A stretch of 44,313 nucleotides of DNA from the NCBI GenBank assembly GCA_934661735.1, contig CAKUJN010000006.1, positions 1-44,313 of the forward strand. The letters are read 5' to 3'. Shown piece by piece: positions 1-44,313 of the stretch. The first letter of the stretch is position 1. Each line of letters begins with the position of its first letter. The translations under genes and the position numbers were made by a program. The notes under the pieces are model-generated. The model was not told the DNA's origin, ran no database searches, and was given only the letters and a program-made list of their open reading frames with translations. Origin of the DNA: an uncultured Oscillospiraceae bacterium. GTDB lineage: Bacteria; Bacillota; Clostridia; Oscillospirales; Oscillospiraceae.

Positions 1-223
1 CAATATGTTACTTTCTGATTTTCACTATGGATTATCTTGGATACCACATTTGACAAACTTCGCTGAGTGGCAACACCATGGCAACAAAAAATCAGATAGC
101 CCATGCTATCTGAATAATGAAAGTAACACAAATAATCTGTGCTAAATCTCCTAAACAGGCTTGTTTAGAACAGGTTTGACGGGAGCGAGTGGGAATAACT
201 CCCGCCCCCTCGCTTCCCCCAAA
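1..223. other. AT-rich non-coding window edge with inverted repeats
   Basis: No convincing gene is present. The first 130 bases are clearly more AT-rich than the rest of the window. A perfect 10-bp inverted repeat (TGTTACTTTC at 6-15, GAAAGTAACA at 119-128) brackets a 9-bp-stem hairpin at 92-113. Two more hairpins follow: CTAAACA/TGTTTAG at 151-168 and a GGGA/TCCC stem nested inside a GCGAG/CTCGC stem around 181-218. It could be the end of a small mobile element or a structured untranslated region of an off-window gene. Confidence 0.4.
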
Positions 224-254
224 CGCGCCGCCTGTATCAGGCGGCGCGCTTTCT
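224..254 (+). terminator. Intrinsic terminator upstream of blaI
   Basis: An 11-bp GC-rich stem (224-234 with 238-248) with a 3-base loop is followed by CTTTCT. It probably ends transcription entering from outside the window. Confidence 0.6.
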
Positions 255-266
255 GTCTCCCAGCCC

Positions 267-316
267 TTGACAAACTCGTTCTACAGTTGTAGTATATGTT
301 CATACTACAACTGTAG
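267..316 (+). promoter_or_regulatory. blaI promoter with paired BlaI-type operators
   Basis: A -35 TTGACA (267-272) and -10 TAGTAT (290-295) are separated by 17 bp. A long inverted repeat lies over the -10 and start region: arms at 281-295 and 302-316. Each arm is itself a TACA-N2-TGTA dyad (282-291 and 306-315), the form recognised by BlaI/MecI repressors. The placement predicts autorepression of the two downstream genes. Confidence 0.85.
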
Positions 317-334
317 AGCAAAGGAGGCCCTCAT

Positions 335-706
335 ATGACAGGCAGACGCCTTCCCGACGCGGAGCTTGAGGTCATGCAGGCACTCTGGGCCTGCACGCCG
401 CCGGTTTCGCGCGCGCAGATCGATGAAATCCTGCAAAAAACACATCCGATGGCGCAGACCACGCTTCTGACGCTTCTCACGCGCCTTGCGGAAAAAGGCT
501 GCGTCCGGATTGAAAAGACGGGCCGCAGCGCCAGCTATGTGCCGCTGGTCACGCGCGAGGCGTATCTGGCACAGCAGAGCCGCCGCTTTTTTGAAAAGCT
601 CTGCGGCGGGAGCGTATCTGCGTTCGCCACCGCGCTCTGTGACAGCGGACTGAGCAGGGAAGAGCTTGCGCAGCTGCGCGAGCTTCTGGAAAGGGACGCG
701 CTATGA
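335..706 (+). CDS. blaI: BlaI/MecI/CopY family transcriptional repressor
   Basis: This 123-residue winged-helix repressor matches the usual length of the BlaI/MecI family. The N-terminal half (LPDAELEVMQALWA, then TLLTLLTRLAEKGCV) is the family DNA-binding domain, and the C-terminal third is the helical dimerisation region where the paired protease would cut. The start is fixed by AAAGGAGG at 320-327. It overlaps the next gene by four bases (ATGA), so repressor and protease-sensor are co-translated. No beta-lactamase lies next to it, so the target gene is unknown. It most likely represses its own operon through the double operator just upstream. Confidence 0.9.
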   Translation: MTGRRLPDAELEVMQALWACTPPVSRAQIDEILQKTHPMAQTTLLTLLTRLAEKGCVRIEKTGRSASYVPLVTREAYLAQQSRRFFEKLCGGSVSAFATALCDSGLSREELAQLRELLERDAL

Positions 707-2556
707 GCAGCACCGATGCAATCCGGCTGATTCTCGCGCTGCTTCTGGGCGCGGCGATGACGTGGTCGGTCTCAAACGGCTATGACGACCCGCGTCCCAT
801 GGACGGCACGCAGGCGGAGAAGGAGCGCTACCATCCGATGCTGGCCGCGACGCTCCTGCCAAACTTCTATGTAATGCTTCTGGCGCTCAGCTGCATTGCC
901 GGCGACCGTATCATGCCGCTCAGAACGGTGATCGGCATAAGCTTTGCGCTCTTTGTCCAGATCAGCATCTATGATCTGCTCCTGCTGGCGCTTCTGCCGG
1001 TGCTCCGCAGGCACATCAGCGCCCGAACCTGCGCGCTTTTGTGGCTTCTGCCGACGTATCTGTATCTGATGTTCAATACCGCGTTCCGCACCGGCGCACC
1101 GCTGTGGGTGCTCCGGCTGAACGGAAGCTGGTTCCGGATTCTCGGCGCGCTCTGGGCGGCGGGCTTTGCGGGCGTGATACTCTGGAAAACGATCGAGCAT
1201 TTCTGCTTCCGCCGCCGGATTCTGAAAAATGCGCGTCCGGCCGCCGAGCCGGCGGTGCTGGAAATCTGGCAGTCGGAGATTGCGGATGCGGGCATTCGGA
1301 AGGCGCGCTTTCGTCTGGTAATCTCGCCGGAGGTCTCAGCGCCCCTGACCATCGGCCTGTTCCGGCGGACCATGCGCGTAGCCCTGCCCGAACGGAATTA
1401 CACGCCGGAGGAGCTGCGCCTGATTTTCCGGCACGAACTGGTGCACATCTGCCGCGCCGACAGCATGGCAAAGTTCTTTCTGGTGTTCTGTACGGCGATG
1501 TGCTGGTTCAATCCGCTGATGTGGCGCGCGATGCGCCTGAGCGCCGACGACATGGAGCTGAGCTGTGACGAAACGGTCCTGCTGGATGCGGACGACGAAA
1601 CGCGGCGGCAGTATGCCGCGCTGCTGCTCAGTGCGGCGGGCGACGGACGGGGATATACGACCTGCCTTTCGGCTGCGGCCTCGTCGATGCGCTACCGCCT
1701 GCAATCGGTCGTAAAGCCGGCGAAGCGGCACAGCGGCGCCCTGCTTGCGGGTGTGCTGATGACGGCGCTTCTGCTGACCGGCGGCTTTACGGCGCTGGCG
1801 TACGACGCGCGGACGGGCGCGGAGGTGCTCTTTTCCGGCGCTGAGGACGTTTCCTTTGAGAATGTGTCGCTGGAAAGCGCGGATGAGCGCCGCAGAACCG
1901 CCATCTGCGTGGACGATGCGGCGCTTCGGGATTATCTCAGCGGCCTTGAGATGGACGCTCTGACGGGCCTTTACACGTTTGACGGCCCCGAACGGCGGCT
2001 GAGCTGCTATTATGAAACAGACGGCGGCTGGATTTCGGTCGAGCTGGGCGGGAATATGGCGCGTGTGAACAGTCCGTTTGAAAACAGCAGCAAGGACACG
2101 TTCTACTATCTGCCCGACGGACTGAACTGGGCGTATCTTGACAGCATCGTCCTTGACCCGAAGCTGGAGGTTGCACTGACCGACGGAGCCGAGTACCCTG
2201 GGCACTGGGACCTGTCCGCCTCGCCGGACCGCCTGTTCGCGGTGGACGGCGGCACGGAGCGGCAGGTGTACGATTCCGGAATCACCGAGTACGAAACGCC
2301 GTCCGGCGTCTACGGGCCGGAGCCTGTGCAGGCGGTTCTGACGTTCCGCTATCCGCTGACCGCGCCGCTGCGCGTGGAATATGAGAAGTGGAAAATCAAC
2401 GGCGTACAGCGCCGCACCGTCACATGGAACACGGGGGAGGGGGCGTATCTGCTGCCGCTGCCGGATTACGGCGCGCGGTACTATGTGTACGCGGAGTTCG
2501 CCGCGCCGGATGGGACGGTCTATCGGGCGGAATACCGCTTCGATATCGGGGAATAA
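703..2556 (+). CDS. BlaR1-like M56 family membrane metallopeptidase
   Basis: This is a 617-residue membrane protease-sensor. Several hydrophobic segments occupy the first ~170 residues. The zinc-protease motif HELVH is at residues 244-248, and a further membrane segment (LLAGVLMTALLLTGGF) lies near residue 350. In BlaR1/MecR1 a signal activates the M56 protease, which inactivates the partner repressor; the four-base overlap with blaI supports that pairing. The ~260-residue C-terminal extracellular part has no SxxK or KTG motif of a penicillin-binding sensor and no domain I recognise, so beta-lactam sensing is not supported. It may respond to another envelope signal. Confidence 0.85.
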   Translation: MSSTDAIRLILALLLGAAMTWSVSNGYDDPRPMDGTQAEKERYHPMLAATLLPNFYVMLLALSCIAGDRIMPLRTVIGISFALFVQISIYDLLLLALLPVLRRHISARTCALLWLLPTYLYLMFNTAFRTGAPLWVLRLNGSWFRILGALWAAGFAGVILWKTIEHFCFRRRILKNARPAAEPAVLEIWQSEIADAGIRKARFRLVISPEVSAPLTIGLFRRTMRVALPERNYTPEELRLIFRHELVHICRADSMAKFFLVFCTAMCWFNPLMWRAMRLSADDMELSCDETVLLDADDETRRQYAALLLSAAGDGRGYTTCLSAAASSMRYRLQSVVKPAKRHSGALLAGVLMTALLLTGGFTALAYDARTGAEVLFSGAEDVSFENVSLESADERRRTAICVDDAALRDYLSGLEMDALTGLYTFDGPERRLSCYYETDGGWISVELGGNMARVNSPFENSSKDTFYYLPDGLNWAYLDSIVLDPKLEVALTDGAEYPGHWDLSASPDRLFAVDGGTERQVYDSGITEYETPSGVYGPEPVQAVLTFRYPLTAPLRVEYEKWKINGVQRRTVTWNTGEGAYLLPLPDYGARYYVYAEFAAPDGTVYRAEYRFDIGE

Positions 2557-2559
2557 CGC

Positions 2560-2588
2560 AAAGCGGGAGGCTTTTGCCTCCCGCTTTT
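2560..2588. terminator. Bidirectional terminator between blaR1-like gene and cyuA
   Basis: An 11-bp stem AAAGCGGGAGG/CCTCCCGCTTT (2560-2570, 2577-2587) has T residues on both sides. It serves the two convergent genes. Confidence 0.8.
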
Positions 2589-2592
2589 ACGA

Positions 2593-3873
2593 TTATGCCT
2601 CTGTACTGTCGATCATCAGCCGGATGATCTCATTGTCCGTTTCGCGCATGCCCTCGCGGGCGATGGCGCTGACGGCGCGGATGGTGTTTTCCACACCCTT
2701 GACGACAATGCCGTCGCCGCCGTAGAACTGGCTGTCGTGGCGGTACATCTGCATGCCGAGCAGTCCGGCCTCCACTGCCGAGGCGATTTTCGCCGCGCAG
2801 CTGGCCTTTGCGCCGTCGCAGAGCATGCCCGAGTTGATGGCAAGCGCGTTGACGACCGTGTGCGCGATTTCATCATACCGCCCGCCGTAAAGCCAGCAGA
2901 TGCCGGCGCCCGCGCCGGCGCCCGCGCTTGTTGCACCGCAGTAGGCGGACAGGCTTCCGATGCCGGTTTTCAGATGGATCGTGACCAGATTGGACACGAC
3001 CAGCGCGCGGTAGAGCAGCTCCTCCGACGCGCCGAGCTCACGCGCGTAGACAATCACGGGGAGCGAGGCGGTCATGCCCTGATTGCCGCTGCCGGAGTTG
3101 ATGACGACCGGAAGCTCACAGCCGTTCATCCGTGCGTCCGAGCCGGCTGCGGCCCACGCCTTGGCGCGGTTCTGGACGCTCCCGCCGTAGGATTCCAGCA
3201 GAATCTTCCCGATGGCCGCGCCGTATTTTCCCGTCAGGCCCGCCTCGGCGATGGCGGTGTTGTACGCGATCTGCCGCGCGATGGGCGCGCGCACGTCGTC
3301 CAGCCGGACCTCCTCCGCAAACGCGATGATGTCGCGGATGTTCAGAAGCCTCCGGTTCTCCGGCGGCTGAACGGCCTCGTCCGAGTAGGGCTTTTCCAGC
3401 AGCACCCCGCCGTTTCGCTCGATGCGCACGACGTTTGTGTGGCTGCCGACAATGTGGACGTGCGCCGAGTCCGCGCCGTCGTACACCGTGACCTGAAGAT
3501 CAAACGGACACCGCAGCGGCGAGCGGCTGATCCGGATGTCGGCGCTTTGCAGATAGGCGTCCAGCCCGCGTAGCTGCGCTTCCGTGACGCCGGCCAGCAC
3601 CTCAAGCTTTGCCTCCGCGTCGCCGCAGTACACGCCCGCCGCGACCGCGGCGCCCAGTCCCTTGCGCCCGCCGGTGTGCGGCACAATGACGCTCTTGACA
3701 TTTTTGATGATGTTCCCGCTGACGCACAGTTCGATGCGCGCCGGCGTCCGGCCCAACGTCCGGCGCGCCAGCGCGCCGGCATAGGCGACGGCAATCGGCT
3801 CGGTGCAGCCCATTGCGGGCACAAGCTCCTCGTGCAGAATGTCCACATAGGACGCGTAAACAGCAGACTCCAT
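2593..3873 (-). CDS. cyuA: L-cysteine desulfidase family protein (CyuA/YhaM, UPF0597)
   Basis: A 426-residue protein of the CyuA/CdsB (UPF0597, serine-dehydratase-like) family, which breaks L-cysteine down to pyruvate, ammonia and sulfide using an Fe-S cluster. The signature MGCTEP near the N terminus (Cys23) and later cysteines at 312, 352 and 359 within glycine-rich segments (YCGATSAGAGAG, SGMLCDGAKASC) fit cluster-binding positions of the family. The stretch NSGSGNQG near residue 259 is also typical. It is transcribed alone, convergent with the blaR1-like gene, from a good promoter. Length is normal and no damage is visible. The exact substrate (cysteine or a related amino acid) is inferred from the family. 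Confidence 0.88.
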   Translation of the reverse strand: MESAVYASYVDILHEELVPAMGCTEPIAVAYAGALARRTLGRTPARIELCVSGNIIKNVKSVIVPHTGGRKGLGAAVAAGVYCGDAEAKLEVLAGVTEAQLRGLDAYLQSADIRISRSPLRCPFDLQVTVYDGADSAHVHIVGSHTNVVRIERNGGVLLEKPYSDEAVQPPENRRLLNIRDIIAFAEEVRLDDVRAPIARQIAYNTAIAEAGLTGKYGAAIGKILLESYGGSVQNRAKAWAAAGSDARMNGCELPVVINSGSGNQGMTASLPVIVYARELGASEELLYRALVVSNLVTIHLKTGIGSLSAYCGATSAGAGAGAGICWLYGGRYDEIAHTVVNALAINSGMLCDGAKASCAAKIASAVEAGLLGMQMYRHDSQFYGGDGIVVKGVENTIRAVSAIAREGMRETDNEIIRLMIDSTEA

Positions 3874-3923
3874 GACAGCTCTCCTGATCGTTTTTGGTGC
3901 GGAAGCGCGCCGCCTCCGAGGCT

Positions 3924-3952
3924 ATTGTACAGAATGGGCCTCAAAAAAGCAA
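3924..3952 (-). promoter_or_regulatory. Promoter of cyuA
   Basis: On the minus strand, -35 TTGCTT (3947-3952) and -10 TACAAT (3924-3929) are separated by 17 bp. Confidence 0.65.
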
Positions 3953-4103
3953 TGATTTTTGCTGTTTTTTGCGCGTTTTTAAGAAAAATCGGCTGTTTTT
4001 TGCGAAAAACCACGTGTTTTTTTCGGCCTGAAATGAAAAGAAATACTGTTTATGTGCATAAAAATTCAGGAAATCAACGCACATTTTTTGTCGCGCATGA
4101 GAC

Positions 4104-4132
4104 TTGACGAACGCGCTGTCCGGGTGTAAGAT
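4104..4132 (+). promoter_or_regulatory. Promoter of the asnB T-box leader
   Basis: A -35 TTGACG (4104-4109), a 17-bp spacer and -10 TAAGAT (4127-4132) put the start near 4139, just before the T-box stem I. The 150 bases before it (3953-4103) are AT-rich with several T6-T7 runs and hold no gene. Confidence 0.7.
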
Positions 4133-4138
4133 TTGTCC

Positions 4139-4412
4139 ATCATTTTTGAATACGGCAAATGCGATGAAAAAGACAAGTAGCGCGGCGGCTCGGCCGCAGC
4201 GAGTCGGGGACAGTGCAAGCCCGACGCAGGAGACCGCGCGAATAACACTTTTGAGCAGCAATCTGAACGGCTCGGCCCAGTAGGAAAGACGCGGCGTGCG
4301 GCGTTAAGGCACACCGGTTTGTTGGAACCGGACAAAGAGACCGCTATGCGGTAAGTTAGGTGGCACCACGGATTGACAGCGATTCGTCCTAAAGTTTTAG
4401 GATCGCTGTCGC
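4139..4412 (+). promoter_or_regulatory. T-box riboswitch, asparagine specifier (AAC)
   Basis: A classic T-box leader. The lower stem I AAAAG (4168-4172)/CTTTT (4248-4252) and upper stem GCGCGG (4180-4185)/CCGCGC (4234-4239) enclose the specifier loop, with AGTA at 4176-4179 and the specifier AAC at 4244-4246. AAC is an Asn codon, followed by the expected purine. A stem III hairpin CCGGTT/AACCGG lies at 4314-4331. The T-box TTAGGTGGCACCACGG spans 4356-4371; its TGGC can pair with the GCCA end of tRNA-Asn. TTAGG (4356-4360) can pair with CCTAA (4388-4392) as antiterminator, competing with the hairpin at 4375-4410. Uncharged tRNA-Asn should switch the downstream asparagine synthetase on. Confidence 0.93.
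4375..4410 (+). terminator. T-box competing hairpin without U tract
   Basis: GACAGCGAT (4375-4383) pairs with ATCGCTGTC (4402-4410), and CCTAAA (4388-4393) with TTTAGG (4396-4401). It sits where a T-box terminator belongs and is mutually exclusive with the antiterminator. It is followed by GCAAAAAATC rather than T residues, so ordinary intrinsic termination is doubtful. Confidence 0.6.
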
Positions 4413-4434
4413 AAAAAATCTGGAGGTGCTTTTT

Positions 4435-6018
4435 ATGTGCGCAATTATCGGTTTTACGTCCAAAAGTCTGACAAAAGAGTCTGTTCTGCCGTTTTTCGAC
4501 CGGACAAAATCACGCGGTCCCGACGACACGCGCGTCGAGCAGGCGGGGAGCGCCTGCCTCGGCTTTCACCGGCTTGCCATCATGGGCCTGAGTCCGGAGG
4601 GAATGCAGCCGTTCCACCTTGGCGGCGATATGGCCGTGTGCAACGGCGAGCTGTACGGCTTCCGGCCGGTGAAGCGGCAGCTGGAGGAAAAGGGCTACCG
4701 CTTTGCCTCAGATTCGGATTGCGAGATCATTCTGCCGCTCTGGCGCGAATACGGCGTCAAAATGTTTGAAAAGCTGGACGCGGAGTTTGCCATGGTGATC
4801 TATGACAGCGCGTCGGATTCGCTTATTGCCGCACGCGATCCCATCGGCATCCGGCCGTTGTTCTACGGTTATCTTTCCGACGGCGGGATCATCTTTGCCA
4901 GCGAGGCGAAGAACCTGATCGGCCTGTGCCGGCGCGTCATGCCGTTCCCGCCCGGACACTATTACAGGGACGGAAAATTTGTCCGCTATGCCGATCTGAC
5001 AACCGTTTCCGCGTACTGCCGCGACGATCTGGACACGGTCTGCGCCGGAATCCGCGAAAGACTGATTACGGGCGTGGAGAAGCGGCTGGACGCCGACGCG
5101 CCGCTGGGCTTTTTGCTTTCTGGCGGTCTGGATTCCAGCCTTGTGTGCGCGATTTCGGCGAAGCTGCTGGGAAAGAAGCTGCGCACGTTTGCCATCGGCA
5201 TGGACCTTGACCCGATCGACCTGAAATACGCGCGCGAGGTGGCGGACTTCATCGGCGCGGAGCACACCGAGGTCACCATGACGCGCGAGGAGGTCCTGTC
5301 CGCACTGGAGGATGTGATTGCCATGCTCGGCACCTATGATATCACGACCATCCGCGCCAGCATCGGCATGTACCTGTGCTGCAAGGCAATCCACGAGCGG
5401 ACGGATGTGCGCGTGCTGATGACGGGCGAGATCTCCGACGAGCTGTTCGGCTATAAGTACACCGATTTTGCGCCGTCGGACGAGGCGTTCCAGCAGGAGG
5501 CGAAAAAGCGCGTGGACGAGCTGTACATGTACGACGTGCTGCGCGCCGACCGCTGCATCAGCGTCAACTCGCTTGAGGCGCGCGTGCCGTTCGGCGATCT
5601 GGATTTCGTGAAATACGTCATGTCCATCGACCCCGCGATGAAGCGCAACCGCTATGACATGGGAAAATACCTGCTGCGGCGGGCGTTTGCGGACGATCAC
5701 ATTCTGCCGGAGGATATTCTCTGGCGGCAGAAGGCGGCGTTCTCCGACGCGGTGGGCCATTCGATGGTCGACGATCTGAAGGCATATGCCGAGAGCCGCT
5801 ATACCGACGCGGAATTTGAGAAAAAGCGTTCGGCTTACACATTTGCACAGCCGTTTACAAAGGAAAGTCTGCTGTACCGCGAGATTTTTGAAAAATACTA
5901 TCCCGATCAGGCTGAAATGGTAAAGGATTTCTGGATGCCGAACCGTTCGTGGGAGGGCTGCGACGTGTCCGACCCGTCGGCGCGCGTCCTGTCCAACTAC
6001 GGCGCAAGCGGAAAATGA
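4435..6018 (+). CDS. asnB: Asparagine synthase (glutamine-hydrolysing)
   Basis: Converts aspartate, glutamine and ATP to asparagine. The ATG at 4435 is the right start because it puts Cys at position 2 (MCAIIGF), the nucleophile of the N-terminal class II glutaminase after Met removal, and because GGAGG at 4422-4426 is well spaced. An upstream in-frame GTG at 4426 overlaps the ribosome site. The synthetase half carries the ATP pyrophosphatase loop SGGLDS at residues 229-234. At 527 residues it matches the shorter AsnB type. Control by the Asn-specific T-box just upstream agrees with the function. Confidence 0.95.
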   Translation: MCAIIGFTSKSLTKESVLPFFDRTKSRGPDDTRVEQAGSACLGFHRLAIMGLSPEGMQPFHLGGDMAVCNGELYGFRPVKRQLEEKGYRFASDSDCEIILPLWREYGVKMFEKLDAEFAMVIYDSASDSLIAARDPIGIRPLFYGYLSDGGIIFASEAKNLIGLCRRVMPFPPGHYYRDGKFVRYADLTTVSAYCRDDLDTVCAGIRERLITGVEKRLDADAPLGFLLSGGLDSSLVCAISAKLLGKKLRTFAIGMDLDPIDLKYAREVADFIGAEHTEVTMTREEVLSALEDVIAMLGTYDITTIRASIGMYLCCKAIHERTDVRVLMTGEISDELFGYKYTDFAPSDEAFQQEAKKRVDELYMYDVLRADRCISVNSLEARVPFGDLDFVKYVMSIDPAMKRNRYDMGKYLLRRAFADDHILPEDILWRQKAAFSDAVGHSMVDDLKAYAESRYTDAEFEKKRSAYTFAQPFTKESLLYREIFEKYYPDQAEMVKDFWMPNRSWEGCDVSDPSARVLSNYGASGK

Positions 6019-6058
6019 GCCCGTCAGAGCACAGCCCGACATGATTTTTACGGCAGAG

Positions 6059-6090
6059 GCCCGCCCGTCCATATGGACGGGCGGGCTTTT
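6059..6090 (+). terminator. Terminator of asnB
   Basis: A perfect 12-bp GC-rich stem (6059-6070 with 6075-6086), loop ATAT, then TTTT. Confidence 0.85.
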
Positions 6091-6220
6091 GCACAATCTG
6101 GCCCTGAAAGATTTTATAAAAATGGTGATATCAAACGTGCCAGAATCGTGCTATGATGCAGCCATACGGAACGGGCGGCGCGCAGACCGTTCACGAGCAT
6201 TCCAAAGGAGAGACGATACG

Positions 6221-6724
6221 ATGAAAAACGGAAAGGCGCGCTGCATCTGTCTGAGTGCGCTGATGGCGGCGCTGATTTATGTGTTCACGGCATTTCTGCA
6301 TGTGCCCAGCGCGACGGGTTATACGCACATCGGAGACGCATTTCTGTATCTGGCGGGAAGCATCCTGCCCGCGCCGTTTGCCGCGGCGGCGGGCGCGGTC
6401 GGCGCGGGACTGTCGGACGTGCTGTCCGGCTACACGGCATGGGCGCCGTGGACGGTCATAATCAAGGCGCTGACCGGCCTGTGCTTCAGCCGGAAGGGCG
6501 AAAAGATCCTGACACGGCGCAATCTGCTGGCGCTGATTCCGGCGTTGGTGCTGTGCGCGGGCGGGTATTATCTGTGCGGCGCCGTCATGGCGGGCAGCTT
6601 TGTCTCTCCGCTGGCGGAAATTCTGGGAAACCTGATTCAGTGGCTGGCCAGCAGCGTGGTGTATCTGGTACTGGGGCGTGTGCTGGATCGTGCAAATATC
6701 AAACAGAAGCTGGGGGAAATTTGA
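6221..6724 (+). CDS. ECF transporter S component-like membrane protein
   Basis: A 167-residue hydrophobic protein with about five to six membrane segments, starting MKNGKARCICLSALMAALIYVFTAF. The pattern of hydrophobic helices with a conserved T-x-I-GDAFLY segment near residue 45 matches substrate-binding S components of energy-coupling-factor importers (I recall a TIGR04002-type family). S components bind a vitamin or metabolite and use shared EcfA/A'/T modules encoded elsewhere. The start follows AAAGGAG at 6204-6210. The stop is one base from the start of the radical SAM gene, so the two are co-translated. The substrate cannot be told from sequence. Confidence 0.75.
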   Translation: MKNGKARCICLSALMAALIYVFTAFLHVPSATGYTHIGDAFLYLAGSILPAPFAAAAGAVGAGLSDVLSGYTAWAPWTVIIKALTGLCFSRKGEKILTRRNLLALIPALVLCAGGYYLCGAVMAGSFVSPLAEILGNLIQWLASSVVYLVLGRVLDRANIKQKLGEI

Positions 6725-6725
6725 G

Positions 6726-7328
6726 ATGACGATCACCTATCGTGTGAAGAACGGCGTGTATGTCAACATGACCAACCGCTGTCCCTGCGCGTGCACGTTC
6801 TGCCTGCGGCAGAACGCGCCTGGCGTTTACGGATCGGACTCGCTGTGGCTTGAGCGCGAGCCGACGGTGCAGGAAATCGAGGATTCGCTGGCCGGATGGA
6901 AGCTGGAGGAGATGGACGAGGTGGTATTCTGCGGCTATGGCGAGCCGGCAGAGCGCCTGCCGGAGCTGCTGGAGGTTGCAGCATGGCTGAAGCAGAATTA
7001 CACGATTCCCGTGCGCATCAACACAAACGGCCTTGCCGACCTGATCTGGGGCCGCTCCACCGCGCCGGAGCTGGCGGGAAAGATTGACTGCGTGTCCATC
7101 AGCCTGAATGCGACGGACGCGGAGGAATATCTGCGGCTTACGCGGTCGAAGTTCGGAATCGGCTCGTTTGACGCGATGCTGAAATTTGCAAAGGACTGCG
7201 CGCAGTATGTTCCGCACGTTGTCATGACGGTGGTCGATCAGGTCACGACGCCTGAGGAACAGGAAAAGGCCCGTCAGATCTGCGCCGGAGTCGGCGCGAC
7301 GCTGCGCATCCGGCCGCTGGAAAGCTGA
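6726..7328 (+). CDS. Radical SAM protein, TatD-associated type
   Basis: A 200-residue compact radical SAM protein. The 4Fe-4S/SAM motif CxxxCxxC is at Cys19, Cys23 and Cys26 (NRCPCACTFCLRQ). A GYGEP segment (SAM-binding GGE-like) and the INTNG strand follow, as in the minimal half-barrel activase/QueE-like group. The opening YRVKNGVYVNMTNRCPC is what I remember of the family named TatD-associated radical SAM. The reaction is unknown. The start ATG at 6726 follows the S-component stop by one base, so a shared pathway (for example modification or synthesis of the transported compound) is a reasonable inference only. Confidence 0.8.
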   Translation: MTITYRVKNGVYVNMTNRCPCACTFCLRQNAPGVYGSDSLWLEREPTVQEIEDSLAGWKLEEMDEVVFCGYGEPAERLPELLEVAAWLKQNYTIPVRINTNGLADLIWGRSTAPELAGKIDCVSISLNATDAEEYLRLTRSKFGIGSFDAMLKFAKDCAQYVPHVVMTVVDQVTTPEEQEKARQICAGVGATLRIRPLES

Positions 7329-7339
7329 CGGGGGGCTGA

Positions 7340-7577
7340 CGCTTCAGTCTGCCGAAAAACCTCGTAGAGTTCGCGCCCGCAGGCGCGAATAAAATGTGAA
7401 TCAGTTTTGTCTGGCGGCGTGTACGTCAGACAAAACACACTACGTGACGTTAGTGTGGAATTTGTGTGCCTGCGGTACACAAGTTATGCGCGCCGCGTCA
7501 CGCAGCTCTTTCAAACGCGAACCCAGCGAAGCGGATCGCGTTTGAGAGCTTGTCAAAAACTCTTTTTTGACAAGCTC
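7340..7577 (+). repeat. Intergenic repeat, copy A
   Basis: A non-coding element whose ends recur in inverted orientation at 33819-34012. The 51-base core at 7399-7449 matches the reverse complement of 33946-33996 at 50 of 51 positions; it contains the hairpin GTTTTGTCTG/CAGACAAAAC (7404-7413, 7427-7436). The other end, 7544-7577, is a GAGCTTGTCAAAAA hairpin matching 33819-33852 at 32 of 34. The middle ~90 bases differ. It lies between the radical SAM gene and nagB. Confidence 0.8.
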
Positions 7578-7617
7578 AAAAGCGTCTGCGCACACAGCTG
7601 TGTGCGCAGACGCTTTT
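7578..7617 (-). terminator. Terminator of nagB, perfect 40-bp palindrome
   Basis: Arms AAAAGCGTCTGCGCACACAG and its exact complement meet at 7597/7598 without spacer, with T4 at both ends. It works for nagB and possibly also for transcripts from the left. Confidence 0.8.
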
Positions 7618-7631
7618 CTCTGTTCTGGTGC

Positions 7632-8372
7632 TTACAGCGGCGATCTGGAGGCGGCAGCCTCGTCGCAGACGAGCGTCACATCCGGATGGAACTGCAAAAT
7701 CGAGCCTGGGACCTCGGGCGTGACCGGCCCGAAAAAGACCTTGTTCAGAATATCGGCCTTGTCCGCACCGGTGATGATCATGACGATTTTTTTCGCGGCC
7801 ATGACGGTGCCGATGCCCATGGTGATGGCGGCGGTGGGGACCTCGTCGATGGAGGCGAAGAAGCGCTTGTTGGCCTCGCGCGTCATGGCGGTCAGCTGTA
7901 CCTCGTGCGTTGTTTTCGGGAACTCGCCGCACGGCTCGTTGAAGCCGATGTGGCCGTCGTGGCCGATGCCCAGCAGCTGGCAGTCGATGCCGCCCCAGTC
8001 CTCGATTTTCCGCTCATACTGCTCACACATGGCGGGGATATCCGAGGCAAGACCGTCGGGGACGATGGTGTTTTCCGGCCGGATGGAGATATGATCGAAC
8101 AGATTCTCCTGCATGAAGCGGCGGTAGCTCTGCGGATGATCGGGGGCCATGCCCTTGTACTCGTCCAGATTTGCCGAGCGGACGCGGCTGAAATCCAGCT
8201 TTCCGGCCTTTTCGCGGGCAATCAGCTCACGGTACAGCGGCAGCGGGGTGGAGCCGGTGGCAAGGCCGATGACGCACGCGGGCTTTTTGCGAATGACCGC
8301 CTCAAACTGATCGGCGGCGGCTTTGCCGGCTTCCTCCGGCGTTTTGACCTTGATGACATGGAAGTGCAGCAT
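7632..8372 (-). CDS. nagB: Glucosamine-6-phosphate deaminase
   Basis: Converts glucosamine-6-phosphate to fructose-6-phosphate and ammonia, the entry of amino sugars into glycolysis. The 246 residues are of normal length for the Firmicute form. The motif GLATGSTPLPLY (residues 36-47) binds the phosphate. Asp70 in NLDEY, Asp139 and His141 in GIGHDGHIGFNEP, and Glu146 correspond to the catalytic set known from E. coli NagB. The start at 8372 (MLHFHVIK) follows a clear GGAG site; the frame stays open further upstream but without similarity. It is monocistronic from its own promoter, with no nagA nearby. Confidence 0.94.
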   Translation of the reverse strand: MLHFHVIKVKTPEEAGKAAADQFEAVIRKKPACVIGLATGSTPLPLYRELIAREKAGKLDFSRVRSANLDEYKGMAPDHPQSYRRFMQENLFDHISIRPENTIVPDGLASDIPAMCEQYERKIEDWGGIDCQLLGIGHDGHIGFNEPCGEFPKTTHEVQLTAMTREANKRFFASIDEVPTAAITMGIGTVMAAKKIVMIITGADKADILNKVFFGPVTPEVPGSILQFHPDVTLVCDEAAASRSPL

Positions 8373-8447
8373 AGTAAATTCTCCTTTGTGTCCGGAGGAC
8401 CGCACGCGCCCGACGGCGGCGCGGCCCGTGATAATCCTTACAGGGCT

Positions 8448-8476
8448 ATCATATCGATTCTGCGCCGGTTTTTCAA
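8448..8476 (-). promoter_or_regulatory. Promoter of nagB
   Basis: On the minus strand, -35 TTGAAA (8471-8476), 17 bp, -10 TATGAT (8448-8453). Confidence 0.75.
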
Positions 8477-8536
8477 GGATGAAAAGAAAAAAATAAAAGA
8501 AAGTGCGCGGCGGGGCGCACAGAGGGATGGTTTTCC

Positions 8537-8818
8537 TTGCCAAACGGCGGGGCGGTGTGGTAATATGTAAAAAAGCGCCGCGGGTCTTTCCGGCTGAAAT
8601 ACCGCATATGGATGTCGGACGGGGTGAGGGCGCTTCACCGCGTGCTGGCCTGTCCAAATGGACAGGGCGCGGGACGGCGCAGGATGATAGGATAAAGAGC
8701 AGAGACGGAGCGCGGCTCCGCATACGGACGCGCGGGAACACAATGCCCGTGCGGAGCGTCAGAATCTATGGCAGGAGCCATAAAAATACGCAATGAATTT
8801 GAAAAAGGAGATAGAAAC
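8537..8818 (+). promoter_or_regulatory. Promoter and long structured leader of the SPFH operon
   Basis: A -35 TTGCCA (8537-8542) and -10 TAATAT (8561-8566), 18 bp apart, would give a leader of about 245 bases before the start at 8819. The leader has a CCTGTCC/GGACAGG hairpin (8649-8666) and a GCTCCGCA/TGCGGAGC pairing across about 8714-8757. No gene is visible in it. Confidence 0.4.
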
Positions 8819-10225
8819 ATGGGACTTATCAAAGCGGCACTTGGCGCGGCCGGCGGCGTGATGGCCGACCAGTGGAAGGAGTATTTTTACTGTGAGGCAA
8901 TTCCCGAGGACGTGATGGCCGTCAAGGGCCTGCACCGCATTTCGGGCAGAAGCAGCAACTACAAGGGCAGCGAGAACATCATCTCCAACGGCTCCGTGAT
9001 CGCTGTGGCCGACGGCCAGTGCATGATCCTCGTCGATCAGGGCAAGGTCACCGAGCTGTGCGCCGAGCCTGGCGAATTTGTCTATGATTCCTCGACCGAG
9101 CCGTCGATCTTCTCCGGAAGCCTCGGCACCAGCATTCTGGACACGTTCAAGAATATCGGCAAGCGGTTTACCTTTGGCGGCGAGCCTCCGAAGGATCAGA
9201 GAGTTTACTATTTCAATACCAAGGAGCTGATCGGCAACAAGTACGGCACGCCGAGTCCGGTGCCGTTCCGCGTGGTCGACCAGCGCGCGGGCATCGACAT
9301 TGATATCGCGATCCGCTGCTTCGGCGAGTACAGCTATCATATCTGCGACCCGATTCTGTTCTACACGAACGTCTGCGGCAACGTGACCGACGGCTATACC
9401 CGCGACCGGCTGGACAGCCAGCTGAAAACGGAGCTTCTGACGGCGCTTCAGCCCGCGTTTGCGAAGATTTCGGAAATGGGCATCCGCTATTCGGCGCTGC
9501 CCGGTCACACGATGGAGCTGGCCGATGCGCTGAACGAGGTGCTGTCGGCGAAGTGGCGCAATCTGCGCGGCCTTGAGATCGTCTCCTTCGGCGTTTCGTC
9601 CGTCAAGGCGAGCGAAGAGGACGAGCAGATGCTCAAGGAAATGCAGCGCAACGCGGCGTTCATGGACCCGACGCGCGCAGCGGCGCATCTGGTCGGTGCA
9701 CAGGCGGCAGCGATGCAGTCGGCCGCGTCCAATCAGGGCGCAGGCCCCGCGATGGCGTTCATGGGCATGAACATGGCAGGCGCGGCAGGCGGCATGAACG
9801 CGCAGAATCTGTATCAGATGGGCGCGCAGCAGCAGGCAGCGCAGCCCGCGGCAGCACCCGCAGGATGGACCTGCTCGTGCGGCCAGAGCGGCATCACCGG
9901 CAATTTCTGCCCGAACTGCGGCAGCAAAAAGCCCGAGCCGAAGCCTGCCGCGGACAGCTGGAAATGCCCGAGCTGCGGCGCAACGGCGAGCGGTAAATTC
10001 TGCCCCGAATGCGGCGCGAAAAAGCCCGCGGACAACAGCTGGACGTGCAGCTGCGGCGCGGTCAACAAGGGCCGGTTCTGCGCCGAGTGCGGCAAGCCGA
10101 AGCCCAGCGCCGTGAAGCACTATAAGTGCGACAAGTGCGGCTGGGTGCCGGAAGATCCGGCGAATCCGCCGAAGTTCTGCCCGCAGTGCGGCGATCCGTT
10201 CAACGACGCGGACGCGCAGGGCTGA
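8819..10225 (+). CDS. ydjI: SPFH/Band-7 domain protein with four zinc ribbons (YdjI-like)
   Basis: A 468-residue protein. Residues ~1-300 form the SPFH-type core seen in B. subtilis YdjI and in proteins labelled virion core protein (start MGLIKAALGAAGGVMADQWKEYFYCE). A low-complexity Met/Ala/Gly stretch follows, then four tandem CxxC...CxxC zinc ribbons in the last ~125 residues (for example WKCPSCGATASGKFCPECG). SPFH proteins scaffold membrane microdomains; YdjI with YdjG and YdjH recruits the PspA homologue in B. subtilis, and the next two genes here are the YdjG- and YdjH-like partners. The start follows AAAAAGGAG at 8802-8810. No pspA is present in the window. Confidence 0.85.
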   Translation: MGLIKAALGAAGGVMADQWKEYFYCEAIPEDVMAVKGLHRISGRSSNYKGSENIISNGSVIAVADGQCMILVDQGKVTELCAEPGEFVYDSSTEPSIFSGSLGTSILDTFKNIGKRFTFGGEPPKDQRVYYFNTKELIGNKYGTPSPVPFRVVDQRAGIDIDIAIRCFGEYSYHICDPILFYTNVCGNVTDGYTRDRLDSQLKTELLTALQPAFAKISEMGIRYSALPGHTMELADALNEVLSAKWRNLRGLEIVSFGVSSVKASEEDEQMLKEMQRNAAFMDPTRAAAHLVGAQAAAMQSAASNQGAGPAMAFMGMNMAGAAGGMNAQNLYQMGAQQQAAQPAAAPAGWTCSCGQSGITGNFCPNCGSKKPEPKPAADSWKCPSCGATASGKFCPECGAKKPADNSWTCSCGAVNKGRFCAECGKPKPSAVKHYKCDKCGWVPEDPANPPKFCPQCGDPFNDADAQG

Positions 10226-10251
10226 GCAGTCGGCTGACAGGGAAAGAGACG

Positions 10252-10273
10252 CGGGCCTCCGGCCGGAGGCCCG
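10252..10273 (+). other. Perfect 22-bp hairpin between ydjI- and ydjG-like genes
   Basis: CGGGCCTCCGG is followed directly by its exact complement, with no U run after it. It may be a processing or stability element that separates expression of the two genes rather than a terminator. Confidence 0.4.
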
Positions 10274-10307
10274 TGATGCAGAAAGAATCAGAAAGGAACG
10301 GTGAAAA

Positions 10308-11441
10308 ATGCCAACGCAAGTCACCAATTATCAGTGTCCGGCATGTACCGGCCCGCTGCATTTTGTGGGAGCAACAGGGAAACTGGAGTGCGAATACTGC
10401 GGCAGCGCATATGATCCCGCCGAGATTGAGGCGCTGTATGCCGAAAAGGAAAAGAAGGCCGCCGAGGCACAGCAGAAGGCCGAGAGCGCTGCGGAAAAGC
10501 AGTCCGCTTCAAAGGCGGACGACGGAGCATGGGATGACTCGGAACTGAGCAGCGACTGGGGCGATGAGGCTGCGGGCATGAAGAGCTACAGCTGTCCCTC
10601 GTGCGGCGCGGAGCTGATCTGCGACGCTACGACGGCGGCGACGTCCTGCCCCTACTGCGGCAACCCGACTGTCGTGCCAGGGCAGTTCAGCGGCGCGCTG
10701 CGTCCGGACTATATCATTCCGTTCAAGCTGAGCAAGGACGATGCCATCCGCGCACTCAAGAAGCACTATAAGGGCAAGTTCTTCCTGCCCAAGACGTTCA
10801 GCAGCGAGAATCACATTCAGGAGATCAAGGGCGTCTATGTCCCGTTCTGGATGTTTGACGGCGAGGCGGAGGGCTGGGCCACCTATGAGGCCACGCGCTC
10901 GCGCAGCTATCGCTCGGGCGACTATGAGGTCACGGAGACGGAGCATTACGACATCTTCCGCGAGGGCTCGATCGCCTTTGAGAAGATCCCCGTCGACGCC
11001 TCCAGCCAGATGCCGGACAATCACATGGACTCGATTGAGCCATACGATTATTCCGAGCTGAAGCCGTTTTCCACAGCCTATATGCCGGGCTTCCTGGCCG
11101 ACAAGTACGACGTGAGCGTCGCCGACAGCCAGCAGCGCGCCGACGACCGCAGCACCAAAACGCTGGTTTCTGCGATGGCGGCGTCGGTGCAGGGCTATGA
11201 CACCTGCATGGTCAACAATCAGGATATCCACATCCGGCGCGGCAAGGTGCACTACGCCATGCTGCCGGTATGGATGCTGAGCACGAAATGGAAGGGCGAG
11301 AACTTCCTGTTTGCCATGAACGGGCAGACAGGCCGTCTGGTCGGCAATCTGCCGGTCAGCAAGGGAAAGTTCTGGGCGACATTTGCGATTATTGCGGGCG
11401 CGCTGTCCGCCATCGGCACGGCGCTGGCCCTGATGCTGTGA
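10308..11441 (+). CDS. ydjG: TFIIB-type zinc ribbon membrane protein (YdjG-like)
   Basis: A 377-residue protein opening with a zinc ribbon (YQCPACTGPLHF...LECEYCGSAYD). An acidic/alanine linker follows, then a second ribbon (YSCPSCGAELICD...SCPYCGNPTVV), a large soluble domain, and one membrane helix at the very C terminus (FWATFAIIAGALSAIGTALALML). This order matches YdjG of B. subtilis, a membrane partner of YdjH that positions the SPFH protein and the phage-shock effector. The start is ATG 10308 after a GGAACG site. It lies between the SPFH and TPM genes in one operon. The biochemical role is inferred from that system. Confidence 0.82.
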   Translation: MPTQVTNYQCPACTGPLHFVGATGKLECEYCGSAYDPAEIEALYAEKEKKAAEAQQKAESAAEKQSASKADDGAWDDSELSSDWGDEAAGMKSYSCPSCGAELICDATTAATSCPYCGNPTVVPGQFSGALRPDYIIPFKLSKDDAIRALKKHYKGKFFLPKTFSSENHIQEIKGVYVPFWMFDGEAEGWATYEATRSRSYRSGDYEVTETEHYDIFREGSIAFEKIPVDASSQMPDNHMDSIEPYDYSELKPFSTAYMPGFLADKYDVSVADSQQRADDRSTKTLVSAMAASVQGYDTCMVNNQDIHIRRGKVHYAMLPVWMLSTKWKGENFLFAMNGQTGRLVGNLPVSKGKFWATFAIIAGALSAIGTALALML

Positions 11442-11457
11442 CGGGGAGGGCGGAATC

Positions 11458-12246
11458 ATGAAACGTAAAATTACATGCCTGCTTCTGAGCCTGCTGCTCC
11501 TGCTTGGCGCGGCAATTCCCGTGCTGGCGGCCGAAACATCCGGCGCACAGCTGTTCCATGTCACCGATACCGCCGGTATTCTCAGCGAGGATGAGGATTA
11601 CCAGCTGGAATCGCACGCGGAAGAGGTTTCGCAGCGCTATGACTTCGGCATCTATGTCGTCACCATTCCGGACTATAACGATTTTAACTCCGAAGGCGTG
11701 TTTGAGACGGCCTACGGTCTCTACCACGAATACACGCTGGGCGTGGGCGAGGACCGCAACGGCGCGATGCTCCTGCTGAGCATGGACAACCGGAAGTTCG
11801 CCACGTTCTTCTACGGCCCGAAGGCGGAATACACGTTTGACGCCTACGGACAGGAAAAGCTGGAGGACTATTTCCTCGACGAGTTCCACAACGACAACTG
11901 GTACGCGGGCCTTGACGGCTTCGTCACCGGCTGTGAGGAATTCCTCGCGGCGGCTGCCGCCGGCGAGCCGGTGCGCAAGAGCCACACAACGGCGGTGATC
12001 ATCGCCATCGCCGCGTCCTGCGTGATTGCAATGATCATCTGCCTGTCGCTGAGAGGCAAGATGAAGTCGGTCCGCGCTGCTGCCAACGCAGACAAGTACA
12101 CCTCCGGCGAACTGAATCTGACGCAGAGCCGCGACGAGTACACGCACACGACCGAAACGCGCACAAAAATCGAGAGCGAGTCCAGCGGAGGTGAAAGCTC
12201 CTCCAGTTCCGGCGGAGGAGGCTCGGGCCGAAGCGGTTCGTTCTGA
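11458..12246 (+). CDS. ydjH: TPM domain-containing secreted/membrane protein (YdjH-like)
   Basis: A 262-residue protein with a signal peptide (MKRKITCLLLSLLLLLGAA, cut near VLAAE). A TPM_phosphatase/YgcG domain spans residues ~35-160 (DTAGILSEDEDYQLESHAEE, then GVGEDRNGAMLLLSMDNRK), followed by one membrane helix near residues 180-200 and a Ser/Gly-rich tail (SSSSGGGGSGRSGSF) like that of YdjH and YgcG. TPM domains act outside the membrane in stress and repair. It is the last gene of the operon, 16 bases after the zinc-ribbon gene, followed by a strong terminator. Confidence 0.87.
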   Translation: MKRKITCLLLSLLLLLGAAIPVLAAETSGAQLFHVTDTAGILSEDEDYQLESHAEEVSQRYDFGIYVVTIPDYNDFNSEGVFETAYGLYHEYTLGVGEDRNGAMLLLSMDNRKFATFFYGPKAEYTFDAYGQEKLEDYFLDEFHNDNWYAGLDGFVTGCEEFLAAAAAGEPVRKSHTTAVIIAIAASCVIAMIICLSLRGKMKSVRAAANADKYTSGELNLTQSRDEYTHTTETRTKIESESSGGESSSSSGGGGSGRSGSF

Positions 12247-12260
12247 TGCAGCCGGATATA

Positions 12261-12293
12261 AAAAGGCCCTGCCGCAAAGCGGCAGGGCCTTTT
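12261..12293. terminator. Bidirectional terminator between ydjH-like gene and galE
   Basis: A perfect 15-bp stem (12261-12275, 12279-12293) with loop AAA and A4/T4 ends, between convergent genes. Confidence 0.88.
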
Positions 12294-12303
12294 CCTGTAT
12301 GGA

Positions 12304-13320
12304 TTACGCGTCGTAGCCGTTTGGATTCTGCTTCTGCCAGTTCCATGTGTCGCGGCACATGTCCATCAGGTCATGCTCTGCATGCCAGCCGAGCACTTCG
12401 GCGCTTTTCGCTGGGTCCGCGTAGCAGACGGCAAGGTCGCCGGCGCGGCGCGGCGCGATTTCATAGGGAACGCGGACGCCGTTGGCTTCCTCAAAGGCGT
12501 GGACCATATCGAGGACGCTGTACCCGCGGCCGGTGCCGAGGTTGAAAACGGCCTCGCCGGTGTGGGACATCAGATATTCGATGGCGGCGACGTGGCCTCT
12601 GGCCAGATCGACGACGTGGATGTAATCGCGAACGCCGGTGCCGTCGGGCGTGGGATAGTCGTTTCCGAACACGTTCAGATGATCGCGGCGGCCGATGGCT
12701 GTCTGTGAGATATAGGGCATGAGATTGTTCGGAATGCCGTTTGGATGCTCGCCGATTCTGCCGCTTTCGTGCGCGCCGACGGGATTGAAATAGCGCAGAT
12801 TGACGACCGACCACTCGGAATCGGCCTTTGCGATGTCGCGCAGAATCTGCTCGCCCATGTACTTCGTCCAGCCGTAGGGATTGGTGCAGCTGCCGGTTCT
12901 GGAGGTTTCACGCAGCGGCATTTCGTTGTTGCCGGAGTAGACTGTGGCGGAGGAAGAGAAGATGATGCGTTTGACATTGTGACGCGCCATGACGCGGCAC
13001 AGCGTCAGCGTGGCGTCCAGATTGTTCTGATAGTATTCCAGCGGCTTTGCGACCGACTCGCCCACGGCCTTGAGGCCGGCAAAGTGGATGGCGCAGTCGA
13101 TTCTGTGCTGGGAAAGCACTTTTTCCAGCAGCGCTTCGTCACGCACGTCGCCCTTGATAAATGCAACGGGCTTTCCGGTGATTTCCGCCACACGGCGCAG
13201 GCTTTCCGCGCTGGAATTACAGAGATTGTCAATCACGACGGGGGTATGGCCCGCTGTAATCAGTTCGACACAGGTATGACTGCCGATATATCCGGCGCCG
13301 CCGGTGACCAGTACGTTCAT
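12304..13320 (-). CDS. galE: UDP-glucose 4-epimerase
   Basis: Interconverts UDP-glucose and UDP-galactose using tightly bound NAD. The 338-residue length is standard. The Rossmann motif GGAGYIGS starts at residue 7. The catalytic Ser/Tyr/Lys are visible as SSSATVY (Ser124 region) and YGWTK (Tyr149, Lys153). The start at 13320 (MNVLVTGG) follows AAAGGAGG. The gene stands alone with its own promoter, with no galK or galT beside it, so a role in making galactose-containing envelope sugars is as likely as galactose breakdown. Confidence 0.95.
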   Translation of the reverse strand: MNVLVTGGAGYIGSHTCVELITAGHTPVVIDNLCNSSAESLRRVAEITGKPVAFIKGDVRDEALLEKVLSQHRIDCAIHFAGLKAVGESVAKPLEYYQNNLDATLTLCRVMARHNVKRIIFSSSATVYSGNNEMPLRETSRTGSCTNPYGWTKYMGEQILRDIAKADSEWSVVNLRYFNPVGAHESGRIGEHPNGIPNNLMPYISQTAIGRRDHLNVFGNDYPTPDGTGVRDYIHVVDLARGHVAAIEYLMSHTGEAVFNLGTGRGYSVLDMVHAFEEANGVRVPYEIAPRRAGDLAVCYADPAKSAEVLGWHAEHDLMDMCRDTWNWQKQNPNGYDA

Positions 13321-13359
13321 ACGCGTTCCTCCTTTGGAAGCTTTGTCATTTCTGCGCCC

Positions 13360-13388
13360 AGTATAGCGCAAATATGCCGCGGACGCAA
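13360..13388 (-). promoter_or_regulatory. Promoter of galE
   Basis: On the minus strand, -35 TTGCGT (13383-13388), 17 bp, -10 TATACT (13360-13365). Confidence 0.75.
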
Positions 13389-13483
13389 TCCCGCGGCGAA
13401 AAAATCCATGGCAGCAGTGCACAATTGCACCGGTGTGCATCGTCGGAGCTGCCTGCCGGATTGCGCGGTGCTGTTCCGGGGAA

Positions 13484-13512
13484 TTGCATTTGCGCGAAAA
13501 GTATTATAGAAT
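13484..13512 (+). promoter_or_regulatory. Promoter of xylB
   Basis: A -35 TTGCAT (13484-13489), 17 bp, -10 TAGAAT (13507-13512), 35 bp before the start codon. Confidence 0.72.
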
Positions 13513-13546
13513 GGTACCATCGAATTCAACGCAAGGGGAGAGCCAT

Positions 13547-15019
13547 ATGTATTTTATCGGAATTGATCTTGGAACATCAGCGTGCAAGCTTCTGCTGGTC
13601 GGGGAGGACGGTGCGATTGTGAACACCGTTACAAAGGAATATCCGCTCCTGTTCCCGCACTCCGGCTGGTCGGAGCAGAGGCCGGAGGACTGGTGGGACG
13701 CTGTTGTGACCGGCATTCCCGAGCTTCTGACGGGCTTTGACGCGTCGCAGGTCGCGGGCATCGGCGCGGGCGGACAGATGCACGGTCTTGTCGCGCTGGA
13801 CGAACACGACAATGTCATCCGTCCGGCGATTTTGTGGAACGACGGCCGGACGTTCAAAGAGGTGGAATATCTCAACAACACCATCGGCAGGGAGCGGCTC
13901 TCCGCACTGACCGCGAATATCGCGTTTGCGGGCTTTACCGCGCCGAAGCTTCTGTGGATGCGCGAAAACGAGCCGGAGAACTTCAAAAAAATCGCGAAGA
14001 TCATGCTGCCGAAAGATTATGTCAACTATAAGCTGACCGGCGTGCACTGCTGTGATTACTCCGACGCGTCGGGCATGCTGCTTCTGGACGTGGCGCACAG
14101 GTGCTGGTCACAGGAAATGCTGGACATCTGCGGCGTCAGAGAATCGCAGATGCCGAAGCTGTTTGAAAGCTTTGCGGTTGTTGGAACGCTGACAAGGGAG
14201 GCGGCAGAGGCGCTCGGCCTGCCGGAAAACGTCAGGGTCGCGGCCGGTGCGGGCGACAACGCCGCGGCAGCGGTCGGCACGGGCACGGTCGGCGCGGGCG
14301 GCTGCAATATTTCCCTCGGCACATCCGGTACGATTTTCATTTCGTCCGATACCTTCGGTGTGGACCCGAACAACGCCCTGCACGCGTTTGCGCACGCCGA
14401 CGGCGGGTATCATCTGATGGGCTGTATGCTTTCCGCTGCCAGCTGCAACAAGTGGCTGTGTGAGGAAATCCTGAAAACGTCTGATTTTGCGGGTGAACAG
14501 GCGGGAATCCGCGAGGACAGGCTCGGAGAGAATCACGTCTATTTCCTGCCGTATCTGATGGGCGAGCGCAGCCCCATCAACGACACGAACGCGCGCGGTA
14601 CGTTTACCGGCATGACGATGGACACGAGCCGGTCTGACCTTGTGCAGTCCGTCCTTGAGGGCGTGGCGTTTGCCATCCGTGACTCATTTGAGGTGGCAAA
14701 ATCGCTTGGCATTTCCATTCCGCGCTCGAAGCTCTGTGGCGGCGGCGCGAAAAGCCCGCTGTGGCGCAGAATTTTTGCCAACGTTCTGGGTATTCCGCTG
14801 GACATGGTCAAAACCGAGCAGGGGCCAGGCTACGGCGCGGCGATGCTGGCCATGGTGGGATGCGGCAGATTTGCCTCTGTACAGGAGGCGGCGGACAGGC
14901 TTGTCGAGGTTGCGTCCACGACCGAGCCGGACGCGGAATTGACCGCGAAATATGAGGCGCGCTATCAGAGCTTCCGGAAGCTTTATCCAGCGCTGAAAGG
15001 CGTGTTCTCGGAGCTGTAA
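13547..15019 (+). CDS. xylB: Xylulokinase (FGGY carbohydrate kinase)
   Basis: Phosphorylates D-xylulose to xylulose-5-phosphate for the pentose phosphate pathway. The 490 residues have the FGGY layout: N-terminal phosphate-1 motif GIDLGTSACK, the XylB-type GGQMHGLVALDE and WNDGR substrate segments, and the C-terminal GGGAKSPLWRRIFANVLG adenosine motif. The start ATG at 13547 follows GGGGAG; reading on upstream adds residues without similarity. No xylose isomerase or transporter is adjacent, so related ketose substrates cannot be excluded. Its own promoter and terminator make it a single-gene unit. Confidence 0.92.
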   Translation: MYFIGIDLGTSACKLLLVGEDGAIVNTVTKEYPLLFPHSGWSEQRPEDWWDAVVTGIPELLTGFDASQVAGIGAGGQMHGLVALDEHDNVIRPAILWNDGRTFKEVEYLNNTIGRERLSALTANIAFAGFTAPKLLWMRENEPENFKKIAKIMLPKDYVNYKLTGVHCCDYSDASGMLLLDVAHRCWSQEMLDICGVRESQMPKLFESFAVVGTLTREAAEALGLPENVRVAAGAGDNAAAAVGTGTVGAGGCNISLGTSGTIFISSDTFGVDPNNALHAFAHADGGYHLMGCMLSAASCNKWLCEEILKTSDFAGEQAGIREDRLGENHVYFLPYLMGERSPINDTNARGTFTGMTMDTSRSDLVQSVLEGVAFAIRDSFEVAKSLGISIPRSKLCGGGAKSPLWRRIFANVLGIPLDMVKTEQGPGYGAAMLAMVGCGRFASVQEAADRLVEVASTTEPDAELTAKYEARYQSFRKLYPALKGVFSEL

Positions 15020-15025
15020 TTGCAG

Positions 15026-15063
15026 AAAAATCCCTCTGATTCAGGTGAATCAGAGGGATTTTT
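15026..15063. terminator. Bidirectional terminator after xylB
   Basis: A perfect 17-bp stem (15026-15042, 15047-15063), four-base loop, A5 and T5 tails. It serves xylB and the convergent lyase operon. Confidence 0.9.
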
Positions 15064-15087
15064 GCGTCATTTTTCAAAAAACGCGGT

Positions 15088-16182
15088 TCAATGGTCGGAT
15101 TTCAGACCCGCGCCGCACATGGTGATCAGCGTGTCGGGCGTTTCGCCGTACAGACGGCAGTATTCCAGATACGCTGCGTAATTGGCTGCGGTCGTATGCT
15201 CACAATAGACGCCCTTGCGCGCAAGCGCGGCGCGTGCGTCCATGATTTTCTCCTCCGGCGCGTGAACGAAGCGGATTTTGTGCTTCTTCGCCAGACGCAG
15301 AATCTCCCCGCCGCGCATGGGCTTGCCGATGGCGATGCCCTCGGCGATGGTCGGTGCTGGCGTGACGGCTTCCGGTTCGCCTTCGCCGTGCTCGGCGGCG
15401 CGCAGGAGGGGATCGCAGTTCTGGCTTTGCAGGGCGATGATCTGCGGCATGTGGTCGATGACGCCGCTTGCCAGCAGATGTTCCAGCGCGTAGACTGCGC
15501 CGAGGAACAGCGTGCCGTTGCCGACGGGAATGACGATGTTTTCTGGAATGCGGCCAAGCTGCTCGAAAACCTCGTAGATATAGGTTTTGGTGCCTTCGTA
15601 GAAAAACGGGTTATAAACGTGATTGGCATAGTAGACGCCGTCCTGCTCGACCTTTGCGCGGCAGACGTCGGCGCAGTGGTCTCGCGAGCCGGACACGACG
15701 GTGCAGACCGCGCCGTGCGCGCGGATCATGTCGATCTTCTTGGGACTGGTGCCCTCGGGGACGAAAATTTCACAGCCGATTCCGGCTCTGGCGCAGTAGG
15801 CGGCAACGGAATTGCCAGCGTTGCCGCTGGAATCCTGCACGACACGGTCGACGCCGATGGCCTTGCAGTGCGCGATCAGCACCGCCGCGCCGCGGTCCTT
15901 GAACGACAGGGTGGGCATGAAATAGTCCATTTTCAGCAGGACGTTTTCATCCAGCCGGACGACGGGCGTCATGCCCTCGCCCATGCTTACGCCGCGCCAG
16001 CTTTCGCCGTCCAGCGCCATGAAGCGGCGGTAGCGGAACATGCTCCACTCATGCGTGTCGATTTCGTTCAGATCGAATTCCGGCGGCTGGTAATCCAGCT
16101 TCCAAAGGCCGCCGCAGTCGCAATGCGCCCTGCGGGTTGTGACGGATTCCTCGTGTCCGCATTTTGAGCAGATGAATTTCAT
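15088..16182 (-). CDS. Threonine synthase-like PLP-dependent lyase
   Basis: A 364-residue fold-type II PLP enzyme. It begins with a zinc-ribbon-like segment (Cys5, Cys8, Cys21, Cys23) as in many threonine synthases. The PLP lysine is Lys95 in the threonine-synthase signature SFKDRG. SSGNAGNS and a glycine-rich PVGNGTLFLG phosphate loop follow. By sequence it could make threonine from O-phosphohomoserine. However, it is third in an operon after a D-amino-acid PLP enzyme and RidA, which points to an amino-acid elimination reaction producing an enamine. I cannot choose between threonine synthase and an ammonia-lyase from sequence alone. Confidence 0.75.
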   Translation of the reverse strand: MKFICSKCGHEESVTTRRAHCDCGGLWKLDYQPPEFDLNEIDTHEWSMFRYRRFMALDGESWRGVSMGEGMTPVVRLDENVLLKMDYFMPTLSFKDRGAAVLIAHCKAIGVDRVVQDSSGNAGNSVAAYCARAGIGCEIFVPEGTSPKKIDMIRAHGAVCTVVSGSRDHCADVCRAKVEQDGVYYANHVYNPFFYEGTKTYIYEVFEQLGRIPENIVIPVGNGTLFLGAVYALEHLLASGVIDHMPQIIALQSQNCDPLLRAAEHGEGEPEAVTPAPTIAEGIAIGKPMRGGEILRLAKKHKIRFVHAPEEKIMDARAALARKGVYCEHTTAANYAAYLEYCRLYGETPDTLITMCGAGLKSDH

Positions 16183-16197
16183 AGCCGGTTCCTCCTT

Positions 16198-16584
16198 TTA
16201 TTTCTGTGGCGGAAGCTCCGCAATGGCTTCAATTTCAATCAGCGCGCCGTGGTGCAGCTCCCGTGTGGGAACGACGACGCGCGCCGGTCTGTGGCTTCCG
16301 AAAAACTTGCCGTAGACCACGTTGACCGTGTCCCAGAGCGACACGTCCGGAATGTAGACGCGGCACAGCACGACATTTTCGCGTGTGCAGCCCGCGGCAT
16401 GGAGTACCAGCTCCACATTGTGCAGCGCGTCGCGCGTCTGCTGTTCGATGCCGGAGGCCATCGGCTCGCCGGTCTCGTGGTGAACCGGCAGCTGGCCGGA
16501 GATGTAAAGGGTCCGGCCGGAGAGCATCGCGGGAACGTAGTGGCCGTTATTGACCAGCTTTGAGGGAATGGTGATTTCTTTCAT
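16198..16584 (-). CDS. ridA: RidA family (YjgF/YER057c) enamine/imine deaminase
   Basis: A 128-residue RidA protein that hydrolyses reactive 2-aminoacrylate or 2-aminocrotonate released by PLP lyases. The conserved Arg102 (RPARVVV) and Glu119 (IEIEAIA) of the active site are present, as is the terminal ELP segment. I take the start at 16584 (MKEITIPSK), which has GGAGGC six bases ahead; an in-frame start five codons upstream is possible but overlaps the ribosome site. It sits between two PLP enzyme genes, 20 bases after the first, the expected place to detoxify their products. Confidence 0.9.
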   Translation of the reverse strand: MKEITIPSKLVNNGHYVPAMLSGRTLYISGQLPVHHETGEPMASGIEQQTRDALHNVELVLHAAGCTRENVVLCRVYIPDVSLWDTVNVVYGKFFGSHRPARVVVPTRELHHGALIEIEAIAELPPQK

Positions 16585-16604
16585 CACAGTGCCTCCCAAT
16601 GCGG

Positions 16605-17714
16605 TTATTGCAGCCTGCCGCGGCAGGCGATGTCCAGCTCCTGCACGACGGTATCGCCGGAAATGAGGTATGCGCGGTCGTAGAGGTTGCAGACGGGGCA
16701 GATGTGGACCGGAATGATACGGACCTTGTCGCCGACCTGCACACGGTCATGGAACGCGCGGTCGTTGACGATGGCGTGCTCGTCGAACACCTTTTCGATA
16801 TGTACCTCGGGCGTGTCATAGAGCGTGCCGCGGCCCGCCACCGCACAGATGCCCTCAGTGCGCGTCTGCATCGTAAGGCCCTTTGCGCCGACGTCCAGAA
16901 TGGTGCGCGTATCTGTGGGCCTGCTGATGACGGTGGCCAGCACCGTCGCCGCGCAGCGGTCAAGCGAAGAGATGGCGGCACCCTGAGACGCGTCCATCAG
17001 CGCGTAGGTGCCTGGGCGAAGCTCGGTAATGCCGGAGAGAATGGGAACGTGGTTCATAAAGGTGGGCGTTGCGCCGTAGCTGACGGTTTTGCATGGCATG
17101 CCGTGCTGCGCCGCAAGCTCGGCAAAACGGAGCGTCCGGCGCTGTGCGCCGAGCGAAAGCGCACGCAGGGCGTCGAGGTCCGGCGCGCCGTAGCTGTTGC
17201 CGTCGTGGGAGAAGATGCCGCCGAACGGGACATGCGGACAGGCACGGATGGTATCCAGAAGGCGCAGGAAATCGGATTCTTCAATAATGCCGGAACGGTT
17301 TTCACCGACCTCGATCTCGATGAGAACGGGGATGCGGACGTTCAGCGCGGCAAAAACGGCCTCCGCCGCCGTGACCTGACACGGCGTGTCCACGCCGAAG
17401 GAAATGCGGACGCCGCTCTGCGCAAGCGCCGCGATGCGGTGAAGCTTTGTCTCGCCGACGATCTCATTTGCGATGAAGATGTCGCGCAGGCCGTTCTGCG
17501 CCATGGCCTCGGCCTCGCCGGTTTTTGCCACGGCAATGCCGCATGCGCCGGCTTCCAGCTGAAGCTTTGCAATTGCAGGACATTTGTGTGTTTTCGTGTG
17601 CGGACGCAGGGCGACGCCGTTTTCGTCGGCATAGCGCTGCATGTCGGAAAGGTTTTTCGTAAGCCGCTCGCGGTCGATGAGCAGTGCGGGTGTGTCAAGC
17701 TGTGTGTAACGCAT
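16605..17714 (-). CDS. D-serine deaminase/D-threonine aldolase family PLP enzyme
   Basis: A 369-residue fold-type III PLP protein of the DSD1/D-threonine aldolase family. An alanine-racemase-like N-terminal barrel opens with LDTPALLIDRERL and carries the RPHTKTHK motif (Lys41, presumed Schiff base). The C-terminal domain has closely spaced metal ligands in IPVHICPVCN near residues 338-347, as in D-serine dehydratases and D-threonine aldolases. The reaction would split or deaminate a D-hydroxy-amino acid such as D-serine or D-threonine. It is the first gene of a three-gene operon with RidA and a PLP lyase; GGAGGG precedes the start. Confidence 0.85.
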   Translation of the reverse strand: MRYTQLDTPALLIDRERLTKNLSDMQRYADENGVALRPHTKTHKCPAIAKLQLEAGACGIAVAKTGEAEAMAQNGLRDIFIANEIVGETKLHRIAALAQSGVRISFGVDTPCQVTAAEAVFAALNVRIPVLIEIEVGENRSGIIEESDFLRLLDTIRACPHVPFGGIFSHDGNSYGAPDLDALRALSLGAQRRTLRFAELAAQHGMPCKTVSYGATPTFMNHVPILSGITELRPGTYALMDASQGAAISSLDRCAATVLATVISRPTDTRTILDVGAKGLTMQTRTEGICAVAGRGTLYDTPEVHIEKVFDEHAIVNDRAFHDRVQVGDKVRIIPVHICPVCNLYDRAYLISGDTVVQELDIACRGRLQ

Positions 17715-17735
17715 GTTTCATCCCTCCATGGCTAC

Positions 17736-17764
17736 AGTATATAGAAGTAATTCTACAATGTCAA
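17736..17764 (-). promoter_or_regulatory. Promoter and operator of the D-amino-acid operon
   Basis: On the minus strand, a near-consensus -35 TTGACA (17759-17764), 17 bp, -10 TATACT (17736-17741). The spacer holds the inverted repeat TAGAA-N4-TTCTA (17742-17755), well placed for a repressor. The regulator is not identifiable here. Confidence 0.8.
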
Positions 17765-17914
17765 GAGCATGCATATAAAAAATTATACGAATCAGAAGAA
17801 GATATAGAGTACCGCGGGCGCATCGAAACGCGCGCACGGGGCAGACTAATTGGAGGCGGCGCCAGTGCAGTCATGCGGTGCTGCCTGAAATGAAAATGTG
17901 GGGGCGGCGCGGAA

Positions 17915-18898
17915 ATGTGTACGGCAGTGACATTTTTATCCGGTGATTTCTATATGGGCAGGACGCTGGACTATGAGCGCTCCTACGGCGAGCAGATCGC
18001 GGTCATGCCGCGGCAGGCGCCGCTTGCGTTCCGGCACGGCGGGACGCTGACGCGCCACTATGCCATGCTGGGCACGGCGCATATGGCGGAGACGTATCCG
18101 CTGTACTATGATGCGGTAAACGAAAAGGGCCTTGGGATGGCGGGGCTGAATTTTGTGGGGAACGCGGTCTATGCCGCGGTGCGGCCGGAGCGGCGGAATA
18201 TCGCGCAGTTTGAGCTGATTCCGTGGGTGCTGAGCCAGTGTGCGGACGTGCGCGAGGCGCGCGCGCTGCTGGCGCGGACCAATCTGGTCGGAACGGCGTT
18301 CAGCGAAGCGCTTCCGGCGGCACAGCTGCACTGGCTTCTGGCGGACCGGAGCGGCGCGGTGGTGCTGGAAACCGGCGCGGAGGGAATGAAGCTCTATGAA
18401 AATCCGGCGGGGGTGCTGACAAACAATCCGCCGTTTCCTGTTCAGCTGTTTCAGCTGAACAACTATATGCAGCTGTCCGAGCGGCCGCCGGAGAACCGGT
18501 TTTCCGACGCGCTGCGCCTGACGGCGTACAGCAGGGGAATGGGCGCGATGGGTCTGCCGGGTGATCTGTCGTCCATGTCGCGCTTTGTCCGCGCGGCGTT
18601 TACGCGCCTGCACGCACGCGGCGGCACGGATGAGGCGGAAAATGTGTCGCAGGTGCTGCATATCCTCGGGTCGGTGGAGCAGACGGACGGGTGCTGTCAG
18701 GTCGCGCCGGAGGCGTATGAGCGCACGATCTATACGGCCTGCTGGAACGCGACGAGGGGTGTCTACTACTACACGGGCTATCACCGGCACCGCATCAGCG
18801 CGGTGGAGCTCTGGAATGAAAATCCGGACGGGACGCGGGTGCTCTGCTATCCGATGCTGTGCGGAGAGGACGTGTTTTATCAGAACAGGACGGAATGA
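17915..18898 (+). CDS. bsh: Choloylglycine hydrolase (bile salt hydrolase)
   Basis: Hydrolyses glycine- or taurine-conjugated bile acids, an activity typical of gut bacteria. The 327 residues start MCTAVTF, so Cys2 becomes the N-terminal nucleophile after Met removal. Arg16 and Asp19 (MGRTLDYE), Asn79 (GLNF), Asn171 (LTNNP) and Arg223 (MSRFVRA) match the active-site set of Clostridium and Bifidobacterium enzymes. There is no signal peptide, so it is cytoplasmic. The start is set by the Cys2 requirement, with a GGGGG site at 17900-17904. The related penicillin V acylases share the fold, but the active-site context favours bile salts. Confidence 0.88.
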   Translation: MCTAVTFLSGDFYMGRTLDYERSYGEQIAVMPRQAPLAFRHGGTLTRHYAMLGTAHMAETYPLYYDAVNEKGLGMAGLNFVGNAVYAAVRPERRNIAQFELIPWVLSQCADVREARALLARTNLVGTAFSEALPAAQLHWLLADRSGAVVLETGAEGMKLYENPAGVLTNNPPFPVQLFQLNNYMQLSERPPENRFSDALRLTAYSRGMGAMGLPGDLSSMSRFVRAAFTRLHARGGTDEAENVSQVLHILGSVEQTDGCCQVAPEAYERTIYTACWNATRGVYYYTGYHRHRISAVELWNENPDGTRVLCYPMLCGEDVFYQNRTE

Positions 18899-18936
18899 CA
18901 AACGCCTGAACAGCCACGCTGTTCAGGCGTTTGTCA
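18896..18936. terminator. Bidirectional terminator overlapping the bsh stop codon
   Basis: A perfect 19-bp stem (18896-18914, 18918-18936) with a 3-base loop starts with the bsh TGA stop itself and reaches almost to the larC stop. No long U run is present, so its efficiency is uncertain. Confidence 0.65.
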
Positions 18937-18939
18937 TGT

Positions 18940-20163
18940 TTACGGGTTTTCCAGAGCAAGCGCGGCGGCGTCTGCGAGCGTGCAGCCCGTTTCGCGCGCG
19001 ATGCGCGCCAGATCGTCGTACTCCGCCTTGCGGCGCGTCACGCCGAAGCCGGTGCTTTCCTTGACGCGTACCTCGCCGTGCGGCGTCCGGACGGCGTACT
19101 GCCGCCGCGAAAGAGTGAAGCGCTCGTGCGCGCAGACGCGCACGCCAAGCGTTGTGGTGTGCAGAAACAGCTGATGAATCAGCGCGTCGCGGTCCTCCGG
19201 ACGGCAGAGGCACGTCAGAAGAATGCCGGAACGGGATTTTTTCATGCCGACGGGCGTTGTGTACACGTCCAGTGCGCTTGCGCCGAACAGGCGCTCCATG
19301 GCGAAGGAAACCGCCTCGGGCGTCATGTCGTCCAGATTGCACGCAAGCTCCAGCACGCGCTCCGGCGGAGTCTCCGTCCGGCCGAGCATGGCGCGGACGC
19401 AGTTTGCGGCCTCGAAATCTTTGTTTCCCATGCCGTAGCCGCACTTTTCCAGCCGCATCGGCGGCATCGCGCCGAAGCGTGTGACAAAGCGCCGCAGAAG
19501 CGCCGCGCCGGTCGGCGTGCAAAGCTCGCCGTGAATGCTGCCGCCATAGATCGGCATTCCCTCCAGCAGAAGCGCCGTGGCGGGCGCGGGCACCGGCAGG
19601 ACACCGTGCGCGCAGCGCACCTGACCGCTGCCGACGTGGACGGGGGAGCAGAGCACTTCGTCCGCGCCCAGCAGCTCGAACAGCAGGCATACGCCTGTCA
19701 CGTCCGCCAGTGCGTCCAGCGTGCCGACCTCGTGGAAGTGAATCTGATCGACCGGCACGCCGTGGACGCGGCTTTCCGCGTCCGCAATGGAGGCGTAGAC
19801 GGCCAATATGTTTTCACGCACGGCCTGCGGCACGTCCAGGTGCGAGATCAGATGCCGAATTTCATGCAGGCCGGTGTGGTGATGGTGCTCATGATCGTGC
19901 CCGTGTTCATGCTCATGTTCGTGCTCATGTGTATGTCCGTGCGTGTGCGCGGGCAGTTCCTCCGCACCGTTGATGGTCACGCGCATGTGCGTTCCCGTGA
20001 CGCCGCATTTGACGGACGGCTCCGCCATAACGCGTACGCACGGCAGGCCGAGCGCGTTCATTTTTGTGAGGAACGCCTCGCGGTCGGGCAGAAGCTCATA
20101 CAGCGCGCCCATCAGCATGTCACCCGCCGCGCCCATGGAGCAGTCCAGATAGATGGTTTTCAT
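18940..20163 (-). CDS. larC: Nickel pincer cofactor biosynthesis protein LarC
   Basis: LarC is the cyclometallase that inserts nickel into the pincer cofactor of lactate racemase and related enzymes. This 407-residue protein starts with the family hallmark YLDCSMGAAGDM. It has a long His-rich loop near residues 72-98 (alternating His, Glu, Gly), and IHFHEVG and CTPTGAALL motifs. The gene is one continuous frame, unlike L. plantarum where LarC is made by programmed frameshifting. It overlaps larB by four bases and is last in the larEBC operon. Confidence 0.95.
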   Translation of the reverse strand: MKTIYLDCSMGAAGDMLMGALYELLPDREAFLTKMNALGLPCVRVMAEPSVKCGVTGTHMRVTINGAEELPAHTHGHTHEHEHEHEHGHDHEHHHHTGLHEIRHLISHLDVPQAVRENILAVYASIADAESRVHGVPVDQIHFHEVGTLDALADVTGVCLLFELLGADEVLCSPVHVGSGQVRCAHGVLPVPAPATALLLEGMPIYGGSIHGELCTPTGAALLRRFVTRFGAMPPMRLEKCGYGMGNKDFEAANCVRAMLGRTETPPERVLELACNLDDMTPEAVSFAMERLFGASALDVYTTPVGMKKSRSGILLTCLCRPEDRDALIHQLFLHTTTLGVRVCAHERFTLSRRQYAVRTPHGEVRVKESTGFGVTRRKAEYDDLARIARETGCTLADAAALALENP

Positions 20164-20915
20164 TCAGCGCCTCCCATGTGATTGATGCGGCTGGCGAGGA
20201 AGCCCGCGCCAAAGCCGTTGTCGATGTTCACGACGCTCACGCCGCTGGCGCAGGAATTGAGCATCGATAAAAGCGCCGCCACGCCGCCGAAGCTTGCGCC
20301 GTAGCCGACGCTGGTCGGGACGGCGATGACCGGACAGGAGACAAGACCGCCGACGACGCTGGCAAGCGCGCCCTCCATGCCCGCCACGGCAATGACGACG
20401 CGCGCGGACATCAGCTCGTCCAGATGCGACAGCAGACGGTGCAGTCCCGCGACGCCCACGTCGTACAGGCGGACGACCTGACTGCCGTGGACCTCAGCGG
20501 TGACGGCGGCCTCCTCGGCCACGGCAAAATCGGACGTGCCGGCCGCCGCGACGACGATTTTTCCGAGGCTGTCCGGCGCGGGAAGCGCGCCGATTATGCC
20601 CAGCTGTGCGTCGGGGCGGTAGTCCAGCGGGAGCGACTCACAGACAGCCGCCGCCTTTTCCGGCGACAGGCGCGTGATCAGAATCGGACTGACGCCGTTT
20701 TTGTGCATCGTCTGCGCGATGCCGGTGATCTGCGCTGCGGTTTTGCCCGCGCCGTAGATTACCTCCGCCGCGCCCTGCCGCGCGGCGCGGTGAAGGTCGA
20801 CCATGGCGTAGCCGAGGTCCTCAAACGGCGCTTTTTTCAGCAGCAGCTCCGCCTGTGCAACGTCCATTGTGCCGTCGCGAACCGCGCGGAGAATGTTGTG
20901 CAGATTTTCGCTCAT
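20160..20915 (-). CDS. larB: Nickel pincer cofactor biosynthesis protein LarB
   Basis: LarB carboxylates and hydrolyses nicotinic acid adenine dinucleotide, the first step to the nickel pincer nucleotide. The 251-residue protein has the PurE-like C-terminal domain (VRLYDVGVAGLHRLL, then PTSVGYGASFGG) and the conserved Cys in SCASGVSVVNIDNGFG near the C terminus. The start overlaps the larE stop by four bases and the end overlaps larC by four bases, so the three proteins are co-translated. Confidence 0.95.
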   Translation of the reverse strand: MSENLHNILRAVRDGTMDVAQAELLLKKAPFEDLGYAMVDLHRAARQGAAEVIYGAGKTAAQITGIAQTMHKNGVSPILITRLSPEKAAAVCESLPLDYRPDAQLGIIGALPAPDSLGKIVVAAAGTSDFAVAEEAAVTAEVHGSQVVRLYDVGVAGLHRLLSHLDELMSARVVIAVAGMEGALASVVGGLVSCPVIAVPTSVGYGASFGGVAALLSMLNSCASGVSVVNIDNGFGAGFLASRINHMGGAE

Positions 20916-21658
20916 CCCCGTACCTCCAGATCCAGCAGAACCGCCGGATAGTATTGCTTCAGTCCGCGCAGAATCTCCTCGCGGTGCGCAAGAATGGTTT
21001 CCAGCTGTGACGCCGGAGCCTGAATCCGCGCCGCGCCGGAAAACATGCGGACGCGGAAGTCCGTCAGGCCGAGCGAGAACAGAAACGCCTCCGCCGCTTC
21101 GGTTTTTTGCAGCTTTTCCGCCGTCAGCGCCTCACCGGAGGGGATGCGCGTGGCAAGACAGGCATAGGCGGGCTTATCCCATGTGAAAAGCCCAGCCTCG
21201 CGGGAGAGCCAGCGGATTTCCGGCTTCGTCAGGCCGCATTCACGCAGCGGCGAACGCACGGACATTTCGCGCAGCGCGCGCATGCCTGGCCGGTCGCCCG
21301 CGTCGTCCGAGGCATTTGTTCCGTCAATCAGGAACGTATAGCCGTCGGCGGAAGCGCGCGCGCAGAGCGCGCCAAAGAGATTGCGCTTGCAGAAATAGCA
21401 GCGGTCGGGCGGATTGGCCGCGACGGCCGCGTCCGCCAGCACGTCCAGTTCCAGAACCGTCAGCGGCACGCCGAGCTGCGCGCACAGGCGCCGCGCGTCG
21501 TCCAGCTCAAACTGCGGCTGAAACGCGGTTTTGATATAGTATGGCCGCACGTCTGCGCCGCAGTGCACAGCGGCGTACAGCAGATAGGCCGAGTCCACGC
21601 CGCCGGAAAAGCCCAGCGCCGCTTTTGGATGTTGTGAAAAGAATTCGGACAGTGTCAT
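20912..21658 (-). CDS. larE: ATP-dependent sulfur transferase LarE
   Basis: LarE adds the two sulfurs to the pincer ring after ATP activation. The PP-loop is SGGVDS at residues 18-23. Cys167 in ACLATR corresponds to the sacrificial sulfur donor of L. plantarum LarE. The extra CYFC pair (Cys87, Cys90) may give the three-cysteine arrangement linked with a 4Fe-4S cluster in catalytic LarE types; that is inference. The 248-residue frame starts at 21658 (MTLSEFF) with GGAG just ahead; upstream in-frame codons read through the leader and are not protein-like. First gene of larEBC. Confidence 0.93.
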   Translation of the reverse strand: MTLSEFFSQHPKAALGFSGGVDSAYLLYAAVHCGADVRPYYIKTAFQPQFELDDARRLCAQLGVPLTVLELDVLADAAVAANPPDRCYFCKRNLFGALCARASADGYTFLIDGTNASDDAGDRPGMRALREMSVRSPLRECGLTKPEIRWLSREAGLFTWDKPAYACLATRIPSGEALTAEKLQKTEAAEAFLFSLGLTDFRVRMFSGAARIQAPASQLETILAHREEILRGLKQYYPAVLLDLEVRG

Positions 21659-21675
21659 ATGGAATTCTCCTTGAT

Positions 21676-21712
21676 AATAAAAAGGACATACGGCCCCTGC
21701 GCGGGACCGCAT
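21676..21712 (-). terminator. Intrinsic terminator in the larE leader
   Basis: On the minus strand, ATGCGGTCCC pairs with GGGGCCGTAT (10 bp with two G-U pairs, loop of 5), followed by CCTTTTTATT. It ends about 17 bases before the larE start, so it either stops read-through from DUF3842 or acts as an attenuator for larEBC. Confidence 0.7.
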
Positions 21713-21776
21713 GCCTTCCTGACATACATCATTACAATATGAAATGCAAAAGGAAAGTGGACACTTCGGCGTCCGG

Positions 21777-21833
21777 CAGCCGGTTCATCCGGCTGTGCGC
21801 CGTTATCATAGCACGGCACGGGGAAAATGGCAA
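21777..21833 (-). promoter_or_regulatory. Promoter of larEBC and first leader hairpin
   Basis: On the minus strand, -35 TTGCCA (21828-21833), 17 bp, -10 TATGAT (21805-21810). Transcription would start near 21798 and immediately form a 7-bp hairpin CAGCCGG/CCGGCTG (21777-21795) inside an outer CGGCG/CGCCG pairing. The leader is about 140 bases long and ends with the terminator at 21676-21712. Confidence 0.65.
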
Positions 21834-21836
21834 GCC

Positions 21837-22244
21837 TCAATCCAGTATCTGGTGCAGCTCGGAGACGACGCACTCGACCAGACGTGAAACGCTCAGATCG
21901 CCGACGCCGGCAATGAAGTTGGCACAGTGATTGACGGGAATCAGAATGCGCCGCGCACAGCTCTGTCCGACGGCCAGCGCCATTTTCGGGGTGATTTCGC
22001 CGAGAAGTGCGTCGGCAATGACAATCCCGACCGGCCCGATGATGATATCGGCGGTACGGCAGCAGACCACGACCGCGTTTTCGCCCGTCGCGCCGTCGTC
22101 CGCTCCGGCCTTGAGCATGGCGGAGGTCGCGGCGCTGTTTGTACCGATGGCGGTGATATGGTGCTGCGGGAAGCTTTTCCGGATGGAGGTGACAACCTGA
22201 CGGCCGATGCCGCCGCCCTGTGCGTCGATTACCAGAATGTTCAT
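21837..22244 (-). CDS. DUF3842 family protein
   Basis: A 135-residue protein of the DUF3842 family, found mostly in Clostridia. It opens with a Rossmann-like MNILVIDAQGGGIGRQ and has a central GADDGATGENAVVVCCRTADIIIGPVGI segment, suggesting nucleotide binding. A C-terminal IPVNHC and two adjacent cysteines (CC) are notable. No catalytic activity is known to me. It lies upstream of larE on the same strand, and a link to the nickel pincer cofactor is a contextual guess. AAAGGAG precedes the start. Confidence 0.82.
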   Translation of the reverse strand: MNILVIDAQGGGIGRQVVTSIRKSFPQHHITAIGTNSAATSAMLKAGADDGATGENAVVVCCRTADIIIGPVGIVIADALLGEITPKMALAVGQSCARRILIPVNHCANFIAGVGDLSVSRLVECVVSELHQILD

Positions 22245-22271
22245 GTCGGACGTCTCCTTTCAGCTGGACAG

Positions 22272-22300
22272 AGTATACCACAGACCGCGCAAAAAGGAAA
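22272..22300 (-). promoter_or_regulatory. Probable promoter of the DUF3842 gene
   Basis: On the minus strand, -10 TATACT (22272-22277) is clear; the -35 region 17 bp upstream (TTTCCT, 22295-22300) is weak. Confidence 0.45.
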
Positions 22301-22326
22301 CCGCGTTTTTAAGGGAAACAAAAAAG

Positions 22327-22340
22327 TGGAAACGGTTTCA
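22327..22340. promoter_or_regulatory. Upstream LacI-type operator
   Basis: TGGAAACGGTTTCA contains a perfect GAAAC-G-GTTTC dyad. Its centre is ~184 bp upstream of the second operator at 22511-22524, a spacing compatible with looping by the LacI-family regulator encoded at 25940. Confidence 0.6.
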
Positions 22341-22467
22341 TTTATGCGCGGCACGGCAGGGAATGGGACAAACGACAGAATCAGAGAAAAAAGGATGAGC
22401 AATATAGACAAAATAATAGATTATCAATCATGCAAAATGCTGAAAATTTGAAAATGCTGAAATTTTC

Positions 22468-22524
22468 TTGCTCTTGCATGTAAAAAGTAGTATAATATGA
22501 TCATCGGAAATGGAAACGTTTCCA
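22468..22524 (+). promoter_or_regulatory. Promoter and main operator of the maltodextrin ABC operon
   Basis: A -35 TTGCTC (22468-22473), 17 bp, -10 TATAAT (22491-22496), followed by the perfect 14-bp palindrome TGGAAACGTTTCCA at 22511-22524, just downstream of the start. The palindrome is of LacI/CcpA type. Two near-identical 16-base direct repeats, AAAATGCTGAAAATTT and AAAATGCTGAAATTTT (22434-22449, 22451-22466), abut the -35. Confidence 0.82.
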
Positions 22525-22557
22525 GTTTAAGTGAAAATTCAAATAGGAGGAAATATC

Positions 22558-23940
22558 ATGAAAAAGATCATCGCAATGCTTCTTGCTCTGGTCATGGTTC
22601 TCGGTCTGGTGGCCTGCGCTGCCAAGACGGAGACTCCGGCTGCCGAAACACCCGCAGCTGAGACCCCTGCTGCTGAAACTCCCGCTGCCGAGGAACCGGC
22701 TGCTGAGGAGCCTGCCGCTGACGCGCCCGCCGCTGCCGGTTCCGTCTACTACCTGAACTTCAAGCCCGAGTTCGACGAGGCGCTCAAGCAGCTCGCTTCC
22801 GACTACACCGCCAAGACCGGCGTTGAGGTCAAGGTTGTCACTGCTGCTTCCGGCACCTACTCCGACACGCTGACCGCCGAGATGGCCAAGAGCGACGCTC
22901 CCACCATCTACAACATCGGCAACATGTCCGGCCTGAACGACTGGGACGAGTACGCTCTGGATCTGACCGACACCGCGATTGCGAAGGAACTGACCACTGA
23001 TGCGTTCAACCTGTACAACGCTGCCGGCGAACTGAAGGCCATCCCGAACTGCTATGAGACCTTCGGTATCATCGTCAACACCAAGCTGCTGGCCGACGCC
23101 GGTCACTCCGTTGACGAGATCAAGGACTTTGCTTCCTTGAAGGCTGTCGCTGACGACATCCATGCCCGCGCTGCCGAGCTTGGCTTTGACGCGTTCTCCG
23201 CTGCTGGCCTTGACAGCTCCTCCAGCTGGCGCTTCTCCGGTCATCTGGCCAACATGCCGCTGTACTATGAGTTCCGTGACGACAACGTCACCGAGCAGCC
23301 CGCCACCATCACCGGCGCTTATCTGGACAACTTCAGAAACATCTGGGACCTCTATGTCAACGATGCCGCTGACGATCCCACTGCTCTGAGCACCTCCACC
23401 AAGGACGAGTCCTGCGCCGAGTTCAAGGAAGGCAAGGCTGTGTTCTATCAGAACGGCACCTGGGAATACTCCGATCTGATTGCTTCCGGCATGACCGACG
23501 ATCAGCTCCAGATGATCCCCATATACTGCGGCGTTGACGGCGAAGAGAACGCGGCTCTGTGCTCCGGCACCGAGAACTGCTGGGCCATCAACTCCAAGGC
23601 CTCCGAAGAGGACATTCAGGCTTCCATCGACTTCCTGGTATGGCTGGTCACCGATCCCGATGCTTCCGCGACCTATGTAGAGCAGCTGGGTGGCGTTCCC
23701 TTCAAGGGCTGCCCTGCTTCCTCCAACAAGTTCGTTGTTGACGGCAACGCACTGCTGGCTGAGGGTAAGTATCCTGTGACCTGGGCGTTCAACTTCACCC
23801 CGAACGTTGACTCCTGGAGAGCTACCGTTGTCACCGCTCTGGCCGCCTACTCCGCGGATCAGACCGACGCCAACTGGGAACAGGTTGTCAGCGCGTTTGT
23901 CGATGGCTGGGCTATCGAGTACAATGTTGTAAACGGCTGA
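22558..23940 (+). CDS. Sugar ABC transporter substrate-binding lipoprotein (maltodextrin-type)
   Basis: A 460-residue extracellular solute-binding lipoprotein. The signal peptide ends in the lipobox LVAC (Cys20). A linker of about six ETPAA/EEPAA repeats follows to residue ~60, then a family 1 binding domain resembling MalE-type proteins. It probably captures malto-oligosaccharides, judged from malQ and glgP downstream. Codon choice (GCT, ACC, TCC, AAG) is more biased than in neighbours, as expected for high expression. The ATG at 22558 follows AGGAGG. A terminator after the gene should leave it expressed above the permeases. Confidence 0.9.
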   Translation: MKKIIAMLLALVMVLGLVACAAKTETPAAETPAAETPAAETPAAEEPAAEEPAADAPAAAGSVYYLNFKPEFDEALKQLASDYTAKTGVEVKVVTAASGTYSDTLTAEMAKSDAPTIYNIGNMSGLNDWDEYALDLTDTAIAKELTTDAFNLYNAAGELKAIPNCYETFGIIVNTKLLADAGHSVDEIKDFASLKAVADDIHARAAELGFDAFSAAGLDSSSSWRFSGHLANMPLYYEFRDDNVTEQPATITGAYLDNFRNIWDLYVNDAADDPTALSTSTKDESCAEFKEGKAVFYQNGTWEYSDLIASGMTDDQLQMIPIYCGVDGEENAALCSGTENCWAINSKASEEDIQASIDFLVWLVTDPDASATYVEQLGGVPFKGCPASSNKFVVDGNALLAEGKYPVTWAFNFTPNVDSWRATVVTALAAYSADQTDANWEQVVSAFVDGWAIEYNVVNG

Positions 23941-23959
23941 TTCTGAATTCCAAGACAGA

Positions 23960-23989
23960 GGGGGCGGGCAGACTGCCCGCCCCCTTTTT
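23960..23989 (+). terminator. Intra-operon terminator after the binding protein
   Basis: A 10-bp stem GGGGGCGGGC/GCCCGCCCCC (23960-23969, 23975-23984) with T5. Partial read-through would set a high ratio of binding protein to permease. Confidence 0.85.
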
Positions 23990-24001
23990 CCTGCAATCCC
24001 T

Positions 24002-24060
24002 GGCCATTGCGGGCGGGGCAAAGGCCCCGCCGGAAGGCTTTTGCCCCGCTCACAATGACG
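24002..24060. repeat. Palindromic intergenic element
   Basis: Imperfect inverted repeat: CATTG...GGGGCAAA on the left mirrors TTTTGCCCC...CAATG on the right, with GGCC/GGC inner pairing. It resembles short dispersed palindromes of Clostridia. Only this copy is in the window. Confidence 0.45.
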
Positions 24061-24102
24061 CGTTCGCCGGTATACAAATCAAGTGAAAGAGAGGAAACGA
24101 TT

Positions 24103-25014
24103 TTGCGCAAGCGTAAAAAAGACATCGCGGGCGTAAACAGCAGCCTGATCCGCCGCCCGATTCAGAAATGGGCGCCACTGTTCATTCTGCCAACGTTCGC
24201 CGCATTTGCCATCGGCTTTATCTGGCCGTTCCTGCAAGGTATCTATCTGTCGTTCTGCACGTTCAACACGCCGAGGGATGCTGTTTTCAGCGGCCTCGAC
24301 AACTATATCCGCGCGTTCAAGGACGCGGGCTTTGTCAACGCATTCTGGAATACGGCGGGCTTTGCGGTCGTGTCCATCATTCTGATCAATGTGATTGCGT
24401 TCTTCATCGCCTATGCGCTGACACAGAAGATGCGCGGCGCGAATCTGTTCCGGACCGTGTTCTTCATGCCGAACCTGATCGGCGGCGTTGTTCTGGGTTA
24501 TGTTTGGAGCCTGATTTTCGACGGCATTCTGAAAAGCTACAACACCTACCTGACCGCGAACGGCACATACGGATTCTGGGGTCTTGTGATTCTGGTCGCG
24601 TGGCAGCAGATCGGCTATATGATGATCATCTACATTGCCGGACTTCAGTCCGTGCCCGAGGATATGCTTGAGGCGGCGAAAATCGACGGCGCAAGCGGCT
24701 CGCAGACGCTGTTCAAGGTCATCATTCCGAACGTCATGCCGGCGATTACAACCTGCACGTTCCTGACGCTGACGAATTCCTTCAAGCTCTTCGACCAGAA
24801 CCTTGCGCTGACCGGCGGCCTGCCGAGCGTGATTCAGAACGGCGCAAAGGTCAATGTGACGGAGCTGCTTGCACTGAACATCTACTCGACCTATAACATC
24901 AGCAAGAAGTATCACGGCGCTGCACAGGCAAAGGCGGCTATCTTCTTCATTCTTGTGGCCGTGCTTGCCATCGCGCAGCAGGCGGCGACGCGCAAAAAGG
25001 AGGTTGAGCAGTAA
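24103..25014 (+). CDS. Sugar ABC transporter permease (MalF-like)
   Basis: A 303-residue inner-membrane permease with six predicted helices and the binding-protein-dependent EAA motif (LEAAKIDGASGSQTLFKVIIP) that docks the ATPase. I place the start at TTG 24103, which has GAGGAAA seven bases ahead and yields a basic N terminus before the first helix. An ATG at 24055 is possible but falls in the palindromic element. The next permease starts on its stop codon (TAATG). No ATPase gene is present, so a shared MsmX-type ATPase elsewhere is assumed. Confidence 0.9.
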   Translation: MRKRKKDIAGVNSSLIRRPIQKWAPLFILPTFAAFAIGFIWPFLQGIYLSFCTFNTPRDAVFSGLDNYIRAFKDAGFVNAFWNTAGFAVVSIILINVIAFFIAYALTQKMRGANLFRTVFFMPNLIGGVVLGYVWSLIFDGILKSYNTYLTANGTYGFWGLVILVAWQQIGYMMIIYIAGLQSVPEDMLEAAKIDGASGSQTLFKVIIPNVMPAITTCTFLTLTNSFKLFDQNLALTGGLPSVIQNGAKVNVTELLALNIYSTYNISKKYHGAAQAKAAIFFILVAVLAIAQQAATRKKEVEQ

Positions 25015-25874
25015 TGGCACAGAAGAAAAAAGCGCAGCACTATTCCACCGGAAGCAGAATTCTGACGTGCTTCTTTGCCGTGCTCTGCCTCGTGTGGGTC
25101 ATGCCGATTGTCGAGGTGCTGTTCAATTCGTTCAAGAGCAACAATTATGTAAACCTTGAGCCGTTTGCCCTGCCCAACGCGACCTCGTTTGTCGGCTTTG
25201 CAAACTATATCAAGGGCGTGAACTTCGGCGGCTATCCGTTTGTCAAGGCGCTGGGCTTCAGCCTGTTTATCACGATTGTATCCGTGGCGCTGATTCTGCT
25301 GTTCTGCTCGATGAGCGCGTGGTACATCACCCGCGTGCGCAGCGGCGGAGCAAATCTGTTCTATTATCTGTGCCTGTTCTCCATGATTGTGCCGTTCCAG
25401 ATGGTCATGTTCACGCTGACCTTTACGGCCGACCAGTTGAAGCTGAACACGCCGTGGACGATTCCGGTTGTGTATCTGGGCTTTGGCGCGGGCCTTGCAA
25501 TCTTCATGTTTGTCGGCTTTGTCAAGGGCCTCCCGCTGGAAATCGAGGAGGCGGCGGCCATTGACGGTTGCGGCCCCGTCCGCACGTTCTTCAGCGTCGT
25601 CATGCCGATGCTCAAGCCAACGATGATTTCCGTCGGCATTCTGGAGCTGATGTGGGTGTGGAATGACTATCTGCTTCCGTATCTGGTTCTGGACCGGACG
25701 AAGTATATGACGATCCCGATTCTGGTACAGTATCTGAAGGGCAGCTACGGCACCGTGGACCTTGGCGCGACAATGGCGGTTATCATGCTGAGCATTCTGC
25801 CGATTATCATTGTCTACATGTTCTGCCAGAAATATATTATCAAGGGTGTTGCGGCTGGCGCCGTCAAGGGATAA
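25014..25874 (+). CDS. Sugar ABC transporter permease (MalG-like)
   Basis: A 286-residue permease with six membrane helices and the EAA motif IEEAAAIDGCGPVRTFFSVVMPML near residue 180. It is the partner of the preceding MalF-like protein and shares one base with its stop codon; AAGGAGG lies 11 bases upstream. Together they form the channel for the sugar delivered by the lipoprotein. A 9-bp hairpin (25883-25904) without a U run separates it from the regulator gene and may trim or stabilise the transcript. Confidence 0.92.
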   Translation: MAQKKKAQHYSTGSRILTCFFAVLCLVWVMPIVEVLFNSFKSNNYVNLEPFALPNATSFVGFANYIKGVNFGGYPFVKALGFSLFITIVSVALILLFCSMSAWYITRVRSGGANLFYYLCLFSMIVPFQMVMFTLTFTADQLKLNTPWTIPVVYLGFGAGLAIFMFVGFVKGLPLEIEEAAAIDGCGPVRTFFSVVMPMLKPTMISVGILELMWVWNDYLLPYLVLDRTKYMTIPILVQYLKGSYGTVDLGATMAVIMLSILPIIIVYMFCQKYIIKGVAAGAVKG

Positions 25875-25939
25875 AATAGAGTGTGCGGCGCGGACGCGCC
25901 GCACAAGGACACCCGAAAACCACAGCCGGAGATTATCAA

Positions 25940-26971
25940 ATGACGATCAAGGATCTTGCACGCGAGAGCGGCTACTCACTCGGTACCGTGTCGCGCGTTC
26001 TAAACAACCAGCCGAATGTTTCTGATAAGGCGCGCAGGGCAATTCTGGCCATTGCGGAGGCAAACGGCTTTGAACTGAATCAGAGCGCGCAGCTGCTGAA
26101 GCAGCAGCGCTCGAACACCGTGCTGATTATCGTCAAGGGCACGTCCAACGAGATGTTTGCGCGTATGGTCGAGCAGCTGCAATCGCTGTTTTCCCGCACG
26201 ACGCATCCGCTGATTGTCGATTTCATCGATGAGGACGAGAACGAGGTGCTGCGCGGGGTACGGCTGTGCCGTGAGCGCAAGCCTGCGGGCGTGATGTTCC
26301 TCGGCGGAACGAATCAGAACTTTTTGTCAGATTTCGGCAAGATCGACATTCCGGCCGTCGTGGTGACAAACGACGCAAGCACGCTCCCGTTTGAAAACCT
26401 GTCCAGCGTCAGCACCAATGACCGCCGCGGCGCGGCCTGCGCGGTGGAGTACCTGATTCGCAGCGGACACCGCGAGATTGCGGTGCTGGGCGGCGACCGG
26501 AAGCTCTCCGATACGTCCGAGCAGCGCTATATCGGCTGCGTTGAGGCGTTCGCGCGCAATCAGCTGCGCTTTGACGAAAAAACCTGGTACCACACCGGAC
26601 GCTACAGCTATGAATCCGGCTATGCCGGTATGCAGGAGGTCCTGCGGCAGACGCCGCAGGTCACGGCGGTGTTTGCCATGGCGGACGTCATCGCCATCGG
26701 CGCAATCCGCGCGCTGGCCGACGCGGGACTGCGCGTGCCGGACGACATTTCGGTCATCGGTTATGACGGCCTGAAAATCGGCGGGTATTACACGCCGAAG
26801 CTTTCAACGGTCTCACAGTCGGTCGACCTGTTGGCCGAACGCGGCTTCACCGTCCTGATGGACTGTATGGAGCGCGGCGGGAAGGCACGGCATATTACCG
26901 TACCATTTACGCTGTCCAATCGCGAGAGCGTTAAAAAGACGGCCGGCGCGGAGCCGAGCGGCGGGAAATAG
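25940..26971 (+). CDS. LacI family transcriptional regulator
   Basis: A 344-residue repressor. The N-terminal helix-turn-helix and hinge are clear (MTIKDLARESGYSLGTVSRVLNNQPNVS), followed by a periplasmic-binding-protein-like effector domain ending SVIGYDGLKIGGYYTPKLSTVSQ. Start ATG 25940 follows GGAG; the frame is open further upstream but unrelated. Position between the transporter and malQ suggests it controls maltodextrin uptake and use, acting at the palindromes 22327-22340 and 22511-22524. Confidence 0.93.
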   Translation: MTIKDLARESGYSLGTVSRVLNNQPNVSDKARRAILAIAEANGFELNQSAQLLKQQRSNTVLIIVKGTSNEMFARMVEQLQSLFSRTTHPLIVDFIDEDENEVLRGVRLCRERKPAGVMFLGGTNQNFLSDFGKIDIPAVVVTNDASTLPFENLSSVSTNDRRGAACAVEYLIRSGHREIAVLGGDRKLSDTSEQRYIGCVEAFARNQLRFDEKTWYHTGRYSYESGYAGMQEVLRQTPQVTAVFAMADVIAIGAIRALADAGLRVPDDISVIGYDGLKIGGYYTPKLSTVSQSVDLLAERGFTVLMDCMERGGKARHITVPFTLSNRESVKKTAGAEPSGGK

Positions 26972-27068
26972 CGTCCGCCGGTCCGAGCAGGCAGAAAATC
27001 TGAATCCATTCCGGCTTCTGCCGATTACGGCGGGGCCGCTCCCAGCATAAGCAGTAAAGAGTGATATT

Positions 27069-28550
27069 ATGAAAAGAAGCAGTGGAATACTGATGCACAT
27101 TACCTCGCTGCCGTCCCGCTATGGAATCGGCAATATGGGTAAGGCAGCATTTGAATTTGTTGATTTCCTGAAGCGCGCGCGGCAGTCGTACTGGCAGATT
27201 CTGCCGATCAACCCGCCAGGCTACGGCGATTCGCCGTATCAGGCGTTTTCGACATTCGCGGGCAACCCCTACCTGATCGATCCTGAGCAGCTGGTGGAAA
27301 AGGGCTGGCTCCGGCAGGAGGAGCTGGACGCGGTCAGCTGGGGCGTACGCGAGGATCAGGTCGATTTCCAGACCATGTACCGCCGCCGTCTGCCGATGCT
27401 GCGGCAGGCGTGGCTGCGCTTCCGCAGGGATGTTCCGGCGGATTACACGGCCTATGTCGCCGAGCAGGCGTGGTGGTTGGAGGAATACGTGCTGTTCATG
27501 GCGGTCAAGGCGCATTTTGACGATGCGTCGTGGACCACATGGCCGTCGGATATCCGCCTGCATCAGCCGCAGGCGCTGGAGACATACCGCGCGCTGCTGG
27601 CCGATGAGCTGGATTTCCAGAGATTTGTACAGTACTGCTTCCACACGCAGTGGCAGCGTCTGCGCGCCTACGCGCATGAAAACGGCGTACAGATCATCGG
27701 CGACATTCCGATTTATGTGCCGCTGGACTCGGCCGATGTGTGGGCGCATCCCGAAAACTTCCAGCTGACGCGCACGCGCCGTCCGCGCGTGGTGGCGGGC
27801 TGCCCGCCTGACGGCTTCAGCCGCAACGGTCAGTACTGGGGAAATCCCATCTACGACTGGGCGCGGATGGAGCAGGACGGCTTCTCATGGTGGATTGAGC
27901 GTCTGCGCGCGGCGGGTGAGAGCTTTGACGTGGTCCGCATCGACCATTTCCGTGGGATTGAGAGCTATTGGAGCATTCCGGCGGCAAACTGCACCGCACG
28001 CAGAGGCAGATGGATCAAGGGCCCGGGCATGAAGCTGGTGCGTGCGATCCGCGAGGCATGCCCGCAGGTGAGCTTTATTGCGGAGGACCTCGGCTTTTTG
28101 ACACCGGAGGTGCTGAAGCTGGTAAAGGACTCCGGCTTCCCAGGGATGAAGGTTCTGGAATTTGCCTTTGACCCGCGCGAACCGAGCGACTATCTGCCGC
28201 ATAAATATGGGGAGAACTGCATCTGCTATACCGGCACGCACGACAACGAGACACTGATGCAGTGGTGTCAGGGTCTGGATACCGAGTCCGAGCGGTATGC
28301 GAGAGAATACCTGAAAATCGGTCCGCAGGACGATCTGGCGGATGCAATCATTCATGCCGGCGCGCAGTCGAACGCGCAGCTGTTTGTGGCGCAGATGCAG
28401 GACTATCTGCGTCTGGGCGCAGAGGCGCGCATGAACCAGCCCGGGCTGCTGCTGGCGTCGAACTGGCGCTGGCGGATGCTGCCAGGCGCGGCGGACAACG
28501 CGCTTGCGGACAAAATCGCGGACTTGACAGCTAAGGCAAAGCGAGTATAA
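27069..28550 (+). CDS. malQ: 4-alpha-glucanotransferase (amylomaltase, GH77)
   Basis: Transfers alpha-1,4-glucan segments between maltodextrins, releasing glucose and building longer chains for the phosphorylase. The 493 residues match bacterial amylomaltase. The catalytic nucleophile is Asp292 (RIDHFRG), the acid/base Glu339 (IAEDLG), and the third carboxylate Asp392 (THDNE). It opens with the family start RSSGILMHITSLPS. It follows the LacI gene by ~100 bases with only a weak ribosome site (AAAGAG). A strong promoter for the next gene is embedded in its last codons. Confidence 0.95.
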   Translation: MKRSSGILMHITSLPSRYGIGNMGKAAFEFVDFLKRARQSYWQILPINPPGYGDSPYQAFSTFAGNPYLIDPEQLVEKGWLRQEELDAVSWGVREDQVDFQTMYRRRLPMLRQAWLRFRRDVPADYTAYVAEQAWWLEEYVLFMAVKAHFDDASWTTWPSDIRLHQPQALETYRALLADELDFQRFVQYCFHTQWQRLRAYAHENGVQIIGDIPIYVPLDSADVWAHPENFQLTRTRRPRVVAGCPPDGFSRNGQYWGNPIYDWARMEQDGFSWWIERLRAAGESFDVVRIDHFRGIESYWSIPAANCTARRGRWIKGPGMKLVRAIREACPQVSFIAEDLGFLTPEVLKLVKDSGFPGMKVLEFAFDPREPSDYLPHKYGENCICYTGTHDNETLMQWCQGLDTESERYAREYLKIGPQDDLADAIIHAGAQSNAQLFVAQMQDYLRLGAEARMNQPGLLLASNWRWRMLPGAADNALADKIADLTAKAKRV

Positions 28551-28551
28551 T
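28524..28551 (+). promoter_or_regulatory. Promoter inside the end of malQ, driving glgP leader
   Basis: Consensus -35 TTGACA (28524-28529), 16 bp, consensus -10 TATAAT (28546-28551). Confidence 0.8.
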
Positions 28552-28558
28552 ACAGGGA

Positions 28559-28630
28559 ACGGCGCGAATGCGCCGGCTCTGAGCAGTTCCTGCGTCCACC
28601 CGCTCCGGACGGAGGGGGTGGACGTTTTTT
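28559..28630 (+). ncRNA. Candidate short terminated transcript / glgP leader
   Basis: From the promoter above, RNA starting near 28559 would fold GGCGC/GCGCC (28561-28574) and meet an intrinsic terminator (28594-28623 stem, T6 at 28625-28630) after ~72 bases. It is either an attenuator for glgP or a small RNA. Sequence alone does not decide. Confidence 0.4.
28594..28630 (+). terminator. Terminator between malQ and glgP
   Basis: GTCCACC...CTCC pairs with GGAG...GGTGGAC (28594-28623), then GTTTTTT. Confidence 0.8.
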
Positions 28631-28722
28631 ATCACGCGGCCGCGCCGGACTGCACGGTGCTGCCGGAAATCTGATATCGCGGACATTACCGCGGTATCCG
28701 CGAATTCCTGGAGGGAAAAACT

Positions 28723-31059
28723 ATGAGCGACTATTCTGCATACATCGTGGAACAGACCGAGGCGCAGCTGCGCCTTGCGCACGACGAAACCATCCAGACC
28801 ACGACGCCCGAGCGCCTGCACGAGGCACTTGGACGCGTGATGATGGCGGAGATCAACGACAACTGGGCAAAAACACGCCGCGCACAGGCGGCCGGACGGC
28901 AGGCGTTTTATTTTTCCGCCGAGTATCTGGTCGGCCGGCTGGTATACAGCAATCTCTTCAACTGCGGCGTCCTGAATGAGGTCCGTCAGGCGTTTGCCGA
29001 AAAGGGCGTCGACCTTGCCTGCATGGAGCAGGTGGAGGACGCGGCGCTTGGAAACGGCGGCCTTGGCCGTCTTGCCGCGTGCTTCCTTGACAGCGCCGCG
29101 ACGCTGGACCTGCCGCTGACCGGCTATGGCCTGCGCTATCGCTTCGGCCTGTTCAAGCAGTCGTTTGCCGACGGCGCGCAGGTGGAGTCGGCGGACGACT
29201 GGACAAAATACGGCGACCCGTGGAGCCGCCGCCGCGATGAGCTTGCGGTCCGCGTGAAATTTGCCGGACAGACCGTCTGTTGCATGCCCTATGACATGCC
29301 GGTTATCGGGTATCAGACCAGTACCGTCGGCACGCTCCGCCTGTGGCAGTGTGAGCCGGAGCAGGAGCTGGACTTTGCCGCGTTCAACGATCAGGACTAC
29401 GCGAAGGCGCTGGAGCAGAAGAACTTTGCCGAGGACATCACGCGCGTGCTGTATCCGAACGATTCCACACCCGACGGCAAGCGCCTGCGCATCAAGCAGC
29501 AGTACGTCCTGTGCAGCGCGTCGCTTCAGGATATCCTGCGCAGCTACCGCGCGCAGCACAGCGCGGATTATTACCGCCTGCCGGAGTTTGCAGCGGTGCA
29601 GCTGAACGATACGCACCCAGCCATGGCCATTCCCGAGCTGATCCGGCTGCTGGGCGAAGAGGGCGTCGACTTTGAGGCAGCGTTCCGCATCGCGGCGGGC
29701 GTCTTTGCCTACACGAATCACACGGTCATGGGCGAGGCGCTGGAAAAATGGGATCTTGAGCTGCTTCGCTCGGTTGTGCCGGAGGTCTGCGCGATCATTG
29801 AGAAAATCGATGCGCGGCTGAAAAAGGAGCATCCGCACGACGGCCTGTTCATCATCAGGGACGGACAGGCGCACATGGCGAATCTGTCGGTCTATGTCTC
29901 CACGGCGGTCAACGGCGTGGCGAAAATCCACACGCAGATTCTCAAGGACGATCTGTTCAAAAGCTGGTATGCGATCTATCCCGAGCGCTTCCAGAACAAG
30001 ACGAACGGCATTACGCCGCGCCGGTGGCTGGGCTTGTGCAATCCGGAGCTGTGCGGTCTGATTGACAGCAAAACCGGCACGGGCTATCTCAGAGAGCTTG
30101 ACCGCCTGAGCGCTCTGCGGCCGTATATCGACGAGCAGACCATCAAGGAGTTCAACGCCGTCAAGCTGGAGAAAAAGCGCCAGCTGGCCGCGATCATCGC
30201 GCGGCATGAGAGTGTGGAGCTGGACCCGTCGTTCGTGTTTGACGTACAGGTCAAGCGTCTGCACGAGTATAAGCGGCAGCTGCTCAACGCGCTGTGCATC
30301 ATGGACTTCTATCTCAGCATCAAGGACGGTAGTCTGACCGGATTTACGCCGACGGCGTTTATTTTCGGCGCGAAGGCCGCGCCCGGCTATCGCCGCGCGA
30401 AGGCAATCATCCGCTATATCAACCGCGTGGCGGAGCTTGTGAACAACGACCCCGAGGTCGCGGGACTGATGAAGGTCGTGTTTGTGCAGAACTACAACTG
30501 CTCTTACGCCGAGCATATCATTCCGGCTGCCGATATCTCCGAGCAGATTTCTCCCGCCGGAACCGAGGCCTCCGGCACGGGCAACATGAAGCTGATGCTG
30601 AACGGCGCGGTGACGCTGGGAACGCTGGACGGCGCGAATGTGGAGATTGCCGAGCAGGCGGGACGCGAAAACGAGTATATCTTCGGCGCGACGGTTGAGG
30701 AAATCGCGGCGATTCGTGAGACGTATACGGCGCGCAGCATCTATGAGCAGAGCGCACGGCTCAGCCGCGCGGTTGACACACTGGTCGACGGCACCGTTGA
30801 GACGGACGATGAGCAGAAGGAGCTGTATACCTCGCTTCTGGACGGCGCAAGCTGGCACAGGGCGGATCAGTATTATCTGCTGTACGACTTTGACAGCTAC
30901 CGTCAGGCGCGTCTGGCCGCGCTGAACGATTACCGTGACCGCATTGCGTTTGGCAGAAAGTGCCTTTTGAACGTCGCCGCCGCCGGTAAGTTCTCATCCG
31001 ACCGCACTATCCGGCAGTACGCCGAGGAAATCTGGCATATTCAGCCGGTGACTCCGTAA
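28723..31059 (+). CDS. glgP: Glycogen/maltodextrin phosphorylase
   Basis: Releases glucose-1-phosphate from alpha-1,4-glucans with PLP. The 778-residue length is usual for the GT35 family. The GNGGLGRLAACFLDS segment near residues 108-122 and the PLP signature EASGTGNMKLMLNGA (Lys623) are intact, as are the NDTHPAMAIPEL and NGITPRRWL motifs. The start follows GGAGG at 28709-28713. With MalQ it completes intracellular maltodextrin or glycogen breakdown. It has its own promoter and leader, so it can be set apart from the transporter operon. Confidence 0.95.
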   Translation: MSDYSAYIVEQTEAQLRLAHDETIQTTTPERLHEALGRVMMAEINDNWAKTRRAQAAGRQAFYFSAEYLVGRLVYSNLFNCGVLNEVRQAFAEKGVDLACMEQVEDAALGNGGLGRLAACFLDSAATLDLPLTGYGLRYRFGLFKQSFADGAQVESADDWTKYGDPWSRRRDELAVRVKFAGQTVCCMPYDMPVIGYQTSTVGTLRLWQCEPEQELDFAAFNDQDYAKALEQKNFAEDITRVLYPNDSTPDGKRLRIKQQYVLCSASLQDILRSYRAQHSADYYRLPEFAAVQLNDTHPAMAIPELIRLLGEEGVDFEAAFRIAAGVFAYTNHTVMGEALEKWDLELLRSVVPEVCAIIEKIDARLKKEHPHDGLFIIRDGQAHMANLSVYVSTAVNGVAKIHTQILKDDLFKSWYAIYPERFQNKTNGITPRRWLGLCNPELCGLIDSKTGTGYLRELDRLSALRPYIDEQTIKEFNAVKLEKKRQLAAIIARHESVELDPSFVFDVQVKRLHEYKRQLLNALCIMDFYLSIKDGSLTGFTPTAFIFGAKAAPGYRRAKAIIRYINRVAELVNNDPEVAGLMKVVFVQNYNCSYAEHIIPAADISEQISPAGTEASGTGNMKLMLNGAVTLGTLDGANVEIAEQAGRENEYIFGATVEEIAAIRETYTARSIYEQSARLSRAVDTLVDGTVETDDEQKELYTSLLDGASWHRADQYYLLYDFDSYRQARLAALNDYRDRIAFGRKCLLNVAAAGKFSSDRTIRQYAEEIWHIQPVTP

Positions 31060-31090
31060 GTGCACCTGCGATTTTTGGAAGAAAGCGTGT

Positions 31091-31126
31091 AAAGTCCCCG
31101 CCCTGCGGATGCAGGGCGGGGACTTT
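31091..31126. terminator. Terminator after glgP
   Basis: A perfect 16-bp stem (31091-31106, 31111-31126) with loop GGAT and A3/T3 ends, between convergent genes. Confidence 0.8.
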
Positions 31127-31148
31127 GGTGTGATACGGCGCTGCGCGT

Positions 31149-31775
31149 TCAGCGCTTTCCCTTTGCTTCGTCCAGATAGCTGTAAATCGTCACTTTGGAG
31201 ACGCCAAGGCGGGCGGCGACCTTTTCAATCGCGCCCTTGACCAGAAAAATGCCCTTTTCGTCCATGAAGCGGACCAGCTCGACGCACTTTTTCCGGTTCA
31301 TCGGCGTGCCGTCGACGGGAGAGAGAATGTTGTCAATCAGGCCGTCGATGATGGAGACGACGTCCTCGCGAGCATCGACCTCGGCGGCGGACGGCGATTC
31401 CTGTGCGGCGCCGCAGAACTCGGCGAGCTGACGGAACAGGTTCTGTCCGGCGGTCAGATCGCAGTTGACGCAGAGCATGCCGATGACCTCGCCGCCGTCG
31501 CGGATAAGGGCGGAGGAGGATTTGATTGTTCTGCCGTCGGGCGTCTGAAAGGTGTAGTTGTTGGACTGGTCGTTCTGAAAGTCCTTGCTCAGCAGGACGT
31601 TTTTGATCAGATGGTCAAAGGACTGACCGACCTTTCGGCCGGTGACCGAGCCCGCAACATGCACGACCGAGGTTTCCGGCTGGGAAAAGTCGTGGATGGC
31701 GGCCTCGCAGCTGCTGCCGAAGGTGGCTGCGATCATGTCTGCGATGGGGAAATAGGCTTTGAGCTTTTCATTCAT
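31149..31775 (-). CDS. YheO-like PAS/helix-turn-helix regulator (DauR-like)
   Basis: A 208-residue regulator. The N-terminal YheO-type PAS-like sensor (YFPIADMIAATFGSSCEAAIHDFS) is followed by a C-terminal HTH ending ARLGVSKVTIYSYLDEAKGKR. Known relatives (DauR) control D-amino-acid use in response to small ligands. No clear target lies next to it; the D-amino-acid operon at 15-17.7 kb is a speculative partner. The start has AAAGGAAG upstream, and the gene is divergent from the marR-MATE operon. Confidence 0.85.
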   Translation of the reverse strand: MNEKLKAYFPIADMIAATFGSSCEAAIHDFSQPETSVVHVAGSVTGRKVGQSFDHLIKNVLLSKDFQNDQSNNYTFQTPDGRTIKSSSALIRDGGEVIGMLCVNCDLTAGQNLFRQLAEFCGAAQESPSAAEVDAREDVVSIIDGLIDNILSPVDGTPMNRKKCVELVRFMDEKGIFLVKGAIEKVAARLGVSKVTIYSYLDEAKGKR

Positions 31776-31823
31776 GGGAAGCTTCCTTTCTGCCTGCCGA
31801 ATTGTACGGTGCTGTCATAGAAT

Positions 31824-31851
31824 ATTTTATACGAAATGCAGAAAAAATCAA
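31824..31851 (-). promoter_or_regulatory. Promoter of the YheO-like gene
   Basis: On the minus strand, -35 TTGATT (31846-31851), 16 bp, -10 TAAAAT (31824-31829). Confidence 0.55.
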
Positions 31852-31863
31852 GTGTGGAATTGC

Positions 31864-31924
31864 TTGACAAATGTCCGAAATCGGACTATAATAGCGCCTG
31901 CTGCAAAAATGTCTGATTTCGGAC
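31864..31924 (+). promoter_or_regulatory. marR promoter with two MarR-type operators
   Basis: Consensus -35 TTGACA (31864-31869), 17 bp, -10 TATAAT (31887-31892). The spacer is itself the dyad GTCCGAAATCGGAC (31873-31886). A second, similar dyad GTCTGATTTCGGAC (31911-31924) overlaps the early transcript. This is a typical autorepression layout. Confidence 0.85.
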
Positions 31925-31941
31925 GAATGGAGGTATACGGG

Positions 31942-32439
31942 ATGCGGGAGAGCTCATACCGGCTGCTGATGGCGTACAACAGAGAAGTGAAAAAGCTGGA
32001 CGATCTCTACCGAAACGCTGCGAAACGGTGCGGCATGTCCGAGTGCGCATTCTGGATTCTGTATACACTGCGCGTTGAGCGGACGTCGTTTACACAGTCC
32101 GAAATCTGCGATTTCCTGCGCGAGCCGAAGCAGACGGTCAACTCCGCGCTGAAAAAGCTGGAGGCTGAGGGGTATCTTACGCTCGCTGCAAATGCGGATC
32201 AGCGCAGAAAGACCATCCGTCTGACGGATGCGGGAGAACGGCTTGCGGCGGAATCCGTGGACCGCATTGCCTCAGCGGAGGCGGGAGCGCTGTGCGCAAT
32301 GCCGCAGGAGGACCGCGATGCGTTTATCCGTCTGACGGGACAGTATCGCCGGCTTCTGGAGGCGCAGCTCCGGCAGGAGAAAAATCAATCTGAATCAGGA
32401 GAAGATACCGCTTCGGCGGATATGCGTGAACAAAAATGA
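31942..32439 (+). CDS. MarR family transcriptional regulator
   Basis: A 165-residue MarR protein with the winged-helix core (TQSEICDFLREPKQTVNSALKKLEAEGYLTL, then DQRRKTIRLTDAGERL). The start at 31942 has GGAGG eight bases ahead; an in-frame ATG five codons upstream overlaps that site. It overlaps the MATE gene by four bases (ATGA) and probably represses the pair through the two dyads in its promoter, being released by a toxic ligand. Confidence 0.9.
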   Translation: MRESSYRLLMAYNREVKKLDDLYRNAAKRCGMSECAFWILYTLRVERTSFTQSEICDFLREPKQTVNSALKKLEAEGYLTLAANADQRRKTIRLTDAGERLAAESVDRIASAEAGALCAMPQEDRDAFIRLTGQYRRLLEAQLRQEKNQSESGEDTASADMREQK

Positions 32440-33782
32440 AAAAACAGAAAACCCAGATTCAGCTTTCCGACCACTTTACATATGCAAAGCTTCTGCGCTT
32501 TGTGTTCCCGTCCATTGTCATGATGGTCTTTACATCGATCTACGGCGTGGTGGACGGGCTTTTCGTTTCCAACTTTGCGGGCAAGACCCCGTTTGCGGCG
32601 ATCAATCTGATCATGCCGTTTATCATGGTGCTGGGCGGCATCGGCTTTATGATCGGTACGGGCGGCACGGCGCTGGTATCCAAGGTCCTTGGCGAGCGCC
32701 AGCCCGAAAAGGCAAACCGGTATTTTTCCATGATGGTGCTGTTTACGGTGATCGTGGGCGCGGTGCTGACGGTGATCGGGATTGTGTTTATGGAGCCGGT
32801 GGCGCTGTTCCTCGGTGCGACGCAGGAGATGCTGCACGACTGTCTGGTCTATGGCCGGATTGTCATCGCCTTTACCGCGGCATTCATGCTGCAAAACGTG
32901 TTCCAGAGCTTCCTGATCGCGGCAGAGAAGCCGAAGCTCGGTCTGGCGGCGACAGTTGCGGCGGGCGTGACGAACATGGTGCTGGACGCGCTGTTCATCG
33001 CAGTGTTCGACTGGGGTGTTGCCGGCGCGGCAATTGCGACCGGTATCAGCCAGTGTGTCGGCGGGCTGTTCCCGCTGATCTACTTCCTGCGGCCGAACAG
33101 CAGCAAGCTCCGGTTGGTGCGCACGGGGCTTGAGCTTCGGGCGATTCTGAACGCGTGCGGAAACGGCTCGTCCGAGCTGATGAGCAATATTTCCTCGTCG
33201 ATTGTCAGTATGATCTACAACTTCCAGCTGCTGCGATATATCGGCGAGGACGGCGTTTCCGCCTATGGCGTGCTGATGTATGTGCAGTTTATCTTTGTCG
33301 CGATCGATATCGGCTACGCAATCGGCTGCGCGCCGATTGTCGGCTATCACTACGGCGCGCAGAATCACGGCGAGCTGAAGAACATCCTGAAAATGAGCAC
33401 GCGGCTGATGTGCGGCTGCGGCGTGGTGCTGACCGTGCTGGCGATGGTGCTGGCCGCGCCGCTGGCACGGCTGTTTGTCGGATACGATGCGGGATTGTAT
33501 GAGCTGACGCGGCACGCGTTCCGGCTGTTTGCGTTTGCGTTCCTGTTCTCGGGCTTCAATATTTTCGCGTCCTCGTTCTTTACGGCGTTGAACAACGGCC
33601 TTATTTCCGCGGCAATTTCCTTTTTGCGGACGCTGGTTTTCCAGACGTCGTCCGTTATCCTGCTGCCGCTGATCTTCGATGTTGACGGCATCTGGTACGC
33701 GATTACCGTCGCGGAGGTGTTTGCAACGATCATTTCGGTCATATTCCTGTTTGCGAAGCGGAAGAAATACCAGTACATGTGA
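32436..33782 (+). CDS. MATE family efflux transporter
   Basis: A 448-residue protein with twelve predicted membrane helices in two homologous halves, typical of MATE exporters of the DinF/NorM group, which use a Na+ or H+ gradient to expel drugs or metabolites. It starts KLLRFVFPSIVMMVFTSIYGVVDGLFVSNFAG, a clear MATE opening. Translationally coupled to the MarR gene, so it is the likely target of that regulator. A strong GC hairpin follows. Confidence 0.93.
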   Translation: MKKQKTQIQLSDHFTYAKLLRFVFPSIVMMVFTSIYGVVDGLFVSNFAGKTPFAAINLIMPFIMVLGGIGFMIGTGGTALVSKVLGERQPEKANRYFSMMVLFTVIVGAVLTVIGIVFMEPVALFLGATQEMLHDCLVYGRIVIAFTAAFMLQNVFQSFLIAAEKPKLGLAATVAAGVTNMVLDALFIAVFDWGVAGAAIATGISQCVGGLFPLIYFLRPNSSKLRLVRTGLELRAILNACGNGSSELMSNISSSIVSMIYNFQLLRYIGEDGVSAYGVLMYVQFIFVAIDIGYAIGCAPIVGYHYGAQNHGELKNILKMSTRLMCGCGVVLTVLAMVLAAPLARLFVGYDAGLYELTRHAFRLFAFAFLFSGFNIFASSFFTALNNGLISAAISFLRTLVFQTSSVILLPLIFDVDGIWYAITVAEVFATIISVIFLFAKRKKYQYM

Positions 33783-33790
33783 TTTTCAAG

Positions 33791-33816
33791 GCGGACGGCT
33801 CGGCGGAGCCGTCCGC
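33791..33816 (+). terminator. Hairpin terminator after MATE gene
   Basis: An 11-bp stem GCGGACGGCTC/GAGCCGTCCGC with loop GGCG, followed by TTGAG; the U run is weak. The repeat hairpin directly downstream may assist. Confidence 0.6.
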
Positions 33817-33818
33817 TT

Positions 33819-34012
33819 GAGTTTGTCAAAAAAGAGCTTTTGACAAGCTCTCAGACGCGAACCGCGCCGCTAGGTTTCGTCGCAGCAAGCTTTGCATGCA
33901 ATCGCGCGGCGCAGGGCTTGCGCGCTTGGAGCCTCACGCAACTTGCGTCACGTGGTGTGTTTTGTCTGACGTACACGCCGCCAGACAAAACTGATTGACT
34001 TTGGACTGAAGT
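33819..34012 (-). repeat. Intergenic repeat, copy B (inverted)
   Basis: Inverted copy of the element at 7340-7577. Both end segments are nearly identical (33946-33996 and 33819-33852), while the middle differs. The core again folds as GTTTTGTCTG/CAGACAAAAC. Confidence 0.8.
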
Positions 34013-34043
34013 GGGGAGGAGCGAATAAACGAAAAACAGGGGC

Positions 34044-34097
34044 TTGACAGATGCAGGGTATTCCTGTATAATAGCGACGGGGTTAGATGACTCTAAC
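34044..34097 (+). promoter_or_regulatory. Strong promoter with a GTTAGA-N4-TCTAAC box at the start site
   Basis: Consensus -35 TTGACA (34044-34049), 17 bp, -10 TATAAT (34067-34072). The perfect dyad GTTAGA-TGAC-TCTAAC (34082-34097) lies just after the expected start. Similar boxes recur at 34154, 35467, 35501, 39125 and 39160. A DtxR/Fur-like metal repressor is likely, given the flavodoxin downstream. Confidence 0.75.
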
Positions 34098-34141
34098 TAA
34101 TAAGAGAAACTGGAGCGCACGCGAAGGCGGCTGCGTTTTTT
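34079..34141 (+). ncRNA. Candidate box-controlled small RNA
   Basis: RNA from the promoter above would end at an intrinsic terminator (stem 34114-34123/34127-34137 with a 2-base bulge, loop GAAG, T6 at 34136-34141) after ~63 bases, before any start codon. It could be an iron-starvation small RNA or an attenuated leader of the DUF3793-flavodoxin operon. Not a class I recognise. Confidence 0.4.
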
Positions 34142-34153
34142 CTCGGTATACTG

Positions 34154-34169
34154 GTTAGGCTACTCTAAC
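34154..34169. promoter_or_regulatory. Second GTTAG box before DUF3793 gene
   Basis: GTTAGG-CTAC-TCTAAC, 12 bases before the AGGAGG ribosome site of the DUF3793 gene. A TATACT lies directly upstream (34147-34152). Confidence 0.65.
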
Positions 34170-34195
34170 TTGAAATGCGAACAGGAGGCGGAGTG

Positions 34196-34747
34196 ATGTC
34201 GGAGGAGCTTCTGGTGCGCCACTGCGCGCCGACACTGGCGGGAATCAAGACGGGGAATCTGTTTTCCTGCGCGTGTGAGAGCCGGAATGCGCTGACGGCG
34301 CAGATTCGCGCGCTGAACCGGCGGCTTGCGCCGAAGGGATTGTGCCTGCTTCCGCTGCGTGTGTCCGGCGAGCGCGCGCTGCTGTATCTGTTCCGACCGG
34401 CGCAGCTGCGCAGCGATCTGGAGCAGGAGGGTGCGGCGGAGCTTCTGCGCGCGGCAGGCTTTGACGCGTCGAACAGCATGCGCTGCCTCGGAACGCTGAT
34501 ACGCCGGCTGCGTGAGGGCGAACCGGTTCCGCATGAAATCGGGCTGTTTCTGAGCTATCCGCCGGAGGACGTGCGCGGCTTTATCGAGCACGGCGCGGAA
34601 AACTGCAAGCTCTCCGGATTGTGGAAGGTCTACGGCGATGCCGATGCGGCGCGAAGGCTGTTTGAAAAATATAAAAAATGCACACAAATATACTGCCGGC
34701 AATGGCGGGCGGGCGCTCCGGTGGAGCGGCTGGCCGTACCGGCATAA
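34196..34747 (+). CDS. DUF3793 family protein
   Basis: A 183-residue soluble protein of the DUF3793 family of Clostridia. The opening LVRHCAPTLAGIKTGNLFSC with conserved His/Cys, the central KGLCLLPLRVSGERALLYLFRP, and PHEIGLFLSYPPEDVRGFIEH are what I recall as family features. Function is unknown; members often sit near flavodoxins and iron genes, as here. ATG 34196 follows AGGAGG. It is directly followed by flavodoxin and preceded by metal-box-like operators, suggesting induction in iron shortage. Confidence 0.85.
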   Translation: MSEELLVRHCAPTLAGIKTGNLFSCACESRNALTAQIRALNRRLAPKGLCLLPLRVSGERALLYLFRPAQLRSDLEQEGAAELLRAAGFDASNSMRCLGTLIRRLREGEPVPHEIGLFLSYPPEDVRGFIEHGAENCKLSGLWKVYGDADAARRLFEKYKKCTQIYCRQWRAGAPVERLAVPA

Positions 34748-34769
34748 AAGACAAAAAGGAGCGATTCAA

Positions 34770-35195
34770 ATGAAAAAGACAGCGGTTATTTACTGGAGCG
34801 GAACAGGCAACACGGAATCCATGGCCAATGCCGTTCTGGAGGGTATGCGGAAAAACGGTGCGGACGCGGTGCTGCTGACGCCGGATCAGGTGGACGCACA
34901 GAGTCTGAAGGATCTGGACGCGGTGGCGATGGGCTGCCCGGCGATGGGCGATGAGACGCTGGAGGAAAGCGAATTTGAGCCGATGTTTGAGGCGTGCAAA
35001 AGCCATCTTGCCGGTAAGGACGCGGCGCTGTTCGGCTCATACGGCTGGGGCGACGGCGAGTGGATGCGCAGCTGGGAGCAGGCGTGCAGGGATGCGGGAA
35101 TCCGCCTTGTCTGCGAAAGCGTCATCTGCTGCGAGGCGCCGGACGACACGGCGCTGGACGCGTGCCGCGAGCTTGGCGCGGAGCTGAGCTGCTGA
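34770..35195 (+). CDS. Flavodoxin
   Basis: A 141-residue short-chain flavodoxin, an FMN electron carrier that can replace ferredoxin when iron is scarce. The FMN phosphate loop is SGTGNTES near residue 10; FGSYGWGDGEWM near residue 90 is the ring-binding loop. The start follows AAAAAGGAG with normal spacing. It is second in an operon with DUF3793 under two GTTAG boxes, which fits iron-starvation control. Confidence 0.95.
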   Translation: MKKTAVIYWSGTGNTESMANAVLEGMRKNGADAVLLTPDQVDAQSLKDLDAVAMGCPAMGDETLEESEFEPMFEACKSHLAGKDAALFGSYGWGDGEWMRSWEQACRDAGIRLVCESVICCEAPDDTALDACRELGAELSC

Positions 35196-35293
35196 GCGGA
35201 ACGGGCACAGCGGGCCGCTGACGGCCCGTAATGATAAATGTGACAATACCTCCTGATAAAAGGTCAACGCCGAAAGCTGTGCGGCAGAGGCGG

Positions 35294-35326
35294 AAATGCC
35301 CGTCTGCGGATGCAGACGGGCATTTT
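35294..35326 (+). terminator. Terminator after flavodoxin
   Basis: A perfect 14-bp stem AAATGCCCGTCTGC and complement (35294-35307, 35312-35325), loop GGAT. A smaller CGGGCCG/CGGCCCG hairpin lies at 35211-35228. Confidence 0.75.
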
Positions 35327-35390
35327 ATCGCCTGTTTTCGGAGCAGACAGACAATTCGTATGCCGGATGGGAAGAAATTGAAAATACCAC

Positions 35391-35454
35391 TTGAAAAACG
35401 GGACGGAATGTGCAAAAATAGAATTGTAGAGAGCTGTGCAGTGCACGGCTTTTT
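35391..35454 (+). promoter_or_regulatory. Promoter and terminator module upstream of the hydrolase fragment
   Basis: A -35 TTGAAA (35391-35396), 17 bp, extended -10 TGC-AAAAAT (35411-35419). A hairpin AGCTGTG/CACGGCT with T5 (35432-35454) follows. The layout mirrors 39034-39112. Any transcript would be only about 30 bases, so this may be a relic. Confidence 0.4.
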
Positions 35455-35465
35455 GCGGCGAGATC

Positions 35466-35517
35466 GGTTAGATAAAACTAACCTGCGTGACTGCATATTG
35501 GTTAGATCTTTCTAACC
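35466..35517. promoter_or_regulatory. Paired GTTAG boxes before the hydrolase fragment
   Basis: GTTAG-N6-CTAAC at 35467-35482 and the perfect GGTTAGA-TCTT-TCTAACC at 35500-35517, with CTGCATAT between them (35491-35498). Centres are 34 bp apart. The pair is nearly identical in layout to 39124-39175. Confidence 0.75.
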
Positions 35518-35576
35518 GGAAATGCCGGAATGCCGCGTTTCGTGCGGCGGCAACGGATAGAACGGAGGGATGTGCA

Positions 35577-35900
35577 ATGCATGTTCTGGAATACGGTCAG
35601 GAGCAGGAGAAAACGCTTCTGTTTCTGCCGTGCACGGCGGAGCCGGTGTGGGTGTTTGCGGACACGGTCGCGCTGCTGTCGCGGCGGTGGCACGTCTTTC
35701 AGGTGATTTACGACGGCCATCAGCCGGAATATGCCGGAGACTTCACCTCGGTCGAGCAGACGGTGGATGCGGTGACGGAATATCAGAGTCTGGACGACCC
35801 GTCAGTCAGCGGGTTTTTCCGCTTCCTCGCCAGAGTCGGCGACGGAAAAATGAAAATGCAGATTGTGCGGATGGATTTCGCGGTCGGCGCGAAGCGGTGA
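35577..35900 (+). CDS. Short alpha/beta-hydrolase-like fragment, probably degraded
   Basis: A 107-residue frame starting MHVLEYGQEQEKTLLFLPCTAEP after a GGAGG site. Its first ~60 residues look like the N-terminal strand region of the hydrolase at 39213 (sugar- or lipid-ester type), and it shares that gene's unusual double-box promoter. It then turns into an unrelated tail (FFRFLARVGDGKMKMQIVRMDF) and stops before any nucleophile serine. I read it as a truncated or rearranged paralogue; a small functional protein cannot be excluded. Downstream, 35901-36099 holds no gene but has a 12-bp inverted repeat TTCCGCTGCATA/TATGCAGCGGAA (35938-35949, 35993-36004). Confidence 0.55.
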   Translation: MHVLEYGQEQEKTLLFLPCTAEPVWVFADTVALLSRRWHVFQVIYDGHQPEYAGDFTSVEQTVDAVTEYQSLDDPSVSGFFRFLARVGDGKMKMQIVRMDFAVGAKR

Positions 35901-36099
35901 GTGTATACAGCGGTTTTCGATGTGACGGGCATAAAAATTCCGCTGCATAGGAACAGACAACAGAGTCGCCGATAAACGGGCCTGTAAGGTCATATGCAGC
36001 GGAAGCCGGCAGAATCAGTATAAGTGACCGGTCAGAAAAGGTCAAGCCTGAATTTTAGAATCAAACAGACGAACAGAAATCGGATATAGGGGGAGACAC

Positions 36100-36963
36100 A
36101 TGTCCAGAAAAGCGACGGAATTTCAGAAGCGGGAAATGAGCAGGATGTATCGCGGCAAAGAGATTTTCAAGCCGCTGAATACCGGATGGATCGATGAAAA
36201 CGTGGCGTGCGTGCGCGAGTGGGTGGCGAATATTTTCTTCTACCGCAAAGGCGGCACGACCATCATGATCGACGCCGGATACAACTATGACCGGCTGGCG
36301 GAGAAGATGGGATGGCTCGGCATCGACCCGAAGAGCATCCGGCACATTCTGATCACGCATCAGGACACCGACCATGTGGGCGCCGTCGAGGCCGACAGCG
36401 CGGGACTGTTCCGGAGCGCGAAGCTCTATGTCGGTGAGATTGAAAACCGATATCTGACGGGTGAGACGCGGAGAAAGGTCATCTATCACCTGTACAGGCT
36501 GCCGCAGGTGACGATCCGCAACGAAAAGGTCCTTTTGCAGGACGGGCAGGTGTTTGAGATCGACGGCATTCAGATCGAGTGCTTTCTGGTCCCAGGGCAC
36601 ACATGGGGACATATGGTGTATCTGATCGACGGAAAGTATCTGTTTACCGGCGACACGATCTGGTTCGGTGCGGACGGCGGCTACAGCTTTATTTCTGCAC
36701 TGGCGGAGGACAACAAACTTGCGGTGAAGTCACTGGCCGAGCTGGAGGAAAGGCTGAAAAAACGCGGGCTGCGGCCGGTGTTTCTGACGGGCCACACGGG
36801 CTGGACGGACAATTATGCCTTCGCCTTTGCCCACAGAGAACAGCTCTGTTCGCCGTTCGGCAGACGCGTCCACGACCCGAACGCGCCGTATGACGCGTAT
36901 GACGAGTCCGACGACACGGAGGAAAACGCGAAAAGCGGATTTTTGAAGGGCGTGGGCAGATAA
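36100..36963 (+). CDS. MBL-fold metallo-hydrolase
   Basis: A 287-residue metallo-beta-lactamase-fold protein. The metal motif reads H87-x-D89-x-D91-H92 (THQDTDHVG), with Asp in place of the usual second His of HxHxDH. Later metal ligands are present in PGHTWGHMVY and GDTIWF, and a terminal His in LTGHTG. The start follows AGGGGGAG. The substrate is unknown; relatives hydrolyse thioesters, lactones or phosphoesters. It stands alone, followed by a strong terminator. Confidence 0.87.
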   Translation: MSRKATEFQKREMSRMYRGKEIFKPLNTGWIDENVACVREWVANIFFYRKGGTTIMIDAGYNYDRLAEKMGWLGIDPKSIRHILITHQDTDHVGAVEADSAGLFRSAKLYVGEIENRYLTGETRRKVIYHLYRLPQVTIRNEKVLLQDGQVFEIDGIQIECFLVPGHTWGHMVYLIDGKYLFTGDTIWFGADGGYSFISALAEDNKLAVKSLAELEERLKKRGLRPVFLTGHTGWTDNYAFAFAHREQLCSPFGRRVHDPNAPYDAYDESDDTEENAKSGFLKGVGR

Positions 36964-36982
36964 TTTGCAATAAAGACTACAG

Positions 36983-37013
36983 ACGGCCCGACGGGAGAAT
37001 CCCGTCGGGCCGT
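36983..37013 (+). terminator. Terminator after the MBL gene
   Basis: A perfect 14-bp stem (36983-36996, 37000-37013) with loop GAA, then TGGCTGTTT. Confidence 0.75.
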
Positions 37014-37422
37014 TGGCTGTTTGCAGAAAGCGGGCGATAGATAAAAGTAAAGAGTCCGCAAGCAGGGTACAATGCTTCCGTGCACGGAAGCCCTGTACAT
37101 AACGTCCAAGACGAACTGCCGCAAGACTCTTTTCAAGCATAAACTGCACTTCTGTTTTCTGTACAGCATGATTCTGGAAAAATGTCAAGGTATAAGAAAG
37201 CAGTCGGCGCTCTTTCCGAAACCGATGTGCCCGCCCGAAGCGGATCAACAGGCCGAAGCCCCCCCAGCAAACACGTCCAAGACGCAGAAAGCAGCGCCGA
37301 CTGCTACTCCAGCATAGCAGAGTCCGGCGGTTTTGTCAAGGTGCGGAGCGGATGCAGAAAAGCGTCGCGGTGTGCGGAAAACTGTGATAGAATACAGAAA
37401 AGCGCACAGGGAGGGAACGCAA
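37014..37422. other. Unexplained structured intergenic region
   Basis: About 400 bases without a credible gene. It holds a perfect 18-bp palindrome GCTTCCGTG/CACGGAAGC (37074-37091) inside a GTAC/GTAC pairing, and an outer AGAGTC (37051-37056)/GACTCT (37125-37130) pairing followed by TTTT. A 12-base direct repeat ACGTCCAAGACG occurs twice (about 37102 and 37273). A long-range inverted repeat GCAGTCGGCGCT/AGCGCCGACTGC lies at 37200-37211 and 37293-37304. A -10-like TAGAAT (37388-37393) may serve the MGMT gene. It could be a structured RNA or a decayed mobile element. Confidence 0.45.
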
Positions 37423-37719
37423 ATGGAGCAGTCGTTCGCGCTGGCGGTTCTGGATGTGGTGGCGGGCATTCCGGCTGGGTTTGTGACGACGTATGGCGAT
37501 ATCGCGCGCCTGCTGGGCAGGGCGCGCAATGCGCGGCAGGTCGGGAGGATTCTGTCACAGGCGGAGCTGTACGGGGACTATCCCTGTCACCGCGTCGTCA
37601 ATCACGCCGGACGGACCGTACCAGGCTGGAGCGGACAGCGGACGCTTCTGGAACGCGAGGGCGTGGCGTTTCGGGAAAACGGGACGGTGGACATGAAGCG
37701 CTTTCTGTGGCGCTTCTGA
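37423..37719 (+). CDS. MGMT family protein (methyltransferase DNA-binding domain)
   Basis: A 98-residue protein comprising only the C-terminal DNA-binding/active-site domain of O6-alkylguanine-DNA alkyltransferases. The active-site motif YPCHRVVN keeps the acceptor Cys (alkyltransferase-like proteins usually have Trp there), so direct methyl transfer remains possible. The helix-turn-helix VTTYGDIARLLG and the GWSGQ segment are present. The start follows GGGAGGG. The usual N-terminal domain is absent, as in many short clostridial forms. Confidence 0.87.
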   Translation: MEQSFALAVLDVVAGIPAGFVTTYGDIARLLGRARNARQVGRILSQAELYGDYPCHRVVNHAGRTVPGWSGQRTLLEREGVAFRENGTVDMKRFLWRF

Positions 37720-37736
37720 CGGCAAGACGGCGCGCG

Positions 37737-37765
37737 TTGCGTCCGCGGCGGAAATATGCTATGAT
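37737..37765 (+). promoter_or_regulatory. Promoter of the aldo/keto reductase gene
   Basis: A -35 TTGCGT (37737-37742), 17 bp, -10 TATGAT (37760-37765). Confidence 0.72.
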
Positions 37766-37795
37766 GGGAACAGAACAGGCAGGGGAGGAACGGAT

Positions 37796-38941
37796 ATGAA
37801 AACACGGAGACTTGGAAAAACCGGACTGGCGGTAAGCGAAATCGGCTTTGGCGGCGAGTGGCTGGAACGCCATCCGGAGGACGAGGGCGTGGCGCTGATT
37901 CACTACGCGGCGGAGCAGGAAATCAACCTGATGGACTGCTGGATGCCGGACCCGAAATCGAGAGACATCATCGGCAGAGGCATTCATGCGGACCGCGCGC
38001 ACTGGTTTGTTCAGGGCCACATCGGCTCGACGTGGAAGGACGGGCAGTACTACCGGACAAGAGAGATGGAATATGTGCGTCCGGCATTTGAGGACCTGCT
38101 GACGCGGCTGCAAACGGATTATATCGACCTCGGCATGATTCACTATGTGGACTCGGAGGCGGAATGGGAGCGCATTCAGCATTCGGACTATATGGACTAT
38201 GTGATGGAGCTGAAGCAAAGCGGCGTGATCCGGCACATCGGCATGAGCTCGCACAACCCGCGGGTCGCGCGGAAAGCCGCCGAGTCCGGCTTTGTGGAGA
38301 TGATTCTGTTCAGTATCAATCCGGCGTTTGACATGCTTCCGGCCAGCGAAGACATTGACACCATGTTTGCCGAAAAGTACGACGCGGCGCTGAAGGGCAC
38401 AGATCCGGAGCGCGCGGCGCTGTACCGGACGTGTGAGGAAAACGACGTGGGCATCACGGTCATGAAAGGCTTTGCGGGCGGACGGCTGTTTGATGAAAAG
38501 CGTTCGCCGTTCGGCGTGCGCCTGACGCCGGTGCAGTGCATTCACTATGCGCTGACGCGGCGGGCGGTGTGTTCGATTCTGTGCGGATACGATACGCGCG
38601 AGCAGGTTGAGGCGGCGGTGGCATATGAAACGGCATCGGACGCGGAGAAGGACTACGCCTCGGTACTGGCGAACGCGCCGCTGCACGCATGCCGCGGCGA
38701 ATGCACCTATTGCGGGCACTGCCGTCCCTGTGCCGCCGAGCTGGATATCGCAATGATCAACAAGCTCTATGACCTTGCGGTGATGCAGCCGGAGGTGCCT
38801 GCCACGGTACGGTCCCATTATGAGGCGCTGGAGCACACGGCGTCCGAGTGCATCGGCTGTCAGGCGTGCGAGAGCCGCTGTCCGTTCGGCGTGCCGGTTG
38901 CCGAGCGGATGCGGAAAACAGCGGAGCTTTTCGGCCGCTGA
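37796..38941 (+). CDS. Aldo/keto reductase with ferredoxin-like 4Fe-4S domain
   Basis: A 381-residue protein. The N-terminal ~280 residues are an aldo/keto reductase barrel (RRLGKTGLAVSEIGFGG, IDLGMIHYVDS, IRHIGMSSHNP). The C-terminal domain has two cysteine clusters, CRGECTYCGHCRPC and CIGCQACESRCP, expected to hold two 4Fe-4S clusters. Such fusions are common in anaerobes and probably couple a redox reaction to iron-sulfur electron transfer; the substrate is unknown. Its start follows GGGGAGGA. It has its own promoter and terminator. Confidence 0.92.
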   Translation: MKTRRLGKTGLAVSEIGFGGEWLERHPEDEGVALIHYAAEQEINLMDCWMPDPKSRDIIGRGIHADRAHWFVQGHIGSTWKDGQYYRTREMEYVRPAFEDLLTRLQTDYIDLGMIHYVDSEAEWERIQHSDYMDYVMELKQSGVIRHIGMSSHNPRVARKAAESGFVEMILFSINPAFDMLPASEDIDTMFAEKYDAALKGTDPERAALYRTCEENDVGITVMKGFAGGRLFDEKRSPFGVRLTPVQCIHYALTRRAVCSILCGYDTREQVEAAVAYETASDAEKDYASVLANAPLHACRGECTYCGHCRPCAAELDIAMINKLYDLAVMQPEVPATVRSHYEALEHTASECIGCQACESRCPFGVPVAERMRKTAELFGR

Positions 38942-38958
38942 GACGGGAAAAAACAGCG

Positions 38959-38994
38959 GGCCCTGTGGAATTGTGTGATTCCGCAGGGCCTTTT
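38959..38994 (+). terminator. Terminator after the aldo/keto reductase gene
   Basis: GGCCCTG/CAGGGCC with inner GGAAT/ATTCC (38959-38990), then TTTT. Confidence 0.85.
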
Positions 38995-39033
38995 CTGTGC
39001 AGTCATTTTTTGCCGGAAAACGGCGCGCGGGTA

Positions 39034-39062
39034 TTGAAAAGCGGAGTCGAGCGTGCTAAAAT
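39034..39062 (+). promoter_or_regulatory. Promoter upstream of the hydrolase module
   Basis: A -35 TTGAAA (39034-39039), 17 bp, extended -10 TGC-TAAAAT (39054-39062). Confidence 0.72.
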
Positions 39063-39068
39063 GCAAAT

Positions 39069-39112
39069 GGCCGGAGACAGCCGGACGGAACAGCCGCCGG
39101 AAGGCGGTTTTT
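39069..39112 (+). ncRNA. Candidate short terminated transcript before the hydrolase operon
   Basis: RNA from the promoter above would end at CCGCC-GGAA-GGCGG-T5 (39094-39112) after ~44 bases, just before the paired boxes. The same order is seen at 35391-35517. It may be a small RNA or an attenuated leader. Confidence 0.35.
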
Positions 39113-39123
39113 GATGACATAGA

Positions 39124-39175
39124 GGTTAGATAAAACTAACTGAATTCCTGCATATGGAGGTTAGAGAGAACAAAC
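39124..39175. promoter_or_regulatory. Paired GTTAG boxes before the hydrolase operon
   Basis: GTTAG-N6-CTAAC at 39125-39140 and a weaker GTTAGA-GAGA-ACAAAC at 39160-39175, with CTGCATAT between (39148-39155). The first 17 bases are identical to those at 35466-35482. Confidence 0.7.
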
Positions 39176-39212
39176 CGATACGGCATTTCAGATATGACGG
39201 GAGGCATGCGCG

Positions 39213-40007
39213 ATGCTGTTTGAGACAACAGGCAGTCGGGAGAAACCGGCGGTGCTGTTTTTCCACGCGATGGGCGTGACCGGCGCAAGCAGCGAGCCGG
39301 TGGCGGAATCCCTGCGCGAAAACTATTTCTGTATTCTGCCGACGTCCACGGTCTACTGCGCGGGGCAGAAATACGCCGGAAAGGCGGACGAGGTGCGGCA
39401 GGTGGAGGAATTCCTGCGAAAGCAGGGCGTGTCGCGTCTTGCGCTGGTCACGGCGTCGTCCATCGGCGCGGATCTGGCGCTGGCGTTTTTGGCGCAGACG
39501 GCGCTTCCGGTGGAGCATGCGTTCTTTGACGGCGGACAGTTTGCGCAGATTGCAGCGGGCACGCGAAGGCTGATGACGCCGTTTCTGTACCTTGCCATCC
39601 GGAGTCTGTACTGGTCAAAGGGCGCGACGCTCCGGCGCATCATGTGGTGCGATGACGCGGCCATCCGGCCGTATTTTATCGCGGCGGCGAAAAATCTGCG
39701 CTATGGCAATCTCCGTCGACAGATGTCGGACAGTCTGGAGGACAGGCCGTTTCTGCCGCTGCCGCCGGAGCTGCAGCGGCACGCATGGTTTTCCTTCGGC
39801 AGCGCGGAGGAGCATTTCAAGTACCGCAGCGCGGTGATGCAGGCGTATCCGGAGGCAAATTTCCCCGTTTTTGAGGGGTACAATCATATGCAGTATCAGA
39901 TTCGCGACCCGAAGGGCTTTGCGGCGATGCTCCGCTCGGTGATTGAGCGCGACACGCTGCCGGAGCTGCCTGTTCTGCGGCGTGATCTGCGGGAGGAGAA
40001 GCGATGA
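39213..40007 (+). CDS. Alpha/beta hydrolase
   Basis: A 264-residue alpha/beta hydrolase. The nucleophile elbow is A-S-S83-I-G in VTASSIGADLAL, the oxyanion strand is VLFFHAMGVTG, and a late His (YNHMQYQ) could complete the triad. The start follows GGGAGG. It overlaps the next hydrolase gene by four bases and is controlled by the paired GTTAG boxes upstream. The substrate is unknown; iron-linked control suggests an esterase for a siderophore or another stress-related ester, which is inference only. Confidence 0.82.
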   Translation: MLFETTGSREKPAVLFFHAMGVTGASSEPVAESLRENYFCILPTSTVYCAGQKYAGKADEVRQVEEFLRKQGVSRLALVTASSIGADLALAFLAQTALPVEHAFFDGGQFAQIAAGTRRLMTPFLYLAIRSLYWSKGATLRRIMWCDDAAIRPYFIAAAKNLRYGNLRRQMSDSLEDRPFLPLPPELQRHAWFSFGSAEEHFKYRSAVMQAYPEANFPVFEGYNHMQYQIRDPKGFAAMLRSVIERDTLPELPVLRRDLREEKR

Positions 40008-40861
40008 AACACATTCATTTTGATATTGAGACAGACGGATTTTACGGCGCGTACTGGGCGTGCGCGGGCGCGGACTGCGCGCTTATCGCCATGCTGGGTG
40101 ATGATCCGGAGGACCATACGGCGCGGTCGGGTGTGAAATGGCTGCTGAACCTTGGCGTGAACGTCATGACGATGTCGCCGGCCGGAAAGGACTATGGACA
40201 CCACAACTATCCGCTCGAGCGTATCGAGACGGCGATTGCATGGCTGAAGGCGCACGGAAACCGCAGAATCGGCATTGCCGGCGCGTCGACGACGGGAACG
40301 CTGGCGCTGACGGCGGCGTCGATGTTTCCCGAACTGACACTGACAATTGCGATGACGCCGAGCGACTTTGTCTGGCAGGGCTTCATGCAGGGAAAGCGCG
40401 ACGGCTGCAGGGAATGGCCGGTCGAGGGCGAATCGCTCTTTTCCTATCGGGGAAAGCCGCTGCCGTATATCCTGACGAAGCCTTTCCTCCTCAGCGTTGG
40501 CATGGAAGGAGTGGTGATCGCCGCCGCCACCATTACGGCGTTCTATCTGGGGCTGAGCTATGGCGGAGCCGCTGCCGGTCAGACGATGGCGTTTTCCACC
40601 CTGTGTTTAAGCCGCCTGTTCCACGGCTTCAGCTGTAAGTCACAGCATCCGGTGCTGCTGACCCAGAAGTTCTGGAACAACCGGGCGCTTTTAGGAGCCT
40701 TTGCCGCAGGCAGCCTGCTGCTGGGACTGGTGCTGTTCGTTCCTGCATTGGAGCCACTGTTTTCAGCTGCGCCGCTGTCTATTGGCATGATCGGTGCTGT
40801 AGTGGGACTGGCATTCTGTTCTATGCTGACAATTCAGTTGCTGAAGCGGTTCCGCCGCTAA
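40004..40861 (+). CDS. Acyl-CoA thioesterase/BAAT-like hydrolase fused to a P-type ATPase tail
   Basis: An in-frame chimera of 285 residues. Residues 1 to ~158 resemble BAAT-type alpha/beta hydrolases (IGIAGASTTGTLAL with Ser95, TPSDFVWQGFMQGKRDG, SYRGKPLPY). From ~161 on the sequence is the C-terminal membrane part of a calcium-type P-type ATPase (GQTMAFSTLCLSRLFHGF, then LLLGLVLFVPALEPLF). The hydrolase lacks its C-terminal His region and the ATPase lacks everything before its last helices, so neither half should work. Codon style changes near 40470-40490. It is either a deletion/recombination product or an assembly junction. Confidence 0.8.
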   Translation: MKHIHFDIETDGFYGAYWACAGADCALIAMLGDDPEDHTARSGVKWLLNLGVNVMTMSPAGKDYGHHNYPLERIETAIAWLKAHGNRRIGIAGASTTGTLALTAASMFPELTLTIAMTPSDFVWQGFMQGKRDGCREWPVEGESLFSYRGKPLPYILTKPFLLSVGMEGVVIAAATITAFYLGLSYGGAAAGQTMAFSTLCLSRLFHGFSCKSQHPVLLTQKFWNNRALLGAFAAGSLLLGLVLFVPALEPLFSAAPLSIGMIGAVVGLAFCSMLTIQLLKRFRR

Positions 40862-41012
40862 GCCCCCTCGCTCTGTGATAAAAACCGCAAAAAAGAAACC
40901 GGCATTTTTCCAAAATCACGCATTTTAACCGCAGTTGCGCAGATGAACAGCAGAAAAATATCTGCCGTCCGGTTCCGCAGCGGCGGCTGAAACGCAGTTG
41001 AAGATTGCTGTA

Positions 41013-41052
41013 CAAAAAACATGGAGGCTTCCGAAATCCGGAAACCTCCATA
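41013..41052 (-). terminator. Terminator of the SLH protein gene
   Basis: On the minus strand, ATGGAGG...TTCCG pairs with CGGAA...CCTCCAT (41021-41052), followed by GTTTTTTGTA. The stretch 40862-41012 holds nothing else recognisable. Confidence 0.75.
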
Positions 41053-41087
41053 AATTTATCAGATTCGACAAAAGAAGAATTGACCAC

Positions 41088-42182
41088 CTAGGCGGTGTAG
41101 AACGGCTCCAGATCGGTATGATTCTTCCATTCATCCGTGACACCGGCATCGCGCAGCAGCTCTGTCACGGTTTTATTCAAGGCATCGACCTTGGCACTGC
41201 TGACTGCCTTCGGGTCAAAGCAGGCATCGCCGGCATCGTCCAGAATCGCGGGATCCTCGCTGCCATCCAGCAGGGCGTTTGCCTGACGAAGCGCCTGCTG
41301 CCACTGGAAGGAGAAGAAGTCTTTCTGCGTTGCGTTCATTTCAGCCAGATAGGCTTTTACCGCATTTTCGGCTTTTCCGCTATCAATCATCGCGAGCTTC
41401 ATCAGAGAAACTGCAGCGTTTGCCTGCTGCAGGCTGCCGCCTGCGCTGCCGTGCGCGACAGTATCAATGCTCACGAGCAGATTGACCAGCGTATCCTTGC
41501 TCTCAGGTGCATACATCCAGCCGGTCACGTCACCGCTGTAATCCACCTTGTCGGTTGTCTGGGACTCCAGCCGGTACAGCAGCGTCACAAGCTGGGCGCG
41601 GGTGCAGGCGGCATCCGGCAGCAGACGGTTATTGGCTCCCTTGAGAATTTCCGTGTTGACCGCCCACGCCATCGCCTCGCGGGCGTATTCAGAAAGGCTG
41701 TCATAGTCGTTATACTCGCGGATCGCCATGCCGCCCTGCGTAGTGTCGAAGCCCTGCTGCTTTGCAAAGCGCCAGAGCATCGTGACCGCCTGCTCACGGG
41801 TCACGGCGTTCGCCGCGCCGAAGGTATTCTGACTGAGACCTGTCACAATGCCGAGGCTTGCTGCCCAGCGGACGGCTTCTGCGTAATAGGAACTCTCTTT
41901 CACATCAGAAAAGTTCATCGCGTAATTCACGACCGGCTTCCCAGCGGCGCGCCAGAGGAAGGTCACAAAGTCGGCGCGCGTGCAGTCCCGATTCGGTGCA
42001 AATACGTCCTTGCTGACACCGGATGTGATTTCCTTTTCGACCGCCCAGTTGACAGCGTCATAAAAATAATCCTGTTTCGATACGTCTGTAAACGCCTGTG
42101 CCGGTTCTGTGGCAAGCGCCTGTGCGCTCAATAGCATCACGGCTGCCAGCAGCAAACTGAAAACCCGAATGGTGCGTTTCAT
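41088..42182 (-). CDS. S-layer homology domain-containing secreted protein
   Basis: A 364-residue exported protein. The signal peptide is MKRTIRVFSLLLAAVMLLSAQALA. Three SLH repeats follow, beginning around residues 31, 89 and 155 (FTDVSKQDYFYDAVNWAVE; FSDVKESSYYAEAVRWAAS; YNDYDSLSEYAREAMAWAV). These anchor proteins to cell-wall polymers. The C-terminal ~150 residues are helical without a domain I recognise. I use the ATG at 42182, with GGAGGC ahead; the longer frame would start before the signal peptide. Confidence 0.9.
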   Translation of the reverse strand: MKRTIRVFSLLLAAVMLLSAQALATEPAQAFTDVSKQDYFYDAVNWAVEKEITSGVSKDVFAPNRDCTRADFVTFLWRAAGKPVVNYAMNFSDVKESSYYAEAVRWAASLGIVTGLSQNTFGAANAVTREQAVTMLWRFAKQQGFDTTQGGMAIREYNDYDSLSEYAREAMAWAVNTEILKGANNRLLPDAACTRAQLVTLLYRLESQTTDKVDYSGDVTGWMYAPESKDTLVNLLVSIDTVAHGSAGGSLQQANAAVSLMKLAMIDSGKAENAVKAYLAEMNATQKDFFSFQWQQALRQANALLDGSEDPAILDDAGDACFDPKAVSSAKVDALNKTVTELLRDAGVTDEWKNHTDLEPFYTA

Positions 42183-42198
42183 ACAAATGCCTCCATAT

Positions 42199-42375
42199 TT
42201 ATTGGATCTTGTATCCATCTTTGCATTTTTCCAGCGCAAAGTGCATCTGCGCCTCGTGGGTCGCAAACGGAAGCTGTTCAAATCCGTCCGCCGGATGAAA
42301 AGAAATAATCTGATTCAGATGATCGATCCACACGGCGCAAAGCTCTTTGAAATGTTCCAGCGGCTCCTCGTTCAT
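42199..42375 (-). CDS. Small hypothetical protein, 58 residues
   Basis: An intact short gene. AAAAGGAG lies eight bases before ATG 42375; the product begins MNEEPLEHFKELCAVWIDHL and ends EKCKDGYKIQ before TAA. It has no signal peptide or membrane segment and is acidic at the start with a Lys-rich end. It lies 16 bases upstream of the SLH gene on the same strand and probably forms an operon with it. I do not recognise the family. Confidence 0.7.
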   Translation of the reverse strand: MNEEPLEHFKELCAVWIDHLNQIISFHPADGFEQLPFATHEAQMHFALEKCKDGYKIQ

Positions 42376-42406
42376 CGTACACGCTCCTTTTCTGCTTTAT
42401 AACATA

Positions 42407-42435
42407 ATTTTAGTCGGTTTATCTTGTAAAAACAA
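42407..42435 (-). promoter_or_regulatory. Promoter of the small gene-SLH operon
   Basis: On the minus strand, -35 TTGTTT (42430-42435), 17 bp, -10 TAAAAT (42407-42412). It overlaps the divergent pucR-like promoter. Confidence 0.6.
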
Positions 42436-42484
42436 GAAACTGGCAGTACAATAAAGAAAAAGAGACTTGTGCAAAGCGCACAAG
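42424..42484 (+). promoter_or_regulatory. Promoter of the PucR-family gene with a dyad
   Basis: A -35 TTGTAA (42424-42429), 17 bp, -10 TACAAT (42447-42452). A dyad CTTGTGC-N5-GCACAAG (42466-42484) lies in the early transcript, possibly an autoregulatory site. Confidence 0.6.
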
Positions 42485-42501
42485 CGAAAGGATATCGCCA
42501 T

Positions 42502-43734
42502 ATGGCTGCAACACAGTGGGAAACGTGCAGCGCCGATGCGCTGCTGCGGGAATTTTTTGCGCAGGACGATCTAAGTCGCCTCGCAGAAGGCGCGGGCGCG
42601 CTGCTGGGCTGTCCGCTTCTGGTGCTGGACGATACGTTTCATGTTGCCGCGCACCATCTGCCGCTGGGGTTTTCCGATGCGGTGTTTCAGGCGTCGGTGC
42701 GCAGCGGCGAGATCACTTATGAGGCAGGCGCGATCATCAGCCGAAGTCCTGCTCTGTCCGCAGGAGCGGCAGACTGCATCAAGCTTGCAGACAGTCCGTA
42801 CCGCCGCCGCTTTGCCCCGCTCGTCAGTGCGGGTGTGCGGCTGGGGTATCTGATCTGCGTCGACACGGACGGTCATCTGGAAAAAATCCCGGCGCAGACA
42901 TGGAATACCGTGGAGCAGATCCTGGCAAAGCAGCTTTTTGTCGAGGCAAGCCGCCAGGATAAGCCGTTTGAAACGGCGGAGGATATTCTCCGGCATTTGC
43001 TGGACGGCGGCTTTCCGTCCGCACCGTATTTCAGGCTGCAAATTGCGGGCACTTATCTGGCAGACTTCCATCCACTTGCTTTCGCGCTCATCGATCTGAC
43101 TGCCTATCACAGCGGATATCTCGGGCAGCGCCATCTGAAGGAGGAAGCAACGGCGATTTTCCCGGACTCCCATTCTTTTTTATACAAAGGAAATGTTATG
43201 CTTTTTCTGCACCGGCGGGAAGATATGGATCGATTTCCCGTACTGGCGGAGGAATTTCAGCTCAAGGTCATCGTGTCGGAGCAAATAGACGAGTTGTTTT
43301 CGCTGCCTGCACTCTATCGTACGGCGTGCGAGGCACTGGCGCTGATGACGGATGAACGCTTCCACGGCGGTCGCGTCTACACTGTTGCGCAGCTGCGCAC
43401 GCCGCTGCTGCTGAAAAATCTGGAAGGGCGGGAAGATTTGATCGCGCAGGAGGTGCGAACCCTTGCCGCGCACGACCGGGAAAAGGGCACACAGTACTGC
43501 GAAACGCTCTATTATTACCTGATCTGCTGCCGGTCGCTGCAAAAGACCTGCGATGCGCTTTTTACCCATCGAAACACGGTGCTCTACCGCATCCGAAGAA
43601 TGCAGGAGGAATTCGGTATCCCGCTGGATGAACCGCTCAAGCATGCCGATCTGCTGCTGAGCGTGTCGCTTCTTTTGTTTGAAGCGAAAGGACCGGATTT
43701 CTTCCTGCCCAAAACGCCGCTTGATAATTCATAA
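42502..43734 (+). CDS. PucR/CdaR family transcriptional regulator
   Basis: A 410-residue regulator. An N-terminal GAF-like sensor region and a central GGDEF-like CdaR domain precede a C-terminal PucR helix-turn-helix (LQKTCDALFTHRNTVLYRIRRMQEEFG). Members sense purine or organic-acid metabolites. The ATG at 42502 follows GAAAGGA; the frame extends 11 codons upstream without support. It is divergent from the small gene and SLH gene, which are possible targets. Confidence 0.87.
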   Translation: MAATQWETCSADALLREFFAQDDLSRLAEGAGALLGCPLLVLDDTFHVAAHHLPLGFSDAVFQASVRSGEITYEAGAIISRSPALSAGAADCIKLADSPYRRRFAPLVSAGVRLGYLICVDTDGHLEKIPAQTWNTVEQILAKQLFVEASRQDKPFETAEDILRHLLDGGFPSAPYFRLQIAGTYLADFHPLAFALIDLTAYHSGYLGQRHLKEEATAIFPDSHSFLYKGNVMLFLHRREDMDRFPVLAEEFQLKVIVSEQIDELFSLPALYRTACEALALMTDERFHGGRVYTVAQLRTPLLLKNLEGREDLIAQEVRTLAAHDREKGTQYCETLYYYLICCRSLQKTCDALFTHRNTVLYRIRRMQEEFGIPLDEPLKHADLLLSVSLLLFEAKGPDFFLPKTPLDNS

Positions 43735-43831
43735 TGTGGTCATGTTTCAAACAAGATTTCGTCACAACTTCCTGTCACAATAACGCCAGTTCGAAAGAAC
43801 GGAACACACTTGATGAAAGGAAATTGGATTT

Positions 43832-44313
43832 ATGAAAAAAGTATTGGCTATTCTGCTGGTCCTTTCGGTGCTGGCATTGAGCGCCTGTGCAGCCAAGCAG
43901 GCTAATTCGGATACACAGAAGGACTCCAACACAGCGGAAACGGAGCAGCAGCCGGATTCTGCGCAGACCGCAGAAACACAGCAGCCCGCGCAGGAAGCAA
44001 AGCGCATCGAGCCGCTGCCGGAAGATCTTGATCTGAACGCACTGACCGACGCGACCGTCGCAGCAAGCTTCGGCGTGGAGGATATTTCCGAAAAAGACGG
44101 CAAGATGGAAATTTCCCTGACGGTTTATGACTACGATGTCTACGACATGGTGGATATCTCGCAGCTTGCCGTCGGCGATACCATCGTCGTGGACGGCAAG
44201 GACATGGTCGTTGCATCCCGCGAGGACAAGGACGGCTTTGTTACCATCAATGGAGGACTCGAGCAGGGCGGTGTCGATCTGACGAGCGATGACAGCGGCG
44301 TTTATTATGCCGT
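43832..44313 (+). CDS. Putative lipoprotein, truncated by the window end
   Basis: An open frame from ATG 43832 (GAAAGGAAA ahead) to the last base, about 160 residues so far. The signal peptide MKKVLAILLVLSVLALSAC carries the lipobox LSAC (Cys19). A Gln/Thr/Glu-rich linker follows, then a soluble domain with VAASFGVEDISEKDGKMEI and VGDTIVVDGKDMVVASRED segments. I do not recognise the domain. Upstream, GTCACAA is directly repeated at 43761-43767 and 43774-43780. Confidence 0.8.
   Translation, partial: MKKVLAILLVLSVLALSACAAKQANSDTQKDSNTAETEQQPDSAQTAETQQPAQEAKRIEPLPEDLDLNALTDATVAASFGVEDISEKDGKMEISLTVYDYDVYDMVDISQLAVGDTIVVDGKDMVVASREDKDGFVTINGGLEQGGVDLTSDDSGVYYA

Follow-up and report, generated by a model that had tools for sequence, protein, structure and literature searches.

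The chimeric reading frame

The window, by which we mean the whole 44,313-nucleotide stretch of Oscillospiraceae DNA that was analysed, contains near its right end an open reading frame in which the first half of a thioesterase-like hydrolase gene runs into the tail of a calcium-type P-type ATPase gene. The features of this region are as follows.

39213 to 40007, plus strand: gene next upstream, in the left block; it resembles a hydrolase by eye and has no Pfam match; protein P0122 is 97% identical
40004 to 40861, plus strand: chimeric ORF of 285 aa, from the open frame and Pfam
40004 to 40466, plus strand: 5' half of a gene for a BAAT_C-type hydrolase, ending at the common ATAT; matched by 79 of 80 fetched loci and by the intact relative P0006
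40467 to 40470, no strand assigned: the joint, a 4-base overlap (ATAT) common to the hydrolase and ATPase genes, from relatives' sequences
40471 to 40861, plus strand: 3' end of a P-type ATPase gene of the calcium type, comprising just the final membrane helices, from Pfam and comparison with POC01 and a Listeria pump
40467 to 44313, no strand assigned: right-hand block of ATPase tail, SLH protein, PucR-type regulator and putative lipoprotein, 94-95% identical to POC01; SLH and PucR by Pfam, lipoprotein by eye

A preliminary description had proposed such a fusion with neither half complete, and both points are borne out by Pfam matches to the whole ORF: Cation_ATPase_C covers residues 156-283 (E 6.6e-23), with only profile positions 45-175 of 175, and BAAT_C covers only residues 71-128, at an E of 0.0017 and 18.9 bits against a cut-off of 20.9. 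In the intact relative P0006, BAAT_C extends over residues 71-256 (E 3.9e-16). The two-part architecture thus stands, but the sizes of about 158 and 125 residues given for the parts do not; the hydrolase part comprises residues 1-155, its last codon ending at 40468, and the ATPase part the 130 residues from 156 to 285. The start of the ORF overlaps the stop of the upstream ORF at 39213-40007. We note that Pfam annotation by itself would label the whole a transporter.

The hydrolase part is aligned by all but one of the 80 fetched genome loci, the exception being the POC01 locus L030, which aligns to residues 149-285 only. In 75 of the 79 hydrolase-matching loci the main alignment stops at residue 155 or 156, and in L001, L002, L015 and L024 it continues to residues 163-174. 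The hydrolase is full length in 83 of 85 fetched hydrolase-matching loci, and in the other two it lies in two pieces that jointly span it.

What the two halves retain

Over 66 intact hydrolases, 48 positions are invariant, 26 within residues 1-155 and 22 beyond; the set consists of P0006 and 65 of the 80 loci, those whose match forms a single unbroken stretch that starts no later than residue 20 and reaches at least residue 290. The fusion retains the invariant S95 and lacks the invariant D217, D218 and H253, which, judging from the fold family, probably supply the acid and the base of the catalytic triad. It does not, then, hold the whole domain with nucleophile, acid and histidine that defines a BAAT_C-type hydrolase (PF08840). 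No solved structure was found that matches intact P0006 by sequence.

Compared with the ATPase remnant of POC01, which has both, the ATPase half is without the HAD-type domain and without positions 1-44 of the 175 in Cation_ATPase_C, and it has neither the phosphorylation and nucleotide-binding domains nor the full set of helices of a P-type calcium ATPase. Of the 634-residue ATPase frame of locus L094, just residues 493-629 match the window. Ion ligands of these pumps lie in the segment LLFINLLTDSLPAIALG, which is found 5' of the joint in POC01 and is missing from the fusion. With D217, D218 and H253 gone, as well as the greater part of the pump, we read the fused ORF as probably an inactive remnant, possibly a translated one, since its start overlaps the upstream stop. 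That overlap, the maintained frame and the presence of S95 could be cited for a functional, membrane-anchored hydrolase under selection, but 22 of the 48 invariant positions lie in the lost portion, the ATPase part is itself incomplete, and no independent fusion of the pair occurs among the 120 listed proteins; we consider this reading highly improbable.

The joint

Across the joint the window reads CCGTATATCCTGACG. Hydrolase relatives have TATATGCC at this position in seven of the ten loci printed, and P0006 has Tyr-Met at residues 155-156; the POC01 ATPase gene reads GAAGATATCCTGACG, the ATPase-gene version of the overlap being GATATCCTG. With the parental sequences taken from these relatives, the joint falls at 40467-40470, inside the interval 40465-40490 in which it had earlier been placed. 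By a hand estimate that assumes equal base frequencies, an overlap of at least 4 bases would arise by chance at about 1.6% of random joints, and the ATAT overlap suggests, short of proof, that microhomology was involved.

One might also ask whether the TATATG stretch of the hydrolase gene is a preferred point of breakage or integration, the fusion being one product of a recurrent and perhaps site-specific process. Separate joints at the same codon do exist in other lineages (P0031 and P0037), and of the 120 listed proteins, fused ones excluded, 29 depart early from the intact hydrolase; for P0014, P0031 and P0037 the departure is at residue 156. Three points tell against a hot spot: P0014 looks, by eye, like the normal gene with a frameshift, the listing is biased toward breaks at or after residue 156, where the hydrolase part of the query ends, and no long stretch of the hydrolase gene recurs in a relative of the partner gene of P0031. 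We hold a recurrent break point to be very unlikely.

These proteins have features of their own. In P0031 the hydrolase half, broken at residue 156, continues in frame into the end of an ABC-2 permease; genomes from the genus to which the Blautia wexlerae locus L009 belongs have unbroken hydrolase and permease frames. In P0037 the hydrolase half, broken at the same residue, is followed by sequence without assigned identity, on five contigs of up to 43.6 kb; this tail was not found in 297 genomes, in a search run without a positive control. P0002 and P0005 are hydrolases with an internal segment in tandem repeat, either real duplications or assembly errors.

Two flanks of different affinity

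Over the 3.8 kb from 40467 to the window end, the right-hand block aligns with contig 39 of Oscillospiraceae bacterium POC01 at 94-95% identity; the alignment falls into two pieces and takes in genes and intergenic DNA alike. No second copy of the block was found in the three genomes searched from POC01's genus, POC01 included. The shift in gene content to SLH, PucR and lipoprotein genes noted in the preliminary description is upheld for SLH and PucR by Pfam and, for a putative lipoprotein, by eye. The PucR-type regulator (42469-43734) has a 98% relative in a cluster of 4044 member sequences.

The left 40.4 kb has only scattered matches to POC01, of which the best reach 85% (8803-10212) and then 82%; none of at least 100 bases exceeds 85%, and a single short match of 62 bases has 86%. 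The hydrolase half and an aldo/keto reductase gene are 79% identical to POC01, and most other left matches lie at 66-78% (for 20467-40466, among matches with an E of 1e-30 or better). Four of these matches, at about 22.5-31 kb, keep the order of POC01 contig 6, with identities of 69-76%, so that they look like orthologues in another genus, not an island. Further left, at 17915-20163, a choloylglycine-hydrolase-family gene adjoins the gene of a nickel-insertion protein.

Composition breaks at the joint as well. The G+C content is 59.5% on the left and 54.6% on the right, the latter below that of all 367 left windows of 3847 bases, and the codon usage shift previously claimed for the boundary is confirmed by GC3, which ranges over 0.72-0.81 on the left (16 coding stretches) and over 0.64-0.69 on the right (4 stretches).

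The same two genes could in principle have been brought together by a deletion or inversion within one genome, given that POC01 has relatives of both, on separate contigs, and that in-frame joints at short repeats are common for deletions. The identities of the two flanks to POC01 differ, however, at 94-95% on the right and with no left match of at least 100 bases above 85%, their G+C contents are 5 points apart, and a single lineage should not show both affinities unless one side had been imported first; a simple deletion is thereby disfavoured and seems to us quite unlikely.

The gene at 39213-40007 has in P0122 (a cluster of 19 member sequences) a relative at 97%, and the other 119 listed relatives are at most 79% identical. 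Among 400 genomes of POC01's family (query 39200-42300), a sample of a larger group, all listed left matches of at least 200 bases are at or below 81%. The same ceiling holds for listed left matches of that length in the 31 genomes of the Faecalibacterium genus of locus L004 and in 394 genomes sampled from its order (query 36000-44313; matches with an E of 1e-100 or better). Among the genomes searched, then, none is a close carrier of the left flank.

The ATPase gene has a history of its own in POC01. Its ORF there has 418 residues, its match to the Listeria pump starts at about pump residue 476 (chain 9euq_A; ORF residues 18-414, E 2.8e-102), and no other match to the C-terminal ATPase family occurs in POC01. 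To its left lie a ParB-like ORF (by eye, with no Pfam match) and an IS200-type transposase (L030:3979-6423). With this ORF alone, lacking the first half and abutting an unrelated ORF, the gene is 5'-truncated in POC01 too, at a different point from that in the window.

Other public proteins with the same joint

At the protein level, an identical joint is found in three further public proteins, P0001, P0003 and P0004. P0001 has 285 aa, 6 member sequences and 2 contigs (up to 19,914 bases); it differs from the window protein at residue 136 alone and is thus a distinct haplotype. P0003 (179 aa) and P0004 (181 aa) lack the first part of the hydrolase half, starting only at its residue 107, and have the residue 136 of P0001. 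Over the 49 hydrolase residues that can be compared, 107-155, the two agree fully with one another and with P0006. The latter is an intact hydrolase of 319 aa, known from four contigs, and its residues 1-155 are those of P0001. The tails are less uniform, P0003 differing from the window at 3 of 130 positions and P0004 at 9. Tail positions 11 and 15 are G and V in the window and in all three proteins versus S and L in POC01, and the four tails diverge from one another only from tail position 53 on. Member counts are 6, 1 and 6 for the fused proteins and 4 for P0006, a rough guide only in a database clustered at 90% identity; 'ena' is the sole listed source of all four, and the fused proteins and the window might come from overlapping samples.

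A chimeric assembly, made from two species of the same sample by the assembly program or through a library artefact, would account for flanks unlike in affinity and composition, and the clusters of 4044 (PucR relative) and 19 (left neighbour) sequences indicate how an abundant and a rare species could have mixed. Yet the joint has just 4 common bases, and assembler word lengths are far above this. Moreover, the joint recurs in P0001, P0003 and P0004 alongside different substitutions, in one case on contigs of up to 19.9 kb, and the sharing of one joint by three proteins with differing residues disfavours a one-off misassembly. We therefore regard this explanation as unlikely.

Because the tails differ at up to 9 of 130 positions while 49 hydrolase residues are identical, a single event behind all the fused proteins would need later recombination or mixed-strain assembly. 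The tail pattern fits a single joint followed by exchange of its outer flank with alleles of POC01 type, or else mixed-strain assembly beyond the joint. It had been recognised that independent fusions of this architecture would make it a genuine protein family; no such independent fusions emerged, since the fused sequences found have one identical joint and the 85 hydrolase-matching loci contain the hydrolase either whole or in two pieces that jointly span it.

Origin of the junction

We suggest, with a probability of roughly 0.7, that the ORF is a chance in-frame remnant at the junction of two chromosomal segments of different origin, formed by illegitimate recombination at a 4-base microhomology. 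That the flanks differ in origin is argued by the right side's 94-95% identity to POC01 set against at most 85% on the left (matches of at least 100 bases), and by G+C contents of 54.6% and 59.5%. Of the possibilities offered at the outset, a recombination joint, a deletion or a misassembly, a real recombination joint is favoured by the unlike affinities of the flanks and by the recurrence of the joint in P0001, P0003 and P0004. A segment starting in the ATPase-SLH-PucR region of a POC01-like bacterium of about 55% G+C would have been joined, within the hydrolase gene, to the chromosome of a second, unsampled bacterium of about 60% G+C, related at about the genus level or beyond; the junction would then have been inherited and would now exist in several haplotypes. 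Observed directly are the two halves, the joint, the unlike affinities of the flanks, the recurrence of the joint in other public proteins and an intact hydrolase allele; we infer the horizontal transfer, the microhomology mechanism, the choice of the host side and the loss of function. Ordinary in kind, the fusion is genome debris, and it nonetheless offers a clean case of two genomic backgrounds meeting within one reading frame of which an unbroken allele is known.

Comparison with known systems

Integration of a mobile element would be expected to leave an integrase or transposase near the joint, or a tRNA target. The window has no tRNA gene, and no transposase or integrase family was found in its 35 ORFs scanned with Pfam (all except 43832-44311 and the small ORFs). 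The joint 23-mer had no match in viral contigs, positions 36000-44313 had none in plasmids, and positions 24000-44313 had a single phage match, of 0.4 kb and 76%, near 24.4-24.8 kb.

The first half of the fusion resembles the C-terminal family of BAAT and acyl-CoA thioester hydrolases (PF08840), which it matches weakly and intact P0006 matches over residues 71-256, but departs from it in lacking D217, D218 and H253. The second half is likened to the Listeria calcium pump lmo0841 by way of the POC01 remnant, which matches 9euq_A and to which the fusion tail aligns; unlike that pump, the fusion keeps only the last helices, and the POC01 gene is without its first half.

As to the event itself, the closest parallel is homology-facilitated illegitimate recombination (HFIR) in natural transformation, which links foreign to resident DNA at few common bases; passages of PMC6382021 mention segments of 3 to 10 bp and microhomology. 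The window joint likewise has few common bases, the ATAT at 40467-40470 providing the short microhomology at one end, with the parents deduced from relatives. HFIR differs in needing a homologous anchor at the other end, whereas the right block here extends as far as the window does. Other routes, for example conjugal entry with subsequent end joining, fit equally well.
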